Source of the DNA: Streptococcus sp. Marseille-Q5986
GTDB lineage: Bacteria; Bacillota; Bacilli; Lactobacillales; Streptococcaceae
DNA: 64,000 nucleotides
Reading direction: 5' to 3'
Assembly: GCF_946902915.1 (NCBI RefSeq)
Contig: NZ_CAMPPY010000002.1
Location: forward strand, 62,001 to 126,000
Part shown: one piece after another, positions 1 to 64,000 of the stretch
How the letters are laid out: each line of letters begins with the position of its first letter
Numbering within the stretch: the first letter of the stretch is position 1
Made by a program: the position numbers and the translations under genes
The notes under the pieces: generated by a model
Databases searched by the model: none
Told to the model about the DNA's origin: nothing
Seen by the model: only the letters and a program-made list of their open reading frames with translations

Positions 1-1293
1 AAGGTTGACCGTCACAACACCTAGATTCATCCGACCAGAATTGACTTCTACGCCACCATTCTCATCCTTCCATCCTTGAAGGAAAGAACGGCAGCCCATA
101 GGTACCTTGAAAGAACCAGTCAACTCGATAATCTTATCATAGGATAAGACATCCGGGTACATCCGTTTGGTTGCACACTCGAGGGCCAACTGTTTGATGT
201 CATAGTTTGGAGTTCCTTCTTCCAAGTTAAGGCCTCTTTTAAGCGTAAAGATGAGTTTAGGGAAGATGGCTGTACGGTGTTCTGAACCAAGCCCCTTGAT
301 ACGAATGGTCAAGATAGCTTTTTGAATTTCCCGCTCAAAACGACTAGTCCCTAGACCAAAACCTAGTGAAGTAAAAGGTGTTTGTCCATTTGAAGTGAAG
401 AGGGTGTTAATTTCATACTCAAGAGATTGCATGGCATCATAGATGTCTCTTTGGGTTTTCTTCCAAGCATAATCATCCCGTTTTTCAGGCAAGACCCATT
501 CTTCCGCATCTTTGAGGTGCTTTTGGTAATTCTTCTCTGCATAAGGTGCCAAGACTTCATCGATACGGTCAGCTGAACAACCCCCGTACTGGCTAGAAGC
601 AACGTTGGCAATGATTTGCGAAATCTGAGCTGTCGCAGTCTGGATAGACTTGGGACTCTCTACCTCTGCATTACCAATTTTAAAGCCATTCTCCAACATG
701 CCTTTAAAATCAATCAAACAGCAGTTGGTCATAGGTGTATAGGGACTATAGTCCAAATCATGATAGTGGATATCCCCTTTTTGGTGAGCATTGGCTACGT
801 GCTTAGGAAGCATTTGCAATCCGATTGATTTCCCAACAATCCCTGCTGTCAAATCACGTTGAGTGTTGAAGACATCGCTGTCTTTATTGGCATTTTCATT
901 GACAACTGCCTGATCTTTATTGAGAAGTTTATGAATGCTAAAGTTGATATCTGTCGCTTTTGAGCGCTCAAAATCCCTCTGTGTCCGATAAGTGATATAC
1001 TCCTCAGCCAAAGCATATTCTTTGGCTTCGAGAAGTTCATGTTCTACGATATTCTGAATCTCATAAATCTTCACACCTTTAGGGAAACGACTGTGAATTT
1101 CGGTAACGATTCTTTCAACTAGACCATTTAGGCGTTTTTCTACTAGAGGCGTAACGTCCATAACCTTTTCCGCCGCCTTGTGGAGAGCCTTGTCAATCTT
1201 GTCTACATCAAATACTACACGTCTACCATCTCGTTTTTCAACGAACAAGGTGGGAACGGTTGCAAGCTTTTCTTCTAATACAATCATATCCAT
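1..1293 (-). CDS. nrdD: Anaerobic ribonucleoside-triphosphate reductase, N-terminal 431 codons (cut by window edge)
   Basis: Oxygen-sensitive glycyl-radical enzyme that reduces ribonucleoside triphosphates to deoxyribonucleotides for anaerobic DNA synthesis. Reading leftward from ATG at 1293 (MDMIVLEEKLATV) the frame stays open to base 1. Residues 1-100 are an ATP-cone (VEKRDGRRVVFDVDKI), the allosteric domain. The catalytic barrel begins at QRDLTAGIVGKS and runs through SSQYGGCSADRIDEVL and NGQTPFTSLGFGLG, both strongly conserved in NrdD. The zinc cysteines and the glycyl-radical motif lie beyond the window. A second in-frame ATG at 1287 is an equally plausible start. The gene stands alone here behind its own promoter, with two NrdR-like boxes upstream. 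Identification is firm; only the 3' half is unseen. Confidence 0.96.
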   Translation of the reverse strand, partial: MDMIVLEEKLATVPTLFVEKRDGRRVVFDVDKIDKALHKAAEKVMDVTPLVEKRLNGLVERIVTEIHSRFPKGVKIYEIQNIVEHELLEAKEYALAEEYITYRTQRDFERSKATDINFSIHKLLNKDQAVVNENANKDSDVFNTQRDLTAGIVGKSIGLQMLPKHVANAHQKGDIHYHDLDYSPYTPMTNCCLIDFKGMLENGFKIGNAEVESPKSIQTATAQISQIIANVASSQYGGCSADRIDEVLAPYAEKNYQKHLKDAEEWVLPEKRDDYAWKKTQRDIYDAMQSLEYEINTLFTSNGQTPFTSLGFGLGTSRFEREIQKAILTIRIKGLGSEHRTAIFPKLIFTLKRGLNLEEGTPNYDIKQLALECATKRMYPDVLSYDKIIELTGSFKVPMGCRSFLQGWKDENGGVEVNSGRMNLGVVTVNL

Positions 1294-1323
1294 GCTCTTT
1301 TCTAAAATGTTGTTCTATGAAGT

Positions 1324-1351
1324 ATTATACCACTCTAAAAATAAAAATCAA
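1324..1351 (-). promoter_or_regulatory. Promoter of nrdD
   Basis: On the minus strand a -35 TTGATT (1346-1351) lies 16 bases from an extended -10, TGGTATAAT (hexamer 1324-1329). Transcription would begin about 25 bases ahead of the nrdD start. The -35 is inside the nearer NrdR-like box, so repressor binding there would block polymerase. Confidence 0.7.
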
Positions 1352-1402
1352 TATCTTGTGGTAAAAATCCTAAAATTTTTAAAATTCCACAAGATATTGA
1401 TT
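1346..1402 (-). promoter_or_regulatory. Paired NrdR-like boxes upstream of nrdD
   Basis: The 16-mer CCACAAGATATTGATT occurs on the plus strand at 1387-1402 and, inverted and identical, at 1346-1361. By eye each matches about 12 of 16 positions of the NrdR box (ACACWATATATWGTGT). Centres are 41 bases apart, close to four helical turns, as expected for cooperative binding of this ATP-cone repressor. The inverted pair could also fold in RNA as a stem of 16 bp with a 25-base loop followed by a T-rich stretch, so it may end transcription of the membrane-protein gene that stops at 1406. Confidence 0.6.
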
Positions 1403-1405
1403 TTG

Positions 1406-2923
1406 TTATTTGGATTTATAAAGCTTAAACTCGCTAGTATCTGTCTGAACAAGCTCATAGTTTTCACTGAGCCAGCTCTCTACATCTGACCACAAGGCAA
1501 CTTTTTGATTGACCATAATCATCTTCGGTTCATTCTCCTTCAGGTCATTCATCAGTTTGGTTTTATTTTCGTCACTTGCAGTATAAAGTGTTGGGGTCAC
1601 TAGAGAGGTCGGTGCTAAGCGTTCACTTGTACGATAGAAATCTGGACGATCATCCCATGCATAGACACGCTCTTCAGAACTCGTCTGTTGTTTGACTACG
1701 CTAGCAAGTCGCTCTCTCTCCTGATAAGTCACCGGGTGCGAAAGGTAGCGACTCGCGATAGGGAGAACAATGAGGTAGGCAAGGGCAATCAGTGGTAGAT
1801 AGAAATTTCCTTTGAGGAAAGAGGTTTTTTTCTCACGTCTTCTTCTACGACGACTGCCTCCATCAGAAACATTTTCTTTGATCCCTGTCAGAAGGAGTAG
1901 GGTCAAGAAAGGAAGGAGAATAACGAGACGTGTACCATTGACAGGTTCTTTTGAGAAAACCAAGAGCCCCAAAGAAAGCAATAAGCCCAAACTAGCAGCA
2001 ATTGATAGGGAATACTGCTTAGCTGGCTTTGACTGGAATAAACCAGAAAAGAGCAAACTAAGGGAACCTAGCCCAATAGCAAGTAAGCCGTAGAAGGCTG
2101 CATTTTCAAGCAAATGTGCATTTGAAAAGAGGCTAAGAGTATTTACTGGATACAAGACCTGGCTAATGGCATCCCCAAAACTACCTGTTAATACTGTATA
2201 GTAGCCCAAAGGATAGAATAAGAGTGAGAAGCCTAAGGGTGACGCAAAAAATTGATATAAGCCATGAACAAAGTGACCTTTGCCTAAGTTAAAACCGATA
2301 ATTCCCAAGGCTAGTGTAGCTGCAAATAAGGCTGTTGGGATTGGCGCAAGGAAGAAAGCGAGAGCAAGGCTCATACCAACACGTAAAAATCCTTTGTCAT
2401 CGTTTGGATAAGCTAGATAGTTCGTAACAATGCTAAGTGAATAAAATAGGAAAGGCAAGGCTAGCAAGAGAGCATAGCCACCACCAAAAGCGAGACCTGC
2501 TACCAACAAATTAAACACAAACACAAGCTGCTTGGCTTCTTCTACACGGCCCGTAAGAGTATCCGCAGATTTAAAAAGAAAAACACCTGCTCCAAACAAG
2601 GCCAACCACTCAACCAAAGCAATCAGAATACTGCCTTGTGAAAGATAGGTAAGCAGGTAATAGAGCAATCCCTCAGTCCCAAAATAATCTGTATATATTT
2701 GACCATTTTGATACAAGGCCCAACCGGTATAAAGTTCCTGACTTTGTTGCGGGCTTGCTAAACCAAAAATAAGGGGGATAACCACAGAAATAGCTGTAGC
2801 CGCTAAACTCCAAAGCAAGATACTAAAAAAGGGAATCGGAGCTCCTTCTCGCTTTTCTGGAACGAACCAGTCTTGGTAATAAGATTCTTCTTTTTTCTCA
2901 TCTATTTTCCCGTATACATTCAT
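1406..2923 (-). CDS. Polytopic membrane protein of about 11 TM segments (second gene of competence-linked pair)
   Basis: 505-residue integral membrane protein of unknown function. A short cytoplasmic N-terminus (MNVYGKIDEKKEESYYQDW) is followed by about eleven hydrophobic spans, a basic loop near residue 355 (SRRRRRREKK), one last span, and a soluble extracytoplasmic C-terminus of about 110 residues (SSEERVYAWDDRPDFYRTSE). This shape recalls glycosyltransferase-like GT-C or O-antigen-ligase-type proteins, but no motif settles it. It lies directly downstream of the small ccs4-like gene, 35 bases away with no terminator between, so both probably share the competence promoter at 3123-3130. The position matches pneumococcal SP_0201, between nrdD and cls. 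Confidence 0.8.
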   Translation of the reverse strand: MNVYGKIDEKKEESYYQDWFVPEKREGAPIPFFSILLWSLAATAISVVIPLIFGLASPQQSQELYTGWALYQNGQIYTDYFGTEGLLYYLLTYLSQGSILIALVEWLALFGAGVFLFKSADTLTGRVEEAKQLVFVFNLLVAGLAFGGGYALLLALPFLFYSLSIVTNYLAYPNDDKGFLRVGMSLALAFFLAPIPTALFAATLALGIIGFNLGKGHFVHGLYQFFASPLGFSLLFYPLGYYTVLTGSFGDAISQVLYPVNTLSLFSNAHLLENAAFYGLLAIGLGSLSLLFSGLFQSKPAKQYSLSIAASLGLLLSLGLLVFSKEPVNGTRLVILLPFLTLLLLTGIKENVSDGGSRRRRRREKKTSFLKGNFYLPLIALAYLIVLPIASRYLSHPVTYQERERLASVVKQQTSSEERVYAWDDRPDFYRTSERLAPTSLVTPTLYTASDENKTKLMNDLKENEPKMIMVNQKVALWSDVESWLSENYELVQTDTSEFKLYKSK

Positions 2924-2958
2924 TCAATTTCTCCTCTAAGTTTATCTGTTTTAGTATA

Positions 2959-3102
2959 TCAAAATCTTACAGGAATGTCAGCTTGGGATTGATATTTGCT
3001 GAATTTCTTATCCAATAGCGCAAAGCGTTCGATTTCACGAAAACGGTGAAATCGACTATTTCTATACTCTCTGATAAAATCATCATCTTCTAGATTAAGC
3101 AT
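2959..3102 (-). CDS. ccs4: Small Ccs4-like competence-induced protein (47 aa)
   Basis: Short gene read from ATG 3102 with a full AAAGGAG ribosome site. The product begins MLNLEDDDFIREYRNSRF, is highly charged, has no membrane span and is probably helical. Function unknown. In S. pneumoniae a competence-induced gene named ccs4 occupies the same place between the cardiolipin synthase gene and the membrane-protein gene next to nrdD. The symbol is given on position plus the competence box just upstream; I did not compare the protein sequences. It heads a likely two-gene transcript with the 505-residue membrane protein. Confidence 0.7.
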   Translation of the reverse strand: MLNLEDDDFIREYRNSRFHRFREIERFALLDKKFSKYQSQADIPVRF

Positions 3103-3122
3103 GGTTTTCTCCTTTACTTATC

Positions 3123-3130
3123 TATTCGTA
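3123..3130 (-). promoter_or_regulatory. Late-competence (cin/com) box, SigX-dependent promoter
   Basis: The minus strand reads TACGAATA, an exact match to the streptococcal late-competence box that acts as the -10 element for ComX/SigX. It follows a T-rich stretch formed by the cls terminator tail, and the start codon of the 47-residue ORF lies 20 bases downstream. This predicts induction of that ORF and the next membrane-protein gene during competence. Confidence 0.85.
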
Positions 3131-3141
3131 AGAAAACAAAA

Positions 3142-3165
3142 AAGATCCAGCCTTGGGCTAGATCT
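3142..3165 (-). terminator. Rho-independent terminator of cls
   Basis: Minus strand: AAGATCTAGCC, loop CAAG, GCTGGATCTT, then TTTTTTG. The stem is about 10 bp and ends the cls transcript 10 bases after its stop codon. Confidence 0.85.
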
Positions 3166-3175
3166 TGATGGATAG

Positions 3176-4708
3176 TTAGAGCATAGGCGCAAACAACTGG
3201 ACAATTTCCTTGATCAGGCTTTGATACCAGCTTGTTTTGATGGTGTGGGGATAAATTTCTTGAGAAACTTTAAAAATCTCTTCGAAGTCCCTTTCAATAT
3301 CGATGATGGACTGCGTCCTATAAAGCAAGACGGCATTTTCATAGTGGTGAAGCAAACTCCGATAGTCAAAATTGATGGTTCCCACAGTAGCTGCCTCTCC
3401 ATCGACAAGCATTTGCTTGCTATGAAGGAATCCCGGGCTGTACTCATAAATACGAACCCCTGCAGATAACAAGTCTGGATAGGCTCCTCGGGTAACTAAC
3501 TGAATAACCTTCTTATCTGGGATACAAGGCGTCACAATTCGCACATCTACCCCTCTCAGAGCTGCATTTTTGATACTTTCTGTTAAATCATAGTCAGCAA
3601 TCAGATAGGGAGTCGTGATGTAGACGTAGTCTGTAGCTTGATTGATAAGATTTTGATAGACCGTTTTTCCAACCTGAGATCGGTAGATGGGTTTTGGCCC
3701 GCTACTGTAGGGAATACAGAGCCCCATCCCATCTTTTGGTTGATTCTCGAGATGGTATTGGTCAAAGTCGCTAATTTCCCCACGGTTGATATACCAGGTT
3801 GACAAAAAGAGTCTAGTAAAAGCCTTAACTGCTGATCCATCCAGGCGAATACCGCTATCCTTCCAATAACCAAAGCGTTCGATATGGTTGATATATTCAT
3901 CTGCCAGATTGACACCACCTGTATAGGCAATTTGACCATCGATAATCATGATTTTACGGTGGTCACGGTTGTTATAGGCGACGGTTAAGCGCGGAATCAC
4001 CTTGTTAAATTTGTGGGCTTCAATTCCTCGACCGCGAAGGTGAATGGTATAATCTCCAGGCAAGGTTGCCATACAACCAATATCATCATAAAGGAGCTTC
4101 ACTTCTACCCCTTGAGCTGCCTTTTCTTCCAAAATTTCCAAAATACTATTCCACATCAAACCTTCTTCGATGATATAGTATTCAAGAAAGATAAACTTCT
4201 CGGCTTTTTTGAGATCCTCTAGCATCTGATGCCACATACTTTCACCAGATGCAAAAAATTGTGTGTCCGTTCGATTATAGACATCGGCATTCGTGTCCAT
4301 GCTGAGGAGAGATTTGATAACCCCATAAGCCGACTTGTCCTGCTCTTTTAACTCCAAACGGAGAGCTCTGCTATTATCCTCTCGGTGAACCATTGATTGG
4401 AGCTGCTTTAGCTGCTTCATTTCTTTTTTAGATGAACGGCGTTCTCCAAACATGATATAGAGTAAGGGGCCAAATACTGGCACAAAGGCTACTAACAGCC
4501 ATGTTACCTTACTCTCAGGATTCATGGACCGATTGACAATCGATACAATGGTCGCTAAACTCACTAAAATGACTAGGATAATCCAGACAATCGGAGCCAT
4601 CTGCCCTAGATAGAGAAATAAACCAAAAACGATAAATAATTCTGCCAACATAATGGTAATGCTAAAACCATATTTGGACATGAGTAGCTGTATTTTTCTA
4701 GCTGTCAT
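3176..4708 (-). CDS. cls: Cardiolipin synthase
   Basis: Membrane phospholipase-D-superfamily enzyme that makes cardiolipin from two phosphatidylglycerols. 510 residues, the usual length. Two N-terminal membrane spans (about residues 15-60) are followed by a PLDN-type segment (VPVFGPLLYIMFGERR). Two HKD motifs are visible: HRKIMIIDGQIAYTGGVN (about residue 250) and HSKQMLVDGEAATVGTINFD (about residue 427). It is followed by its own terminator and then the competence box of the next unit. Corresponds in order to pneumococcal SP_0199. Confidence 0.95.
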   Translation of the reverse strand: MTARKIQLLMSKYGFSITIMLAELFIVFGLFLYLGQMAPIVWIILVILVSLATIVSIVNRSMNPESKVTWLLVAFVPVFGPLLYIMFGERRSSKKEMKQLKQLQSMVHREDNSRALRLELKEQDKSAYGVIKSLLSMDTNADVYNRTDTQFFASGESMWHQMLEDLKKAEKFIFLEYYIIEEGLMWNSILEILEEKAAQGVEVKLLYDDIGCMATLPGDYTIHLRGRGIEAHKFNKVIPRLTVAYNNRDHRKIMIIDGQIAYTGGVNLADEYINHIERFGYWKDSGIRLDGSAVKAFTRLFLSTWYINRGEISDFDQYHLENQPKDGMGLCIPYSSGPKPIYRSQVGKTVYQNLINQATDYVYITTPYLIADYDLTESIKNAALRGVDVRIVTPCIPDKKVIQLVTRGAYPDLLSAGVRIYEYSPGFLHSKQMLVDGEAATVGTINFDYRSLLHHYENAVLLYRTQSIIDIERDFEEIFKVSQEIYPHTIKTSWYQSLIKEIVQLFAPML

Positions 4709-4913
4709 ACATCTCCTTTCTTTTCTAACATTCTCCTTAACTGCTTAATAAACTAATATTTCTACTAGTATACCTCAGTTTAGGGGTAGATGGCAACCTT
4801 TTACCTTTTTCTATTCAAACCATTCCAAGAACTGCAAGATTCTTAAACTACTCCTTCACTATATCATGCGCTATCCCTTTTTATACTTTTAACTAGGATA
4901 GTAAGAGGCTTAA

Positions 4914-4940
4914 AAAGAACTACCAAAATGATAGTTCTTT
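4914..4940 (-). terminator. Terminator after the alcohol dehydrogenase gene
   Basis: Minus strand: AAAGAACTATCATTTTGGTAGTTCTTTTTA, an 8-9 bp stem with a T tract, 50 bases after the stop of the gene at 4992-6143. The remaining intergenic sequence up to cls (4709-4913) is AT-rich with no recognised gene. Confidence 0.75.
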
Positions 4941-4991
4941 CCAATATTATTTGTATTTTGAGGAATAAGTCTCTTCTACTCTACTTGATAT

Positions 4992-6143
4992 TTAGAAGAG
5001 TTCTTTGTAGAGAGCAATGGTTTCTTCCAGAGTTGGCATAAATGGATTTCCAGGTGCACAGGCATCAATCAAGGCATTCTTAGAAAGGTAGTCAAAGTCA
5101 AAGTCTTTTTCTTGGATACCGAGTTCAGTCAGTTTCTTAGGAATACCTACTGTTTCAGACAGTTTCTCAATTTTAGCGATAGCATAGGCAGCACATTCTT
5201 GGTCTGATTTACCTTCCACATGAAGTCCCAAGGCCTTGGCAACATTGCGGAAAGCTTCTGGTACACGTTTAGCATTTTCACGTTCTATAACTGGTAGCAA
5301 CATGGCACAGCAAACACCGTGTGGCAAGTTATATACTGCGCCGAGTTGGTGAGCCATTGAGTGAACATAGCCAAGACCAGCATTATTAAAGCTCATACCA
5401 CCAAGGAAGATGGCATTGACCATACCTTCACGCGCTTCAATATCGTGTCCGTTTGCTACCGCACGAGGAAGGTATTCCTTGATAAGCTCAATAGCACCAA
5501 TAGATAGTTTCTTGGTCACATCATAAGCACCCGGTGTTACCAAGGCTTCGACAGCGTGGGTCAGAGCATCCATACCAGTAGCAGCAGTCAAAGCTTGAGG
5601 TTTTGAAATCATCAATTCAGGGTCATTGACAGAAATCAAGGCAAGGCTATTCTTATCAACCATTACCATCTTAACCTTGCGTTCTTCATCGGTAATGACA
5701 TAGTTAATGGTAATTTCTGCAGAAGTTCCTGCCGTTGTATTGATAGCCACAACTGGCAAGCCTTTTTTAGCAGACTTATGAAGCCCCTCATAATCCTGTG
5801 GTTTTCCACCATTTGTAGCCATGATAGAGATACAACTAGCTGCATCCTGTGGAGAGCCCCCACCAAGACTGATAATAAAGTCACATCCATGCTCTTCCAA
5901 AGCAGCAACCCCATCTGTGACATTCTTACAAGTAGGGTTTGGCTCTACATCGCTAAAGATGACATATTCGATTCCTTCTGCATCTAGCGGTTTTAAAACC
6001 TTAGGCAAAATGTCACTTCCTTCGATGAACTTATCTGTCACCAAAAGTGCCTTTTTATAGCCAAGTTCCTTGATATAAGGACCCACTTCATTTACAACAC
6101 CTTTACCAATAAGGTTGACTGCCGGAACATAAAATGTAGCCAT
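4992..6143 (-). CDS. Iron-containing (group III) alcohol dehydrogenase
   Basis: NAD(P)-dependent alcohol/aldehyde oxidoreductase of the Fe-ADH family, soluble, 383 residues, the standard length. The nucleotide-binding part includes GGGSPQDAASCISIMATNGG (about residue 95) and TTAGTSAEIT. The C-terminal metal domain has TGMDALTHAVEA and two histidine-containing stretches (YVHSMAHQLG and LPHGVCCAM), giving the usual Asp/His/His/His iron site. A GGAG-type ribosome site precedes ATG 6143. The exact substrate (ethanol, butanol, 1,3-propanediol) cannot be read from sequence. Transcribed alone, with a terminator behind it. Confidence 0.93.
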   Translation of the reverse strand: MATFYVPAVNLIGKGVVNEVGPYIKELGYKKALLVTDKFIEGSDILPKVLKPLDAEGIEYVIFSDVEPNPTCKNVTDGVAALEEHGCDFIISLGGGSPQDAASCISIMATNGGKPQDYEGLHKSAKKGLPVVAINTTAGTSAEITINYVITDEERKVKMVMVDKNSLALISVNDPELMISKPQALTAATGMDALTHAVEALVTPGAYDVTKKLSIGAIELIKEYLPRAVANGHDIEAREGMVNAIFLGGMSFNNAGLGYVHSMAHQLGAVYNLPHGVCCAMLLPVIERENAKRVPEAFRNVAKALGLHVEGKSDQECAAYAIAKIEKLSETVGIPKKLTELGIQEKDFDFDYLSKNALIDACAPGNPFMPTLEETIALYKELF

Positions 6144-6274
6144 ATAATTTTCCTCCTGCGTATTTGCGCTATTTGATTATTTACCATAAGTATACGACCT
6201 TATAAGAAGTTTTACAAATTTTTATAAGCGCTTTAAACAAAAAGTTAGTAAAGAACAGACAGCCACTTTTTCAA

Positions 6275-6318
6275 GAAAAAAAGCTCCAAAAAGACAGATT
6301 TCAGCTCATTGGAACTTT
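6275..6318 (-). terminator. Probable terminator behind the frameshifted lipoprotein gene
   Basis: Minus strand AAAGTTCCAA pairs with TTGGAGCTTT across a loop of about 19 bases, followed by a run of T residues. It sits just after the restored stop of the lipoprotein pseudogene (6329). Confidence 0.5.
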
Positions 6319-6328
6319 TACTTACTCA

Positions 6329-6741
6329 TTATTGCTTCGTTAAGACTACTCGGTCTGATGTCTCTCGGTCCATGTCATCAATAATCATTTGATTACCATT
6401 AACCGCGTAAATTTTAACATCATCACCGATAATGACACGTTGATTTCCTTATCTCCATCTGACTCGACCTCAGTCCATGTACCAGTTTTACCTGTTACAA
6501 CAAGAGTAATCTGGTCATTCTCATCTTTTCCAGTGTAGGTACCATCGATGTTAGTCGGTTGAGCTACAGTCGTGTCTTGGCTTGAGGGTGCCTGTGGTTG
6601 ACTAGCACTGGTTGCAGCGCTAGAAGATGATTGCTGTTGACTAGATGGCTGGGTAGGTGCTTGTTCCTTAGGTTCACAAGCTGCTAAAAGACTAAGAATT
6701 GCTAAAGAAGCAATAGAAAGTGTGAATATTTTCGTTTTCAT
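6329..6741 (-). pseudogene. Lipoprotein gene with a C-terminal frameshift
   Basis: The reading frame from ATG 6741 starts with a lipoprotein signal peptide ending LSLLAACEP (lipobox Cys about residue 22), a Ser/Gln/Pro-rich linker (residues 27-60) and a compact domain (IDGTYTGKDENDQITL). After SDGDKE the frame runs into unrelated residues and stops at 6385. In the neighbouring frame the protein continues naturally as NQRVIIGDDVKIYAVNGNQM ... VLTKQ to a stop at 6329. One missing A near 6446 explains this. The product is surface-anchored with unknown role, next to folC as pneumococcal SP_0198 is. A truncated 118-residue lipoprotein could still be made. Confidence 0.75.
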
Positions 6742-6828
6742 AGCGATTCCCTTTCTTTTATGCTAATGTATTTCTAAAATCGTTTTCGAGTTTTCCTATC
6801 TCCAGTATAGCAACTTAAGTCTAGAAGC

Positions 6829-8079
6829 TCAACTAATCTCATGCTCTCCCACCAAACCCGCTCGTACTTCTGAGATAAAGTAGAGTGAGCCCGTCACGAA
6901 AAGTAAGTCCTGATCATTGGCATTTTCTTCAAATTCGCTGATAAAATCACGATAAGAGTCAACCAGTTTATAACCAGAAACATCGCTTTCTTTTATAGAA
7001 CCTTGGTAATCAAAGCCAGTCACCTTGACTTCCACCTCTGGCAAAACATCCGTTAAATAACCTAGCATCCCTTGATAATCCTTGCGTTTAAGAGCTCCAA
7101 AAAGGACACGAACCTGGTGACCTTGCTGGATTTTCTCCTGGATAAACTCGACCAGACGAGTTAAAGCTGGAAGATTGTGAGCCCCATCTAGATAGATCTG
7201 TGGACGAATCCGTTCCAATCGACCTGCCCAGTGTGTCTCCTTCAAGGCCTGTCTCACAAGCTCTTCTTCAACTTTTTCCTCTCTTGATGCCATAAACAGA
7301 AGAAAAGTTTGTAAAGCCAAGGAAGCATTTTCTTGCTGATAAGCACCTTCCAAACCAATTTCAAGCTGGGAAAAACTTGCTAGCTTACTTGAAAAATCCC
7401 CAGCTTTCAAAGCGAAGTCTCGCCTAGCTTGGTAAAGGTCTACATCTAACTCTCTTGCTTTGCTTTGGCAGACAAGCTCCGCTTCTGGAGAAAGCTTGGC
7501 AATGACCGCCTTCTTTCCAGCCTTGAAAATACCAGCTTTCTGCTCTGCTATTTCTTCCAAACTATCGCCCAAGGTCTCCTGATGATCTAGACCAATCGAA
7601 GTAATAACTGCAATCTCGCATGTTACGACATTAGTCGTGTCAAGCAAACCACCAATCCCCACCTCTAGCAGGACTAGATCCACTCCCTGCTCTTTAAAGT
7701 AAAGCAAAGCAATCAAGGTCAACAACTCAAAGAAAGACAATTGATCATGTGTTTCTAAAAGAGTTTTTTCCATCTCCTTAACTTGGTTAGCTATACGGAT
7801 AAAGTCTTCATCTGCGATTGATTGCCCATTGATACAGATTCGATCATGGATACTGATGATATGAGGAGAGGTAAAGGTGCCAACTTTTTTACCATGAGCT
7901 ACGAATAGCTCCCTCATAAAGGCAATAGTTGACCCTTTACCGTTAGTCCCTGTTACGTGGATAATAGGATAAGTCCTCTCAGGATTCCCCAGCAAATCCA
8001 CCGCTCGCTGCATTCGTCCAAGTCCAGATCTAAAGTTTAAACCAATTCGACTATGAAGCCATTCTTCTACTTCAAACAT
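6829..8079 (-). CDS. folC: Folylpolyglutamate / dihydrofolate synthase
   Basis: ATP-dependent Mur-ligase-family enzyme that adds glutamate to (dihydro)folate, retaining folates in the cell. 416 residues. The ATP loop is visible as HVTGTNGKGSTIAFM (about residue 42), followed by TSPHIISIHDRICING and the ligase signature LLEVGIGGLLDTTNVV; the C-terminal domain has YLDGAHNLPAL. Ribosome site AAGGAGATATGT precedes ATG 8079. The group II intron ends only about 55 bases upstream, so the original upstream region has been displaced by it. Confidence 0.95.
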   Translation of the reverse strand: MFEVEEWLHSRIGLNFRSGLGRMQRAVDLLGNPERTYPIIHVTGTNGKGSTIAFMRELFVAHGKKVGTFTSPHIISIHDRICINGQSIADEDFIRIANQVKEMEKTLLETHDQLSFFELLTLIALLYFKEQGVDLVLLEVGIGGLLDTTNVVTCEIAVITSIGLDHQETLGDSLEEIAEQKAGIFKAGKKAVIAKLSPEAELVCQSKARELDVDLYQARRDFALKAGDFSSKLASFSQLEIGLEGAYQQENASLALQTFLLFMASREEKVEEELVRQALKETHWAGRLERIRPQIYLDGAHNLPALTRLVEFIQEKIQQGHQVRVLFGALKRKDYQGMLGYLTDVLPEVEVKVTGFDYQGSIKESDVSGYKLVDSYRDFISEFEENANDQDLLFVTGSLYFISEVRAGLVGEHEIS

Positions 8080-8133
8080 ACATATCTCCTTAACAAAAGT
8101 CCACTCAACTACCGCATCAAAGTATGATTACAA

Positions 8134-8200
8134 ATCGAGTAGGGAGGACTTTCTCCTCCCTCTCACACCACGGAGCGTGCCGTTCGGCACTCCGCGGTTC
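8134..8200 (-). ncRNA. Group II intron domains V and VI
   Basis: Minus strand: ACCGCGGAGTGCC-GAAC-GGCACGCTCCGTGGT forms the catalytic domain V hairpin. It is followed by GGGAGGA-GAAA-TCCTCCC, domain VI, with a bulge-side A nearby and the intron end CGAT. Start of domain V is about base 8199, directly after the maturase stop. Confidence 0.75.
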
Positions 8201-9464
8201 AATTCAAATAGTAATCTAAACAACTAATGAGTCCTCGTTTTGCGAGGATTTCTTTTGTTATCTTGCGAAGTCCCGCTGTTTTGGCTGCCGCCTGATAATA
8301 GTCTGTAAATCCTACGGATTGTCTAGCCATCCACTCTGGTACACCTAGCTTTCTTAGTCCCCACATCCTGTTCTTGCTAGTTTTCCATTGTTTCCATATA
8401 ACTATCCTCATACGATTACGAAGATGTTTGTCTATTTTAGTCATATTTTGTTTCATCTTACCTATCCTAAAATAGTTTATCCATCCTCTTATCACCTGAT
8501 TTAATCTCAGTATCCTCTAGTCCATAGGCACTGACCACGAACGATAGGTTAGTTTCTTGAGCTTTCTCTTGAATCTGTTTATTGAATCTTTATGTGGTCT
8601 GGCTTCCCATTTTCCATTCATTTTCACAAAGCCAAATCCTAGGTACTTGAGCCTTGTTGGTTTTGTGACTTTGGATTTAGTAGCATTTACCTTAAGGCTT
8701 AGCTTCCTCTCTATCCACGATGTGACCGTATGCATCACTCTATTTGCAGCTGCACTGCTTGCAACGGTTATTATACAGTCATCTGCATATCTAACAAAGT
8801 GCAAGCCTCGTGCTTCTAACTCTTTGTATAGTTCATTGAGCATTATCTTACTAAGCAAAGGGGATAAGTTACCTCCTTGCGGAATTCCTATAGTGGTTTC
8901 TTCGTATTTCCCTTTTACCATAACTCCTGCTCTTAGATACTTAGTTACAAGAGATATTACATCTGGGTCTTTCACCGTTTTACCTACCAAGTACATAAGC
9001 TTGTCCTGTGGTACGTTATCGAAAAATTTTTCTAGGTCAATATCCACTATGTATGTGTATCCATCATTTAGATATTCTAGTAGCTCTACTATTGCTTGTT
9101 GTGCTCTTCTACCTGGTCTAAAGCCATAACTATGTTCACTAAATTGTGGCTCAAACATTGGTATTAGAACTTGGGCAATTGCTTGTTCTATGATTCTATC
9201 TACTACTGTTGGAAGTCCAAGATTTCGTACTCCACCGTTTGGTTTTGGTATTTCTACTCTGAGTACTGGTTGTGGTTTATATTTCCTTTTCAGGATTTTC
9301 GTTTTGATATCTATCCAGTTTTCTTTGAGGTATTTGTTAACATCTTCGACGCTTATACCATCTATGCCTCCGGCACCCTTATTGGCTTTTACCTTTTTGT
9401 ATGCCATTTTCATATTTTCTCTGGATAATATTTGGTTCATTAGTTGTCCCATAGATTGTCTCAC
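8199..9464 (-). pseudogene. ltrA: Group II intron reverse transcriptase/maturase, split by an amber codon
   Basis: From ATG 9464 the first part (to 8517) is a reverse transcriptase: NKGAGGIDGISVEDV, PKPNGGVRNLGLPTVVDRI, the finger/palm motifs SYGFRPGRRAQQA and IPQGGNLSPLLSKI, and the catalytic FVRYADDCIIT. A TAG at 8517-8519 interrupts it in frame after RSWSVPMD. The same frame continues uninterrupted (RILRLNQVIRGWINYF ... VGFTDYYQ) as the GIIM maturase domain to 8199. This is one nonsense change with no shift. A GTG at 8495 could restart the 98-residue maturase part, but the ribosome site there is poor. Intact, it would splice and reverse-transcribe the intron. Confidence 0.9.
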
Positions 9465-9972
9465 TTTCCTAATTTTCTTTTGTACATATTAGTCCTAGCT
9501 CCTGTGAAATGTTCACTCCGTTACGTCTTTGCTACTATGTTTCTTGTCGGACTTATATACTCAGTTTGATTAAGTCACTTTGACTTTTAGAATTGTTCAG
9601 CCCTTCGCTCCATTTCCATTACAGAAACTTCCCCACTACTATGGCTTCTGCTGACTTCTCACAGTTCGTTGTTACTAGGTTTTCCCTCTGTGAGACCTCA
9701 CGGGATAAGTCGTCAGTCTTTCCTCATCTACCTGCCTAATTTACTTACATCAGTTACGTTTGCCTTTTGGACTTTGTGACTTTATGCCCACTCATCCTTT
9801 ATGTAAGCCTTGATATTAGGTTTCTGTACGTCAGGCTACGATTTTGCTATTGCTTCTTCTCGCCATCACCTCACGATGATAACCTTGCAAGTTGCTATGA
9901 GGTTCGTCGGAAACTACGCCCTACGTGGACTTTCACCACAGACTGACGGCATGCCCGTCATACATAAAAAGC

Positions 9973-9997
9973 GAGGTCGGGACAAAATCCCAACCTC
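9973..9997 (-). terminator. Terminator hairpin used as intron target
   Basis: Minus strand GAGGTTGGGA-TTTTG-TCCCGACCTC followed by GCTTTTT. A 10-bp stem with T tract, facing leftward, probably ends the transcript coming from ruvX/DUF1292. The intron begins 2-3 bases after the T tract. Confidence 0.8.
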
Positions 9998-10015
9998 TTA
10001 CCTGGTTAGCTAATC

Positions 10016-10214
10016 ACTAGCTACTATGAATTTCAACGTGGACTAAAAACAACCTCCGGACTTACTGACGGTTTTTTGTTTTTAGCGTAAGGGTAAAAAT
10101 ATCCCCCAGACGTTCCTGCGTTTCTAATTTCTGGCGCAGGGCTAAAAACATCCACTGGATGTTCCAACTCTTCCAATTTTTAGGAGTTGGGCTAAAAACG
10201 TCCCCCGGACGTTT
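10016..10214. repeat. Four degenerate tandem hairpin units, about 45-50 bp each
   Basis: Between the intron target and the DUF1292 gene lie four imperfect copies built around GGGCTAAAAACGTCCCCCGG / ACGTTTTT. Cores are near 10040, 10090, 10139 and 10189. Each contains a small inverted repeat (for example AAAAACGTCC-CCC-GGACGTTTTT at 10194-10216). Inverted core plus T tracts suggests decayed terminators multiplied in tandem. No ORF is present. Confidence 0.6.
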
Positions 10215-10520
10215 TTACTCCTCCATAAAGCTGTTGAAGACTTCTTCAATCATGTTCCATTCGTCTTCTGAGTCTTCTGGGATTGGTTGTAATTCGCCTT
10301 CTGTTCCGTCTTCATTTTCGATAAATGAGTAGGCTTGGATTTCAACTTCACCATTTTCATCTTCTTCTGCATTAACTGGCACTAGCAGAACATAGTTTTT
10401 TCCAAATTCTTCTTTCCCATCGATAGTCAAAAGAATTTCAAACAAGGTTTCATTACCTTGCTCATCTACTAGTGTAATCAATTCACGTTCTTCGTGGTCA
10501 TGGTTGTGATCGTGTGACAT
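10215..10520 (-). CDS. DUF1292 family protein (YrzB-like)
   Basis: 101-residue acidic cytoplasmic protein that begins with a His/Asp-rich stretch ([15 protein letters not shown]), then the DUF1292 fold ([34 protein letters not shown]). The function of the family is unsettled. It is the last gene of the conserved Firmicutes set ireB - ruvX - DUF1292, 15 bases after ruvX. Ribosome site AGAGGAGAAAC precedes ATG 10520. The N-terminal histidines could bind metal, but that is inference. Confidence 0.92.
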
Positions 10521-10535
10521 AGTTTCTCCTCTGTC

Positions 10536-10955
10536 TTAAAATTTTCTATCTAAATAATTTTGCAAAATCAGCTGAGCAGCCAGCTTATCAATAACTTTCT
10601 TGCGTTTGTTACGGCTGATATCTGCTTGTTCAATCAACATACGCTCCGCAGCGACCGTTGTCAAACGCTCATCCTGATAGTCTACTGGCAAACCAAAGAG
10701 TTCTTCTAATTTTGCTCCATAGGCTTGACTAGCTTCTACTCGCGGACCGCTGGTATTGTTCATATTTTTAGGCAGACCTACTACAAAGCGTTCCACCTTA
10801 TAGCTGTCAACCAATTCCTTGATACGGTCAAAACCAAACTGACCTTGATCCTCATTGATTTGGATGATTTCAAGTCCCTGAGCGGTGAAGCCTAGGGGAT
10901 CGCTAATCGCCACCCCTACTGTTTTTGAACCGACGTCCAATCCCATAATTCTCAT
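10536..10955 (-). CDS. ruvX: Putative Holliday-junction resolvase / pre-16S rRNA nuclease YqgF
   Basis: 139-residue RNase-H-fold nuclease of the YqgF/RuvX family, implicated in 16S rRNA 5' maturation. It opens [20 protein letters not shown], which contains the first catalytic Asp; [15 protein letters not shown] and YQDERLTT hold the other acidic residues; the C-terminus [13 protein letters not shown] is conserved. Placed between ireB (stop 3 bases before this start) and DUF1292, so the three form one operon. Confidence 0.95.
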
Positions 10956-10958
10956 AGA

Positions 10959-11225
10959 TTATAGATCGACTCCTTGTCCCTTAAGGTAGTAGCGTACCAA
11001 TTCTTCAACAATCTCATCACGCTCATACTTACGGATTTGATTTCGTGCATTGTTGTAACGAGGAACATAGGCAGGGTCTCCACTCAATACATAACCGACG
11101 ATCTGGTTAATCGGATTGTAGCCTTTGTCATTCAAAGAAGCATAAACATCTGTCAACGTTTCGCTAATTTCTTTCTTATTGGAATCATCCAATTTAAACC
11201 GCACAGTTTCTTCAGTAAATCCCAT
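10959..11225 (-). CDS. ireB: IreB family regulatory phosphoprotein
   Basis: 88-residue DUF965 protein, in enterococci the phosphorylated target of the IreK Ser/Thr kinase that tunes cephalosporin tolerance. Begins [14 protein letters not shown] and has the conserved [20 protein letters not shown] and [17 protein letters not shown] start it at ATG 11225, preceded by AGAGGG at good spacing, and not at the upstream TTG/ATG that would add 14 residues. First gene of the ireB-ruvX-DUF1292 operon. Confidence 0.93.
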
Positions 11226-11311
11226 TCTAACACCCTCTTTCCTTAGAATAGTACTATTATAGCACATTCCCTGACGTTCTACAAATAAGTCAGTCTATTT
11301 ATTTGGATTTT

Positions 11312-11881
11312 CTATTGTTCTGTCGCCCCATTTGCCACTCTATCTGCGATATATTGGCTAGGTTCGTTTTTTAAGAGATTTTCAAGACCGATATTTTTTA
11401 AATATTCTAGCTGAGATGCCTTTTTGACATCCAATACTTGAAAATCATAAGTCGTTGTAGTCTGGATTTCTGTCTCGCTGAGTAGCTTGGTTTCCAGTGT
11501 AAATCCTGCTAGTTTGCGCGCCTCTTGGATGGTCTCATCCTTCTCTTCAGCTTCTAGAACCGCTTTTTGCGTCTCCTCTAGGCCATTTTCAGAGATAAAG
11601 GTCTTGAGTTCATCCCCGACAGGTCGTTTTTGCTGAATAGTCAAGGTCAAAAATTGATTGCCTTTATAGGTAATAGTCTGAATCTGCTGCGTTCCATTTT
11701 CTGACTTCGGCATCAACAGGGTCTTGGTGACAACCGTATTCTTTTCGGCATTGTCTAAAACGGGAAGATTTGATTGGAGAGGTTCAGATGCTGTTGTAGA
11801 AGCAACAGAAGTTTCCTTTTTTTGCCCACATCCCGCAAGCAAAAAGAGGAGAGCAAAACTAGCAATTAGTAACTTTTTCAT
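11312..11881 (-). CDS. YehR-like (DUF1307) lipoprotein
   Basis: 189-residue lipoprotein. The signal peptide MKKLLIASFALLFLLAGCG carries a clear lipobox, with Cys 18 as anchor. After a Ser/Thr linker the mature domain (TKTLLMPKSENGTQQIQTIT, YKGNQFLTLTIQQKRP) fits the DUF1307/YehR fold. Role unknown. Same position as pneumococcal SP_0191, between ireB and spx. Probably a single-gene unit. Confidence 0.85.
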   Translation of the reverse strand: MKKLLIASFALLFLLAGCGQKKETSVASTTASEPLQSNLPVLDNAEKNTVVTKTLLMPKSENGTQQIQTITYKGNQFLTLTIQQKRPVGDELKTFISENGLEETQKAVLEAEEKDETIQEARKLAGFTLETKLLSETEIQTTTTYDFQVLDVKKASQLEYLKNIGLENLLKNEPSQYIADRVANGATEQ

Positions 11882-11947
11882 AATTCCTCACATGATTTCA
11901 AAACAAAAGAGCAAACAAGACCAGGAGTCACTCCCAGCCTTGATGTT

Positions 11948-12346
11948 TTATAGAGCTGCACGTAGACGCGCTTCTGCATTTTCTACATTACGGACAGAGC
12001 GTGGTAAGAAGGCACGGATATCATCTTCTTTATAGCCGACTTGCAGGCGCTTCTCGTCAACGAGAATCGGACTCTTTAAGATCCGTGGTGTTTCCATGAT
12101 TAAGTTGAGCACTTCATTGACACTCAAATCCTCGATGTCAACTCCAAGTGCCTTAGCGTAGCGGTTTTTTGACGAAACGATACTGGCAATTCCATTATCT
12201 GTTTTCGTGAGAATATCTAATAACTCTTCTCTTGTAATTCCTTCTTTACCGAGATTTTGTTCTTTATAACTTAACTGGTGGGCATTGAGCCAGGTTTTCG
12301 CTTTTTTACAGCTAGTACAACTTGAGACTGTATAAATTTTGATCAT
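11948..12346 (-). CDS. spx: Spx/ArsC-family transcriptional regulator
   Basis: 132-residue thioredoxin-fold regulator that binds the C-terminal domain of the RNA polymerase alpha subunit and remodels expression under thiol and other stress. It starts MIKIYTVSSCTSCKKAKTWL; the CTSC redox switch is intact. The conserved RPI-like loop appears as RILKSPILVDEKRLQVGY. Streptococci have two or more Spx paralogues; sequence alone does not tell SpxA1 from SpxA2. The promoter has an extended -10 (TGGTATAAT). Confidence 0.92.
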   Translation of the reverse strand: MIKIYTVSSCTSCKKAKTWLNAHQLSYKEQNLGKEGITREELLDILTKTDNGIASIVSSKNRYAKALGVDIEDLSVNEVLNLIMETPRILKSPILVDEKRLQVGYKEDDIRAFLPRSVRNVENAEARLRAAL

Positions 12347-12387
12347 GTACCTACCCCTTTCGCTACATGTTACTATCAGTTTAGTCT

Positions 12388-12396
12388 ATTATACCA
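12388..12396 (-). promoter_or_regulatory. Extended -10 promoter of spx
   Basis: Minus strand TGGTATAAT about 45 bases upstream of the spx start. The -35 region is weak, as is common for extended -10 promoters. The rest of 12397-12479 has no gene. Confidence 0.6.
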
Positions 12397-12479
12397 TAAA
12401 AAGCATCCGACTTGCGACCTATTTTTAAAAAAATTTAACTTTTCCGCGATTTTCGTACTTTTTTCTTGACAAATTCAAT

Positions 12480-15123
12480 TTATAACCAACTTCTAAATTT
12501 TTTGATATAGATTCGTTTCACAATTGTAACACTTATCATATAAAGAATAATTATCAAAAGCAAAAAGAGGAAATAAATTGGTTTCAAAGGGGTTAAACGA
12601 AGGAGGTTAGCAATTGCAGAATAGGGAAGGAAGGTCACAAAGGCTGCAGCCAATAAGGTTGTCACAAGGACTAGCCAAGCTGGACGACTTTGTAAAAAGG
12701 GAATTTTGGCTGAACGCAGCATATGAATAACCATGGTCTGGGACCACATGGACTCGATAAACCAACCTGTCTGAAACAAGACAATAAAGCCTACGGCCGA
12801 CTCTGCTCCATGAACATAGGCATGACCTGTCGTCATGCGTACAATGATAAAATAAAGCGAAATGAAGGTCAAAATATCAAAGGCAGAAGAAATCGGAGCC
12901 ATCCAAATCATAAAGCGAGTAATAGACTTGGCTTCCCACTTATGAGGATGCTTCAAAAAGTCTTCATCCACATTATCAAATGGCAAGGGTATCAAGAAAG
13001 GTCATAGACTAGGTTTAACACAATCAAGTGAATCGGAGCCATAGGGAGGAAAGGTAAAAAGATACCAGACACTAAGAGCGAGAGAATATTCCCGAAATTA
13101 GAGCTGACCGTCATCTTGATATATTTGGTCATATTGGCATAGACCTTACGCCCTTCAACAAGTCCTTTTTCAAGTACCATGAGATCCTTATCAAGTAGGA
13201 TAACATCAGCTGTTTCTTTAGCAATATCTACTGCTGTATCAACAGAAATCCCCACATCTGCGACTTTCATGGAAGGGGCATCATTGATCCCATCTCCTAT
13301 ATAGCCGACACAATGTCCATTAGATTTAATTTGTAAAATGATTCGTGCTTTTTGATCCGGAGAGAGTTTGGCAAAGACGGTCACATGTTCAACTGTTTGG
13401 GCCAACTCTTCGTCCGCCATAGCATCAATATCAGAACCCAACAAGATTTGATTAACGTCTAAACCAACTTTTTCGCATACTGCTTGGGTTACCTTCTCAT
13501 TATCCCCAGTCAAGATCTTGGTTTGAACACCATACTCTAATAAAGCTTGGATAGCAGGTACTGCTGATGGTTTTGGTGGATCTAGGAAGGCAAGATATCC
13601 TGTTCGAATCATCTCCTTTTCATCTTCAACAGAGTAAGCAAAACCTTCCTTTAAGCCTGTTTTATAGGCGACTCCCGAGACTCGTAAGCCCTGTTGATTG
13701 AGTTGGTCTTCCACTCGGATATCATCCGTCAGAGGGCTAATCTGACCTTTATATTCCACATGGGTTGAAATCGCAAGCATTTCCTCTAGGGCACCCTTGG
13801 TTACCAAACTAACAACTTCGTTCTCATCCTTGACGATGACACTCATCCGTCTGCGTTCAAAATCAAAGGGCAATTCATCTATTTTTTGAAAGCTAGTTTC
13901 CAATTTTTGTAGAATAGCGTGTTCTTTAGCTTCTTTTTCAGTTCTACTGATAATGGCACGGTCCATCAAGTTTTTCAAACCGGTTTGAAAATAGGAATTG
14001 AGGTAGGCTCGTCTCAACACAGATAAATCCAAATCTCCATGTATATCCAAAGGATATTCAAGGACAATTTCGTCTTGGGTAAGGGTTCCGGTTTTATCCG
14101 TGCATAGGATATCAATAGCACCTAGATCTTGGATGGCATTGAGTTTTTTAATGACGACTTTTTCCTTGGCCATGATAATGGAGCCTTTTGCTAGACTGGC
14201 CGTGATGATCATGGGAAGCATCTCAGGTGTAAGCCCAACTCCTACGCTCAAAGCAAATACGCCAGCCTCTAACCAATCTCCATCCGTCAAACCATTGGAA
14301 AGAAATACGATGGGAACCATGACCAACATCAAACGGATTAAAAACCAGGAGATACTGTTCATATCCCGTTCGAAAGAGGTGGGCTCGTCATAAGTATAGA
14401 GAGTCTGCTCTATTTCCCCATCATGGTGTCATCACCAACTGCTAAAACCACAGCCTTGGCACTACCAGACAAGACATTGGTTCCCATAAAGGCGAGCGCT
14501 TCTGCTTCTAGCAGACTATCAGATTGTTGAACTGTTGCCTTGGTCAAGGTCAATTTTTCAACCGAATCACTTTCACCTGTCAAACCAGACTGTTGAACAA
14601 AGAAATCACGTGATTCAATTAAAATGAGGTCTGCTGGAATCATATCCCCAGCACTCAATTTAACCACGTCACCCACTACCAAATCATCGATAGGTACTTC
14701 TTGGATTTCTCCTTGACGAATGACAGTCGCTGTGTTGACAATCATTTTTGATAGATTGGTCGCAGCTTTGTCACTTCGCAGTTCTTGGACAAAGCGTATG
14801 CCACCAGAGATTAGAACGAGAACGACGATGATGATAGAGGTCGTCGGATCTTCTTGTCCAGGCTTCGCCAACCAGACATTGGTCACCATGGAGATTATAG
14901 CGATGACGAGGAGGATGATTGTAAATGGATTGATAATAGATTCGTAAATCTTTTTAAGGATACTGTCTTCTTAACCCTTGGTGATGGTGTTTTCACCATA
15001 TAAATCACGATTCTTTTCTATCTGTTTCTCAGTTAAGCCTGTTAGACTTGCCTTGTAAAAAGATAGAGTTTCGTTTAAAGGTGTATGAATAGCTGCTGCT
15101 AATCTTTCTTTTGTAGTTTTCAT
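12480..15123 (-). pseudogene. mgtA: Magnesium-transporting P-type ATPase (MgtA type), three inactivating lesions
   Basis: An about 880-codon P3B-type Mg2+ importer gene broken at three places. From ATG 15123 (MKTTKERLAAAIHTPLNETL) the frame meets TAA just after GENTITKG (about 14973), where GAA is expected. The actuator part follows (LVVGDVVKLSAGDMIPADLI, QQSGLTGESDSVEK). At MGK (about 14411) one A is missing from an A run and the frame shifts. The catalytic part then continues with the phosphorylation site [13 protein letters not shown] and [21 protein letters not shown] third single-base loss at YDLS / PFDNVDEDF (about 12993) separates the last four membrane spans. Each lesion is simple, suggesting recent decay. 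The M-box riboswitch upstream is intact. Confidence 0.93.
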
Positions 15124-15176
15124 TGGTTTCTCCTATCTGTATGAATGATGTGTTTCATACACAGAGACCAATCACT

Positions 15177-15248
15177 TTATGAGGGCAGAACGACACAAAT
15201 CAGCGATTGGCTGTGTATGTGCGGTTCTGGGTGGTCGTCAATTTGCAT
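15177..15248 (-). CDS. Small acidic/proline leader ORF upstream of mgtA (23 aa)
   Basis: Between the M-box terminator and mgtA is a 23-codon ORF with a strong ribosome site (AAAGGAG, 8 bases before ATG 15248). The product starts MQIDDHPEPHIH and ends VVLPS. The alternating acidic and proline residues right after the start resemble the enterobacterial MgtL leader, whose acidic/proline N-terminus makes ribosomes abort at low Mg2+ and so raises mgtA expression. After it, AGCCAATC can pair with GATTGG, and GTATGAA with TTCATAC beside the mgtA ribosome site, giving possible alternative structures. The resemblance to MgtL is analogy only; no homology is claimed. Confidence 0.55.
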   Translation of the reverse strand: MQIDDHPEPHIHSQSLICVVLPS

Positions 15249-15283
15249 CGTCTGTCTCCTTTCCCTATTCTAAAACAGTAGAA

Positions 15284-15308
15284 AATCCTGCCATAAAATG
15301 GCAGGATT
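15284..15308 (-). terminator. Intrinsic terminator of the M-box leader
   Basis: Minus strand AATCCTGCCAT-TTT-ATGGCAGGATT followed by TTC. An 11-bp near-perfect stem between the M-box and the leader ORF, the expected expression platform of a Mg2+-off riboswitch. Confidence 0.88.
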
Positions 15309-15336
15309 AAAAAACTAATTATCTGTTTTTTCGTTC

Positions 15337-15472
15337 AAGCTTTAACTCCATAGGGCAATGAAATGAGCTTAGTCTTGGCCTTCGCGACCAGGACTGTTGA
15401 CCAACGAGTAGTGTCTCCACTGCTTTGCGGTAGTCATCCGTATCCCTATGGTAGCCTCACCTACCGTTTTCG
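15337..15472 (-). ncRNA. M-box (ykoK) magnesium riboswitch
   Basis: The minus strand shows the conserved M-box blocks in order: GGTAGGTGAGGCTACCAT and GGGATACGG at the 5' end, ACTACCGCAAAGCAGTGGAG, GGTCAACAGTCCTGG, and the closing CCCTATGGAGTTAAAGC. A terminator hairpin follows at 15284-15308, then mgtA. High Mg2+ would favour termination. The aptamer looks complete although the transporter it controls is a pseudogene. Confidence 0.93.
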
Positions 15473-15523
15473 TCTTTCAGTATAAACCTTTAAAATATAA
15501 AAGTCAATGATTTATCTCATTTT

Positions 15524-16585
15524 TTAGATAACAATCAATTCTTTTGAAGCAAGTGTCAATAACTCACAACCATTATCTGTAATCAGGATATCATCTTCAA
15601 TACGAACCCCGTATTTACCTTCAATATAGATACCCGGTTCATCAGTCAAGACCATACCAGATTTAATGACTTCTTTGGAAGTTTGGCTAAAGTAAGGTTC
15701 TTCGTGAATATCTAGTCCAATACCGTGTCCGATACCGTGGGTAAAGTAGTCACCATAGCCTGCCTCGATGATAATATCACGAGGAATTTTGTCAAAGTCA
15801 CGGAAACCTAATCCTGCCTTAGCCTGGTCAATCAGAGCTTGGTTAGCCTTCAAAACTGTGCTATAGATTTCTGCTTGCTCGTCGCTGACATGGCCTAGAT
15901 AGATAGTCCGTGTCACATCGCTGACATAGTGATCGTAGAGACAGCCGAAGTCCATGGTAATTGCTTCTCCCAGCTCTACTGGTTTGTGCATTGGATGGGC
16001 ATGGGGTTTGGAAGAGTTGATACCACTTGCTAGGATTGTATCAAAGGATAAGCCAAATGCTCCTAGCTCCCGCATACGGAAGTCAAGGAAGTTGGCAATT
16101 TCGATCTCAGTCTTTCCAGGTTTGATAAAGTCAAGTGCATCGTGGAAAGCTTGGTCTGAGATAGAACAAGCCTTGCGAATAGTCGCAATCTCCTTCTCAT
16201 CCTTAATCATACGAAGCGCTTCCACAAACTGAGCCTGTGGAACTAGTTCCAAATCTTCAAAAGCAGTTTGCATACGGTGGTAATAAGAGACCGAAATCTC
16301 GTCCTCAAAACCGATGCGAGACAAGCCCATATCCTTAACAATCCCTGAAATGACAGCCAATTCATCACGGTCAGCCACAATTTCAAAACCTGTTACTTCT
16401 TGCTTGGCTGCAATGATATAGCGAGAGTCTGTCACCAAGACCTGGCGGTCACGGCTGATGAAGACTGTTCCGTTTGAACCCCAAAAACCAGTCAAATAAT
16501 AGACGTTTTTAAGGTTGTTGATAATGATTCCATCTAGTTCTTTTTCTTGCATTTTAGCGAGAAATGCTTGTACACGTTTATTCAT
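15524..16585 (-). CDS. M24 family Xaa-Pro peptidase (PepP/PepQ-like)
   Basis: 353-residue cytosolic metallopeptidase that cleaves X-Pro bonds. The N-terminal creatinase domain ([20 protein letters not shown]) precedes a pita-bread domain with the metal ligands in [20 protein letters not shown] (two Asp), [15 protein letters not shown] (His), [11 protein letters not shown] (Glu) and [11 protein letters not shown] (Glu). Start ATG 16585 overlaps the uvrA stop (ATGAATAA arrangement), so it is translationally coupled to uvrA. Pairing of uvrA and a pepP-like gene is usual in streptococci. Whether it acts on dipeptides or longer substrates is not decided. Confidence 0.94.
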
Positions 16586-19409
16586 GATGTAACTTTCCTT
16601 TCAAATAGTGTCCTGTGTAGCTGGCTTCATTGGCCGCTACTTCCTCTGGTGTTCCTGTTGCGATGATGGTTCCACCACCGACACCGCCCTCAGGTCCCAA
16701 ATCAATAATATGATCTGCCGTCTTGATGACATCCAGATTGTGCTCGATAACGAGGACGGTATTGCCATCGTCAACAAAGCGAGCCAAGACTTTAAGCAAG
16801 CGAGCGATATCCTCGGTATGAAGCCCTGTCGTTGGCTCATCCAGAATGTAGAAAGATTTTCCTGTCGAGCGTTTATGGAGTTCGCTAGCCAACTTCATAC
16901 GCTGAGCTTCTCCTCCAGAAAGGGTAGTAGCCGGTTGCCCTAGCGTTACATAGCCCAACCCCACATCCTTGATGGTCTGAAGTTTGCGTTGAATCTTGGG
17001 AATGTGTTGGAAGAATTCCACCGCATCGTTGACGGTCATGTCCAAAACCTGCGAGATATTTTTTTCCTTGTAGTGAACTTCAAGGGTTTCACTGTTGTAG
17101 CGAGTCCCATGGCAAACTTCACAAGCCACGTAAACATCTGGCAAGAAGTGCATCTCAATCTTGATAATCCCGTCACCTGAGCAGGCTTCACAACGACCAC
17201 CCTTAACGTTGAAACTGAAACGCCCCTTCTTGTAGCCTCGAATCTTGGCTTCATTAGTCTGGGCAAAGAGGTCACGTATATCGTCAAAAACTCCCGTATA
17301 GGTAGCAGGGTTAGACCTTGGAGTCCGTCCGATAGGGCTCTGGTCAATGTCAATCAAGCGGTCTACATGCTCAATCCCTGTAATCGTCTTAAACTTACCA
17401 GGCTTGTCTGAATTGCGGTTGAGATTCTGGGCAATGGCTTTTTTGAGGATGCTGTTGATTAAGGTTGATTTCCCTGAACCTGACACCCCCGTCACTGCAA
17501 TGAATTTTCCTAGTGGGAAGCGAGCGGTGATATTTTGCAAGTTGTTCTCACGCGCTCCCGTCACCTCGATAAAGTGACCATTTCCGGAACGGCGCTCTGC
17601 TGGCACTGGAATCGCTCTTTTTCCTGACAAGTACTGACCAGTGATAGACTTGCTGTTGCGAGCCACCTGTTTGGGCGTTCCTGCAGCAACAATCTCTCCA
17701 CCAAAAACACCGGCACCCGGACCAACGTCAATCAGATAATCCGCCTCACGCATGGTATCTTCGTCGTGTTCCACCACGATGAGAGTATTGCCCAAATCAC
17801 GCATCTTTTTGAGACTGGCAATCAGACGGTCATTATCCCTCTGGTGAAGACCGATTGACGGCTCGTCTAGAATATAAAGGACACCTGATAAGTTAGAACC
17901 AATCTGAGTTGCCAAACGAATACGCTGACTTTCCCCACCTGAAAGGGTTCCTGCCGAACGTGACAGGGTTAGATAGTTAAGACCCACGTTATTAAGGAAG
18001 GTCAAACGATCCTTGATTTCCTTGAGAATAGGCCTAGCAATGATGGCTTCATTTTCAGACAAGGTTAGCTGGCTCACCAAGTCTAAGTGGTCAGCGATAG
18101 ACAGGTCTGAAATTTCTCCGATATGTGGCCCTTGCTCGCCACCCACACGGACAGACAAGGCCTGGTCATTGAGACGATAGCCGTGACAGGTTCCGCAGGT
18201 CAGCTCATTCATGTAGAGACGCATCTGGGTGCGCGTGTAGTCACTATTAGTCTCGTGATAGCGACGCTTAATATTATTGACAACTCCCTCAAAAGGAATG
18301 TCAATATCGCGCACACCACCAAATTCATTCTCATAGTGGAAATGGAATTCCTTGCCATCTGACCCATAGAGAATCAAGTTCTTATACTCTTCTGACAAGT
18401 CCTCAAAAGGCTTATCCATATCCACTCCAAAAGCTGTCATAGCCTGCTCTAGCATATTTGGATAGTAGTTAGATGAGATAGGATTCCAAGGTGCCAGCGC
18501 TCCCTCACGTAAGGTTTTGCTGGCATCTGGCACTACCAAATCAGTATCCACCTCCAGCTTGATGCCCAAGCCGTCACACTCACTACAAGAGCCAAAAGGA
18601 GCATTGAAAGAAAAGAGACGAGGCTCTAACTCTGGGACAGTAAAACCACAAACTGGACAGGCATAATGCTCAGAGAACAACAACTCAGAGTCGTCCATAG
18701 TGTCGATAATGACATAACCTTCTGCGATACGAAGGGCAGCCTCAATGGAATCAAAGAGACGGCTACGGATGCCTTCCTTGATGACAATACGGTCAACCAC
18801 AACATCAATATTGTGTTGCTTGCTCTTGGACAGCTCAGGGACTTCGGTCACATCATAGACCTCCCCATCCACTCGGACGCGGACATAGCCGTCTTTCTGA
18901 ACCTTTTCAATGACACTCTTATGTTGCCCTTTTTTCTTGCGGATGACAGGAGCTAAGATTTGCAGGCGCTGGCGTTCTGGTAGCTCCAAAACCTTATCCA
19001 CAATTTGCTCCACCGAAGAAGCCTTGATAGCTCCATGCCCGTTGATACAGTAAGGCGTCCCCACACGTGCATAGAGGAGACGCAGATAGTCATTGATTTC
19101 AGTCGTGGTTCCCACGGTCGAACGAGGGTTTTTGCTAGTCGTTTTTTGATCGATGGAAATAGCTGGGCTGAGACCATCAATGGCATCCACATCTGGTTTT
19201 TCCATATTGCCCAAAAACTGGCGAGCGTAGGCTGATAGACTCTCTACATAGCGACGTTGTCCCTCCGCATAAAGGGTATCAAAGGCCAGACTGGATTTCC
19301 CAGACCCTGACAAACCAGTCACAACAACTAGCTTGTCTCGCGGAATCTCCACATCAATATTTTTTAAATTATGGGCACGCGCCCCATGAATGACAATTTT
19401 ATCTTGCAT
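16578..19409 (-). CDS. uvrA: Excinuclease ABC subunit A
   Basis: DNA-damage-sensing ABC ATPase of nucleotide-excision repair. From ATG 19409 ([20 protein letters not shown]) the protein is 943 residues, the usual size. Walker A sites [15 protein letters not shown] and [17 protein letters not shown] signatures [14 protein letters not shown] and [15 protein letters not shown], and zinc modules CPVCGF/CSECDG and [14 protein letters not shown] are all present. An upstream in-frame ATG at 19442 is rejected as start because it overlaps the -10 hexamer TATAAT (19441-19446), so it would not be in the transcript. Coupled to the downstream M24 peptidase gene. Confidence 0.98.
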
Positions 19410-19440
19410 CTTTGTTCTTTCTAGTTCATTATTGCTTACC

Positions 19441-19449
19441 ATTATACCA
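19441..19449 (-). promoter_or_regulatory. Extended -10 promoter of uvrA
   Basis: Minus strand TGGTATAAT 32 bases before the uvrA start at 19409. It rules out the longer uvrA reading frame as translated. Confidence 0.65.
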
Positions 19450-19466
19450 AAAAAAGTGAGATTCTA

Positions 19467-19496
19467 TTACCCAAAAGGCTGAATTTGTAGTATAAT
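19467..19496 (+). promoter_or_regulatory. Promoter of corA
   Basis: TATAAT at 19491-19496 with a weak TTACCC -35 at 19467-19472 (18-base spacer), 45 bases before the corA start. It diverges from the uvrA promoter. Confidence 0.55.
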
Positions 19497-19540
19497 AGTA
19501 CGGTGTGAAAAAATCTGAAAAATGAGAAAGGATAAGGGGT

Positions 19541-20485
19541 ATGAAACAAGTTTTTCTCTCTACAACAACTGAATTTAAAGAGATCGATACGCTTGAACCG
19601 GGTACTTGGATCAATCTCGTCAATCCGACTCAAAATGAATCACTCGAAATCGCTAACGCCTTCGATATTGATATTGCCGACCTTCGAGCACCGCTCGATG
19701 CGGAAGAAATGTCTCGTATTACGATTGAAGACGAGTACACCCTGATTATCGTTGACGTGCCGGTCACAGAAGAAAGAAATAATCGCACCTACTACGTAAC
19801 CATCCCGCTTGGTATTATCATCACAGAGGAAACCATCATCACTACTTGTTTGGAACCATTACCGGTCCTCGATGTCTTTATCAACCGTCGTTTGCGTAAT
19901 TTCTATACCTTCATGCGTTCGCGTTTTATCTTCCAGATTCTGTATCGCAATGCAGAGCTTTACCTAACAGCCCTTCGTTCAATCGACCGTAAGAGTGAGC
20001 AAATCGAAAGTCAACTGCATCAATCAACTCGTAATGAAGAATTGATTGAGCTCATGGAATTGGAAAAAACCATCGTCTATTTCAAGGCTTCCCTCAAAAC
20101 AAATGAGCGTGTGATTAAGAAATTGACCAGCTCAACCAGCAATATCAAGAAATACCTTGAGGACGAAGACCTGCTTGAAGATACCCTGATTGAAACCCAA
20201 CAGGCCATCGAGATGGCAGACATTTATGGAAACGTCTTGCATTCTATGACAGAGACCTTTGCCTCTATCATTTCCAACAATCAGAACAACATTATGAAAA
20301 CCTTGGCCCTTGTGACCATCGTCATGTCCATCCCAACCATGGTCTTTTCTGCCTACGGGATGAACTTTAAGGATAATGAAATCCCTCTGAACGGTGAGCC
20401 ACACGCCTTCTGGTTAATCGTCTTTATCGCCTTTGCTATAAGTGTCTCGCTCACTCTCTATCTCATCCATAAAAAATGGTTCTAA
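19541..20485 (+). CDS. corA: CorA family magnesium/divalent cation transporter
   Basis: 314-residue member of the CorA Mg2+ channel family. A large soluble N-terminal funnel domain with long helices (about residues 150-250) precedes two C-terminal membrane helices. The selectivity motif GMN is intact in MVFSAYGMNFKDNE, and the C-terminal basic end is LIHKKWF. Start ATG 19541 has AGGATAAGG upstream. With the neighbouring MgtA gene dead, CorA is the only intact Mg2+ importer seen in this window. The next gene, a DUF1129 protein, follows closely. Confidence 0.95.
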   Translation: MKQVFLSTTTEFKEIDTLEPGTWINLVNPTQNESLEIANAFDIDIADLRAPLDAEEMSRITIEDEYTLIIVDVPVTEERNNRTYYVTIPLGIIITEETIITTCLEPLPVLDVFINRRLRNFYTFMRSRFIFQILYRNAELYLTALRSIDRKSEQIESQLHQSTRNEELIELMELEKTIVYFKASLKTNERVIKKLTSSTSNIKKYLEDEDLLEDTLIETQQAIEMADIYGNVLHSMTETFASIISNNQNNIMKTLALVTIVMSIPTMVFSAYGMNFKDNEIPLNGEPHAFWLIVFIAFAISVSLTLYLIHKKWF

Positions 20486-20496
20486 GAGGAATCCCT

Positions 20497-21174
20497 ATGT
20501 CTCAGATTGATTTACAAAAATTAACTAAGAAAAACCAAGAGTTTGTCCACATCGCTACCCAACAATTTATCAAAGATGGTAAGACAGACGCTGAAATTAA
20601 GGCTATTTTTGAGGAAGTTATTCCACAAATCCTTGAAGAGCAAGCCAAAGGTACGACCGCTCGTTCCCTTTACGGCGCACCAACCCACTGGGCTCATAGT
20701 TTCACTGTCAAGGAGCAATACGAAAAAGAGCATCCAAAAGAAAATGACGATCCAAAACTCATGATTATGGACTCAGCCCTTTTCATCACCAGCCTCTTTG
20801 CCCTCGTCAGCGCCCTCACAACCTTCTTTGCCGCAGATCAAGCTCTCGGCTATGGTTTGATTACCCTCCTATTAGTTGGACTGGTTGGTGGGTTTGCCTT
20901 CTACTTGATGTACTACTTTGTTTACCAATACTATGGACCAGATATGGACCGCAGTCAACGTCCACCTTTCTGGAAATCTGTACTAGTTATCCTAGCTTCT
21001 ATGTTCCTTTGGTTGCTTGTCTTCTTTGCAACAAGCTTCCTACCAGCTAGCCTTAACCCAGTACTTGCTCCATTGCCACTAGCTATTATCGGAGCAGTCC
21101 TCCTAGCCCTTCGCTTCTATCTCAAGAAACGCTTGAACATCCGCAGTGCAAGTGCAGGACCAACACGTTATTAA
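20497..21174 (+). CDS. DUF1129 family membrane protein
   Basis: 225-residue protein of unknown function. The soluble N-terminus (MSQIDLQKLTKKNQEFVHIA) is a helical DUF1129 domain; residues about 90-210 form four to five membrane spans (MDSALFITSLFALVSALTTF and on). Start set at ATG 20497 with AGAGGA upstream; the longer frame from 20476 overlaps corA and lacks a site. Eleven bases separate it from corA, so they are one transcript closed by the terminator at 21184. Confidence 0.88.
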   Translation: MSQIDLQKLTKKNQEFVHIATQQFIKDGKTDAEIKAIFEEVIPQILEEQAKGTTARSLYGAPTHWAHSFTVKEQYEKEHPKENDDPKLMIMDSALFITSLFALVSALTTFFAADQALGYGLITLLLVGLVGGFAFYLMYYFVYQYYGPDMDRSQRPPFWKSVLVILASMFLWLLVFFATSFLPASLNPVLAPLPLAIIGAVLLALRFYLKKRLNIRSASAGPTRY

Positions 21175-21183
21175 GAAGAATGA

Positions 21184-21212
21184 TAAAAGCAACTGCAGGT
21201 GCGGTTGCTTTT
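21184..21212 (+). terminator. Terminator of the corA operon
   Basis: AAAAGCAAC-TGCAGGTGCG-GTTGCTTTTTT: 8-bp stem and T tract 10 bases after the DUF1129 stop codon. Confidence 0.85.
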
Positions 21213-21291
21213 TTACTGCTTTCCTGATTTAAAAGCATTCTTCTGGAAACCCACATAGCTTTCTCTTATCTTTTGTGATAAAATAGGCTTA

Positions 21292-21487
21292 TACTCAATG
21301 AAAATCAAAGAGCAAACTAGGAAACTAGCCACAGGTTGCTCAAAGTACTGCTTTGAGGTTGTAGATAGAACTGACGAAGTCAGCTCAAAACACTGTTTTG
21401 AGGTTGTGGATAGAAGTGACGAAGTCAGTAACCATACATACGGCAAAGCGACGTTGACGCAGTTTGAAGAGATTTTCGAAGAGTATC
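21292..21487 (+). repeat. BOX element, A-B-B-C form
   Basis: Begins TACTCAATGAAAATCAAAGA (boxA), contains two about 45-base boxB units (CTCAAAACACTGTTTTGAGG and a diverged first copy), and ends with boxC (CATACGGCAAAGCGACG ... GAAGAGTAT). These are non-autonomous repeats of S. pneumoniae and relatives. It lies just upstream of the S66 peptidase gene and could affect its expression. Confidence 0.92.
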
Positions 21488-21511
21488 AATCTATTTCTAG
21501 GAGGATAAGAT

Positions 21512-22543
21512 ATGGTTTCTACTATTGGTATTGTTAGTTTATCTAGTGGCATTACCGGAGAGGATTTTGTCAAACACGAAGTGGACTTGGGTGTCCAACG
21601 TCTCAAGAATCTGGGACTCAATCCTATCTTTTTGCCCCATTCGTTAAAAGGCTTAGACTTTGTCAAGGTCCACCCTGAAGCGCGTGCGGAGGATTTAATG
21701 CAGGCCTTTTCTGATGATAGCATCGACATGATCCTATGTGCCATCGGTGGAGACGATACCTATCGTTTGTTGCCCTACCTTTTTGAAAATAACCAACTAG
21801 AAAAGGTTATCAAACAGAAGATTTTTCTTGGCTTCTCAGATACAACCATGAACCATCTCATGTTGCATAAACTAGGTGTTAAAACTTTTTATGGTCAATC
21901 CTTTTTGGCAGACGTTTGTGAATTGGATAAGGAAATGCTGACCTATAGCCTTCACTACTTTAAAGAATTGATCGAGACGGGAAGAATCTCAGAAATCCGC
22001 CCTAGTGACGTTTGGTATGAGGAACGAACTGACTTCAGTCCCAAGGCTCTGGGAACACCTCGTGTCAGTCATGCAAATACTGGTTTTGTCTTGTTGCAAG
22101 GAAATGCCAAATTCGAAGGGGAAGTCCTCGGTGGTTGCCTCGAATCTCTCTACGATATCTTTGACAATTCTCGATACGCAGATAGCACGGACCTCTGCCA
22201 AAAGTACAAACTCTTCCCTGACTTGTCAGACTGGGAAGGAAAAATCCTCTTGCTAGAAACAAGCGAAGAAAAACCTAAGCCAGAAGACTTCAAAAAGATG
22301 TTGCGGACTTTGAAGGACACTGGGATATTCGAGGTCATCAGCGGACTCTTGGTCGGGAAACCTATGGATGAAACTTTCTATGACGACTATAAAGAAGTAC
22401 TATTGGATATCATTGACAGCAATATCCCGATTGTCTATAATCTGAATGTCGGACACGCAACTCCAAGAGCTATTGTTCCCTTTGGCGTTCACGCCTATGT
22501 AGATGCACAGGAGCAAGTCATCCACTTTGACTATAACAAATAA
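21512..22543 (+). CDS. S66 family peptidase (LD-carboxypeptidase / MccF-like)
   Basis: 343-residue serine peptidase of family S66, whose members trim the terminal D-Ala of murein tetrapeptides (LdcA) or inactivate microcin C-type peptide-nucleotides (MccF). The nucleophile Ser is in KIFLGFSDTTMNHLML; the C-terminal Glu/His part is seen in LLLETSEEKPKP and NLNVGHATPRAIVPFGVHAY. The NSD-type loop and the extra middle segment with an Arg/Trp-rich VWYEERTDF are more MccF-like than LdcA-like, but this is a soft call. Strong ribosome site TAGGAGGATAAGAT. A hairpin ending in a T run closes the gene at 22545-22570. Confidence 0.88.
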   Translation: MVSTIGIVSLSSGITGEDFVKHEVDLGVQRLKNLGLNPIFLPHSLKGLDFVKVHPEARAEDLMQAFSDDSIDMILCAIGGDDTYRLLPYLFENNQLEKVIKQKIFLGFSDTTMNHLMLHKLGVKTFYGQSFLADVCELDKEMLTYSLHYFKELIETGRISEIRPSDVWYEERTDFSPKALGTPRVSHANTGFVLLQGNAKFEGEVLGGCLESLYDIFDNSRYADSTDLCQKYKLFPDLSDWEGKILLLETSEEKPKPEDFKKMLRTLKDTGIFEVISGLLVGKPMDETFYDDYKEVLLDIIDSNIPIVYNLNVGHATPRAIVPFGVHAYVDAQEQVIHFDYNK

Positions 22544-22544
22544 A

Positions 22545-22571
22545 GCTGGGAAGAGTTTCTCAGCTTTTTTC
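22545..22571 (+). terminator. Terminator of the S66 peptidase gene
   Basis: AAAGCTGGGAAGAGTTTCTCAGCTTTTTT: imperfect stem AAGCTG/CAGCTT with T tract directly after the stop codon. Confidence 0.75.
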
Positions 22572-22598
22572 TATATTCTCAGATATGCTAGTTACCTG

Positions 22599-22632
22599 TA
22601 CTCACTAATGACCGCTTTTCCACTCACAATCA
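22599..22632 (+). repeat. Duplicated tag 3' end, distal copy (flank of the R-M cassette)
   Basis: 34 bases that match 24764-24797 at 30 positions, with an exact 17-base core (TTTTCCACTCACAATCA). On the minus strand it reads DCEWKSGH-stop in the tag frame, so it is the old end of tag. The REase stop codon TGA (22630-22632) comes from this repeat. Confidence 0.85.
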
Positions 22633-23475
22633 AATGTAGAATGTAATCTTTTTGCAATCAATCAGCTGGGCAGGATTATTAGGATTTTTAACTTTTACAT
22701 CTACAACAGATAGTTCTGGTACCTCTCCCATCAAAGTCAGTAATTGATCTTTATTACTAAATTTCTCAAAATGTTCAATAGATACTAGAGCAAACAAATT
22801 AAAATTTCTATCATGAACCGGCTCATAGATGTAATTAAAAACAGCAAATGGATTTTCCAATAACCACATACCTCGAATACATAAACTGGTAATTCCTAAA
22901 GGGGCTACTTTGTTTACGCGACCAAGCTCGTTTGTAGGAGCAAAATTTATATCTGGAATAGTCGCAATTCCTTCTTTTATTTTTTCAAATGTATCTTGAT
23001 AAACAACTTTATCTGCACAATAAATCGAGGCATCTATTAAAGCTAATTCTTTCAACTGTTGATTCTTCACCCATCCAATTGAATAGATAAAATCTTTTTC
23101 ACTCCAATTCTCAGCTTCTCGAGCAGACTTCTTCAATCGAACATCATCTACATATAATCTCGCCTTAGGACTTGAACTGTTAAGTTGCAAATGTGCATGC
23201 CGAGTTTCAATTTTCTTAATTTCAATCGCCGCCCCTTCTCTCAACATCGCATCAGGCGGATTCGAATCATTCCCCAAATAGGAAAATACCTGATTTACTT
23301 TCAAGAGCCTCTCTGTTTCGTCACTCTCCAAAATTGTGTCAGCAAAACTATCTACAACATATTGTTCAAGAGCATCTCCCATTGAATTGGCTCTATTGGA
23401 GCTAACATAAGTCTGTTTAAGATTAACTTCACGGCTTCTTATGACATTTATAACAGCAGTTAAAATATTCGCCAT
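22630..23475 (-). CDS. Type II restriction endonuclease, NgoPII family
   Basis: 281-residue REase resembling NgoPII, which cuts GGCC. The N-terminal MANILTAVINVIRSREVNLK and the catalytic PD-(D/E)XK stretch NPPDAMLREGAAIEIKKIET (PD, then E-I-K about 10 residues on) fit. The start is 1 base after the methyltransferase stop, and its ribosome site GGGAG sits in the end of that gene, so the two are co-expressed. Specificity GGCC is inferred from family, not shown. AT-rich relative to neighbours, consistent with transfer. Confidence 0.85.
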   Translation of the reverse strand: MANILTAVINVIRSREVNLKQTYVSSNRANSMGDALEQYVVDSFADTILESDETERLLKVNQVFSYLGNDSNPPDAMLREGAAIEIKKIETRHAHLQLNSSSPKARLYVDDVRLKKSAREAENWSEKDFIYSIGWVKNQQLKELALIDASIYCADKVVYQDTFEKIKEGIATIPDINFAPTNELGRVNKVAPLGITSLCIRGMWLLENPFAVFNYIYEPVHDRNFNLFALVSIEHFEKFSNKDQLLTLMGEVPELSVVDVKVKNPNNPAQLIDCKKITFYI

Positions 23476-23476
23476 A

Positions 23477-24628
23477 TTACTCCCTTTCTAACATTTCTTT
23501 ATATATAAAATCTGATATAGGTTGCATAATAGCTTTTCCTAATAGCACTGGAACAGCATTCCCAATCTGTTTGTAAATCTTATCAAGTCTTCCATTTTTC
23601 TTCATTTTCATATTATTTCCATCAGAAAATTCAAACCAATCAGGAAATGTTTGTATCCTTGCAATTTCTTTTATAGATAATCTCCTATTCACACTACCAT
23701 TGAATATCCATTTATTTTTGTCTACTTTAGTCATTGGTTGACCATCTGGATGCTGTGGAGCTTGACGACCCGAGGCTTGAATTGTGAAAGATTGCTCTGA
23801 CCAAGCTTTTTTTCGATTTCTACTCATATAAATTGTCGAGTATTCTCCCTCAAAATACGGACCAGGATTACTCCGTAAATCACCTATAGCATTTTCTAGC
23901 GTCACAAAAGGTAATTTTTCTTCTAATAAATTGATTTCATTAGTTTCGCCATGGCTAGGAGTAGGAAGTTGATAATAAAATCCATATTTCTTTTCAATCT
24001 TTTCTTTGTGAACACCAATCAAGAAAACACGTTCTCTTAATTGCGGAACTCCGTAATCTCTAGCATTTACTAAATGAGCAGTGACTGTATAGCCAGATGC
24101 TTCAAAATCTGCCACAATTTGTTTTAAAACCTCTCCTTTTCCAAGCGTCATCATTCCTTTGACATTTTCTGCTACAAAAAATTCTGGTTGAGTTTGGATA
24201 AGCGCTCTAATAAAATGAATGTATAAAAAGTTTCTAGGATCATCAATCAAACGTGGTCCAGCTTCTGAAAAACCTGGACAAGGAAACCCTCCAATCATCA
24301 TCTGACACTTTGGAAAATATGCAACTTTTCGGATATCTTTTTCATGTTGAATGATATGATTAGGAAAATTCAATTTATAACTCATATTCGCCTCTTTAAA
24401 CATATCATTTGTATAAACTGTATGAAAAATACTTTTAGAGCGATAGCGATTAAATTTTTCTTTATCTGAATTAAAATATTCTAAAGCTTTACTTTCCCCC
24501 ACGACGCTACTCAATCCGGCCAACTCTAAACCTAAATCTAATCCTCCGGCACCACTAAATAGCGACACAACATTTACTTTATCCTTACGATAATCAATAT
24601 TTTCTAGTAAACTGATAATCCTTCTCAT
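23477..24628 (-). CDS. DNA (cytosine-5) methyltransferase of the R-M pair
   Basis: Protects host DNA at the site cut by the partner REase. 383 residues read from ATG 24628. Motif I VVSLFSGAGGLDLGLELAG, motif IV GGFPCPGFSEAG with catalytic Cys, motif VI FFVAENVKGM, motif VIII LRERVFLIG, and the C-terminal motif X QIGNAVPVLLGKAIM are all present. No good ribosome site precedes ATG 24628; it may be coupled to the 58-residue ORF that overlaps its start. Followed one base later by the REase gene. Confidence 0.95.
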   Translation of the reverse strand: MRRIISLLENIDYRKDKVNVVSLFSGAGGLDLGLELAGLSSVVGESKALEYFNSDKEKFNRYRSKSIFHTVYTNDMFKEANMSYKLNFPNHIIQHEKDIRKVAYFPKCQMMIGGFPCPGFSEAGPRLIDDPRNFLYIHFIRALIQTQPEFFVAENVKGMMTLGKGEVLKQIVADFEASGYTVTAHLVNARDYGVPQLRERVFLIGVHKEKIEKKYGFYYQLPTPSHGETNEINLLEEKLPFVTLENAIGDLRSNPGPYFEGEYSTIYMSRNRKKAWSEQSFTIQASGRQAPQHPDGQPMTKVDKNKWIFNGSVNRRLSIKEIARIQTFPDWFEFSDGNNMKMKKNGRLDKIYKQIGNAVPVLLGKAIMQPISDFIYKEMLERE

Positions 24629-24770
24629 CAACTGGGACTGAAAGTTCTTCTTCTGAGATTTTTTTCAATAATATCTCTCTTACTTCATCAGCTGATAAAT
24701 TACGCATCTCTGGTTTAAATTTCCCACGTGATCGTTTCTCTTGCTTTACTTCTTCTATCTTTTTACTCAC
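24594..24770 (-). CDS. Small charged protein leading the R-M operon (58 aa)
   Basis: Reads from GTG 24770 with AAAGGAG at ideal spacing; the GTG shares a base with the tag stop (TAGTG). The product is lysine/glutamate rich (MSKKIEEVKQEKRSRGKFKP ... ADEVREILLKK) and overlaps the methyltransferase start by 35 bases. It could be a small accessory or control protein, or just a leader for coupled translation of the methyltransferase. I see no clear helix-turn-helix. A longer frame from GTG 24788 lies inside tag. Confidence 0.5.
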   Translation of the reverse strand: MSKKIEEVKQEKRSRGKFKPEMRNLSADEVREILLKKISEEELSVPVDEKDYQFTRKY

Positions 24771-24797
24771 TAATTTCTCCTTTTCCACTCACAATCA
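24764..24797 (+). repeat. Duplicated tag 3' end, proximal copy
   Basis: Partner of 22599-22632 (30/34 identical). On the minus strand it encodes the present tag C-terminus DCEWKRRN-stop. Together the two copies bracket the whole restriction-modification cassette. Confidence 0.85.
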
Positions 24798-25333
24798 TTT
24801 TCGTGGTCATCAACTAGGCCTGCTGCTTGTAGAAAAGACAAGACGGCAACTGGTCCTGTGAACTTGAAACCTCGTTTTTTGAGATCTTTGGCTAATTTTT
24901 CAGACAAGGGTGTTTTAGCTGGGGCTTGGCGGTAATCGGGAACATCGTTAACGATCGTTTTCCCCTCAACAAAAGACCAAAGATAGGCATCAAAAGAGCC
25001 GTACTCTGCCTGTAGTCGTAGAAAGGCTTGGGCGTTAGCGCGTGTAACAAAAATCTTGGCTCTATTTCGGATGATAGCTGGATTCTCCAGCAAGGCTTCC
25101 AATTCGGTGTCGGTCATCTCTGCGACTGCTTGAATTTGATAGCCATGAAATACTTTTCGGAAAGCCTGGCGTTTGTTGAGCACTGTTTCCCAAGACAAGC
25201 CTGCCTGATAGGTTTCCATACACAACAACTCAAATAATGCTTGGTCATCATGGAGGGGCTTCCCCCACTCCTCATCATGATAGGCGATGTAGAGCGGATT
25301 GGTCATCTTGACCCACGAACAACGTTTTGTCAT
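24770..25333 (-). CDS. tag: DNA-3-methyladenine glycosylase I
   Basis: 187-residue base-excision enzyme that removes 3-methyladenine. Starts MTKRCSWVKMTNPLYIAYHD, with the conserved EEWGKPLHDDQALFELLCME, SWETVLNKRQAFRKVF and the zinc-binding C-terminal region (AGLVDDHENDCEWK). Its last three codons (RRN) come from the inserted cassette; the original end (SGH) survives 2.1 kb away. The protein should still be functional. Lies next to ruvA, as in most streptococci. Confidence 0.95.
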   Translation of the reverse strand: MTKRCSWVKMTNPLYIAYHDEEWGKPLHDDQALFELLCMETYQAGLSWETVLNKRQAFRKVFHGYQIQAVAEMTDTELEALLENPAIIRNRAKIFVTRANAQAFLRLQAEYGSFDAYLWSFVEGKTIVNDVPDYRQAPAKTPLSEKLAKDLKKRGFKFTGPVAVLSFLQAAGLVDDHENDCEWKRRN

Positions 25334-25342
25334 GCTCTGCTC

Positions 25343-25936
25343 CTATTTGACCAACATCTTAAGGGCTGACTTGATATAGTTCTCAGCTGTATCTGTCGTT
25401 CCTTCAAAGAATTTCTTGATTTTCTTGAGCTCAGTCGCCTTGTAGCCCAGTGCCAACATGGCTTCCATAGCTTCTTCCAGTTCTTGGTTCTCAGCGCTGA
25501 TTTGCACTGCGACCTTGGCAGGAAGGTCATCACTAGCCACAACTACCTTGCCTTCCAAGTCCAGCACCATCTGCTGGGCTGTTTTCTTGCCAATTTTAGG
25601 AAACTTGGTCAAGTAGGTGATGTTCTTGGTTTCGATGGCTTGAAGCAAGCCAGCATTGTCATCAGCAGCGATAATAGCCAGAGCTGATACAGGACCAATC
25701 CCAGAAACCGAAATCAGACTGAGAAAGAGCTTTTTCTCATCTTCTGAGCGAAATCCATAAAGCAGATGGGCATCCTCACGCACGACCTGATACACATAAA
25801 TTTGAGCTTCTTGATTGACCTGTCCTGAGTAGGCATAAGGATTGGCCACATGCAGGATATAGCCGATACCGTTGGTTTCAAGAACAATGTATTTAGCAGT
25901 AATTTTGGTAATGATTCCTTTTAAATATTCGTACAT
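25343..25936 (-). CDS. ruvA: Holliday junction DNA helicase subunit RuvA
   Basis: 197 residues from ATG 25936 ([20 protein letters not shown]); the 10-residue longer frame begins inside the BOX repeat and is rejected. Domain I OB-fold is followed by helix-hairpin-helix motifs ([18 protein letters not shown] and [19 protein letters not shown]), and a flexible linker leads to domain III ([20 protein letters not shown]), which contacts RuvB. Works with RuvB in branch migration. tag follows 9 bases downstream. Confidence 0.97.
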
Positions 25937-25949
25937 AGTTTTCCTTTTA

Positions 25950-26061
25950 TGCTCAATGAAAATCAAATAGCAAACTAGAAAGCTAGCCGCAGGTTGCCCA
26001 AAACACTGTTTTGAGGTTGCAGATAGAGCTGACCTGGTTTGAAGAAATTTTCAAAGAGTAT
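25950..26061 (+). repeat. BOX element, short A-C form
   Basis: Starts GCTCAATGAAAATCAAATAG and ends GAAATTTTCAAAGAGTATTC; contains CAAAACACTGTTTTGAGG. It lies between mutL and ruvA, filling nearly the whole gap where lmrP sits in some other streptococci. Confidence 0.85.
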
Positions 26062-26065
26062 TCGT

Positions 26066-28015
26066 TTAATATTTCCCCAACTCACGAAGACTGGTGTGAT
26101 TTTCCTGAATGCGTCGGAACATCTTTTCCATATCTGACTTGGTAAAGTGCACCAAAACAGGGCGTCCATGGGGACAGTTATAGGGGTTGTCACATTGAGA
26201 AAGTTGATGGAGAAGCTGTCTAGCTGAATGATCATCAATACGATGGTTGGCCTTGATAGACCGCTTGCAGGACATCATAATAGCCAACTCTGCTCGGTAT
26301 TTATTGATAGAAACCTCCTTGGTCAAGAGCAGCATGTCACACATTTCATAAATGCCTGATTCAATCTCTTCTTCTGCCATCCAAATAGGATGTTCACGTA
26401 GGATGAATTGATTTTCCCCGTACTCTGCTAGAAAGACACCCACTTCCTCCAAAAGTGCCATTCTTTCCTTGAGACGGAGGACATCATCTGCTGGAAATTC
26501 AAAGATATAGGGCACTAGGAGTTGCTGCTGGCACTGGTCAACATCGCCAATGCTTTCACGATATTCCTCATACTTGACCCGTTCCTGAGCCGCATGTTGG
26601 TCTATGATGTAGAGCCCATCTCGCCCTTGGGCAAAGAGATAAGTCCCATGCATCTGTCCGAAAAATTCCAATTCTGGGAAGCTAGATGATTCTTCTCGCT
26701 CCAGCTTGTCATAGACCTTATCAAGACTAGCTAAATCTAGCTCTGGATGGTCTAGTTGATCATAGTTAGCAGGCTTTCTCTCTGCAAAATGCAGTTTTGC
26801 TGGCTTGGTCAACTGGTCCAAGGTTTCCTTGGCAAAGAAGGGTAAATCCTGCCCTTCATCAGTCAATTCTACCTGATAATCAGCCACCTCAGCTTGACTT
26901 GGTCTTGTAGGCTCAGCCTTCTCATAATAGAGCGTATTTTCTTTGAGTGGGAGAATAGTTTGCTCCACCTTTTGACGATTGTGCACGGTCGATTTGGCAA
27001 GATTTTCCAAGGCATCAGGAATCAGGGCTTGTTCCTTGAGACTATTGGAAATGGCTTCTGAAAGCAGCGCCATCAGTTCTTTTTCCTTGGAAATCCGCAC
27101 CTCTTGCTTAGTCGGATGCACATTGACATCCGCTAGATAAGGGTCGATATGGATGTGAATGACAGCCAGTGGAAAACGACCTACCATGAGCTTACTTCCG
27201 TAACCATCCAAAATAGCACGGTTGAGTAGAAAGTTCTTGATATATCGCCCATTGATGAAAAGGCTGATATAGTTGCGGTTGGCTCTAGTCAACTCAGGCA
27301 AGGACACAAAACCTGAAATTTCGAAATCAAGGTCAGAGTTCTCAATTTCAATCATCTTCTTGGCACTCGCCAAACCGTAAATCCCTGCAATAGCTTGTCG
27401 CAGTTGACCAGTACCTGCTGTCCGCGTCATTTCCTTGCCATCACTGATCAAACTAAAAGAAATCTCAGGATGGGCCAAGCCCAGACGGTTGACAATATCA
27501 ATGATATGAGACAGCTCCGCTTGCTGGCTCTTCATATACTTGAGGCGGGCAGGCGTGTTGAAAAAAAGGTCCTCCACACAAACCTTGGTTCCTACAGGAC
27601 TGGTCGCTGGGATAATTTCTTCGACTTCTCCCCCACGCGCTACTAACTTAGTCCCGTGGCTTGCGCCATCCATCGCCGTCAACAGAGTCAGCACACTAAC
27701 AGACGCAATAGAGGGCAGAGCTTCACCACGAAAACCAAGCGTCCGAATCCGAAAGAGGTCTGCTTGATTTTTTATCTTACTAGTCGCATGACGACGCAGG
27801 GCCAATCCCACCTCATCATGGGCAATTCCATGACCATTATCTGTGATTTGAATCTTCTTGAGACCAGCTTCCTCAATCTCAATGATAATCTGGCTAGAGC
27901 CAGCATCAATGGCATTTTCTATCAACTCTTTAACCACACTGGCAGGACGTTCGATAACCTCTCCTGCCGCTATCTGGTTTGCCAGCACCTCTGGCAATTC
28001 AATAATATGAGACAT
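26066..28015 (-). CDS. mutL: DNA mismatch repair protein MutL (HexB)
   Basis: 649-residue GHKL ATPase that links mismatch recognition by MutS to strand removal. N-terminal ATPase motifs: [33 protein letters not shown] and [15 protein letters not shown]. The C-terminal dimer domain starts near residue 460; it ends with a [11 protein letters not shown] zinc/endonuclease-region motif. The promoter is at about 28060-28075 (extended -10 TGGTATAAT) and lies in a segment that is duplicated at 34.2 kb. mutS is 7.4 kb away, separated by the 28-34 kb island; in other streptococci the two lie close together. Confidence 0.98.
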
Positions 28016-28203
28016 CTTTCAGCCCCTTTCTGTATCTATTTTCCTAGAAATTGATTAGTGCTATTATACCATATTTCAGATGGGACAGAAAAGCTCCACC
28101 ACATAGACTCCAAATCTGTCCACATAGGCAAAAGCTCTTGCCAGAGGTCGTAAAATAGTGGTATACTCAATAAAAATCAAAAAGCAAACTAGAAATCTAG
28201 GCG
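28016..28203. repeat. Direct repeat R1 (mutL upstream region), left flank of the island
   Basis: About 190 bases that reappear at 34210-34397 with scattered differences. It holds the mutL promoter (TATAAT on the minus strand) and the first 35 bases of a boxA. After CTAGGCG the two copies diverge. Confidence 0.85.
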
Positions 28204-28280
28204 AGGAGGCTCTCGTAAATAAAGATGTTTTAGAGGCTTATTTACCATGGACTAAAGTTGTACAAGAAAAGTGCAAATAA
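28200..28280 (+). pseudogene. Orphan C-terminal 26 codons of an unidentified gene
   Basis: Directly after the truncated boxA the plus strand reads GEEALVNKDVLEAYLPWTKV VQEKCK-stop. The phrase AYLPWTKVV is the sort of tail seen in circularly permuted ATP-grasp proteins, but the piece is too short to assign. No start or upstream part is present, so it is a leftover of a deletion. Confidence 0.35.
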
Positions 28281-28521
28281 GAAATCTCCAGATTAGGAAC
28301 TATCAGTGAGTTCTCTAGTCTGTAGATTTTTCAATATACCTCGTTATTGGGCGATTACCATGAATCTCACCAAATTGACCAAGAATCTAGCCTCTAAAAC
28401 ATCCACTATTCAAAAACCACATAGTGTTTCTTTCAGTTTGATTGGATTCAAGACTGAAATCACTGTGTGGTTTTATTTAGAAACTAATTTTTGCCCAGTC
28501 TCGTAACATTAATGAACGAAT
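28281..28521. other. Non-coding decayed segment with two hairpins
   Basis: Contains an imperfect hairpin (AGATTAGGAACT / AGTTCTCTAGTCT, 28291-28325) behind the orphan fragment and a longer one (AAAACCACATAGTG / CACTGTGTGGTTTT, about 28415-28475). The open frame 28306-28506 has no ribosome site and low-complexity content and is not called a gene. Confidence 0.5.
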
Positions 28522-28596
28522 TTAAGGGCACCTCTAAAAACCCCAAAAAATCGTAAAACATGAGATACTAGAGATAGAGGTAAGCTAGGCTAGGCG

Positions 28597-29621
28597 ATGA
28601 AATTTTTTATAGATGATGAACAAACACTATCAAAATTGAGTTCAATGGGCAATCCATTGGAAGGCTTAGATAAGGTAATGGATTGGGAGCAATTTAGACC
28701 GATTCTTGAGAATATTTTTAGAAACCATCAAAAGGCGGACGCCCTCCGCATGATTTTTTCATGATATTTAAGGTGCTCTTGATCCAACATCTCCATAATT
28801 TATCAGATGATACGATGGAATATCAACTCTTTCATCGTCTGTCATTTCGTCGTTTCACAGGTTGTGATGAATGTAAAGTCCATGATGCAAAAACCATCTG
28901 GTTGTATAGAGAACGCTTGACCAAATCAGGGAAAGAACAAGAATTATTTGAGCAATTTTATCTAACACTGGCAGAAAAAGGCTTATTAGCTCATCAGGGA
29001 CAGATAGCAGATGCCCCATTTGTAGAATCCCCTAAACAACGCAATACACGAGAAGAGAATCAACAAATCAAACAAGGAAAGATTCCGACAGATTGGAATA
29101 CAGCGAAGCGTTCTCAAAAAGATAGGGATACAGGATGGACTAGGGAGAACCAACTTACTTTGGTTATAAAAATCATATTATGCTCTTTGGAAATCAAATT
29201 AAAACCACGTCAACTCTATCTGCAACCTCAAAACAGTGTTTTGAGCAACCTGCGGCTAGCTTCCTAGTTTGCTTTTTGATTTTCATTGAATATTAGTATC
29301 GACCAAAAATCAAAACTAATCAAGAAATTTGAGATTACTTCTGCCAATGTTCACGATTCTCGCGTCTTGAAAGAGTTGTGTGAGAGTAAGGTGCCGATCT
29401 TTGATGATAGTGCTTTTCGAAATAAAACCTTGACTGATTTGGATAAGCGTATCAATCAGTCTATTTCTCGTATCCGCTGTCGTGTGGAACATGTTTTTGG
29501 TGTTATTAAAAATACGATGAAAGGAAGTCATTTTAGAGGAATTGGATTAGCGCGTACAAAAACGAATGTGATTTTGACAAATTTGTTGTATAATATCTGT
29601 CGTTTCGAACAAATCCAATGA
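28597..29621 (+). pseudogene. IS5-family transposase, three pieces
   Basis: Start ATG 28597 (MKFFIDDEQTLSKLSSMGNP) reaches a TGA at 28762-28764; the next piece (VLLIQHLHNLSDDTMEYQLF) continues in another frame to VIKIILCSLEIK; then a BOX repeat interrupts; then KSKLIKKFEITSANVHDSRV ... RCRVEHVFGVIKNTMKGSHF with the C-terminal DDE region (Glu of RVEHVFG). No full-length transposase can be made. Confidence 0.85.
29204..29293 (-). repeat. BOX element (A-C type) nested in the transposase gene
   Basis: Reverse complement of boxA: ends ...TTTGCTTTTTGATTTTCATT GAATATTA, with CAAAACAGTGTTTTGAGC. It splits the transposase frame, so it inserted after the IS did. Confidence 0.85.
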
Positions 29622-29787
29622 TTAGGGTTGAAAACATGGGGGAGTATACCCTAAAATAGAATAATCCTTAATTAGAGGTGAGAAAAAAAGAAAACCAGCT
29701 AAAATAGGTTCAAGTATTTCTTTACTTTGGGACTATTTTAGTTGATTTTTTTACTGTATTTTAATCTTCTGTTTTTTAGAGGCGCCC

Positions 29788-30963
29788 TTAAGAATTTTTA
29801 TTATTCCGTAAGTAAAATCTGTTAAATAACACAGCGTTGAATAATAATAACACAGAAAACAAATAAATACTGTATTTCATATCTTGGTTAAATAGCCAAC
29901 CTCCAATAAATCCTCCCAGAGTATCACCTATAAAATAGGAAGTTTGAGAAATGCCGTAGAAATATGAAATTTTTTCCTTTGGATAAATTGATAATTCCAT
30001 TAACTCTTGTGTAATTGATGATAGGTTTACAAAAAATACTCTAATAATCAATATAGTTATTACTAAATAATATTTTAAATGAAAACTAAATAATAAAGTA
30101 AGTATCGAAATCAATAACTCGGACAAAGTATAATATCCTTGTTTATGATTATCTACTTTTCTACTTGAAAATATGGAAGAGAAGTAAATTGTTAATAGAC
30201 TTAAAATAGTTAGAACAGGCCCAATAAAAACTTCTGATATTTCTTGACGTCTTAAAATAACGGGTAGATAAGGAGAAAATATACTAGCAATTAAACCTGA
30301 GAAGATACCAAAAAAGATTATTCTCTTTTTCATGTAATTACTAGATTCTAAGATTCTTTCTGCTCTTTCACTCTTATCAACAAAACTGTCAATTTTAGGA
30401 ATACAAAAGAAAGTTACTAAACATAGCATACTTGCCGAAGCTAAAACAATAGGATACGCCATACTATGAAAAAAATATATTAAGCAATATAGCAAAATGC
30501 CTGACAATATCCCTCCAATAGAAGTTCCTAAACTGCTGGAAAATCTTTTTAAGGAAATCGTAACTACTCTGTCTTTTTCTTTTCCTATTCCGACAGCCCA
30601 TGTTCGCAATAAAAGAATTATTGTTGCCGCTCCAATACCTGAGATAAGACCAGAGATTAATGATATCAACCAATCATTAGGAAATAATCTCAATAATAAA
30701 CCGATAGAATATAGTATTACTCCTATTCTTATCAGATTTCTTAAATTAAAATAATTGATTCTTCTGCCTAGAATTCCAGCAAACATTCCTGAAAAAGCCA
30801 TTGCTGAATATGAAATACTATAATTCAGTAAACTTCCATTCAAATCAAACCAAATTGAATGAACACTCCTAGAAAGTGACATTGATAAATAAAACAGAAT
30901 ATTAAAAACTAAAAACTGGAAGGAATCAGGATACTTTATAAATAGAGTTTTATATCTTTTCAT
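29788..30963 (-). CDS. MFS transporter (macrolide-efflux-like), probable peptide or small-molecule exporter
   Basis: 391-residue protein with about 12 membrane spans, starting MKRYKTLFIKYPDSFQFLVF. It has an RRINYFNLRNLIRIG A-like loop after span 2 and looks like the Mef-type branch of the major facilitator superfamily. The start overlaps the TPR gene stop (ATGA), so the two are coupled. The stop codon (29788-29790) is contributed by the IS terminal repeat, so a few original C-terminal residues may have been replaced. AT-rich (about 30% GC by eye), unlike the chromosomal neighbours. In a locus with a pheromone-type regulator an export role is likely; the substrate is unknown. Confidence 0.85.
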   Translation of the reverse strand: MKRYKTLFIKYPDSFQFLVFNILFYLSMSLSRSVHSIWFDLNGSLLNYSISYSAMAFSGMFAGILGRRINYFNLRNLIRIGVILYSIGLLLRLFPNDWLISLISGLISGIGAATIILLLRTWAVGIGKEKDRVVTISLKRFSSSLGTSIGGILSGILLYCLIYFFHSMAYPIVLASASMLCLVTFFCIPKIDSFVDKSERAERILESSNYMKKRIIFFGIFSGLIASIFSPYLPVILRRQEISEVFIGPVLTILSLLTIYFSSIFSSRKVDNHKQGYYTLSELLISILTLLFSFHLKYYLVITILIIRVFFVNLSSITQELMELSIYPKEKISYFYGISQTSYFIGDTLGGFIGGWLFNQDMKYSIYLFSVLLLFNAVLFNRFYLRNNKNS

Positions 30964-31847
30964 TCGGCATTCTCTATAATTTCTTTAATACTTTCTGAGT
31001 CAGGAAAAATTCTGTGCCCAATCTCTATAGTTCGTTTAAATTCAGCCAACCTGTCTAAATTATAAAAAATTTCTGCCGAAATTAAAATATAATTTAGTAA
31101 ATCTTCATCATTCAGCTCATACAATTTATTATTCAATAAAGGTAAATTATTGTATGCTTCATTGTAAAGATTAAACTCCGTTAGTTCATAAGTTATATCG
31201 TACCAAAAAGAAAACGTTCTATTTGACAATTCAAAAGCTTTACTAAAATATTCTAATGATTTCGCAGTACCTCTAAAATAGTAGCCTAGGAGCGAATATT
31301 TTTCAGCAAAATTATTAGAATGATGTGGCATACTTTCTATAAATTCTAGAAAATTTTCGACATCTGTCTCTAAAAGATTTCTAGAATATTCTAGATAGTA
31401 CTCAATAAAAAGCGGATCCATATTTTTCAAAATATAAAAAGTTTTCCGAGAATTACTATTGTCACCTATAGTGACATAGCACTGATATAAATTAAACCAA
31501 AGTACACTTTCATGAAGAACAACCGAAGAACTAGAGGTATCTAATTGTTTTATTTGATTTAAACAACGTTTTAATAATATGATTGTTTCCTCTACTTTGC
31601 CCGTTTTAAATAATAGTAGGGCATACCCATTTCGATTAAAAATACTCTCTAATGTCACTTTATCTTTAATTAAATCATACGCTTCATTCAATAATACAAT
31701 AGCTTTTTGATCATCTTGAAGGTATTTAGGATGATGGCGTGCATAGAGCATTGCAAGCATATAGTTTGCTGCCACAATATGGTCAACTTTTCCATCATGT
31801 TTGTATAGGTTGTAGTAGTATTCTGCTTTTTCTGTTTCCAATAACAT
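30960..31847 (-). CDS. TPR-repeat protein, C-terminal part of a split gene (295 aa from ATG; frame open from 32027)
   Basis: All-helical protein with tetratricopeptide-like repeats (MLLETEKAEYYYNLYKHDGK; AIVLLNEAYDLIKDK; ILLKRCLNQIKQL; SLEYFSKAFELSN). The frame is open upstream to 32027 (IRYVYEDIFLNQSAEELHEL), and those residues look like real protein, so the ATG at 31847 is an internal Met. One extra A in a run of nine separates it from the frame of the 32005-32391 ORF; with eight As the two make one protein of about 475 residues. It ends in ATGA overlap with the MFS gene. Probably works with the MFS protein and the peptides upstream; no enzyme motif is visible. Confidence 0.75.
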   Translation of the reverse strand: MLLETEKAEYYYNLYKHDGKVDHIVAANYMLAMLYARHHPKYLQDDQKAIVLLNEAYDLIKDKVTLESIFNRNGYALLLFKTGKVEETIILLKRCLNQIKQLDTSSSSVVLHESVLWFNLYQCYVTIGDNSNSRKTFYILKNMDPLFIEYYLEYSRNLLETDVENFLEFIESMPHHSNNFAEKYSLLGYYFRGTAKSLEYFSKAFELSNRTFSFWYDITYELTEFNLYNEAYNNLPLLNNKLYELNDEDLLNYILISAEIFYNLDRLAEFKRTIEIGHRIFPDSESIKEIIENAE

Positions 31848-32004
31848 ATTATAAGTTGTAGCTAATTTGAAAACATCTCGTCTATTATCATATTTATTTA
31901 CTAAGTAAGTAAATATTTTTTTAGAAGCCCATAAATCACCTGCTGATAAATATTTTAATCCTAATTCATGTAATTCCTCTGCTGATTGATTGAGAAAGAT
32001 ATCT

Positions 32005-32391
32005 TCATATACATAACGTATTTTTTTTTATTGGAGTAATTTTAATATTTATTTTTACATGACTTGATAGTTCCTTTAATATGAATTGATCACCTTCTGA
32101 TAAATAACTTAAATCACTCAGCTCAATGTCTAAAATTTTTAAATGTTCTCTAAGTTGATTTACAATTTTCTTCATGATGTCCTCAACTCTAGGTAACATC
32201 GAATACCTTAACTGGCTATCATAACTTTGACGAGCAGTTAAACTTAGCTCACCTCCTCTAGGTAACTCTGGAAAAATTAAAAATTTAGCTTCTTCGCTAC
32301 CCATTTTTGAGAAATTAAAATCCATTTTCTTTAAAATTTCTCTTGTAATTCCAAAACTAGTTACATTTACTTCAGAAATTAATATTTGCAT
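32005..32391 (-). CDS. N-terminal part of the split TPR protein (128 aa), unrecognised domain
   Basis: Starts at ATG 32391 (MQILISEVNVTSFGITREIL) with a good site, TTTGGAGAAGAAA; an ATG at 32409 has none. Contains FLIFPELPRGGELSLTARQ and RYSMLPRVEDIMKKIVN. I do not recognise the domain. After KITPIKK the frame crosses the A9 run (32021-32029) and ends five codons later (NTLCI). Either frameshift mutation, phase variation or transcript slippage is possible; with one A fewer it fuses to the TPR region. About 250 bases of AT-rich sequence upstream (32410-32657) hold likely promoter elements (TATAAT near 32560) and no other gene. Confidence 0.6.
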   Translation of the reverse strand: MQILISEVNVTSFGITREILKKMDFNFSKMGSEEAKFLIFPELPRGGELSLTARQSYDSQLRYSMLPRVEDIMKKIVNQLREHLKILDIELSDLSYLSEGDQFILKELSSHVKINIKITPIKKNTLCI

Positions 32392-32601
32392 TTTCTTCTC
32401 CAAATACATAAAATTCTTCTTTTTTCAAAATATTCATACTCAATACAATAATTATCCAGATTTACTGAAATCTAACGAATTCTGATCAATTTTTCGTTTT
32501 CAACTAAGTAGCTTAAAAGTAAATCAGATGAGTATATCATATAATATAAATTATACTTGTCTATTATTTTTAGAATAAATATTATAAAATCTAATAAAAA
32601 A

Positions 32602-32634
32602 TTAAGAATCTAAGATTTAATCTTAGATTCTTAA
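32602..32634 (-). terminator. Strong terminator between the micro-peptide gene and the TPR gene
   Basis: Perfect 15-bp stem TTAAGAATCTAAGAT / ATCTTAGATTCTTAA with a 3-base loop. On the minus strand it is followed by TTTTTT. It lies 24 bases after the micro-peptide stop and would make that peptide the main product, with reduced read-through to the TPR-MFS genes. Confidence 0.88.
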
Positions 32635-32657
32635 TAAAAACAAATACATACTTGTAC

Positions 32658-32732
32658 TTATTTATCACCGCCATTGTAACCTAGTACAAAACGAATTTTC
32701 TTAGGCTTTAAGCTCTTCTTCTTAAACTTCAA
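32658..32732 (-). CDS. 24-residue cationic peptide, putative secreted or modified peptide precursor
   Basis: Starts at TTG 32732 behind GAGGGAG (8-base spacing). The product is lysine-rich at the N-terminus (MKFKKKSLKPKKIRF) and ends VLGYNGGDK. There is no signal peptide and no cysteine. A TATAAT at about 32748 lies just upstream and a strong terminator lies just behind. The pattern of tiny gene, terminator, then larger genes and an exporter is typical for ribosomally made peptide precursors. The function is inferred from context only. Confidence 0.5.
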   Translation of the reverse strand: MKFKKKSLKPKKIRFVLGYNGGDK

Positions 32733-32828
32733 TTTAATTTCTCCCTCTATTATAAAATTTAAGATTTTTATCCGGTGAGGAGAAATCTTATCAAACCTCA
32801 TAATGTCATTATAGATTAGTCTGAACAG

Positions 32829-32963
32829 TTAGAGAACTTTTCCATTCGCAGGACCAGGATCAATCCCTCTAGCCATCTTATGAACTTGAGGTGTTCTCGT
32901 AAGTCCCAACAGAATTAAGCCAATAGCTAATACAGCAACTATTTTCCTAAACAAACTTCTCAT
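32829..32963 (-). CDS. Phr-like pheromone precursor (44 aa)
   Basis: Starts at ATG 32963 with AGGAGAGGTAT upstream. Basic N-terminus MRSLFRK, hydrophobic core IVAVLAIGLILLGL, then TRTPQVHKMAR and the C-terminal GIDPGPANGKVL. This is the architecture of Phr/PapR-type exported peptides whose C-terminal 5-10 residues return through the oligopeptide permease and bind an RRNPP regulator; pneumococcal PhrA also ends in a glycine-containing polar segment. It follows the regulator gene, in the same direction, behind a near-consensus promoter. The mature form is not known. Confidence 0.72.
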   Translation of the reverse strand: MRSLFRKIVAVLAIGLILLGLTRTPQVHKMARGIDPGPANGKVL

Positions 32964-32991
32964 ATACCTCTCCTTTTGTTTTCTTGCATTT

Positions 32992-33020
32992 ATTTTATCA
33001 CTTCAAAATTAACTTGTCAA
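32992..33020 (-). promoter_or_regulatory. Near-consensus promoter of the Phr-like gene
   Basis: Minus strand TTGACA (33015-33020), exactly 17 bases, TAAAAT (32992-32997). Just upstream, ATACAAAAACGTAT (about 33056-33069) has inverted ends and could be part of a regulator site. Confidence 0.75.
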
Positions 33021-33082
33021 GTATTTTATAATCTTTTTTTATTATTTTTTTATATATACGTTTTTGTATCTTGATTGAATTT

Positions 33083-33107
33083 AAAAAATGGTGCTCACTT
33101 GAACACC
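33083..33107 (-). terminator. Terminator of the RRNPP regulator gene
   Basis: Minus strand GGTGTTCAAGTGAGCACC then ATTTTTT, 8 bases after the regulator stop. Confidence 0.8.
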
Positions 33108-33114
33108 GTATGCA

Positions 33115-33981
33115 TTATTCTGTTATATCTGCAATGTAATGCTCAACTTTCAGAGTCATTGACATGTTCTCCTCAAGTTTGTATAGGAAATATGCTGTCT
33201 CAAAATATTCTTTCACTGAACTTTTAGAAGAAAAATTTTCACTTACATTTCCCATTAATAAATACAAATCAGCCAAAAGATAATTCGTTCTGTAAGCCTT
33301 ACATTGTTTTATCGTAGCTGTGATTTTAGTAATAGCTTCTTCAATATTTTTCTGTAACCATAGATAACGACAAACGTTGTAGTTAAACTTAATAGATAGC
33401 TCTAACTCTTCGATTGTACTCAAATTGAGTTGATTTACTTGATACTCTAGTTTTTCACGAATTTTATTGAAACGGTCTAAATCTCCAATATCATAGTAAA
33501 AATTGAATAGGGTGTTTGAAACTTGGAGATAGTTCAAATCAGATACACTTAACTGTGATAATACCCCCTCTAATCGTACAATCGCATCTTCTTTCTGTCC
33601 GTAAAAATAAAAATCTATCAGAGATTTTATCCATTCCATGTAGATTTTATCTGCTAAAGATAGGCGGTGAGCTTTCACATTCTCCAATTCATATATATAT
33701 TTCAAAGACTCATAATTGCGATTTGTAATAAAGGTCTGTGCTAATTTCTTAAATTCTGATAACTCCTCAACTTTCTCTACAACCTGCTCATCAAAAAAAT
33801 AATCCATACTGACTTTTAACTTCTTAGCAAGGGCATGCAGGAAATCTGCTCCAGGGGTAAACTCTCCGCTCTCTAATCGACTGATTTGCCCCTGTTTACA
33901 GATACCTTCAGCTAGTTCTCGCTGAGACATTTTTAATTCTTTCCGTCTATTTTTTAATCTTGTTGCTAATAGTGTACCCAC
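33115..33981 (-). CDS. RRNPP-family transcriptional regulator (PlcR/TprA-like)
   Basis: 288 residues. The N-terminal XRE-type helix-turn-helix (LKNRRKELKMSQRELAEGIC KQGQISRLESGEFTP, residues 9-43) precedes a TPR region that extends to the C-terminus and would bind a peptide. Starts at GTG 33981 with AGAGGAAGA upstream; the ATG eight bases earlier is out of frame. Predicted to respond to the Phr-like peptide encoded right behind it and to control that gene and perhaps the micro-peptide/TPR/MFS genes. Similar to the proteins annotated as PlcR-like in pneumococcus (TprA group). Confidence 0.88.
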   Translation of the reverse strand: MGTLLATRLKNRRKELKMSQRELAEGICKQGQISRLESGEFTPGADFLHALAKKLKVSMDYFFDEQVVEKVEELSEFKKLAQTFITNRNYESLKYIYELENVKAHRLSLADKIYMEWIKSLIDFYFYGQKEDAIVRLEGVLSQLSVSDLNYLQVSNTLFNFYYDIGDLDRFNKIREKLEYQVNQLNLSTIEELELSIKFNYNVCRYLWLQKNIEEAITKITATIKQCKAYRTNYLLADLYLLMGNVSENFSSKSSVKEYFETAYFLYKLEENMSMTLKVEHYIADITE

Positions 33982-34106
33982 GTTTGCATCTTCCTCTTCT
34001 ATTTGATTTCAGTTTTAATTGTAACATGATTAAATCTAAAATTCAAATCAATGATTCAAAAGATGCAAATTGTAGATAAAATATATTTTTATAATTCATC
34101 GTCAAC

Positions 34107-34207
34107 TTATTTACTTTCCATTTCTTCATTCAAACGCTTTATAAACTTATCCAGCTTCAACGCCACTTTTCATACCTATCACCTTCTAATTCCAACTGTT
34201 CCCCTAG
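34107..34207 (-). pseudogene. Short decayed coding remnant
   Basis: The minus strand shows EELGEQLELEGDRYEKWR, then after a frame change LDKFIKRLNEEMESK-stop at 34107. Composition looks protein-like but there is no start codon. It abuts the second direct repeat. The rest of 33982-34210 holds the regulator promoter region and nothing else I can name. Confidence 0.3.
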
Positions 34208-34209
34208 TT

Positions 34210-34397
34210 CTTCCAGCCCCTTTCTGTATCTATTTTCCTAGCAATTGATTAGTGCTATTATACCATATTTCAAATAGGACAGAAAAATCAAGCGCCACAT
34301 AGACTCCAAATCCCTCCACATAGACAAAGTCCCTTGCCAGGGGGCATAAAATAGTGGTATACTCAATAAAAATCAAAGAGCAAACTAGAAAGCTAGG
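34210..34397. repeat. Direct repeat R2, right flank of the island
   Basis: Second copy of 28016-28203, including a copy of the mutL promoter and boxA start. Here the boxA continues into a fuller BOX element. Confidence 0.85.
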
Positions 34398-34465
34398 CGC
34401 AGACAGTACTTTAGTACGGCAAGACGGCGCTGACGTGGTTTGAATTTGATTTTTGAAGAGTATTA
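34358..34465 (+). repeat. BOX element, short A-C form
   Basis: TATACTCAATAAAAATCAAA through GCGCTGACGTGGTTTGAA to GAAGAGTATTA. Just upstream of the LytTR gene and overlapping direct repeat R2. Confidence 0.85.
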
Positions 34466-34521
34466 ATAAAGGCGTACAAGAAGTGATCACAATTTTGTAT
34501 GAAAGACAAGGAGAGAAATTT

Positions 34522-34962
34522 ATGAAAGTAGAGCTACAAATTAGTGAAACTTACGAGGAGGAAAAACTGATTGTCCAAGCATCTCGAGAAACCGAAAAAG
34601 TCCAGAAAGTCATTGAATTTGCAGAAAATCTGGATCTCAAAGAAAAAATTAAAGGGAAAATCGAAGATCAAGTCTATCTAGTTGAGATTGGCAATATTCA
34701 ACGCTTCTATATCGAGAATCGAAAGGTTCTAGCAGAAACTGCATCTCAGACCTACAGCGTTGATTTGCGGCTCTATCAAGTTTTTGAAATTCTACCGACC
34801 ACTTTTATCCAAATTTCCCAATCAGAAATCGTCAATATCAACTCCATCTCTCATCTCAAGCTCACGCCCAACGGTCTGGTTGAAATTTTCTTAAAAAACG
34901 AAAGTTTCACCTACTCTTCACGCCGCTACCTAAAAACCATCAAGGAGAAATTAGAACTATGA
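34522..34962 (+). CDS. LytTR-type DNA-binding regulator
   Basis: 146 residues starting MKVELQISETYEEEKLIVQA at ATG 34522 (AAGGAGAGAAATT upstream); the longer frame from 34453 starts inside the BOX repeat. The C-terminal 95 residues are a LytTR domain (FYIENRKVLAETASQTYSVD; FIQISQSEIVNINSISHLKL; SRRYLKTIKEKL). It overlaps the DUF3021 gene by 4 bases (ATGA), a standard regulator-membrane partner pair in Firmicutes; the membrane protein is likely to control the regulator. Confidence 0.93.
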   Translation: MKVELQISETYEEEKLIVQASRETEKVQKVIEFAENLDLKEKIKGKIEDQVYLVEIGNIQRFYIENRKVLAETASQTYSVDLRLYQVFEILPTTFIQISQSEIVNINSISHLKLTPNGLVEIFLKNESFTYSSRRYLKTIKEKLEL

Positions 34963-35417
34963 AAAAACAAGTATTTCACGACGCAGCTGCTGGTGTCCTC
35001 ATCGGTCTCATCCTCTCTATCCTCTTTTCACTCATTTATGCACCGAGTACTTATTCCCCACTAAATCCCTACTCTCTCATCGGCCAAGTGATGGCTCAGC
35101 ATCAGGTTCACGGTGCCCTGGTCTTGCTCTACTGTACACTTATTTGGGCAGCTATCGGTATGCTCTTCAACTTTGGCAACCGCTTATTCAGCCGTGACTG
35201 GAGCATGCTTCGTGCCACTCTGACTCATTTTTTCCTCATGCTAGTAGGCTTTATCCCATTAGCAACTCTGGCTGGTTGGTTCCCCTTCCACTGGACCTTC
35301 TATCTCCAGCTCATACTTGAGTTCACAATTGTCTACCTCATCATCTGGGCTATTCTCTATAAAAGAGAAGCTAGAAAAGTTGACCACATCAATCAACTCT
35401 TGGAGCATAGAAAGTAA
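34959..35417 (+). CDS. DUF3021 membrane protein, partner of the LytTR regulator
   Basis: 152 residues, four membrane spans (MKKQVFHDAAAGVLIGLILS; GALVLLYCTLIWAAIGMLFN; FFLMLVGFIPLATLAGWFPF; LILEFTIVYLIIWAILY) and a charged C-terminal tail. Function of DUF3021 is not settled; many act as inhibitors of the neighbouring LytTR protein. Ends in front of a terminator shared with mutS. Confidence 0.92.
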   Translation: MKKQVFHDAAAGVLIGLILSILFSLIYAPSTYSPLNPYSLIGQVMAQHQVHGALVLLYCTLIWAAIGMLFNFGNRLFSRDWSMLRATLTHFFLMLVGFIPLATLAGWFPFHWTFYLQLILEFTIVYLIIWAILYKREARKVDHINQLLEHRK

Positions 35418-35425
35418 TAGAGAAA

Positions 35426-35460
35426 AATCCCACTCGCAAATGCATGAGTGGGATTCTTTT
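35426..35460. terminator. Bidirectional terminator between DUF3021 and mutS
   Basis: AATCCCACTC-GCAAATGCAT-GAGTGGGATT, flanked by AAAA and TTTTT, serving both converging genes. Confidence 0.88.
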
Positions 35461-37994
35461 TATAACTTTTGTTTGAGCTCGACCAAGACATTCATAGCTT
35501 GCATAGGTGTCATGTTGTAAACATCCAGTTTAGCTAATTCTGCTAGGATAGGATGCTCTTCTGCCGTATCAAAGAGTGAAATCTGTTCAGTGACGGCACT
35601 TGTTTGTCTCATAGGAGCAGGACTTTCTGTTCCTTGACTCTCTAGCTGAGTCAAAATCTTATCCGCCCTTGCTAAAAGTGCTGCTGGCAAACCAGCAATC
35701 TTAGCAACATGGATACCGTAGGATTTATCAGCTGGCCCTGGTTCAATCTTGTGAAGGAAGGTGACCTGTCCATCCTGCTCCAAGGTTGCCACGTGAACAT
35801 TGACCAAGTGTTGTAAACTAGACTCCAGGCTAGTCAACTCATGGTAGTGGGTCGCAAAGAGGGTCTTGGCTCCGATATGTTCATGAATGTATTCAATGAT
35901 GGACTGGGCCAGAGCCATCCCGTCATAAGTCGCAGTTCCCCGTCCTAACTCATCAAAGAGAATCAAGGAATCCTTGGTCGCATGCGAAATAGCATTGTTG
36001 GCCTCCATCATCTCCACCATGAAGGTTGATTGGCCTGAAACCAAATCATCGGCTGCTCCGATACGGGTAAAGATGGCATCAAAAATCGGCAAATGCGCAC
36101 TTTCTGCTGGCACATACGAGCCTAGCTGGGCCATAACCGCTGTTATGGCTAGCTGACGCATGTAGGTAGACTTTCCACTCATGTTTGGCCCTGTGATTAG
36201 CTGAATACTGGTATCTTCTGACATCTGGATACTGTTTGGAATGTAGGTCTGAGCCCCCATAACCTTTTCAACGACAGCATGGCGCCCTTTTTGGATATCA
36301 ATTTGTGAATTGTCTCCAAACTCCGGTCGAATCAAATGCTGGGTTTCAGCCACAACTGCGAGACTTTGCAAGACATCAACCGTTGCAATTCCTTGGGCTA
36401 GAGTCTGCAAACGCTGGATGTACTTGCTGACTTCCTCACGAATACGCATAAAGATTTCGTATTCTAGATTGGCTGACTTCTCACGCGCCTCCAACATATC
36501 GCCCTCGATACGGGCTAATTCTTCAGTTCCAAAACGTTCTGAGTTTTTCAGCGTCGCCTTGCGGAAAAAGTGGGCTGGCACATTTCCCAGTTGCGAATTG
36601 GTCACATGGAAATAGTAGCCATCCTTTTTATTGTAATCAATCTTAAGCGTGCTGATGCCCGAGTTTTCTCTCTCCTTAGCCTCAATCTCAGCAATCCAGC
36701 TAGTCCCTTCTCTGAGCACTCGGCGGTACTTGTCTAAAGTCTCATCAAATCCCGTCCGGATAATACCCCCATCTGTAATCACGTGAGGGGCTTCAGGAGC
36801 AATGGCAGCACTAATCAAGCTCTCCAACTCAGGGATGGCATCTAACTGTTCGATAAGGTAGTCCAGGGCAGGTTTCTTCATCCCCTCTAAAATCGCACGA
36901 ATCCGTGGCACACTGAACAAGGTAGTCGCCAGCTGCAAGAGGTCTTTTGGATTAGTCTTACCAAAAGAAACCCGACTAGCCAATCGTTCGATGTCATAAA
37001 CACCTTTGAGACTGTCTGTCAAATCACTACGCTCAAAGAAGTGGTCAAGAAAGACCTGCACTACCTCTTGACGTTGGACGATTCGCTCCTTATCAATCAG
37101 GGGACGATGAATCCAAGAACGCAAGAGACGCATGCCCATAGCTGTTTTGGTTTCATCCAAAAGCCAAAAAAGACTGCCTTGCTTCTTGCCTGAACGGGCA
37201 TTCTCAACCAAATCCAGACTAGCCTTGGTCGCATAATCCATCTGCAAGAAATCTTTGATTTCATAGCGGATAACAGGTTTGAGATGATTCAATTCCCTCA
37301 TCTGGGTTCGATGGACATACTGAAGTAGCTTACTAGAGGCCGCTTGCTCCACAGCTGCCAATCGTGAATCCAGTAAATGAAGGTCCTCAAAGCCTTCTTT
37401 CTCATAAGAAAGCACCAGATTCATCTGGCGACTGAGAATCTGTCCTTCTGCCTCAGACAAGTCATAGCCCAGCACCACTTCTCGAGCCTTGAGGTTACGA
37501 ATTTCCCCACAAACCAGCGTGAAATCCAAAAGACCTGTCACATAAAAGTCACCCGTCACCAGGTCCATATAAGCCAGGCCGAATTGATTACCATCACGGT
37601 CTATGGCAACCAAAAAATTATTCTGACTATCCGGCTTACTACTATCGACCACTGTCCCAGGTGTAATGACCTGAACAACCTCTCGTTTCACAACCCCAAC
37701 TGCTTGTTTAGGATCTTCCATCTGCTCTGCGATAGCTACCTTATAGCCCTGCTCAATCAAGACATCAATGTACTGTTGGGCAGAATGATAGGGAACACCC
37801 GCCATAGGAATCGGATTTTCTGCATTTTTATTCCTACTAGTTAAGGAAATTTCCAGAATCTGCGCAGCATTGACCGCATCCTCATAAAATAATTCATAAA
37901 AATCACCCATACGGAAAAGCAAAAAGGCATCTGGATATTGCTTTTTAATATCCACATACTGTTGCATGCCGGGTGATAGCTTTTCTGTCGCCAT
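35460..37994 (-). CDS. mutS: DNA mismatch repair protein MutS (HexA)
   Basis: 844-residue mismatch-recognition ATPase. Starts [20 protein letters not shown]; the mismatch wedge F-x-E is in [15 protein letters not shown]; Walker [18 protein letters not shown] and Walker [21 protein letters not shown] are complete; the C-terminal helix-turn-helix ([20 protein letters not shown]) ends the protein. argR lies just upstream, as in other streptococci. Confidence 0.98.
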
Positions 37995-38018
37995 TTTCCG
38001 TCTCTCCTTGTCAAAAAT

Positions 38019-38044
38019 AAGTCTTGAGAGGAACTCCCAAGACC
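38019..38044 (-). terminator. Terminator of argR
   Basis: Minus strand AAGGTCTTGGGAGTTCCTCTCAAGACTT, stem of about 8-10 bp, then ATTTTTG; directly at the argR stop. Confidence 0.75.
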
Positions 38045-38491
38045 TTACTTATCTTTCATCAAATCTAGCAAACGATCTTCCATGAGTTTGGCAACGTGCT
38101 GGTCTCGACAAATGACCAATAAGGTATTGGCACCAGCAACTGTTCCTAAAATCCATTCATCCTTATTTGCATCTACAATATTTGCCAAAACAGAGGCTTC
38201 GCCCAATTTGGTATGAAGCACCAAGGTAAACTCTGCTCTTGCAACACCTTCTAAATGATGAGACAAAAATTCCACCAAATCAATCTTTTCTGTCTCATTT
38301 GCTAGTACATAATACACCATATCATTTTTCTTGACCTTGGTCAAGCCGATTTCGCGCAAATCACGAGACAGGGTTGTCTGCGTCACAAAGACATTGTGTG
38401 CCTCCAACCGATCCTGAATTTCTTTTTGTGTACTTAATTTCTCCTCAGTAATCATTTTTTTTATTAACTGATGACGATCTCTTTTTCTCAT
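38045..38491 (-). CDS. argR: Arginine repressor ArgR
   Basis: 148-residue arginine-responsive regulator. The winged-helix N-terminus ([40 protein letters not shown]) is followed by the hexamerising, arginine-binding C-terminal domain ([20 protein letters not shown] with the GT..GANT loop). Divergent from argS. An ARG-box-like sequence lies between its -10 and start, so it probably represses itself. Confidence 0.95.
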
Positions 38492-38504
38492 AAAATCCTC
38501 TTAT

Positions 38505-38543
38505 GTGAATATTTATAACTATTTTTATAACTATATTATACCA
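38505..38543 (-). promoter_or_regulatory. argR promoter with ARG-box-like operator
   Basis: Minus strand TTGGTATAAT (hexamer 38535-38540), followed by ATAGTTATAAAAATAGTTAT and AAATATTCACA. The last part, TGTGAATATTTATAAC on the plus strand, resembles an ArgR half-site pair, placed over the transcription start. Confidence 0.55.
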
Positions 38544-38626
38544 AAAAAATAGGAGATTTCAAAAATTTTTTCTTCTTTCTTTAAAATTGTGATAAAATAG
38601 TAGAAAAGTCCAAAAAGGAGCTCTTA

Positions 38627-40318
38627 ATGAATACAAAAGAATTGATTGCTAGCGAATTGGCTAGCGTCATTGATAGCCTGGACCAAGAGGCTATTTTAAA
38701 TTTACTGGAAACCCCTAAAAACTCAGAAATGGGAGACATTGCTTTCCCTGCTTTTTCTCTTGCAAAAGTCGAACGTAAAGCACCTCAAATGATTGCTGCT
38801 GAACTGGCTGAAAGAATTAACAGCCAAGCCTTTGAAAAAGTTGTTGCAACAGGATCTTACGTTAACTTTTTCCTTGATAAATCTGCCATTTCTGCTCAAG
38901 TATTGCAATCTGTTATCACTCAAAAAGAACACTATGCTGATCAAAATATTGGTAAACAAGAAAATGTTGTTATCGATATGTCTAGTCCCAATATCGCTAA
39001 ACCATTCTCTATTGGTCACCTGCGCTCAACTGTTATCGGAGATAGCTTATCACATATTTTCCAAAAAATCGGTTATCAAACAGTCAAGGTCAACCATTTG
39101 GGAGACTGGGGTAAACAGTTTGGGATGTTGATTGTTGCCTACAAAAAATGGGGCGACGAAGAAGCTGTAAAAGCTCATCCAATCGATGAACTTCTTAAAC
39201 TCTATGTCCGCATCAACGCTGAAGCTGAAAATGACCCTAGCTTGGATGAAGAAGCACGCGAATGGTTCCGTAAACTTGAAAATGGAGACGAGGAAGCTCT
39301 CGCACTTTGGCAATGGTTCCGTGATGAAAGTTTGGTGGAATTTAACCGCCTGTACAATGAATTGCAGGTTGAATTCGACAGCTACAACGGGGAAGCCTTC
39401 TACAATGACAAGATGGATGCAGTTGTAGATATCCTTTCTGAAAAAGGCCTTCTTGTTGAATCAGAAGGTGCCCAAGTTGTGAATCTTGAAAAATATGGAA
39501 TTGAACACCCAGCTCTTATCAAGAAATCTGACGGTGCAACTCTCTACATCACACGTGACTTGGCCGCTGCCCTTTACCGTAAAAACGAATATCAATTTGC
39601 TAAATCTATCTATGTCGTTGGTCAAGAGCAATCTGCCCACTTTAAACAACTCAAGGCTGTTTTGCAAGAGATGGGCTACGACTGGAGTGACGACATTACT
39701 CACGTTCCTTGTGGTTTGGTTACAAAAGAAAGGAAAAAACTCTCTACTCGTAAAGGGAATGTCATCTTGCTAGAGCCTACTATTGCAGAGGCTGTTAGCC
39801 GTGCCAAGGCCCAAATCGAAGCTAAAAATCCTGAACTAGAAAATAAAAATCAGGTAGCTCATGCTGTTGGAGTTGGAGCCATAAAATTCTATGACCTCAA
39901 GACCGACCGTACAAACGGATATGACTTCGACCTAGAGGCTATGGTATCCTTCGAAGGTGAAACTGGACCTTACGTTCAATACGCTTACGCTCGTATCCAA
40001 TCTATCTTACGTAAAGCGGATTTCAAACCTGAAACAGCTGGCAACTATAGCTTGAATGATACTGAAAGCTGGGAAATCATTAAACTCATCCAAGACTTCC
40101 CACGTATTATCAACCGTGCGGCGGATAACTTTGAACCTTCTATCATTGCGAAATTTGCGATTAGTTTGGCCCAAGCCTTCAACAAGTACTATGCACATAC
40201 ACGCATCTTGGATGAAAGCCCAGAACGCGACAGCCGTCTAGCTCTCAGCTGCGCAACTGCAGTCGTTCTCAAAGAAGCCCTTCGCTTGCTTGGAGTGGAA
40301 GCGCCAGAGAAGATGTGA
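38627..40318 (+). CDS. argS: Arginyl-tRNA synthetase
   Basis: Class I synthetase, 563 residues. Contains the ArgRS HIGH-type motif [19 protein letters not shown], the KMSK-like loop as [15 protein letters not shown], and the C-terminal anticodon domain to GVEAPEKM. Ribosome site AAAAGGAGCTC. Expressed opposite to argR. Confidence 0.98.
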
Positions 40319-40326
40319 TTCAGTAC

Positions 40327-40436
40327 TAACAATTGGAACTAAAGTTCCTAATTGTTAGACGCTAGCCACTTATATACGGACTAGCTAACTGCTTCACTAG
40401 TCATGTTCTCTAAATATAATCGATTTAGAGAACATG
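40327..40436. repeat. Two successive long inverted repeats behind argS
   Basis: First, TAACAATTGGAACT / AGTTCCTAATTGTTA (40327-40357, one bulge). Second, a perfect 14-bp arm pair CATGTTCTCTAAAT / ATTTAGAGAACATG (40402-40415, 40423-40436) with a 7-base loop. No T tract follows either, so they are not ordinary terminators. GCTTCACTA is repeated beside them (40391, 40466). No gene from 40319 to 40521. Confidence 0.7.
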
Positions 40437-40521
40437 ACGTCGTAACTATGGTGATTTGGTTAGGCGCTTCACTAATTCGACCTATTCACTACTATTTCTT
40501 TATCATACAAGGAGATTTCCT

Positions 40522-40767
40522 ATGAGCCAATATGCTTATATCCTCGTTGTAATTAGCTTGGTGTTCCTTTTTCTGCTCAATAAGTACGAGAAGGAAAGAC
40601 TTCAAAAGCTCTACCAAGAGCAACTCTTGAAGGATGAAATATTTAAGGCTGACATCAAAGAGAAAATTCACAAGACTGAAAACATCAATGATGTCATTGC
40701 TTACATCAATAAAACTTACCATCTAGGAATCTTGCTATCAAAAGACATCACAGATCAATTAAAATGA
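40522..40767 (+). CDS. Small membrane-anchored protein (81 aa), function unknown
   Basis: Starts at ATG 40522 with AAGGAGATTTCC. One N-terminal membrane span (YAYILVVISLVFLFLLN), then a charged, helical cytoplasmic part (KYEKERLQKLYQEQLLKDEI) and a conserved-looking end INDVIAYINKTYHLGILLSK. Followed by its own terminator. Type common in streptococci without known role. Confidence 0.8.
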   Translation: MSQYAYILVVISLVFLFLLNKYEKERLQKLYQEQLLKDEIFKADIKEKIHKTENINDVIAYINKTYHLGILLSKDITDQLK

Positions 40768-40770
40768 CCA

Positions 40771-40800
40771 AAATCCGAGAAGAAAACTTCTCGGATTTTT
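40771..40800 (+). terminator. Terminator of the small membrane protein gene
   Basis: AAATCCGAGAAG-AAAA-CTTCTCGGATTTTTATT: 12-bp perfect stem and T tract. Confidence 0.9.
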
Positions 40801-40977
40801 ATTCGCCCTAGTCATCATCCCCTTGAAACAGCCACAGTTATTCTTATATGATTTTTGTAAATTTTTCAGGATTTTCTAACTTTTTTCAAAATATTCTTGC
40901 ATTTCTTTTAAGTTTTTTGTAGAATAGAAGCTACCTATTCAGATTATTCTGAAAATTCAAAAACGGGAGCATCTATT

Positions 40978-42240
40978 ATGTCACAAGTTACTTTATCAAA
41001 CCAGTCAACCTGGACAAGCAAACTAAAGGCAATGGGGCCAGGTATCCTAATGGCTTCTGCCGCCGTTGGAGGTTCTCACATCGTATCCTCCACTCAAGCT
41101 GGTGGTTCTTATGGTTGGTCACTACTCCTCTTGGTTATCTTGGCCAATGTTTTTAAATATCCATTTTTCCGTTTTGGTGCAGAATATACTACCGATACTG
41201 GTAAAACCTTGGTCGAAGGCTACGCTGAAAAAGGCAAGTTCTATCTCTGGATTTTCTTTATCCTCAATGTCTTTTCTGCTATGGTCAACACAGCCGGGGT
41301 CGCTATCCTTTGCTCAGCCATCATCGCTAGCGCTTTTCCAATGATCGGTCTGAGCATCACTCAATGGTCCCTTATCCTTGTTGCGGTCATTTGGGGCATG
41401 CTACTCTTTGGTGGCTATAAACTATTGGATGGTATGGCAAAATGGATCATGTCCTCTTTGACCATTGCAACAGTTCTTGCAGTTATCATTGCAGCAATTA
41501 AGCATCCAGAATACAGCTCTGATTTTGTCGAGAAGACACCTTGGCAAATGGCAGCCCTCCCTTTTATCGTTTCCCTCCTAGGATGGATGCCTGCTCCTAT
41601 TGAAATTTCAGCCATCAACTCACTCTGGTCTGCTGAAAAGAAAAAGACTGTCAACTTTAATACAGCAGACGCTCTTTTCGACTTTAATGTTGGTTACATT
41701 GGGACTGCTATCCTAGCTGTCTTCTTTGTAGCACTCGGAGCACTCATTCAGTATCCTACAGGGCAGGCAGTTGAAGCTGCTTCAGCCAAATACATTTCTC
41801 AATTCGTGGGTATGTATGCCTCTGTTCTTGGAGAATGGTCCCGTTATTTGATTACCTTTATCGCCTTTCTCTGTATCTTTGGAACAGTCATTACTGTTAT
41901 CGATGGCTATTCTCGCGTTAATCAGGTTTCCCTACGACTCTTGCTAAGTCAAAAAGAGGATGATAGCAAATCTTTGAACATCTGGATGACCATTACCGCT
42001 ATCATCGGTATCGTCATCATCAAGTTCTTTGCTGGTCAGGTTTCAACCATGCTCCGCTTCGCCATGATCGGTTCTTTCCTGACAACACCATTCTTCGCTC
42101 TTTTGAACTATGTATTGGTGACACGTGAAAATAAACCTCTTCCTTCTTGGCTAAAACTCCTCGCTATCGCAGGATTGATTTTTCTCTTTGGCTTCGCTAT
42201 CTTCTTTATCTATGCACTTGCCATCGGAAAAGCAGGATAG
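40978..42240 (+). CDS. Nramp-related transporter
   Basis: 420 residues, about 11 membrane spans, NRAMP/LeuT fold by its opening (MGPGILMASAAVGGSHIVSS) and length. The canonical DPGN metal motif of span 1 is replaced by AVGGSHIV, and the span-6 MPH motif by MPAPIEIS, so transition-metal selectivity is doubtful. It belongs to a streptococcal branch usually annotated as Nramp family divalent-metal transporter. Ribosome site CGGGAG. Alone in its unit. Confidence 0.85.
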   Translation: MSQVTLSNQSTWTSKLKAMGPGILMASAAVGGSHIVSSTQAGGSYGWSLLLLVILANVFKYPFFRFGAEYTTDTGKTLVEGYAEKGKFYLWIFFILNVFSAMVNTAGVAILCSAIIASAFPMIGLSITQWSLILVAVIWGMLLFGGYKLLDGMAKWIMSSLTIATVLAVIIAAIKHPEYSSDFVEKTPWQMAALPFIVSLLGWMPAPIEISAINSLWSAEKKKTVNFNTADALFDFNVGYIGTAILAVFFVALGALIQYPTGQAVEAASAKYISQFVGMYASVLGEWSRYLITFIAFLCIFGTVITVIDGYSRVNQVSLRLLLSQKEDDSKSLNIWMTITAIIGIVIIKFFAGQVSTMLRFAMIGSFLTTPFFALLNYVLVTRENKPLPSWLKLLAIAGLIFLFGFAIFFIYALAIGKAG

Positions 42241-42281
42241 TTTATAAAATGGCATCCTTAGGGGGTGCTTTTTGTATACAC

Positions 42282-42308
42282 AAAAAGCAGTTGAAAATCT
42301 CAACTGCT
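42282..42308 (-). terminator. Terminator of nrdI
   Basis: Minus strand AGCAGTTGAGATTTTCAACTGCT followed by TTTTTG: 8-bp perfect stem, 17 bases after the nrdI stop. Confidence 0.8.
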
Positions 42309-42324
42309 CCTCATCAGTACTACT

Positions 42325-42795
42325 TTATTTTTTTGTCTCTAACTCATACAACTCCGCAAGAATTGCTGCGACATGTTTGATATCTCCCAGCGTACCACGC
42401 ATTTCAAAGTCTGCTAGGGCCGGGAAGCCAAAGCGCTGGCTATACTGCTTGGCTGTTAGGCAGTATTGATTGTTAAAATTGCGGTTACCGGAACCAACCA
42501 CGCCAAAACACTTACTAGCATTGTCACCATAGGCGATAAAATCCCCAACGGGTGTCGTCAAAATCTCAACATCTCCGTTATCCACGCCATTCCCACCTTC
42601 GAGGTAGGTCGGCAAAAAAGCGACATAGGGATGGTCCATTTCATAGAAATCTTGGCCTTCCTTGACCAAATCCTTGATATGAATCTTTTGGATATCAATC
42701 CCTTTGTACTGGGACAAGAGATAGTCTTTCAAGCGTGTCACAAAACTCTCAGTATTGCCACTCAAACTGATATAAACTAAAGAAATTGTCTTCAT
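42325..42795 (-). CDS. nrdI: NrdI flavodoxin-like protein (class Ib ribonucleotide reductase activator)
   Basis: 156 residues from ATG 42795 (MKTISLVYISLSGNTESFVT), where the FMN phosphate loop SLSGNTESF is evident; GVVGSGNRNFNNQYCLTAKQ is the conserved NrdI flavin loop. Supplies the oxidant to assemble the manganese cofactor of NrdF. The 24-residue longer frame lacks a ribosome site. It lies away from nrdE/nrdF, with pneumococcal SP_0158 as positional counterpart. Confidence 0.9.
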   Translation of the reverse strand: MKTISLVYISLSGNTESFVTRLKDYLLSQYKGIDIQKIHIKDLVKEGQDFYEMDHPYVAFLPTYLEGGNGVDNGDVEILTTPVGDFIAYGDNASKCFGVVGSGNRNFNNQYCLTAKQYSQRFGFPALADFEMRGTLGDIKHVAAILAELYELETKK

Positions 42796-42826
42796 ATGTA
42801 CCTCCATAATTTTATATAATCGAAAA

Positions 42827-42858
42827 AGAACTACCAAGATTGTAACTTGATAGTTCTT
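42827..42858. terminator. Bidirectional terminator between nrdI and the next membrane gene
   Basis: AAGAACTACCAAG / CTTGATAGTTCTT with T tracts on both strands; ends the transcript of the gene at 42871-43404. Confidence 0.8.
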
Positions 42859-42870
42859 TTTTGTCAATAC

Positions 42871-43404
42871 TTACACAGCATCTTCTGTTTCCTCTTCTTC
42901 TGCCAAGGCTTTTTGCTGACGCCATATCTTGTAAAAGACAAGAGCTAGGAAGAGAACATTGATGACGATAGAGAGAATGCTAACGGCTTGTGAAATAACA
43001 CTTATCCCTAAACGCATGGTCTCATCGTGAACTAACTGCACAGCGTCTTGTAAAGTCACATAGCTATAAATCGAACCAATAATGGCTAGCAAAACATAGC
43101 CGACATAAGTATAGTTTGCATATTGCAAATTCTTACGAACAAGGAACACAATCGCTACTACCACTAAAATAGCAGATAGCACAATCAAGACCATATTAAA
43201 AATAGAATGAGTTGATTCTGCTACTCTATAGGTGTAATTAAGCTGGTCTTCTAATTGCTGAGCACTGACCCCTGCAACCTGTTTCTGAGCAGTACGAAGG
43301 ACTTCTTTGCTAGGCAAGGGACTCAACATTCCAAACAGAGACGTAGCTGAAATGAAAGCTGATAAAACTAACAAGATCCATAGATAAATCGGTTTCTTTT
43401 TCAT
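42871..43404 (-). CDS. Four-span membrane protein, function unknown
   Basis: 177 residues with spans at about 8-25 (IYLWILLVLSAFISATSLFG), 70-90, 97-118 and 137-160, and an acidic C-terminus (LAEEEETEDAV). Extracytoplasmic loop carries KQVAGVSAQQLEDQLNYTYR. No known motif. Corresponds in place to pneumococcal SP_0157, next to a two-component system that is deleted here. Confidence 0.82.
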   Translation of the reverse strand: MKKKPIYLWILLVLSAFISATSLFGMLSPLPSKEVLRTAQKQVAGVSAQQLEDQLNYTYRVAESTHSIFNMVLIVLSAILVVVAIVFLVRKNLQYANYTYVGYVLLAIIGSIYSYVTLQDAVQLVHDETMRLGISVISQAVSILSIVINVLFLALVFYKIWRQQKALAEEEETEDAV

Positions 43405-43464
43405 GATAGAACCTCCTAATAATATTGTTTATATTATAGCACTTTTTGTAAAGGAATACAAATC

Positions 43465-43665
43465 TTATAGCATCGTTTCTACCTGTTTTCGGTAGGCTTT
43501 GGGAGACTTTCCACACAATTTTCGGAACACTTTATAGAAATATCCAAGGTTACTGTAACCAACAGCATAACAAATATCTTCGATACTGTCACTGGTTGAA
43601 AGTAGGATCTGCTGGGCGGCCTTAATGCGTTGTTTGTTCAGTAGATATGCGAAGATTGAATTTAT
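43465..43665 (-). pseudogene. C-terminal AraC-type helix-turn-helix remnant of a response regulator
   Basis: About 65 codons (FAYLLNKQRIKAAQQILLST SDSIEDICYAVGYSNLGYFY KVFRKLCGKSPKAYRKQVET) ending at 43465. This is the second half of an AraC/XylS DNA-binding domain. The receiver domain and partner kinase are missing. The pneumococcal order (nrdI, SP_0157, then TCS07) suggests rr07, but the assignment rests on position. Confidence 0.75.
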
Positions 43666-43768
43666 TTAAGCCTTACAGTAAAACAATCTAATCATCTACT
43701 ATTAATAAATCTATAAAAAATCTATAAAAAATTTAGTTTGACAAGCAAATAATCACACTTTCTCCCCA

Positions 43769-43797
43769 TTTACAATCCCATCAAACCGTGGTAGAAT
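43769..43797 (+). promoter_or_regulatory. Promoter of the ECF S-component pseudogene
   Basis: TTTACA (43769-43774), 17 bases, TGG-TAGAAT (43792-43797), 34 bases before ATG 43831. The stretch 43666-43768 has no gene. Confidence 0.65.
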
Positions 43798-43830
43798 GAG
43801 AATTGTGAAAAAATTATCAGGAGACAATTC

Positions 43831-44414
43831 ATGAAGAAATCTATCTTAACTACACTGTTCTTTGCAGTTCTTGACTTCCTCTGCATGACGATTGGTGTCC
43901 TTTTGGGCAATCTCCTTGACCAAACTGGAAATATGTTTTATGCGCCTGCCTTTACTGCCCTTGTCGGCGGTAGCGTCTATATGATTCTGGTCGCAAAAGT
44001 TCCGCGCTTTGGAGCTATTACCACTATCGGCCTTGTTATTGCCCTCTTTTTCTTGGGGACTAAACACGGCGCCGGTGCCTTCCTGGAATTATCTGTGGTC
44101 TCCTAGCAGATGGAGTAGCTAGGCTCGGAAAATACAAGGGCCAAACAAAGAACTTCCTTTCTTTCCTTATTTTCGCCTTCAGCTCAACAGGTCCAATCTT
44201 GCTTATGTGGATTGCTCCCAAAGCTTATATGGCCACCTTACTCGCGCGTGGAAAGTCACAAGAATACATTGACCGTATCATGGTCGCTCCCGAGTTAGAC
44301 AAAATCCTGCTCTTTGTCGTAAGCATCCTCCTAGGTGCCTTGATGGGGGCTGTGATGGGGCAAAAATCACCGATAAAATGTAACGTAAAAGCCCTGAAGA
44401 CTAGCAATGCCTAG
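43831..44414 (+). pseudogene. MptD/Trep_Strep-family ECF transporter S component, frameshifted
   Basis: From ATG 43831 (MKKSILTTLFFAVLDFLCMT) the frame shows membrane spans to HGAGAFL, then shifts and stops at 44106. The other frame continues GIICGLLADGVARLGKYKGQ TKN and spans through LLFVVSILLGALMGAVMGQK to 44414. One base is missing near 44083. Intact, it would be the substrate-binding membrane subunit of an energy-coupling-factor importer. No ATPase or T component genes lie nearby. Confidence 0.8.
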
Positions 44415-44425
44415 TTCCAGGGCCT
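44388..44425 (+). terminator. Terminator behind the ECF pseudogene
   Basis: AAAGCCCTG, loop, CAGGGCCTTTT, overlapping the last codons of the frame. T tract is short. Confidence 0.65.
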
Positions 44426-44438
44426 TTTGTATACAATC

Positions 44439-44597
44439 TTAGAATTCACTATAGATAAATTCTTGAATATTCGAAAAATCGGTCACAAAACAGTAAACCA
44501 CGATGCTTAAGATAACCGTATAGAAAAATAGTGTCCACAAGATTAAACGCTGTGTGTTAGTTAGCTTGGCTAGCAAATTTGTAAAGTTCTTTTTCAA
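44439..44597 (-). CDS. DltX-like small membrane protein (52 aa)
   Basis: Overlaps the end of the dltD-like gene. Start at TTG 44597, preceded by AAAGGATGGATGGAAG. The product begins MKKNFTNLLAKLTNTQRL, has one membrane span (LILWTLFFYTVILSIVVYCF) and ends EFIYSEF, close to the FIYNEF ending that marks DltX. DltX takes part in D-alanylation of teichoic acids with DltB/DltD. In standard operons dltX is the first gene, before dltA; here it follows dltD. A start at an inner TTG would shorten it by 7 residues. Confidence 0.7.
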   Translation of the reverse strand: MKKNFTNLLAKLTNTQRLILWTLFFYTVILSIVVYCFVTDFSNIQEFIYSEF

Positions 44598-45729
44598 CTT
44601 CCATCCATCCTTTCACTCCAACGTGCATCACGTCAAATAAAAAGTAATCATCATACTCTCTGTTTCCATAGTTTAGTACCGTTGCACCATGGCTTTTTGC
44701 GACATCTTCTATTTTTTTATAAGTTTTTTCTCGCATCTCTCTTGAGACACCAGTGTAGTCGCTCCATTTCCCGTTTACTGGGAAAATAATAACTTCAACT
44801 TCAATGCCCAATTCCTTAGCAACTGTCAAGAAAAGTTCCATATCTGAATACTCTGGTGACTCCAGATAACTCAAATCTTTATTAGAATCTTTCAGTGATG
44901 CATAGCGGTCTTTTAAGTAAGTATTGTAGTAGTTATTATCAACAGCATAGTCGTTATTGTCTGTTTTCTTTTTGACCTCTTCCACAAACCGATTCGTCAT
45001 TTTTTCCCAATCATAGTCTGGGGTTTTGTCTCCTGATGAGGGATAATCTGATTTCTCTTGATTTTCATAAAATTTTCGTTTGAGCTTAAAGGAATACATC
45101 GCGTTCTCAAACTCTAGTAGTTTTTTATCAACAATGGTTCCTTTTCCATCTATGAAATAACTTTTGTATTTTTTGTAGATGTCATTTTGTTGCTTGTTCC
45201 CCTTGGTAATCTCAATAATCCGATTGATCAGTTTTTCTTTCGTTTCCTTACTAATCTTGTCATTATCTAGCATGTGGAAAATATGTTCCTGAGAAGCCTT
45301 ATTCAAAAAAGCATCTTGATGAATCCCATCTTTTTCAAACCACTGAACCGACTCTACTATAGCCACTTTTCGCTTACTCATAGACCCTTCAATAGAGGCT
45401 AAAGTAGAGGCTTGAATGATATTTTGAGAATAACTAGTCCCAATCTGCATGATATTGAAATCGTTGTAATTAAAAATTCTATTGGGATGATAATCTTCAT
45501 CCTTTGTCGCAACCAACTCGGATGAGCCCAATAAAACCAGTGTATTGGGAGTGATATTGCTTGTTAAAATATCTCTACTTTTATACTTTTCATACGAGGT
45601 GCTATAACGAATACTGTTATCCTTGACTTTATAATAATCATCAATCTTCTTGACATATGTCACATTTAAAAGGGCAAGCGTCGCAATTACGAGCACAAGC
45701 GATAGTAAAAATGCTTTTAATTTAATCAT
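44557..45729 (-). CDS. DltD-like D-alanyl transfer protein (paralogue)
   Basis: 390 residues with an N-terminal anchor (MIKLKAFLLSLVLVIATLAL) and an extracytoplasmic SGNH-like domain. The catalytic Ser is in LVLLGSSELVATKDEDYHPN; the Asp/His pair is in YFLFDVMHVGVKGWMEVEKE. In the dlt pathway DltD transfers D-Ala from DltC/DltB to teichoic acids. The organism should have a standard dltXABCD elsewhere, so this is an extra set; dltA and dltC are absent here and dltB is only a stub. Cognate acyl group unknown. Confidence 0.85.
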   Translation of the reverse strand: MIKLKAFLLSLVLVIATLALLNVTYVKKIDDYYKVKDNSIRYSTSYEKYKSRDILTSNITPNTLVLLGSSELVATKDEDYHPNRIFNYNDFNIMQIGTSYSQNIIQASTLASIEGSMSKRKVAIVESVQWFEKDGIHQDAFLNKASQEHIFHMLDNDKISKETKEKLINRIIEITKGNKQQNDIYKKYKSYFIDGKGTIVDKKLLEFENAMYSFKLKRKFYENQEKSDYPSSGDKTPDYDWEKMTNRFVEEVKKKTDNNDYAVDNNYYNTYLKDRYASLKDSNKDLSYLESPEYSDMELFLTVAKELGIEVEVIIFPVNGKWSDYTGVSREMREKTYKKIEDVAKSHGATVLNYGNREYDDYFLFDVMHVGVKGWMEVEKELYKFASQAN

Positions 45730-45776
45730 CTCGTTTTATCCTATCCCTTCGATCTGGCAGACTTCTTTTCAATCTC

Positions 45777-45947
45777 TTATCTCTTTAAAATCATAAGCAA
45801 GATTTTATAGGGTTCACCTGAAAAGATAAAGAAACCAACCATAACCAAATGCATGGTCACAAACCAACTTAGTAGCTTATACCAGTTTTTGTTTTTATTT
45901 TTATAATAAAAATAAGCTAAAAGTCTCCAAACACTGTAACCGCAAGG
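45777..45947 (-). pseudogene. DltB-like (MBOAT) C-terminal remnant
   Basis: The minus strand reads GYSVWRLLAYFYYKNKNKN then WYKLLSWFVTMHLVMVGFFI FSG and stops at 45777. This matches the end of DltB membrane O-acyltransferases (ALSIVITFHFV..FGFLIFSG). All upstream sequence is lost near 45950, not far from the left limit of the conjugative element. It is 48 bases from the dltD-like start, the order expected of a dltB-dltD operon. Confidence 0.7.
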
Positions 45948-46042
45948 CTATAGAGCACAACACCAACAAAATATACTACCAATTTACTACGTTTGAAACA
46001 CTGAGCCTTGATATGCGACTGTGAACATGAACAATTGATATG

Positions 46043-46087
46043 AAAAGCTAACCACCATTTTTAGTATGAATGCTGATTAGCTTTTTC
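46043..46087 (+). terminator. Terminator-like hairpin near the left end of the conjugative element
   Basis: AAAAGCTAA...TTAGCTTTTTC with T-rich tail. The stretch 45951-46209 has no gene and probably holds the element boundary or upstream control DNA; no att repeat could be matched because the right end is outside the window. Confidence 0.5.
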
Positions 46088-46209
46088 TTTTTTTGGCATT
46101 ACCTCTGACACTCATCGTGTAAAAAGTACAAAGGAACATTTATCACATACAACAATCTACTGGTAAAGTTTCTTTACAAGAACATGATAATAACAAAGGA
46201 GAAATTCAC

Positions 46210-47319
46210 ATGGCACAAGACTTTGGTGACGAAATCGGCGATATTCTACTCAGGGAGATGAAAAATGCCACAAAACAAGCTCTTTCTAAAGGATATCAAA
46301 AGCACAAACAGGCTCTTGCAGAAAAACAAGCCCAATTCTATAAACAGCACGGAATCAGCCTCGGCATGGATGCTGCACAAGCAAACCAATATGCTGCGCG
46401 TCAGGCAACCAAAGAACTCGCCATCCTTTCTTTCGGCTCTTATACAGACAGCGCATATTTCGCTAAACTCTGCCAAGAAAACGGAACGAATCTGATGTCT
46501 TTTACAGACAACCAAGGAAACGGATACATCCAATTTGCTAAAGATGACCTACCTAAACTCCTCGCAAACATCCCTCAATTCAGCACACTGATGACCGCGC
46601 TCTATGAGCAACAGTTCATTAAGCGTATAAAACCCATCGAACCCACTCCTGAACTTTTTAACAATCTCAGTCTGATAAAAAAGTTACCAGAACTTCCATC
46701 TCTCGACACAGCGGTACATGACGATCCCCTTAACCGCACTGCACACATAGCAGAAAAAGTCTCTTTTGCTAAAGAAACAGCGAAAAACTTTGAAGAGTTC
46801 AAAGAACTTCTCGCCCAAGACAACCTTGGACTAACAACCAGCGTTAAAGGCGAACATCTCTTCTACGAAGCTCGCCTTGGAAAAGACGGAAAACTACTCC
46901 CCTACAGTCACGAAAAAAGAGACTGGTCAGTCAGCGCCGAGACACTAAAAAATAAATATGACATTGATGCCACTATGGACACTCTAGAACAACACTTCAC
47001 AGAAGATAGAGATAACAATAGCGATGGTTCTTTAGATGTCAAAGGCGAAACAGCCGATATTAACCAAGGAATAGCATCTCACGATGGAATGGATACCAAT
47101 GCTACAACGCTCAGAATAGAACGTGAGGGAGTAAATACCGATATTCCATCGTCCGTGACCAAAGCTAGCACAGCCACGAAAACCACAGATAAAGTCCCAC
47201 CCTATTCTTTGGAATCGCAAGCTAAAGCTGCCCGTCAAGCAGCCAAAGAACTCGCCAAAGAACGTCAGGTAAAAGAAAGAATCACGGATATTTCCGACAA
47301 ACTTAACCCCGTTCGCTAA
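46210..47319 (+). CDS. PcfB/DUF3801-like conjugation accessory protein with shared C-terminal tail
   Basis: 369 residues. Lysine/glutamine-rich helical start (LREMKNATKQALSKGYQKHK), a segment like DUF3801/PcfB (YFAKLCQENGTNLMSFTDNQ), a relaxase-tail-like block (NFEEFKELLAQDNLGLTTSV; LFYEARLGKDGKLLPYS), and at 333-348 the tail SLESQAKAARQAAKEL. It directly precedes the coupling ATPase gene, the same order as pcfB-pcfC, so it probably adapts substrates to VirD4. The family link is moderate; the tail is shared with three other proteins of the element. Confidence 0.6.
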   Translation: MAQDFGDEIGDILLREMKNATKQALSKGYQKHKQALAEKQAQFYKQHGISLGMDAAQANQYAARQATKELAILSFGSYTDSAYFAKLCQENGTNLMSFTDNQGNGYIQFAKDDLPKLLANIPQFSTLMTALYEQQFIKRIKPIEPTPELFNNLSLIKKLPELPSLDTAVHDDPLNRTAHIAEKVSFAKETAKNFEEFKELLAQDNLGLTTSVKGEHLFYEARLGKDGKLLPYSHEKRDWSVSAETLKNKYDIDATMDTLEQHFTEDRDNNSDGSLDVKGETADINQGIASHDGMDTNATTLRIEREGVNTDIPSSVTKASTATKTTDKVPPYSLESQAKAARQAAKELAKERQVKERITDISDKLNPVR

Positions 47320-47350
47320 CCAACACTATGTCACAAAGAAGGGGGATATT

Positions 47351-49306
47351 ATGTCCAGCCAAAAAACAAGCACGCATCCAGAAACCAGTAAAAAACTGGC
47401 AGTTTCTGCCATTGCAACACTCATTGTCTCTATCATTGTCTTTTATCTAGGGAATCGCTACACGGAAACGCTCCTCTCCTATGACGGAGATGTTAGCCAA
47501 CATACATCCCAAGCATTCACAGAAATGTTTCCTCTCATCTGGAAAACACCATTTCACCTCGATACCCATACGGCATCACTGCTCGTAGGACTTACCCTCT
47601 GCATTCTTCTCTGGCTTGCATGGGTGTACTATATACAAAACATGGAAGTGCTCCGTGTAGGCGAAGAAAATGGTTCAGCCAGATGGGGCACAAAAAAAGA
47701 AGGCAAACAATTCCTTGATACCACAAGGAAAGATAACAATCTTCTCTTCACAGAAAACTTTGGGCTGGCGCTCTCACGTCCCACATTTAACCAAGAACTT
47801 GATCGAAATCTCAATGTTCTTGTCGTTGGCGGTTCAGGTTCAGGAAAAACCCGTAACTATGTGATCCCCAACACCTGCCAACTCAATACAAACTATTTTA
47901 TTACTGACCCCAAAGGAACACTCTTAAAAGATACAGGATTCTTATTCACCGATCACGGATACCAAGTGAAATCGTTCAATACCATCAACTTGAACGAATC
48001 CATGCACTACAATCCGCTAAAATACGTCACAACAGACACAGATATTCTATCTTTTGTGAACTGCTATATCATGAACACCAACGGGGATGGTAAATCAAGT
48101 GACCCATTTTGGGAAAACTCTGAAAAAATGCTCTACACAGCCCTCATTGCCCTACTTCGAGACTGGTTTCCCAAAGAAGACTACAACCTCTCTAGCCTCT
48201 TAACATTACTATCCTTGGCAGAAGCTAGTGAAAATGACGAAAACTTTCAATCACCTTTAGATTTAATCTTCCTACAAATTGAAGAAGGCAAACAATACAT
48301 CAACACCAGTACGTCACAATCATCTCCTTTACCTACACCGAGTGGGTTGTCCCGAGAGTTCGCCCAACAACAAAATGCCAGTTCGTGGGCATGGGAAGAT
48401 TCCCCCTTCGTCAGAAACACAGACGGTGTAAAACCAGCAGAAAAAGGGGGACTATCTCCTGATGAAGATTTTGCTTTAATGAACTACAAAAACTTTAAGG
48501 TTGCGGCTGGAAAAACCCTCAAATCAATTATCATCTCCTGTAATGTACGGCTTGCCCCTATCGCAACTACTGGTGTACGAGAACTACTGACAAAAGACGA
48601 TATGGAGTTAGATACTCTAGGGGATAAAAATACGAAAAGTGTGATTTTCGGCATCCTTTCAGACACAGATAAAACACTCTCTTTTCTTTTTGCCATTATG
48701 ATGTGGCAATGCATAGATCAGCTTTGTCGAAAAGCTCTCACCGACTATGATGGGCGACTGCCCACACCCGTTCATTTCATCTTCGATGAGTTCGCCAACA
48801 TCGGTACTATTCCACAAATTGAAGAAACAATCGCTGTCACACGTTCACGCAACATTGGAATCAGCATCATCTTACAGTCGATTGCGCAACTCGAATCCAA
48901 ATATGATAAAAAAGCCAAAACCATTATTGACTGTTGCGACACAACGCTATTTTTAGGGGGAAAATCACCCTCCACCAATAAAGAAATATCTGAAATGATT
49001 GGTAAACAAACCATCCGTCAAAAAACCTACAGTTCCTCTAGTGGGCAATCCTCTAGTTCTTCAAAAAACACCCAGATAAGTGGGCGTGACCTTATTGATG
49101 CGGCAGAAATAGGCAAAATGTCACGAAAAAAAGCCATCTTGTTGATAGCAGGAACAAACCCACTCATGGATACCAAATATGACCTTAGAAAACATCCCAG
49201 ATATTGTCATATTGTAGACAAACGCAACCCCAACGCACTTCACAATACAAGTTTTGACTTTGTTCGCTATATGGAAGAAAAAAAAGACTATCTTATTTGG
49301 CAATAA
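47351..49306 (+). CDS. virD4: VirD4-type coupling protein (T4CP)
   Basis: 651-residue membrane ATPase that brings the relaxase-DNA complex and protein substrates to the secretion channel. Two N-terminal spans (AVSAIATLIVSIIVFYLG; SLLVGLTLCILLWLAWVYYI), Walker A LVVGGSGSGKTRNYVIPN, Walker B VHFIFDEFANIGTIPQIEE, and the VirD4 stretch SRNIGISIILQSIAQLESKY. Similar to PcfC/TcpA-VirD4 of Gram-positive elements. Ribosome site AGAAGGGGG. Confidence 0.95.
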   Translation: MSSQKTSTHPETSKKLAVSAIATLIVSIIVFYLGNRYTETLLSYDGDVSQHTSQAFTEMFPLIWKTPFHLDTHTASLLVGLTLCILLWLAWVYYIQNMEVLRVGEENGSARWGTKKEGKQFLDTTRKDNNLLFTENFGLALSRPTFNQELDRNLNVLVVGGSGSGKTRNYVIPNTCQLNTNYFITDPKGTLLKDTGFLFTDHGYQVKSFNTINLNESMHYNPLKYVTTDTDILSFVNCYIMNTNGDGKSSDPFWENSEKMLYTALIALLRDWFPKEDYNLSSLLTLLSLAEASENDENFQSPLDLIFLQIEEGKQYINTSTSQSSPLPTPSGLSREFAQQQNASSWAWEDSPFVRNTDGVKPAEKGGLSPDEDFALMNYKNFKVAAGKTLKSIIISCNVRLAPIATTGVRELLTKDDMELDTLGDKNTKSVIFGILSDTDKTLSFLFAIMMWQCIDQLCRKALTDYDGRLPTPVHFIFDEFANIGTIPQIEETIAVTRSRNIGISIILQSIAQLESKYDKKAKTIIDCCDTTLFLGGKSPSTNKEISEMIGKQTIRQKTYSSSSGQSSSSSKNTQISGRDLIDAAEIGKMSRKKAILLIAGTNPLMDTKYDLRKHPRYCHIVDKRNPNALHNTSFDFVRYMEEKKDYLIWQ

Positions 49307-49370
49307 AATGCCTCTCAACCGTGTAATGTTTGTACAGGAATAAAAAGCATGAGGAAAGGAGACTATTTTT

Positions 49371-49574
49371 ATGGAAGCACTTGTCCGACTAGCAGTTCAG
49401 CCTATCGCATATTGTGGAAATGCTATCTTGCTGATCGGATTGATTTATCTCGGATTTCAACTAAAAGATGGGATGCAAGGCGGTGGTGGAGAACAACGCA
49501 AAGCCATTGGCATGATCGCCGCAGGCGCTGTGATTACCGCCTTTGCTATCCTCTACGGATTTACTGGCTTTTAA
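49371..49574 (+). CDS. VirB2-like small membrane protein 1 (67 aa)
   Basis: Two hydrophobic spans around a central loop with GMQGGGGEQRKAIGM. Starts MEALVRLAVQPIAYCGNAIL at ATG 49371 (GGAAAGGAG upstream). Size, two-span shape and place between VirD4 and PrgI/VirB4 fit the pilin-like/Maff2-type proteins of Gram-positive type IV systems. It shares the GMQGGGG loop with the next gene. Confidence 0.75.
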   Translation: MEALVRLAVQPIAYCGNAILLIGLIYLGFQLKDGMQGGGGEQRKAIGMIAAGAVITAFAILYGFTGF

Positions 49575-49616
49575 CCCAAAACTAACAACAAACACAATAA
49601 TAAGGAGAAAATTCTT

Positions 49617-49838
49617 ATGCTTAACAACGTTATTACCCTACTGACCCAAGGCATCACGTTCCTCGGTGGCGTTCTGATCGTTTTTGGACTGATTAACCTA
49701 GGCATGACCATTAAAGATGGGATGCAAGGCGGTGGCGGTCAGCTCTCAGGCGCAATCGCCATGATTGTTGGCGGCGCTATCGTCATTGGTGCAGCAGTCT
49801 ACTTCGGTTCTCTCAATACAGGGTGGGCAAATGTCTAA
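49617..49838 (+). CDS. VirB2-like small membrane protein 2 (73 aa)
   Basis: Paralogue of the preceding protein: MLNNVITLLTQGITFLGGVL, then KDGMQGGGGQLSGAIAMIVG and a second span. Ribosome site AAGGAGAAAATTCTT. Probably a second channel subunit or alternative pilin-like component. Confidence 0.75.
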   Translation: MLNNVITLLTQGITFLGGVLIVFGLINLGMTIKDGMQGGGGQLSGAIAMIVGGAIVIGAAVYFGSLNTGWANV

Positions 49839-49857
49839 AGAAAGAAGGTGATTATTT

Positions 49858-50298
49858 ATGCTATCCGTTGTCGTTCATAAAAACATCGCCGAATATCAGC
49901 CAAAAGTAGTTGGAAAACTAACCATGCGCACCCTCATCTCTTTAGTGGGTGCGCTAGGAAGCTCCGTCCTTACAGCACTATACATCTATTTTGTACTTGG
50001 CTGGAATGTTGGAGACTGCATGATATTCATCTATGCCGTCTCTCTTCCCTTTTGGCTGTGTGGCTTCTTTCGCCCCAAAGGAATGCCCTTTGAACAATTC
50101 CTACCTTTATGGATAAAAGCGAAGCTCAGCACTGACCGCATTTTCTATACCCCATCACTGTATCTATCTGGACTTGTGCGCACACCTGAACACACGAGCC
50201 GAAAGAAAGGAAAAATCTATGACAAGCAATATCGAAAAGAACGAGGACTTAAAGGAATCGAAGCCTACGCTCCCAGAGCACACCGCGTCATTATCTGA
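49858..50298 (+). CDS. PrgI-like membrane protein
   Basis: 146 residues beginning MLSVVVHKNIAEYQPKVVGK, two adjacent membrane spans (LISLVGALGSSVLTALYIYF; CMIFIYAVSLPFWLCGFF) and a basic cytoplasmic tail. The N-terminal I-x-EY-x-P-K pattern and the pair of spans match PrgI, which lies before VirB4 in Gram-positive systems. Overlaps the VirB4 start by 80 bases. Confidence 0.85.
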   Translation: MLSVVVHKNIAEYQPKVVGKLTMRTLISLVGALGSSVLTALYIYFVLGWNVGDCMIFIYAVSLPFWLCGFFRPKGMPFEQFLPLWIKAKLSTDRIFYTPSLYLSGLVRTPEHTSRKKGKIYDKQYRKERGLKGIEAYAPRAHRVII

Positions 50299-52966
50299 CG
50301 AACACGGCGAGCAAGAAAACACCGCCATCTCTAACATTGATGACTTTGTGCACACAAACAAGTCGGTGCACAGCCATTCCTCTTTCCCCAGTGAAACAAT
50401 TGATACTGAGGCACTAATCTCACTTATGCCCACCAAGCACACTGATAGGCAGAAACTCTCACGCAAAGAGAAAAAACAAGCCGAAAAAGAGCTTGCTCAC
50501 AAGGCGAAAGAATCAAGGAAAAAATATGTTTCCGTCAAATCACAGCTGAAAGATCGTGATAAAGAACTCTCCGACAAAACCGCAGATTTGCGCAGAAAAC
50601 GAGAGAGCGCCAAAGATGTACTTTCCTACATCGGGTACAACGCCATGCATCAAGATGGTATCTGTGAAGTCGAAGAAGGCTTATTCTCAGCCTCTCTTTC
50701 TTTTGACGACACATCCTACCATTCCGTCCGTGACGAGCAGCAAAAAGCCATGTTTTCAGGATTAACCCGTCTATATGACCAGTTTGGTGCAAACACCTTG
50801 GTACAGATGAGTGTTATCAACACTCCGCTTTTGAAAGAAGAAGTTGGAAACAGGCGATTTTTTAATCCCGACACACAAGGAAATGATGCAGCCACACATG
50901 ATGCGTCAGTCTTTAACGATATATTAAATGATAAAGTCAAAGAAGGCGTTTCTAACATTCGCCGACATCGCTATCTCACATATTCCATCAATGCAGAAAC
51001 CGCAGATGATGCGGCACACCAGCTTTCCCGTATTGAAACAGAAAGTAGCCGTATTCTTTCTTCAATCGGATCAAAAGCACACTTAATGAATGGTTCAGAA
51101 CGTTTGTCCGCTATACATTCGCTCCTAAACCCATACAAACCATTCTATTTTGATTACCAACAAGACATTTCGGCAAAAAGCATTCAAACCACCAAAGACT
51201 GTATCGCGCCAACGCAGATTGACTTCAAGCCCGATGGACTTTTCACCGACTGCTTCAAACTTGACAACGGTATCTATGGGCAAGTACTCGTCATGAAAAA
51301 GTTCGGTTCAGAACTCTCAGATCGTGCACTCGCCGACATCGTAGATTTACCGATCCCTATGGCAGTCACATGGTTTGTGCAGCCTATGGAAAAATCAAAA
51401 GCAATCAACTTTGTGCGTACAAGGAGCGCATGGATTGACAAAGAAATCATCGAAGAACAGCGCTCTGCCGTAAACAAAGGCTACGACTTTTCTATTCTCC
51501 CACAAGAATTGAAATACTCTAAAGACGAGACAAAAGACGTCCTTGACCACCTGCAAAACAAAAACCAGCGGCTCTACATTTTCACAGGTCTTATCTATAC
51601 CTATGCGGAATCAAAAGAAGCCCTCGATACACAGGTGATGCGCATCATTTCAACTGCCCGCCAAAATTCAATCGAAGTAGATACCTATGAGTATCGTCAA
51701 AGAAAAGGTCTCAACTCTATACTTCCACTTGGGCATAACCACGTTGAAATCTCCCGTATGTTCACCACCGCTCAAGTAGCGGTGCTCGTGCCCTTTGCCA
51801 CCCAAGAGCTAGATGATATCGGTGGAAACTACTACGGGCAAAACAAGCATTCCAAGAATCTTGTCTTGTGCAATAGGAAAAACCTAACAAGCCCGATGGG
51901 ATTTGTGTGTGGTAAAACAGGCTCAGGTAAAGGTATGTTTGTCAAAACAGAAATGACAGGAACGATCTTCTCCAATCCGACCGATGAAATCTTCATTATT
52001 GACCGTGCAGGAGAATACACGGGAATCACCGAACGTTATGGTGGTAGCACCTATCATTTCGGTGTAGGATCGCACACCTATCTCAACCCATTCGATACGG
52101 TTTCTGTCGAACATTTAGGACGCAGTGAGCAAATCGCATTCAAGATTGATGCCATGCTTGCGCAGGCAGGAGCTTCTGCGGCAGAAGCAGGACAAAATTT
52201 GTCAGAAGCTGACCAGTCCATTATTCAACGCTGTGTCGAGCTAGCATTTGACAGAGCAGCTGAGCGAGACGATTGTCTTCCACCAACACTGCAAGACTTC
52301 TATGATATTGCTCGGGAACAGCCAGAACCCCAAGCCGCAAACATTGCGCTCCGTTATGAACGTTTTGTTAAAGGGGCAATGGATTTTTTCAACCATCAAT
52401 CCAATACAGACTTTAACAGCCGTATTATTGATTTTAACCTTAAAGATTTACCAGATTCTATGCTTGTTTTTGCGTTGATTAACGTATGCGAGGCAGTACG
52501 CAATCGTATGTATTTCAACCAAAAGCGGAATGTGCGCACGTGGCTCTATGTAGAAGAAATGCAATCCCTCTTTGCCTACCCGACCGTACTCAACTATTTT
52601 TCTCGCTTCTCAAATGAAGGGCGAAAATTCGGGCTTCTTCTCACAGGCATCACGCAGAATGCTGTTGCCATGCTCAACAACAAGCACGCCCAAAACATCG
52701 TGCTTAACGCAGACTTCCTTATGCTTCTTAAACAATCCCCTCTCGACCGTATGAGATGGGCAGAACTATTGAATCTCTCAGAGCAAGAAGAAGAATGCAT
52801 TGATGAAAGCGCTGAGGCTGGTGACGGGTTACTTATTGCAGGAAATGCGCGCGTACCTATACGAGGAAAATTCCCACAAGGAAACGTCCTTTATGACCTA
52901 TTTAGCACCAACCCGAACGAAACAGAAAAAACGCATGTAACCCCACGGCGAGCAAGAAAACATTGA
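50219..52966 (+). CDS. virB4: VirB4-family conjugation ATPase
   Basis: 915 residues from ATG 50219 (MTSNIEKNEDLKESKPTLPE; GAAAGGAAAAATCT upstream); a frame from 50174 without a site is rejected. A long charged N-terminal extension (about 150 residues, KEKKQAEKELAHKAKESRKK) precedes the VirB4 fold. Walker A reads FVCGKTGSGKGMFVKTEM, with Gly in place of the usual Ser/Thr after Lys; Walker B is TWLYVEEMQSLF. Energises the transfer channel. Cytoplasmic, membrane-associated. Confidence 0.93.
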   Translation: MTSNIEKNEDLKESKPTLPEHTASLSDEHGEQENTAISNIDDFVHTNKSVHSHSSFPSETIDTEALISLMPTKHTDRQKLSRKEKKQAEKELAHKAKESRKKYVSVKSQLKDRDKELSDKTADLRRKRESAKDVLSYIGYNAMHQDGICEVEEGLFSASLSFDDTSYHSVRDEQQKAMFSGLTRLYDQFGANTLVQMSVINTPLLKEEVGNRRFFNPDTQGNDAATHDASVFNDILNDKVKEGVSNIRRHRYLTYSINAETADDAAHQLSRIETESSRILSSIGSKAHLMNGSERLSAIHSLLNPYKPFYFDYQQDISAKSIQTTKDCIAPTQIDFKPDGLFTDCFKLDNGIYGQVLVMKKFGSELSDRALADIVDLPIPMAVTWFVQPMEKSKAINFVRTRSAWIDKEIIEEQRSAVNKGYDFSILPQELKYSKDETKDVLDHLQNKNQRLYIFTGLIYTYAESKEALDTQVMRIISTARQNSIEVDTYEYRQRKGLNSILPLGHNHVEISRMFTTAQVAVLVPFATQELDDIGGNYYGQNKHSKNLVLCNRKNLTSPMGFVCGKTGSGKGMFVKTEMTGTIFSNPTDEIFIIDRAGEYTGITERYGGSTYHFGVGSHTYLNPFDTVSVEHLGRSEQIAFKIDAMLAQAGASAAEAGQNLSEADQSIIQRCVELAFDRAAERDDCLPPTLQDFYDIAREQPEPQAANIALRYERFVKGAMDFFNHQSNTDFNSRIIDFNLKDLPDSMLVFALINVCEAVRNRMYFNQKRNVRTWLYVEEMQSLFAYPTVLNYFSRFSNEGRKFGLLLTGITQNAVAMLNNKHAQNIVLNADFLMLLKQSPLDRMRWAELLNLSEQEEECIDESAEAGDGLLIAGNARVPIRGKFPQGNVLYDLFSTNPNETEKTHVTPRRARKH

Positions 52967-53002
52967 TAGTAATCAACATCAACCTGAAAGGATGGTATCT
53001 AC

Positions 53003-54643
53003 ATGGTACGACTAGACGACTTTGTGACAACTGCACAAGAAAAACTCAATGCAGGAGAAAGCATTGTCTCTACCGAACAAAAAGATGCCATCAACACAGG
53101 AATCGTTGATAAACGACATCCCTCGGCATCTCACGCATACGGCTCTTCTAAGAGAGAGCCGTATGCGGAAGACATTACAGAAGAAATGGATTTTGCGACA
53201 AAAAAATCATCCTTTGTGAGAAAAACTGCATTCTCTATTCCCCTCCAAAAAATGACGAACAAGCTGCTAGAAGACAGCGAGTTAGAAGGGGCAGATGATC
53301 TTTACTATAAAGGCAAAAGAACCTATCAAAGTGCAAGGAAAGCCAAAAACTACCTCACATCTCTGCGCGGTAAGAAGATAACCACTCCTCCTTCCTCTAT
53401 AGCCCACACTGGGCAAACAACGCTTGCCAAAACTCCAAGAAAGGAAACCATTACAAAGTCTACATCTGTTACTAAAAAGCAAGCGTCCAAGCAATCCAAA
53501 CAATACTTCAAGAAAAAGGTCTACAAAACAGCTGCCAAACGAAGCATACAGAAAGTAGTTGTAAAAAAGACGCTTCTTTCCATCGGAAAACCTATTTTGG
53601 GGAAAATAGCGCTCATAGCAGCACCTATACTCCTGTTTATTTTTGCATTCTTGCTTGGCATCATCTTACTTACTACTTTGTTTTCGTCTAGTACAAACAA
53701 ATCAAATTCTTTCGGTTCGCTCAGTGGTGTTCAGTTGGAAGTTGCGCAAGCCTTACGCACCCAAGGTTTTAGAGATATTCAAATCGCTGCTATCATGGGT
53801 AATATTTCAGAAGAATCAGGATGGAATCCCACAGCAGAATATCACGGAAACGGTTCTTCCTATGAATATGGCTATGGGCTTTTCCAATTTACCGATACTA
53901 CTCCGGGTGCAGGAAATTATACAAATTTCAAAAATTGGGCTACCGCTAATGGAAAAGAAATGGATAGCGTTTCTGCTCAAACCGAATACTTTATCAACCA
54001 AGTGCGTTCTTCATGGGGGACAGCATTACATTCCACTGGCTATTATGCAGCAGGAATACCACAATTTATTGGCAAAGATACCTCCTATTCTGCTTTTTTA
54101 AGCAGTACAGATTTAGCGTTTTCCACCTATGCTTTTCTTGCCTGCTATGAACGTCCAGCTGCGTGGGCGGCACGATCCTCTTATCCTGACAGATATGCGG
54201 CCGCCCAAAAATTCTATGACCAATTAACTTCCAGCGGAGGAGGCGAACTCAACGCATCATCTGAAACGCAACAAAAAATCGTTTCTGCTGCACACATGAC
54301 ACCTTTCCAAGGAATTGGCTGGTGTGCCGCATGGGTTTCCTCTGTTTATCAGAATGCTGGTTTTGGATATATTGGCGGAAACGCCAATGATATGTATCGT
54401 AAATTCGCAAATAATCACGATCGTTCACAATTAAAAGTTGGCATGGTTGTCGCCGTAGAACGCTCTAGTTCAGGAAACATTGACGGATGGACATATGGTC
54501 ACGTAGGAATCTACATCGGGGATGGGAAAGTCATGCACAATTCACTTTCCGTAGAAACCATTAGCCTTGATGACTGGATTTCCCTCTTCGGTCAATACTC
54601 CCCCGTTGGATGGGGCTACCCACCAAGTGTTTCAGGAAAATAA
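53003..54643 (+). CDS. Bifunctional cell-wall hydrolase of the conjugation system (lysozyme-like + CHAP/NlpC)
   Basis: 546 residues. Basic cytoplasmic N-terminus of about 190 residues, one membrane span (KIALIAAPILLFIFAFLLGI), then two outside domains: a phage-tail-type lysozyme (AIMGNISEESGWNPTAEYHG, catalytic Glu; YEYGYGLFQFTD) and a cysteine peptidase domain (GIGWCAAWVSSVYQNAG, catalytic Cys; YGHVGIYIGDGKVMHNS, His). It opens the murein for the channel, like PrgK/Orf14-type proteins. Confidence 0.93.
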   Translation: MVRLDDFVTTAQEKLNAGESIVSTEQKDAINTGIVDKRHPSASHAYGSSKREPYAEDITEEMDFATKKSSFVRKTAFSIPLQKMTNKLLEDSELEGADDLYYKGKRTYQSARKAKNYLTSLRGKKITTPPSSIAHTGQTTLAKTPRKETITKSTSVTKKQASKQSKQYFKKKVYKTAAKRSIQKVVVKKTLLSIGKPILGKIALIAAPILLFIFAFLLGIILLTTLFSSSTNKSNSFGSLSGVQLEVAQALRTQGFRDIQIAAIMGNISEESGWNPTAEYHGNGSSYEYGYGLFQFTDTTPGAGNYTNFKNWATANGKEMDSVSAQTEYFINQVRSSWGTALHSTGYYAAGIPQFIGKDTSYSAFLSSTDLAFSTYAFLACYERPAAWAARSSYPDRYAAAQKFYDQLTSSGGGELNASSETQQKIVSAAHMTPFQGIGWCAAWVSSVYQNAGFGYIGGNANDMYRKFANNHDRSQLKVGMVVAVERSSSGNIDGWTYGHVGIYIGDGKVMHNSLSVETISLDDWISLFGQYSPVGWGYPPSVSGK

Positions 54644-54666
54644 TCAATATAAGAAAGGTACTTGTT

Positions 54667-55514
54667 ATGAAAAAGTTCGGGTCATTTATCAAAAAAACAA
54701 GAAAATAGCTCTCATTGCGATTTTTCTTTTTATCATCTTCATCGGATTTTCCATCACAAACGCACTCAAAGTAGCACACAACCGCGCAGATAATGCAACT
54801 CGCGCAACACAAGCAGAAACAGAGAGCGCACAGCACAATGGAAATGACACCGATATTGTCTTAACCGACAAGCAGCAAGAACTTATCAAAAATTACGACA
54901 CACAAACCAAAGAATTTATACACATTCTCTCCGAAAAACCGTGGACAACACAGGACGGTAAAAACGTTTTAACTTTCCATGAGAATTATTATGAAGAAAC
55001 GATCAATAACTCAACCGAAAAAATACCATATGCTATTTCCGCAATGAATACTGGAACTAACGGGTCAGACACCGACATACGAACCGTTGTTTTTGATGTA
55101 AACAACACATCCCACATCGCAACATTTACGCAAACCAAAGCCAAAAATGAGCAGGAAAAAGGAAACGCAACACTTCTTTCCACAACACTATTTAAGCAAC
55201 TACACACGCCATACACCCGTGTAGAAGAATTAAAAGCCATCACCATTGAAGAATTAGACACGCACGCATCATCATTCCTTGGAGATCAAGAGGAGCTAGC
55301 AAAAAAGCTAGGTGAATGGACTGCCACTCACTACCCCACAATGACGACTGCGGTATGGGCAAAAAGCATCAATCTTAATTTTGATACAGAGAATAGGACA
55401 ACTTCCAGTGCATTCTTTTTAGGCACATCTATCGAAGAGGCAAAAACACCACAAGCCGCACTTATCACAGTCATATACGACAAAGAAGCCAATACATACA
55501 CATTCAAAATGTAA
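54667..55514 (+). pseudogene. Membrane-anchored conjugation protein (TraC/VirB8-like?), frameshifted near its start
   Basis: ATG 54667, with AAGAAAGG upstream, gives MKKFGSFIKKTRK and stops at 54706. The following frame, to 55514, continues sensibly as IALIAIFLFIIFIGFSITNA (membrane anchor), a Gln/Thr-rich linker and an extracytoplasmic domain (TKEFIHILSEKPWTTQDGKN) of about 250 residues. One more A in the run around 54702-54705 restores a 282-residue protein. Position after the wall hydrolase fits the TraC/VirB8-like assembly factor. Sequence error, real mutation or slippage cannot be separated here. Confidence 0.65.
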
Positions 55515-55547
55515 ATTACTTCTCATTAAAGAAAGGAGTGAACTTCT

Positions 55548-56516
55548 ATGAATTTTTTGTTAGATCCTCTGGGAGCTATATTATACATGCTTAAAGAAAT
55601 GTTACTTTCTTTTGCAGGATGGTTATTTAACGGCTACTTTTTTGTCATTGGTGGTGCAACCAATTCAACATATCTTTCAGGTTCACTTAACAATTTGTTT
55701 GGAACCAAGCTGGTTTGGAATTTAGTAGAAACCGCACATTCTACAGTTGTCATTCCACTTGCGGAATCTATTTTAGCTCTTTTTATGTTGGTGCAACTCG
55801 TAAAAATTAGCCAACGTATGGACGCCACTGCAACACTTCCAGCTATTAAGGATATTGTTATACTTGCAGTCACTTATGTTATATTTCACTGGCTCATTGT
55901 AAACTCGCTAGACATTTTAGTTGCAATTTTTGATGAATTTAATCATTTGTCATCTGCGTTTGGTTCAGCAAATCCTACAGGCGCCGCCTTTACATCAGCA
56001 GTAAAATACGATGAAGAAGTGATTAAAAACGCAGATATTGGTTCTTGTTTCATGCTTGTTTTGTGTGCCGCAATATCTTTCTTCGTAGGGATTATAGCTT
56101 TTATAGTAACTCTTGTCATCTCTTTCGGGCGAGCCTTCCAGCTTTATGTTATGGCTGCCTTCGCACCCATTCCCCTTTCACTTTTAGGATTTGAAGAAAC
56201 CCGACAGTCAGGGATCAGTTTTCTTAAAAATTTCGCCGCTTGTTCACTTGCAGGAGTCATAATGATTTTCTTGCTCGTCGCATTCCCATCTATTTTATCA
56301 TCAGTCGTTCTTGTTGGAATAGGAGATACGACAGCGACTACGGGTTCCATTTCCACTAGCTGGCTTATGAGCAAATTTTTAACTACTGGTCCAAAAGCGT
56401 CTACCGCCTTTGGGACTGGTATCTTTGCAATATTAACCACATTGGCAGTCACAATTTTCCTACTATTGGGCTTGGTGAAGTCTGGTGCATGGGCAAAAGA
56501 AATCCTTGGAGCCTAA
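55548..56516 (+). CDS. VirB6/TrbL-like polytopic channel protein
   Basis: 322 residues, about 7 membrane spans (ILYMLKEMLLSFAGWLFNGY at the start; AISFFVGIIAFIVTLVISFG; FAILTTLAVTIFLLLGLVKS at the end). Shape and order match the VirB6-class membrane component of Gram-positive elements. Ribosome site AAAGGAGTG. Confidence 0.85.
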   Translation: MNFLLDPLGAILYMLKEMLLSFAGWLFNGYFFVIGGATNSTYLSGSLNNLFGTKLVWNLVETAHSTVVIPLAESILALFMLVQLVKISQRMDATATLPAIKDIVILAVTYVIFHWLIVNSLDILVAIFDEFNHLSSAFGSANPTGAAFTSAVKYDEEVIKNADIGSCFMLVLCAAISFFVGIIAFIVTLVISFGRAFQLYVMAAFAPIPLSLLGFEETRQSGISFLKNFAACSLAGVIMIFLLVAFPSILSSVVLVGIGDTTATTGSISTSWLMSKFLTTGPKASTAFGTGIFAILTTLAVTIFLLLGLVKSGAWAKEILGA

Positions 56517-56589
56517 ATTATAATAAATAACCGTTCTCTTACTAAAATAGAAGTACTCTATAACAACTATAAAAGAGGAGTGATACTTT

Positions 56590-58134
56590 ATGGGAAACAT
56601 AGATAATATAGATGATATTGCACAACTTCTAACAGATTTTCGACTTGATATTAACCATGTTAGTCAAGGCGACTTTAGCCCTGAACACACGGCATACTCG
56701 TGCACATTAACATACGGACAGTCAAGCATTCCCGTGACCTTCCAGCAACACCAATCACAACCTGCACCGACCACTATGGATATTATCGAATCGATTGTAC
56801 AAGATGCACAAAGCTACAACGATTACGATTCCATTGATGATTTTGCTTCTGAGTTTGGATACACTACAGCAGATACACCTGTTTCTAAAATCCTTAACAT
56901 TTTTAACAGCTGCAAAGAATACTATGAGTGGTTATGTCGCAATGATGGATACCCTATTTATCAACATCAACTACCCCAACTTTCACACATGCTTGACGAG
57001 TATCACGACGAAATATCAGAGAAAGTAAAAGTTTTAGAAACAGAAAAACAGGCAGTAGAGGCATATAACAACCCTCCCGTACCAGAAGGTTTCGTTTCAC
57101 TTAAAAAACTCATGACACAATTTGACTGTGGCATGTATGGAGAACAAGTCACCGACTACGATAATACTATAGACTTATCCGATGCCTTTAGCGAGATAGC
57201 TGATAACAATGTTGATATTTACTATTCCGATTTACTCAAATGGTTGCCTGAAAATTACGAATGGCTAGAAGAAGCCGATTCGCAGGGACTTCTGGACGGT
57301 GCCAAAGGTGACCTGATAAAAATGACACAACTGGCACAATACGTCTGCTACGAACAAGATTTGTATGACCATATGGATGACATCCTTTCCTATGGTGTCG
57401 CTCATCAACTATATTCCTATGGGGTCTATATGGTCAGTGACGATATTGCGGATAAAATCACCAATATCGGTTCAGACTTTGACGATATACAATCCTCTCT
57501 CGATGATCTTCTCGATACGATTAAAGTATCACTCAGTGAAACCTTTGACAAACAATTCGATGATGCTGAACTTGCTGAAAAAATGGCAGAAGACATCATT
57601 GATAATAATTTTACGCAAGCGAACCCTTATATTATGAGCACCGCTACTGCTCGTTCAGTTGCAGAACTCGGATACGATCAAGCCTTCCAAAAAGACTGGG
57701 AAGACTACCTGCGAGACCAGCACATCGAAAATCAATGGAACCCATTTCCACATACAAGCACGCCATCAAGAGAAACAAACCTATCTCCATATGCACTCTT
57801 GGATCGTTTGAAATCTGATTGTGACTATTATTTAGGCGCTTGCCTAGAAAACAGCGTTGATATGACAGTTGCGCAAAAACATCTATGGGCAGGCACAATC
57901 GAAAGACAAATAGATAAGATGCGAGAACTATACAATGGTCTTCCTGAAAAACCTGAATGGCTTTCTTTGTCTGACATTAACCAGTATGAGAAAAAAATGC
58001 TCACTGCTCGCGACAATGATTCACCAAAAAACTCCATTTCTACACTTACTGCCAACGCTAAATTATCAAGCCAAGAACTAAACTCTACTCAAAAGAGCGT
58101 CATAGATCCGCGCATGAACGAGCAAGAAAAATAA
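56590..58134 (+). CDS. Acidic polyvalent-type protein with LPD11-like domain and shared tail
   Basis: 514 residues, strongly acidic (many Asp/Asn/Tyr). Residues about 400-470 (SPYALLDRLKSDCDYYLGAC; KHLWAGTIERQIDKMRELYN; LPEKPEWLSLSDINQYEKKM) fit the LPD11 domain of large polyvalent proteins carried by conjugative elements and phages. A middle block (YVCYEQDLYDHMDDILSYGV) is unassigned. The C-terminus has the shared tail SISTLTANAKLSSQEL (482-497). Such proteins are thought to enter the recipient with the DNA; the function here is unknown. Confidence 0.7.
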   Translation: MGNIDNIDDIAQLLTDFRLDINHVSQGDFSPEHTAYSCTLTYGQSSIPVTFQQHQSQPAPTTMDIIESIVQDAQSYNDYDSIDDFASEFGYTTADTPVSKILNIFNSCKEYYEWLCRNDGYPIYQHQLPQLSHMLDEYHDEISEKVKVLETEKQAVEAYNNPPVPEGFVSLKKLMTQFDCGMYGEQVTDYDNTIDLSDAFSEIADNNVDIYYSDLLKWLPENYEWLEEADSQGLLDGAKGDLIKMTQLAQYVCYEQDLYDHMDDILSYGVAHQLYSYGVYMVSDDIADKITNIGSDFDDIQSSLDDLLDTIKVSLSETFDKQFDDAELAEKMAEDIIDNNFTQANPYIMSTATARSVAELGYDQAFQKDWEDYLRDQHIENQWNPFPHTSTPSRETNLSPYALLDRLKSDCDYYLGACLENSVDMTVAQKHLWAGTIERQIDKMRELYNGLPEKPEWLSLSDINQYEKKMLTARDNDSPKNSISTLTANAKLSSQELNSTQKSVIDPRMNEQEK

Positions 58135-58203
58135 GCTCTCACACCAACACAATGGGGGGGATATTCCCCCCCATTAACATGAACCTAATAAGGAAGGCTT
58201 CCG

Positions 58204-59106
58204 ATGAGATTAGATGAAACGCTGTACACTATTTTTGCTTACGAGAACTCTATCAATATGCCTGATAGTGAGCGTTGGACAAGCCAAAGCACAACCAAGC
58301 AATTTGGCAACTACATCAAATTGACTACACATCCAAAAATCACTACAGAAACACCGCTCACCCTAGAAGAATATGCGGATAAGTGCAGAGAATATCTACG
58401 CTTTGGTAAAGAAGTAGATGAAGTTCTCTACGGGAAATATAATCTTCATGAGTATCTTAAAATTTGCAATACTCCACAGATTTTATTAGATGCTGGATTT
58501 GAACAAAAACCAATTTTATATACCCAAAAACATTTGAGACTAGCACTTGAAACTAAAACATTTAGCAATCCTCATAAGCATGGCTTATCCCTTGAAACAA
58601 TCAAAAGACTTCCATCTTTAATTGCATCCCCTGTTATTCTTGCGGATAATCCCTCAAGAGATGATGCCATGCTTATGGTTTTATGTGAAGTAGACGGAGA
58701 TAAACTCCCCTTAATTGCCAGCATTAAACCTGACGCTAGTGGTAATTATCAATTAGAAGAAATAGAAACAAATCTTATTTTAACAGTATTTGGTAAAAAT
58801 AATTTTGACCGCTATTTTAAGTCTGCATTAACCCCAGATAGGATTTTATATTTCAATAAAGAAAGAGGTCAAGCACTTGAGCGCCTATCCGAACGCCAAT
58901 TGCTCGGGGACTACTCAAGACTTAACCTCTTTGATGCTATTATACGAAAACCGCAGTGCATTGTCAATGAAAAACAAGCACCAAAGCCTGTTATATCGCT
59001 TGCCAGCGAGGCTTGTGCAGTGCGTCAAGCAGCCAAAGAACTATCTCATTCTTCGCTTTCCTCATGTGCTAAAGATTCTATCAAAAAACAGGAGAATAAC
59101 CGATGA
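58204..59106 (+). CDS. MuF-C-like (putative nuclease-fold) protein with shared tail
   Basis: 300 residues. Residues about 125-235 (HGLSLETIKRLPSLIASPVI; DDAMLMVLCEVDGDKLPLIA; ILTVFGKNNFDRYF; RILYFNKERGQALERL) resemble the MuF C-terminal domain, a member of the barnase/EndoU/colicin-D/RelE-like fold that appears in phage head proteins and polymorphic toxins. The tail SLASEACAVRQAAKEL lies at 265-280. ATGA overlap with topB. Could be an effector delivered to the recipient or an anti-host factor; catalytic residues are not verified. Confidence 0.6.
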   Translation: MRLDETLYTIFAYENSINMPDSERWTSQSTTKQFGNYIKLTTHPKITTETPLTLEEYADKCREYLRFGKEVDEVLYGKYNLHEYLKICNTPQILLDAGFEQKPILYTQKHLRLALETKTFSNPHKHGLSLETIKRLPSLIASPVILADNPSRDDAMLMVLCEVDGDKLPLIASIKPDASGNYQLEEIETNLILTVFGKNNFDRYFKSALTPDRILYFNKERGQALERLSERQLLGDYSRLNLFDAIIRKPQCIVNEKQAPKPVISLASEACAVRQAAKELSHSSLSSCAKDSIKKQENNR

Positions 59107-61253
59107 AACTAGTCATTGCAGAAAAACCAATGCTTGCCCGTGATATTGCCCGTGCCATCTGTGGTAAAAAGGTCTCCGAAACAGCCCCCTTACCCATCAG
59201 TGGGAACGGCTATATGGTGATCGGCTGTGCAGGGCATTTACTAGAACTGGTAGAACCAGAAAATATCAACCCGACATGGGGAAAACCGTGGACAATTGAC
59301 GTCCTACCGATTTACAGCCACAACTGGACAAAACGCCCCACAAAAGACAAACACGACTTAGTACAAAAAATCGCACAACTGCTACCAGAAGCTGATTGTG
59401 TCATCCATGCAGGCGACCCTGACGAAGAAGGACAACTCATTATAGACGAACTACTTGACTATCTGAATTATCAAGGAAAAGTTTGGCGTGTTTACGTCAA
59501 TGACAATATTGAAAAAAACATTGTTAAAGCCTTTCAACAACTCATCCCTAATGAATCCTGCCGAAAAGACGGAGATGCTGCATACGCTCGCCAAATGGCA
59601 GATATGTGCTTTGGCATTAACGAAACAAGGCTTGCCAGCATCCGCTTAGGCACACTATTCAGTGTCGGAAGAGTACAAACCCCAACATTAGGTCTTGTGG
59701 TCAATCGTGACGAAGCCATTAAACATCACGTCAAACAAGAATTTTATGAACTGGAGGCTATCGGAAACGTAAACGGTAAAACCTTGACCTTTAGTTTTAT
59801 TCCAAACAAAGAACTTCTTGCAGGAGAAAAACACATATTTGATAAAGAAGTTCTCACTGAATTAAAAGAAGCCTTAGACACCACCACAGTAGCTTTTTCA
59901 ACCGCAGTAACGGAGGCAAAACAATATCCACCACTTCCATATAACCTAACCCTTCTTCTTGCCGATATGTCAAAGCGTTTTGGTATGAGTGCTGCCAAAA
60001 CACAAGATATTACGCAGAGCCTAAGAGATAAGTATAAAGCTATTACGTATAACCGTTCTGATTCGCAATATTTGAAAGAAGAACATTTCACACAGGCAAA
60101 GGCTGTATTAAGCCAAGCTATGTGCAATATAGGCGCTAAATGGGAACTAGATTTCTCTCTTCATCCAAAAGCCTTTAACGACAAGAACGTGACCGCACAT
60201 CACGGGATAATCCCCCAAGAAGTTGCCATCGACGCAAATCTAATGACACCAGACGAAAAGAAAGTTTATAGCGCCATTGTAGAGCGCTACGCTATGCAAT
60301 TCCTTCCACCAGCCATCTATGATGTCAGCACCAGCAATTTTCCTGTAAAAAATGGTGACATGAGAGCTGTGACAAAGAAGATCAGAGACGCAGGGTATCT
60401 TTCAACCTTTGGAAACAGAGACAGTCAAAAAGAAACTGTAACCGTGAATCCTTGGCTAGACGAAGGAAACTATCAACTAAAGAATATTGTGTGTGAAATT
60501 CTTGTAAAAGAAACCACACCACCCAAGCCATATACTGAGGGGACACTCATCTCTGATATGGCATCTATCGCAAAATATGTTTCTGATCCGAATATTAAAG
60601 CCATTCTGAAACAAAAAGACGACGGCAAAAAAGGAGAACACGGCGGTATCGGCACAACAGCAACCCGTGCAGCAATAATCGAAAAACTTAAACAGCGCGG
60701 CTATCTGGAAGAAAAAGCAGGAAAAATACGCTCCACAGAAAAAGCACGAACCTTTTATCACCTGCTGCCTAACGAAATTAAAGGTGCCGACACAACCGCA
60801 CACTGGTGGCTCATCCAACAAGACATCGCTGGCGGCACAGCAAATATCAACGACTTACAAGACAGTGTTGTAGACGTGTTTCACCAGCATCAAGATTCTG
60901 CCTACCAAGGCGTTAGTCTAAAATACGTCACCAGCTCAGCCACTGTTATTGGAAAATGTCCTCTGTGCGGTCAGGATGTTCTTCACAAGAAATCTAAACA
61001 CAACAACAAAAGTTTTTATATCTGTAGCGGTGCCAAAAATACGAAACAAGACGATGGTACATGGGTGAACAATGGTTGCACCTTCATGATCTCTTCATTC
61101 GCTCACAAAAAAATCACCCCCACACAAGCAGCCGCTTTACTTTCAGGAAAAACAATCTCCATGACAGGGTGTATATCAAAGACAGGCAAACCATTTAACT
61201 GTAAACTTAATCTTAGGAAAGGCGGAAAACTCACACCACACTTTACTAAATAG
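59103..61253 (+). CDS. topB: DNA topoisomerase III (element-borne)
   Basis: 716-residue type IA topoisomerase. Toprim domain MKLVIAEKPMLARDIARAIC with acidic DxDxE-like GDPDEEGQLIIDELL; active-site Tyr domain near SVGRVQTPTLGLVVNRDEAI (Arg) ; C-terminal zinc ribbon CPLCGQDVLHKKSK ... CSGAK. Common in Tn1549-type and related conjugative elements, where it probably relaxes DNA during transfer or replication. Translationally coupled to the gene before it. Confidence 0.95.
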   Translation: MKLVIAEKPMLARDIARAICGKKVSETAPLPISGNGYMVIGCAGHLLELVEPENINPTWGKPWTIDVLPIYSHNWTKRPTKDKHDLVQKIAQLLPEADCVIHAGDPDEEGQLIIDELLDYLNYQGKVWRVYVNDNIEKNIVKAFQQLIPNESCRKDGDAAYARQMADMCFGINETRLASIRLGTLFSVGRVQTPTLGLVVNRDEAIKHHVKQEFYELEAIGNVNGKTLTFSFIPNKELLAGEKHIFDKEVLTELKEALDTTTVAFSTAVTEAKQYPPLPYNLTLLLADMSKRFGMSAAKTQDITQSLRDKYKAITYNRSDSQYLKEEHFTQAKAVLSQAMCNIGAKWELDFSLHPKAFNDKNVTAHHGIIPQEVAIDANLMTPDEKKVYSAIVERYAMQFLPPAIYDVSTSNFPVKNGDMRAVTKKIRDAGYLSTFGNRDSQKETVTVNPWLDEGNYQLKNIVCEILVKETTPPKPYTEGTLISDMASIAKYVSDPNIKAILKQKDDGKKGEHGGIGTTATRAAIIEKLKQRGYLEEKAGKIRSTEKARTFYHLLPNEIKGADTTAHWWLIQQDIAGGTANINDLQDSVVDVFHQHQDSAYQGVSLKYVTSSATVIGKCPLCGQDVLHKKSKHNNKSFYICSGAKNTKQDDGTWVNNGCTFMISSFAHKKITPTQAAALLSGKTISMTGCISKTGKPFNCKLNLRKGGKLTPHFTK

Positions 61254-61262
61254 GAGAATAGC

Positions 61263-62291
61263 ATGGCATTCACAATAGAAGAGAACTACAAACCATTATA
61301 CGACGGTCCTTACTTTGAGTATGTGATTACAGAAAATGGCATCCACTATGGGGTTGATAGAGCAGAAAACGGATACGACCTTTATTTACTTGACGAAGAC
61401 TGCTGGATTGTTGATGATGGCGACGGGCGCGATACGAGAAACTGGGGTACATTCTATCAACTCGGCTGGACAAAAGATGAAATGTTTGAAGGAATCAAGA
61501 AAGAATGGGCACCTCACCTATTGCCACCCTATGTTGATATTGAACCTGCTCTCATAGAACGATACGGCGAAGAATACGAAGGAGAAAGAATAGATGAAAT
61601 GGATGGTGACGCCCTAGACAATCTATACAAAGAAACCTTTATAGAACCAGTAACTGAAAAAGATATAAACAACCTCGAATTAATAACCAAAGAAAAGGAG
61701 AAACCAATGACGGAAAATACAGGAAAAATGAAGCTGGAAGAACAACAGTTCAATTCTTTAGAAGAACTCGACCAGTGGGTAGGCGACAACCCACAAGCAG
61801 CCAAGCGCACAACTTTTGCACACGTTAAAATCCCATGTGCCTTTGTCACACCATACACATATACTGCTAAAGATGGGCGAGAATATGACAAAGCATACGT
61901 ATCCATCCCCAAAGGCACAAACATCAACGGGATTGATGTGAGCGGATACTCGTGCTCTGTTTTTATGAACGACCGTATGACACAACAACATCTAGACGGT
62001 GAACACGTCACACTCGGTTTCAAGAGCAACGAACCAATCTCTATTTGGACTGGCAAGAAAGATAGCGAACAATATCCCTACAAACAGTTTGAAGTAAATC
62101 CGTGGGATTTAGTTAAAGCAATTAAACAACAGCTCCAGAACTATAAAGAAGAAAAAAATCAAGAACGTGACGAAGCAAAAAAACTTCATCCCAGCAGTCT
62201 TTCTTCTATGGCAAAAGGTGCACGCAGTGCATCCAGTGCCCTATCACAAAAAAACCAAGATTATCCCATCGTAGATTCACAGACGAAATAA
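61263..62291 (+). CDS. Two-part accessory protein with internal start and shared tail
   Basis: 342 residues. The N-terminal part (YFEYVITENGIHYGVDRAEN; WTKDEMFEGIKKEWAPHLLP) is an acidic domain of unknown role. The C-terminal part begins at Met 149, where ATG 61707 has a perfect AAAAGGAG six bases ahead, so a 194-residue product is likely made as well. That part has KIPCAFVTPYTYTAKDGREY and VSIPKGTNINGIDVSGYSCS, unknown, then the tail SLSSMAKGARSASSAL (312-327). Confidence 0.65.
   Translation: MAFTIEENYKPLYDGPYFEYVITENGIHYGVDRAENGYDLYLLDEDCWIVDDGDGRDTRNWGTFYQLGWTKDEMFEGIKKEWAPHLLPPYVDIEPALIERYGEEYEGERIDEMDGDALDNLYKETFIEPVTEKDINNLELITKEKEKPMTENTGKMKLEEQQFNSLEELDQWVGDNPQAAKRTTFAHVKIPCAFVTPYTYTAKDGREYDKAYVSIPKGTNINGIDVSGYSCSVFMNDRMTQQHLDGEHVTLGFKSNEPISIWTGKKDSEQYPYKQFEVNPWDLVKAIKQQLQNYKEEKNQERDEAKKLHPSSLSSMAKGARSASSALSQKNQDYPIVDSQTK
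61707..62291 (+). CDS. Internal product of the preceding gene (194 aa)
   Basis: Starts MTENTGKMKLEEQQFNSLEE; strong ribosome site inside the longer frame. Probably the ancestral separate gene, fused to its upstream neighbour by loss of a stop codon, or a real alternative start. Confidence 0.45.
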   Translation: MTENTGKMKLEEQQFNSLEELDQWVGDNPQAAKRTTFAHVKIPCAFVTPYTYTAKDGREYDKAYVSIPKGTNINGIDVSGYSCSVFMNDRMTQQHLDGEHVTLGFKSNEPISIWTGKKDSEQYPYKQFEVNPWDLVKAIKQQLQNYKEEKNQERDEAKKLHPSSLSSMAKGARSASSALSQKNQDYPIVDSQTK

Positions 62292-62316
62292 ACAGATTTT
62301 ACGAGGTAGCTAACTT

Positions 62317-62913
62317 ATGAAAATTGAAGTACTGTACAAAAATCATCAGTATGAAGAATTTGATTCCTCCACATTTGTATCACAAGATATTTTCCCCAAA
62401 GGAAATATCTTGACAAACTGGATTTTACACCTCGATCAGATAGAAACACAGGGAATTATTCTCACCGCCCATTGGTATGACACAAACGGCTGTAGCGACA
62501 CAACAGTCATCGGAGAAACAGCTATCCCCATCACAAGGCGAAACATCGGATACGCTATGCTGCTTGTATCCGCTGATGAGCTTGCTCAACTCGTGTGGCT
62601 AAAAAAAGATGGCGAAAAAATCCTCTGGCGCGAAGGTGATGACCTCATTAACGGAGAACGCTTCTTTGCTATGGAACAACTCTGCTACTCCGATATCGGA
62701 GTTATATCCATCAACAAACGTGCACTATCTATCTTCGATTATCTAAAAAACGCCCATCCCGACAAAGATGACGAAAACATAGCCACCAGCATGGGATACA
62801 CCTTGCCAGCCCTTGAACGCATCCGCGACCAAGAACTAGCACAAGCAGACGACGCATTATTAACTATTGAAGATGAGTATGATGACGATCCCGATTTTGA
62901 CGGATTTCTCTAA
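62317..62913 (+). CDS. Acidic protein of the conjugative element, unknown
   Basis: 198 residues, begins MKIEVLYKNHQYEEFDSSTF, with many Asp/Glu and a highly acidic end (EDEYDDDPDFDGFL). Could mimic DNA as some antirestriction proteins do, but no known motif (ArdA, Ocr-like) is evident. It is the last gene of the rightward set, before a bidirectional terminator. Confidence 0.65.
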   Translation: MKIEVLYKNHQYEEFDSSTFVSQDIFPKGNILTNWILHLDQIETQGIILTAHWYDTNGCSDTTVIGETAIPITRRNIGYAMLLVSADELAQLVWLKKDGEKILWREGDDLINGERFFAMEQLCYSDIGVISINKRALSIFDYLKNAHPDKDDENIATSMGYTLPALERIRDQELAQADDALLTIEDEYDDDPDFDGFL

Positions 62914-62971
62914 TGTATAACAAAAATAGATTCAATAAAATAATGTAGAATCCATCGTATCTATCAAAACA

Positions 62972-63012
62972 AAAAGGGCATTAACTTTTTTACGGTTAAT
63001 GCCCTTTTTCTT
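62972..63012. terminator. Bidirectional terminator between the transfer module and the methyltransferase
   Basis: AAAGGGCATTAAC-...-GTTAATGCCCTTTTTCTT: 13-bp stem, with A/T tracts on both sides. Confidence 0.9.
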
Positions 63013-63023
63013 AATTACACCTT

Positions 63024-64000
63024 CTACTTAATAGCTTCTATAATATTTACAGCTATTCGATTTATCACAGGCACACATACTGAATTACCTGCCTGCTTAT
63101 ATAAACGAGCCTCGCCTTGATTTTTAGGTAATTTATAGTCTATTGGAAATCCTTGCGTATTAAAACATTCCCGTGGAGTCATCTTTCTCAATCCATGCTT
63201 TGTTTTTATAATGCAAACATTATGCCCCCCTTCACCTTGGTTGGCAGTTAAGGTTGGAACTACGCCACTTTTATTTTGACGGACATAGTTTCTCCTCCAC
63301 TGATATACTGCTGGACGATCAATATCATCATCTTTTGTCGCTTCTACCAACAACTTGTATATATCGCCTTTATACTTTCCTTCAGTATAGTAATATTTAT
63401 CGTCTACCTTTGTTTCAAAATCTATAATATCTTTTACAGTAGTTGTTAATGGAACAGGCAGAATCCAACGAAATTTATCAAAATCTTTTTTATCCCTAAA
63501 GGCTACAATATAAACACGTTCTCTGTTTTGCGCTATATTTCCATAATTCATTGCATTCAGTACTCGATATGTATAATGATACCCAAGCAATTCTAGTTGT
63601 TCTCGTATTATTCCAAAAGTATTTCCATGAGCATGACCAACTAAATTTTTTACATTTTCAAACAATACAACTCTAGGCTTCTTACCTTCCACCATTCGCA
63701 GTAATTCAAAAAACAGTTCTCCACGTCCTTTTTTATCTTCAAACCCATGTCTATATCCTGCAATAGAAAATGCCTGACACGGAAAACCACCAATAATAAC
63801 ATCTATGACAGGGACGTCTTCAACAGGAACTAAGCGAATATCTCTCCGATCAACTTTAACCGTTGAATAATTCATTTCAAATGTTTCGCTGGCATATGAA
63901 TCAAACTCATTTGCATATACAGTCTTAAATTCTCGTGTTTCTTCAAATCCTAAATCTATTCCACCTACACCTGCAAAAAATGAAGCTACACTAAACGTCA
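63024..64000 (-). CDS. DNA (cytosine-5) methyltransferase, 5' end beyond the window
   Basis: The frame is open to the right edge. Motif I is SVASFFAGVGGIDLGFEETR at 63990-63930, upstream of the first Met at 63875, so the real start is off the window. Motif IV IGGFPCQAFSIAGYRHGFED (catalytic Cys), VI RVVLFENVKNLVG, VIII QNRERVYIVAFRD, IX/X KQAGNSVCVPVINRIA. No restriction enzyme gene is adjacent within view. Probably a protective or orphan methylase of the element; specificity unknown. AT-rich in comparison with the transfer genes. Confidence 0.93.
   Translation of the reverse strand, partial: TFSVASFFAGVGGIDLGFEETREFKTVYANEFDSYASETFEMNYSTVKVDRRDIRLVPVEDVPVIDVIIGGFPCQAFSIAGYRHGFEDKKGRGELFFELLRMVEGKKPRVVLFENVKNLVGHAHGNTFGIIREQLELLGYHYTYRVLNAMNYGNIAQNRERVYIVAFRDKKDFDKFRWILPVPLTTTVKDIIDFETKVDDKYYYTEGKYKGDIYKLLVEATKDDDIDRPAVYQWRRNYVRQNKSGVVPTLTANQGEGGHNVCIIKTKHGLRKMTPRECFNTQGFPIDYKLPKNQGEARLYKQAGNSVCVPVINRIAVNIIEAIK

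What the first reader, a model, noticed from the sequence alone, without database searches (positions are those of the whole stretch)
29788..33981. Candidate new peptide-signalling/peptide-export locus: RRNPP regulator, Phr-like peptide, 24-residue cationic peptide, split TPR protein, MFS exporter
Seen: five co-oriented genes on AT-rich DNA, two of them (44 and 24 codons) very small. The regulator has an XRE+TPR layout; the next gene encodes a secreted-peptide precursor ending GIDPGPANGKVL behind a TTGACA-17-TAAAAT promoter; the 24-residue peptide ends VLGYNGGDK and is followed by a 15-bp perfect terminator; the TPR and MFS genes are ATGA-coupled. Known: RRNPP regulators sense re-imported Phr/PapR peptides and often control peptide or bacteriocin genes. 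Inference: a quorum-sensing circuit that switches on a small cationic peptide exported by the MFS protein. The TPR protein has an N-terminal domain I do not recognise.
Basis: partly seen in the sequence, partly recalled or inferred. Interest (0 to 1): 0.85.

Follow-up and report, generated by a model that had tools for sequence, protein, structure and literature searches.

The report
Quorum-switched small peptide export cassette
A mobile set of five bacterial genes appears to use a known chemical-signal switch to turn on production and export of a tiny positively charged peptide with the help of a partner protein that belongs to no catalogued family, and relatives of the peptide, partner and exporter sit together in very distant bacteria.

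Summary
Five co-oriented genes lie on the minus strand at 29788-33981. The regulator belongs to the PlcR/TprA branch of RRNPP, and its 44-residue neighbour ends in the published PapR/TprA-like motif (GIDPGPAN), so the quorum-sensing half is a known kind. The other half appears undescribed: a 24-residue cationic peptide, a ~480-residue TPR protein that matches no family-level Pfam, NCBIfam or PADLOC model, and an MFS exporter. Streptococcus sp. DD10 carries the same cassette at another site with the TPR gene intact; here that gene is frameshifted in an A-run. Among 12 core loci in distant genera (Pantoea, Klebsiella, Listeria, Streptobacillus, Priestia, Exiguobacterium and others), all 12 have an exporter within three genes of the TPR gene. 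In 11 of 12 a short Lys-rich peptide precedes it, with a Tyr at residue 19 in 10 of 12 peptide sequences. In Priestia and Exiguobacterium a PlcR-type regulator and a PapR-like peptide also sit beside the cassette. Most likely it is a quorum-controlled secreted peptide (bacteriocin/RiPP-like) with the acidic TPR protein as its intracellular partner or maturase. Product, modification and activity are inferred. In this strain the system is probably impaired.

The parts
33115..33981 (-). XRE + TPR transcriptional regulator, PlcR/TprA branch of RRNPP
   Evidence: HTH_3; phmmer to PlcR 2qfc E 1e-13 over residues 6-271; its DD10 counterpart is 59-60% identical to regulators on three Streptococcus plasmids
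33090..33107 (-). terminator-like hairpin after the regulator gene
32992..33020 (-). sigma-70-like promoter TTGACA-17-TAAAAT with TG before the second hexamer, upstream of the 44-aa ORF
   Evidence: 11/12 consensus matches, best site of the region; DD10 differs at one position of the first hexamer
32829..32963 (-). 44-aa PapR/Phr-like pheromone precursor, C-terminus ARGIDPGPANGKVL
   Evidence: C-terminal 13 codons conserved with mostly synonymous changes in DD10; same motif as published PapR/TprA-like AIP precursors
32658..32732 (-). 24-aa cationic peptide MKFKKKSLKPKKIRFVLGYNGGDK (TTG start), putative structural gene of the exported product
   Evidence: 23/24 identical in DD10; peptide family upstream of distant TPR homologues
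32601..32635 (-). 16-pair stem plus T-run between peptide and TPR genes: intrinsic terminator/attenuator
30960..32409 (-). TPR protein gene, frameshifted in this strain (open pieces 32005-32409 and 30960-31847); intact 482-aa copy in DD10
   Evidence: family alignments A1/A3
29788..30963 (-). MFS transporter, putative exporter/self-protection protein
   Evidence: Pfam MFS_1 E 4.9e-23; DD10 MFS 25-33% identical over 343-390 residues to exporters beside TPR homologues in 6 other loci

Best explanation
A mobile, quorum-controlled cassette that makes and exports a small ribosomal peptide. The PlcR/TprA-type regulator binds the re-imported C-terminal piece of the 44-aa precursor and switches the promoter in front of that precursor. 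Read-through transcribes the 24-aa peptide; a terminator just behind it lets the peptide message exceed that of the TPR and MFS genes. The Lys-rich first ~18 residues are held in the acidic TPR superhelix of the partner protein, whose N-terminal domain looks like the remnant of a P-loop NTPase. The conserved Tyr19 and the variable tail behind it are presented for processing or modification, and the product leaves through the MFS (in relatives sometimes ABC) exporter, most likely as a bacteriocin-like agent. Shown: gene content, conservation, peptide family, near-fixed Tyr position, opposite charges, exporter linkage, PlcR/PapR linkage in three genera. Inferred: regulator-peptide response, peptide binding by the TPR protein, processing, export, antibacterial activity. 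In this strain the frameshift probably abolishes or lowers output.
For: Whole cassette in DD10 at another site, 90.9% identical over 4450 aligned positions with one sharp edge at the MFS stop. TPR relatives in 19 plasmid records at E <= 0.01 and in 16 of 398 Bacilli genomes at E <= 1e-6 (the own genome and three of the core type, 12 with longer proteins of which five loci were inspected). Exporter within three genes of the TPR gene in 12 of 12 core loci, directly next to it in 9. Peptide in 11 of 12, 603 vs null maximum 324. Tyr at residue 19 in 10 of 12 sequences, 18 and 20 in the others. Exiguobacterium has three identical tandem copies. Peptides +4 to +8, TPR parts -11 to -25 in 12 of 12 (no control set). 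PlcR-type regulators (phmmer to 2qfc E 1.1e-16 and 7e-36, nearly full length) and PapR-like peptides beside the Priestia and Exiguobacterium cassettes. TprA/PhrA is known to drive a lantibiotic cluster (reference title seen; passages).
Against: No product, modification or activity is shown. No conserved Cys/His set and no known peptide-modifying enzyme is in the streptococcal cassette. The Acinetobacter locus L009 has a TPR gene and MFS but no such peptide. The AlphaFold model is poor (mean pLDDT 57.4, N-terminal region mostly below 50), so a peptide groove is not shown. The TPR gene is frameshifted here. No shared operator was found between pheromone and peptide promoters in Priestia or Exiguobacterium. 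Regulator linkage is seen in 3 of the 12 core loci. Tyr position depends on the start codon chosen (Pantoea and Klebsiella peptides have a second ATG two codons in).
Confidence: 0.6

Rival explanations
1. The 24-aa peptide is itself a second signal (pheromone) or host-directed peptide rather than an antibacterial; the TPR protein is its intracellular receptor or handler and MFS its exporter.
For: TPR proteins are classic peptide receptors in RRNPP systems (passages of PMC9765709); relatives occur in Gram-negatives without obvious immunity genes (annotation tables).
Against: No DNA-binding domain was found in the TPR protein; a dedicated pheromone gene already exists in the locus; relatives carry S9-type hydrolases, an O-methyltransferase or a ThiF enzyme, typical of product biosynthesis.
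Confidence: 0.15
2. The peptide is a substrate consumed to make a small Tyr-derived molecule (as PqqA is for PQQ), which the MFS exports.
For: Tyr at a near-fixed position, very short precursor; S9-type hydrolases that could release a fragment; O-methyltransferase in Bacillus, Priestia and Exiguobacterium loci.
Against: No redox or radical-SAM enzyme is annotated beside it in the loci opened; the streptococcal cassette has no tailoring enzyme besides, perhaps, the TPR protein; three identical tandem copies in Exiguobacterium fit a dosage-limited peptide product as well.
Confidence: 0.12
3. Toxin-antitoxin-like pair: cationic peptide neutralised by the acidic TPR protein, MFS incidental.
For: Opposite charges; presence on plasmids.
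Against: An exporter lies within three genes in 12 of 12 core loci; PADLOC gave no match to the TPR protein.
Confidence: 0.06
4. Chance short ORF or leader/attenuator peptide without function of its own.
For: It is short, starts with TTG and is followed by a terminator.
Against: Sequence family across distant genera with Tyr at a near-fixed position; 23/24 identity in DD10 with one synonymous and one replacement codon change.
Confidence: 0.03

Closest known systems
TprA/PhrA and TprA2/PhrA2 of S. pneumoniae; PapR/TprA-like of S. thermophilus and S. salivarius (PlcR branch of RRNPP)
   Same: XRE+TPR regulator, adjacent secreted precursor with the active peptide at its C-terminus, drives an adjacent peptide-product operon
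   Different: Downstream module here is not a lanthipeptide operon but a 24-aa peptide, an unfamilied TPR protein and an MFS exporter
Quorum-controlled RaS-RiPP loci of streptococci (streptide, streptosactin, tryglysin)
   Same: RRNPP regulator plus pheromone next to a small precursor peptide with processing genes (passages of PMC12445099; tryglysin from a listing)
   Different: No radical-SAM enzyme; regulator is PlcR-type, not Rgg; the partner is a TPR protein
Microcin C-like peptide-nucleotide systems (MccA/MccB/MccC)
   Same: Very short precursor and MFS export (recalled); the Exiguobacterium relative has a ThiF protein and its peptide ends in Asn
   Different: No ThiF enzyme in the streptococcal cassette and the peptide ends in Lys; ThiF was seen in 1 of 12 core loci
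Leaderless bacteriocins
   Same: Short cationic peptide without signal sequence or double-glycine leader (by eye)
   Different: Dedicated TPR partner and MFS exporter; no sequence relation known to me (recalled, no call)
PqqA/PQQ-type precursor peptides
   Same: About 20-25 residues, key Tyr near the C-terminus (recalled)
   Different: No PqqD/radical-SAM machinery seen in the core loci; a PqqD-like/membrane-protease partner was noted by eye only in the more distant Paenibacillus-like and Streptomyces loci

Membership tests
RRNPP, PlcR/TprA branch | N-terminal XRE-type HTH | tested here: met
   HTH_3 E 4.5e-13, residues 9-62
RRNPP, PlcR/TprA branch | full-length similarity to PlcR including the TPR part | tested here: met
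   phmmer to 2qfc residues 6-271, E 1e-13. Note: PMC9765709 (passage) reports no PlcR systems in Lactobacillales by its profile, whereas PMC12445099 places TprA in the PlcR family
RRNPP, PlcR/TprA branch | adjacent secreted precursor with C-terminal signal | tested here: met
   44-aa ORF with hydrophobic N-terminus by eye; C-terminus conserved in DD10 and in published PapR/TprA-like precursors
RRNPP, PlcR/TprA branch | response of the regulator to the peptide | not testable with these tools
   needs a culture experiment
RiPP (any class) | short precursor with conserved leader and variable core | tested here: met
   Lys-rich first 17-19 residues, Tyr near 19, tails of 1-10 residues in 12 sequences
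RiPP (any class) | known class-defining modifying enzyme | tested here: not met
   none in the streptococcal cassette by Pfam/NCBIfam; ThiF, O-methyltransferase or S9 only in some relatives
RiPP (any class) | modified product | not testable with these tools
   needs mass spectrometry
Microcin C-like | MccB-type ThiF enzyme in the cluster | tested here: not met
   absent from the five genes of the window (Pfam) and from the matching DD10 genes; present in Exiguobacterium only
Microcin C-like | precursor with C-terminal Asn | tested here: not met
   window and DD10 peptides end in Lys; 4 of 12 core sequences end in Asn
Leaderless bacteriocin | antibacterial activity of the unmodified peptide | not testable with these tools
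   no assay possible

The most novel reading that the evidence does not exclude
A new class of ribosomal peptide natural product spread by mobile elements across Bacillota, Pseudomonadota and Fusobacteriota: an 18-residue basic leader, a Tyr at position 19 and a 1-10 residue tail are recognised by a dedicated TPR protein derived from a P-loop NTPase, which measures off the Tyr and is itself the maturase or the scaffold for optional S9, O-methyltransferase and ThiF enzymes, with MFS or ABC export. In Bacillota it has repeatedly been placed under PlcR/PapR-type quorum sensing. The longer-protein relatives in Paenibacillus-like bacteria, rhizobia, Vibrio and Streptomyces would make it a large superfamily.
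Probability: 0.33. Interest if true: 0.88.

Novelty: new variant of a known kind. Interest (0 to 1): 0.72.

Why it matters
If right, a quorum-controlled peptide locus leads to an overlooked peptide family that annotation misses, because the precursors are only about 20 codons long and the partner protein is just called 'tetratricopeptide repeat protein' or 'hypothetical protein'. The signature (Lys-rich ORF with Tyr near residue 19, directly upstream of a TPR protein carrying FNRNG, close to an exporter) makes it searchable. The intact DD10 copy and the Priestia and Exiguobacterium plasmid copies make the product directly testable, with known PlcR/PapR logic as the inducer. It also poses a defined question: what a degenerate NTPase-TPR protein does to a 20-residue peptide.

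Tried and rejected
Structure: AlphaFold2 of the DD10 TPR protein (alignment of three sequences: DD10 and the two window pieces) gave mean pLDDT 57.4 and pTM 0.36, with most of residues 1-136 below 50. I judged it too weak for a fold search and ran none.

Searching with the whole TPR family was swamped by ordinary TPR repeats (234 of 398 genomes matched; the listed matches outside the own genome lie on the repeat part). The family-specific fragment A2 was used instead. A full-length DD10 query in 395 genomes of the order matched only the own genome (DD10 was evidently not drawn). Three viral-contig scans found no relative, and no phage record matched, so a phage origin was dropped. No plasmid record matched the window DNA, and the Klebsiella locus had no match in E. 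coli genomes. The one genome-contig scan, with the MFS protein, found only DD10.

Literature: seven searches aimed at the TPR/peptide/exporter module and one on microcin C with TPR gave no listing that I recognised as describing it; only 12 of 32 papers were listed. A review of ThiF-type RiPPs (PMC12250964, listing) was not opened. One lead, the 'tetratricopeptide repeat protein' BipC of biphenomycin biosynthesis (PMC12707348, passages), is an arginase-like enzyme and unrelated. For PMC12445099, PMC9765709, PMC10075063, PMC5436883 and PMC12707348 I saw passages returned by term searches, not whole texts; other papers were seen only as search listings. A PlcR-box search in the Priestia and Exiguobacterium loci gave scattered partial matches and no clear site shared by pheromone and peptide promoters. 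PHROGs was not run.

A first coding of the 24-aa ORF was off by one base; its codon counts for that ORF are void and were redone. The frame was likewise wrong. The leave-group-out test used reference peptides picked by eye, so it is partly circular; it was given 17 loci that had a candidate (L009 without one, and L072 and L077 with one, were not entered), and in Listeria the ORF scored was an in-frame longer version. The position-defined test picks loci by the TPR gene only and scores across locus groups, but its 450-nt reach was chosen after I had seen where the peptides lie. A first null with unequal ORF numbers (78 +/- 37, maximum 189 of 300) was replaced by the count-matched one. In L009 one Lys-rich 18-codon ORF without a ribosome-binding site overlaps the MFS start; it was not counted.


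Full report
WHAT IS THERE. The locus is on the minus strand of a Streptococcus genome (G000, 2.1 Mb) between mutL (named by eye) and a LytTR gene. In transcription order it holds a PlcR-type regulator (33981-33115), a 44-aa secreted-type ORF (32963-32829) behind the best promoter-like site of the region, a 24-aa Lys-rich ORF starting with TTG (32732-32658), a 16-pair terminator (32635-32601), a TPR gene and an ATGA-coupled MFS gene (to 29788). G+C is 27-29% from the MFS gene to the peptide and 32% over the regulator, against 44-48% further out on both sides. An IS5-type element with a disrupted transposase lies directly behind the MFS stop.

THE TPR GENE IS FRAMESHIFTED HERE. Its two open pieces are in different frames, and the break lies in a run of nine A. 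Streptococcus sp. DD10 (L003) has one open 482-aa gene. Whether the window copy is dead, phase-variable, rescued by slippage or a sequencing error cannot be told from one sequence.

CONSERVATION IN STREPTOCOCCUS. In 284 Streptococcus genomes the N-terminal piece of the TPR protein was found in 2, one of them the own genome. The other, G210, is probably DD10: its contig has the same length. DD10 holds all five genes in the same order at 90.9% identity over 4450 aligned positions. One edge is exactly at the MFS stop; the flanking genes differ (an ABC-F-like gene and a birA-like gene, named by eye). The cassette therefore moves. In the 44-aa ORF, the last 13 codons differ by 4 synonymous and 1 replacement change, the first 31 by 3 synonymous and 14 replacement changes. 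The 24-aa ORF has one synonymous and one replacement codon change. The terminator keeps its stem through one two-sided change and folds well in both (z -5.2 with 16 pairs, z -8.0 with 14 pairs).

THE SIGNALLING HALF IS A KNOWN KIND. The regulator matches PlcR (2qfc) from residue 6 to 271 at E 1e-13. Its DD10 counterpart is 59-60% identical to regulators on three Streptococcus plasmids, two of them from S. salivarius. PMC12445099 (passages) lists PapR/TprA-like precursors ending NGIDPGPANIMVK and SGRIDPGPAHSMVS, and reports mass-spectrometric detection of the C-terminal peptide of the first in strain JIM8232. The present precursor ends ARGIDPGPANGKVL. TprA/PhrA is published as controlling a lantibiotic cluster (title in the reference list seen; passages of PMC5436883). 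On the contrary side, PMC9765709 (passage) found no PlcR systems in Lactobacillales with its profile; the papers name this branch differently. Of the plasmid relatives opened, one regulator lies a few kilobases from salivaricin M genes (L014; no DPGPA-type precursor found there), and one sits by a kinase/ABC operon with a precursor ending VVDPGAANWVSKYY (L015).

THE OTHER HALF LOOKS NEW. The intact DD10 TPR protein has no Pfam match above cut-off, no NCBIfam match near cut-off and no PADLOC family; some relatives do pass generic TPR models. tblastn of the DD10 protein found 19 plasmid records at E <= 0.01. Neighbourhoods of the main ones and of two unnamed Bacilli genomes give 12 core loci: Streptococcus, Pantoea soli, Pantoea agglomerans, Klebsiella pneumoniae, Acinetobacter lwoffii, Listeria seeligeri, Streptobacillus moniliformis, Bacillus badius, Priestia megaterium, Exiguobacterium alkaliphilum, G1288 and G1180. 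Left out of this count: a frame-broken copy at a contig edge (L068), a partial second Acinetobacter copy (L081), near-duplicate records that were not opened, and the Nonomuraea locus (L076), which carries no annotation. Eleven of the 12 TPR proteins (Exiguobacterium not in that alignment) share 21-30% identity to the reference row, with invariant residues at S...R of the SLT...QIRF stretch and FNRNG. In all 12 an exporter lies within three genes: MFS in 10, ABC in Streptobacillus and G1180. It is directly next to the TPR gene in 9; one gene lies between in Streptobacillus and two in Bacillus and Priestia. The DD10 MFS is 25-33% identical over 343-390 residues to those of six other loci (G1288, Listeria, Acinetobacter, both Pantoea, Klebsiella), weakly similar to the Priestia and Bacillus ones, and has no match at E <= 1 to the Exiguobacterium one. 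S9-type or other alpha/beta hydrolases follow in 6 of 12 (annotation; Pfam on four of them). An O-methyltransferase occurs in 3 (Bacillus, Priestia, Exiguobacterium) and a ThiF protein in 1 (Exiguobacterium).

THE PEPTIDE FAMILY. Searching the DNA just upstream of the TPR genes for short ORFs with a ribosome-binding site gave, in 11 of 12 loci, a Lys-rich peptide of 20-29 residues: for example MKMIKRKPAAKRVDFSVMYNR (Klebsiella), MKTVKITKKVVKASNAVMYSGN (Priestia), and three identical copies of MKTVVIKKNSVRAKVVLGYN (Exiguobacterium). Acinetobacter L009 has none that fits. A position-defined test, taking every such ORF within 450 nt upstream and scoring only across locus groups, gave 603 against 259 +/- 18 (maximum 324 of 500) for equal numbers of ORFs drawn elsewhere in the same loci. 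In a leave-group-out ranking the candidate came first in 14 of the 17 loci entered; the three misses (ranks 3, 2, 4) are in the more distant Paenibacillus-like group (its limits are told under Tried and rejected). The key regularity is that a Tyr stands at residue 19 in 10 of 12 sequences (DD10 counted as well as the window), at 18 in Listeria and at 20 in Streptobacillus, followed by 1-10 variable residues (the first Tyr is counted where a second follows; the Pantoea and Klebsiella genes have a second ATG two codons in). Net charges are +4 to +8, while the TPR parts are acidic in 12 of 12 (-11 to -25); acidic proteins are common, and no control set was run.

WHAT THE TPR PROTEIN MAY BE. Longer relatives in Mesorhizobium, Agrobacterium, Vibrio and Paenibacillus-like genomes carry a larger N-terminal domain. 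The Vibrio one shows GPDGAGK and LIIDEFEH, which I read as Walker A and B motifs; Pfam AAA_16 matches only at E 0.012, below cut-off. [quoted passage not shown] I read the core N-terminus as a degenerate P-loop NTPase domain without its nucleotide-binding half. The structure prediction could not confirm this. Short Lys-rich ORFs also precede the longer relatives in the five Paenibacillus-like loci opened and in Mesorhizobium, Vibrio and Streptomyces (the last as part of a longer ORF); too little upstream DNA was held for Agrobacterium. A PqqD/M50-like membrane protein (named by eye; no Pfam match in the two tested) stands beside them in the Paenibacillus-like and Streptomyces loci.

QUORUM SENSING RECURS. 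Beside the Priestia cassette lies a 294-aa HTH protein (31% identity to the window regulator over 143 residues; PlcR 2qfc E 1.1e-16 over residues 2-279) and an ORF ending MDLPYQH. Beside the Exiguobacterium cassette lies a 296-aa HTH protein (25% over 279 residues; PlcR 2qfc E 7e-36 over residues 1-287) and a divergent ORF with a hydrophobic N-terminus ending SDLPYEV. PapR heptapeptides of the B. cereus group include ADLPFEF (abstract of PMC6568020, listed); SDLPFEH occurs in three papers of that listing by their term counts. So PlcR/PapR-type pairs sit beside this module in three of the 12 core loci, in three genera. No shared operator was found.

HOW IT PROBABLY WORKS. See the best explanation. 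Shown steps are gene order, conservation, peptide family, Tyr position, charges and linkage. Inferred steps are the regulator's response, peptide binding by the TPR protein, processing or modification near Tyr19, export by MFS, biological activity, and activation (rather than release from repression) by the pheromone.

VERDICT. The peptide/TPR/exporter module is widely but sporadically distributed (among 75 genomes of the genus of G1180 and 23 of the family of G1288 only the centre genome itself matched), and it is what deserves follow-up.

Noticed in passing
L069-L073 (unnamed Bacilli genomes): Group of peptides such as MKKVIVKKTEAVKLTTTASLYGEPCGPVWA (several different ones in tandem in L069) upstream of a ~412-aa PqqD/M50-like membrane protein (named by eye) and a ~730-aa TPR protein; looks like a separate, possibly large precursor family.
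   Followed up: partly
L075:3636-3931 and 1481-3475: Exiguobacterium plasmid: three identical tandem peptide genes, with a divergent ThiF, 84-aa protein and O-methyltransferase operon; the peptide ends in Asn as in microcin C-like systems.
   Followed up: partly
L012 (Bacillus badius plasmid): The peptide/TPR/O-methyltransferase/MFS set lies between two Tn3-family transposase genes, suggesting a transposon-borne cassette.
   Followed up: no
window 28527-29787: IS5-type element with interrupted transposase and TTAA at both ends, inserted directly behind the MFS stop codon.
   Followed up: partly
window 22630-24631: NgoPII-type restriction endonuclease and C5 cytosine methyltransferase pair.
   Followed up: no
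window 46210-62913: Conjugation module: TraG/VirD4-type coupling protein and a type I topoisomerase confirmed by Pfam; VirB4-like ATPase and CHAP-type lysozyme named by eye. A second C5 methyltransferase is at 63024-63875.
   Followed up: no
window 12992-14889: P-type cation ATPase gene in two pieces (14410-14889 and 12992-14362), apparently interrupted (the first piece named by eye).
   Followed up: no
window 8199-9464: Reverse transcriptase gene, group II intron-like (by eye), in two ORFs; the larger one matches RVT_1.
   Followed up: no
window 21512-22543: S66 LD-carboxypeptidase family gene; the family includes microcin C immunity proteins (MccF, recalled); no link to the cassette shown.
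   Followed up: no
L003:2661-2873 and window about 34030-34224: Small ORF (70 aa) upstream of the regulator in DD10, with a degraded counterpart in the window (by eye) inside the shared cassette; function unknown.
   Followed up: no
L015:7124-7270: PapR-like precursor ending VVDPGAANWVSKYY next to a related regulator on an S. salivarius plasmid, upstream of a kinase/ABC operon.
   Followed up: no
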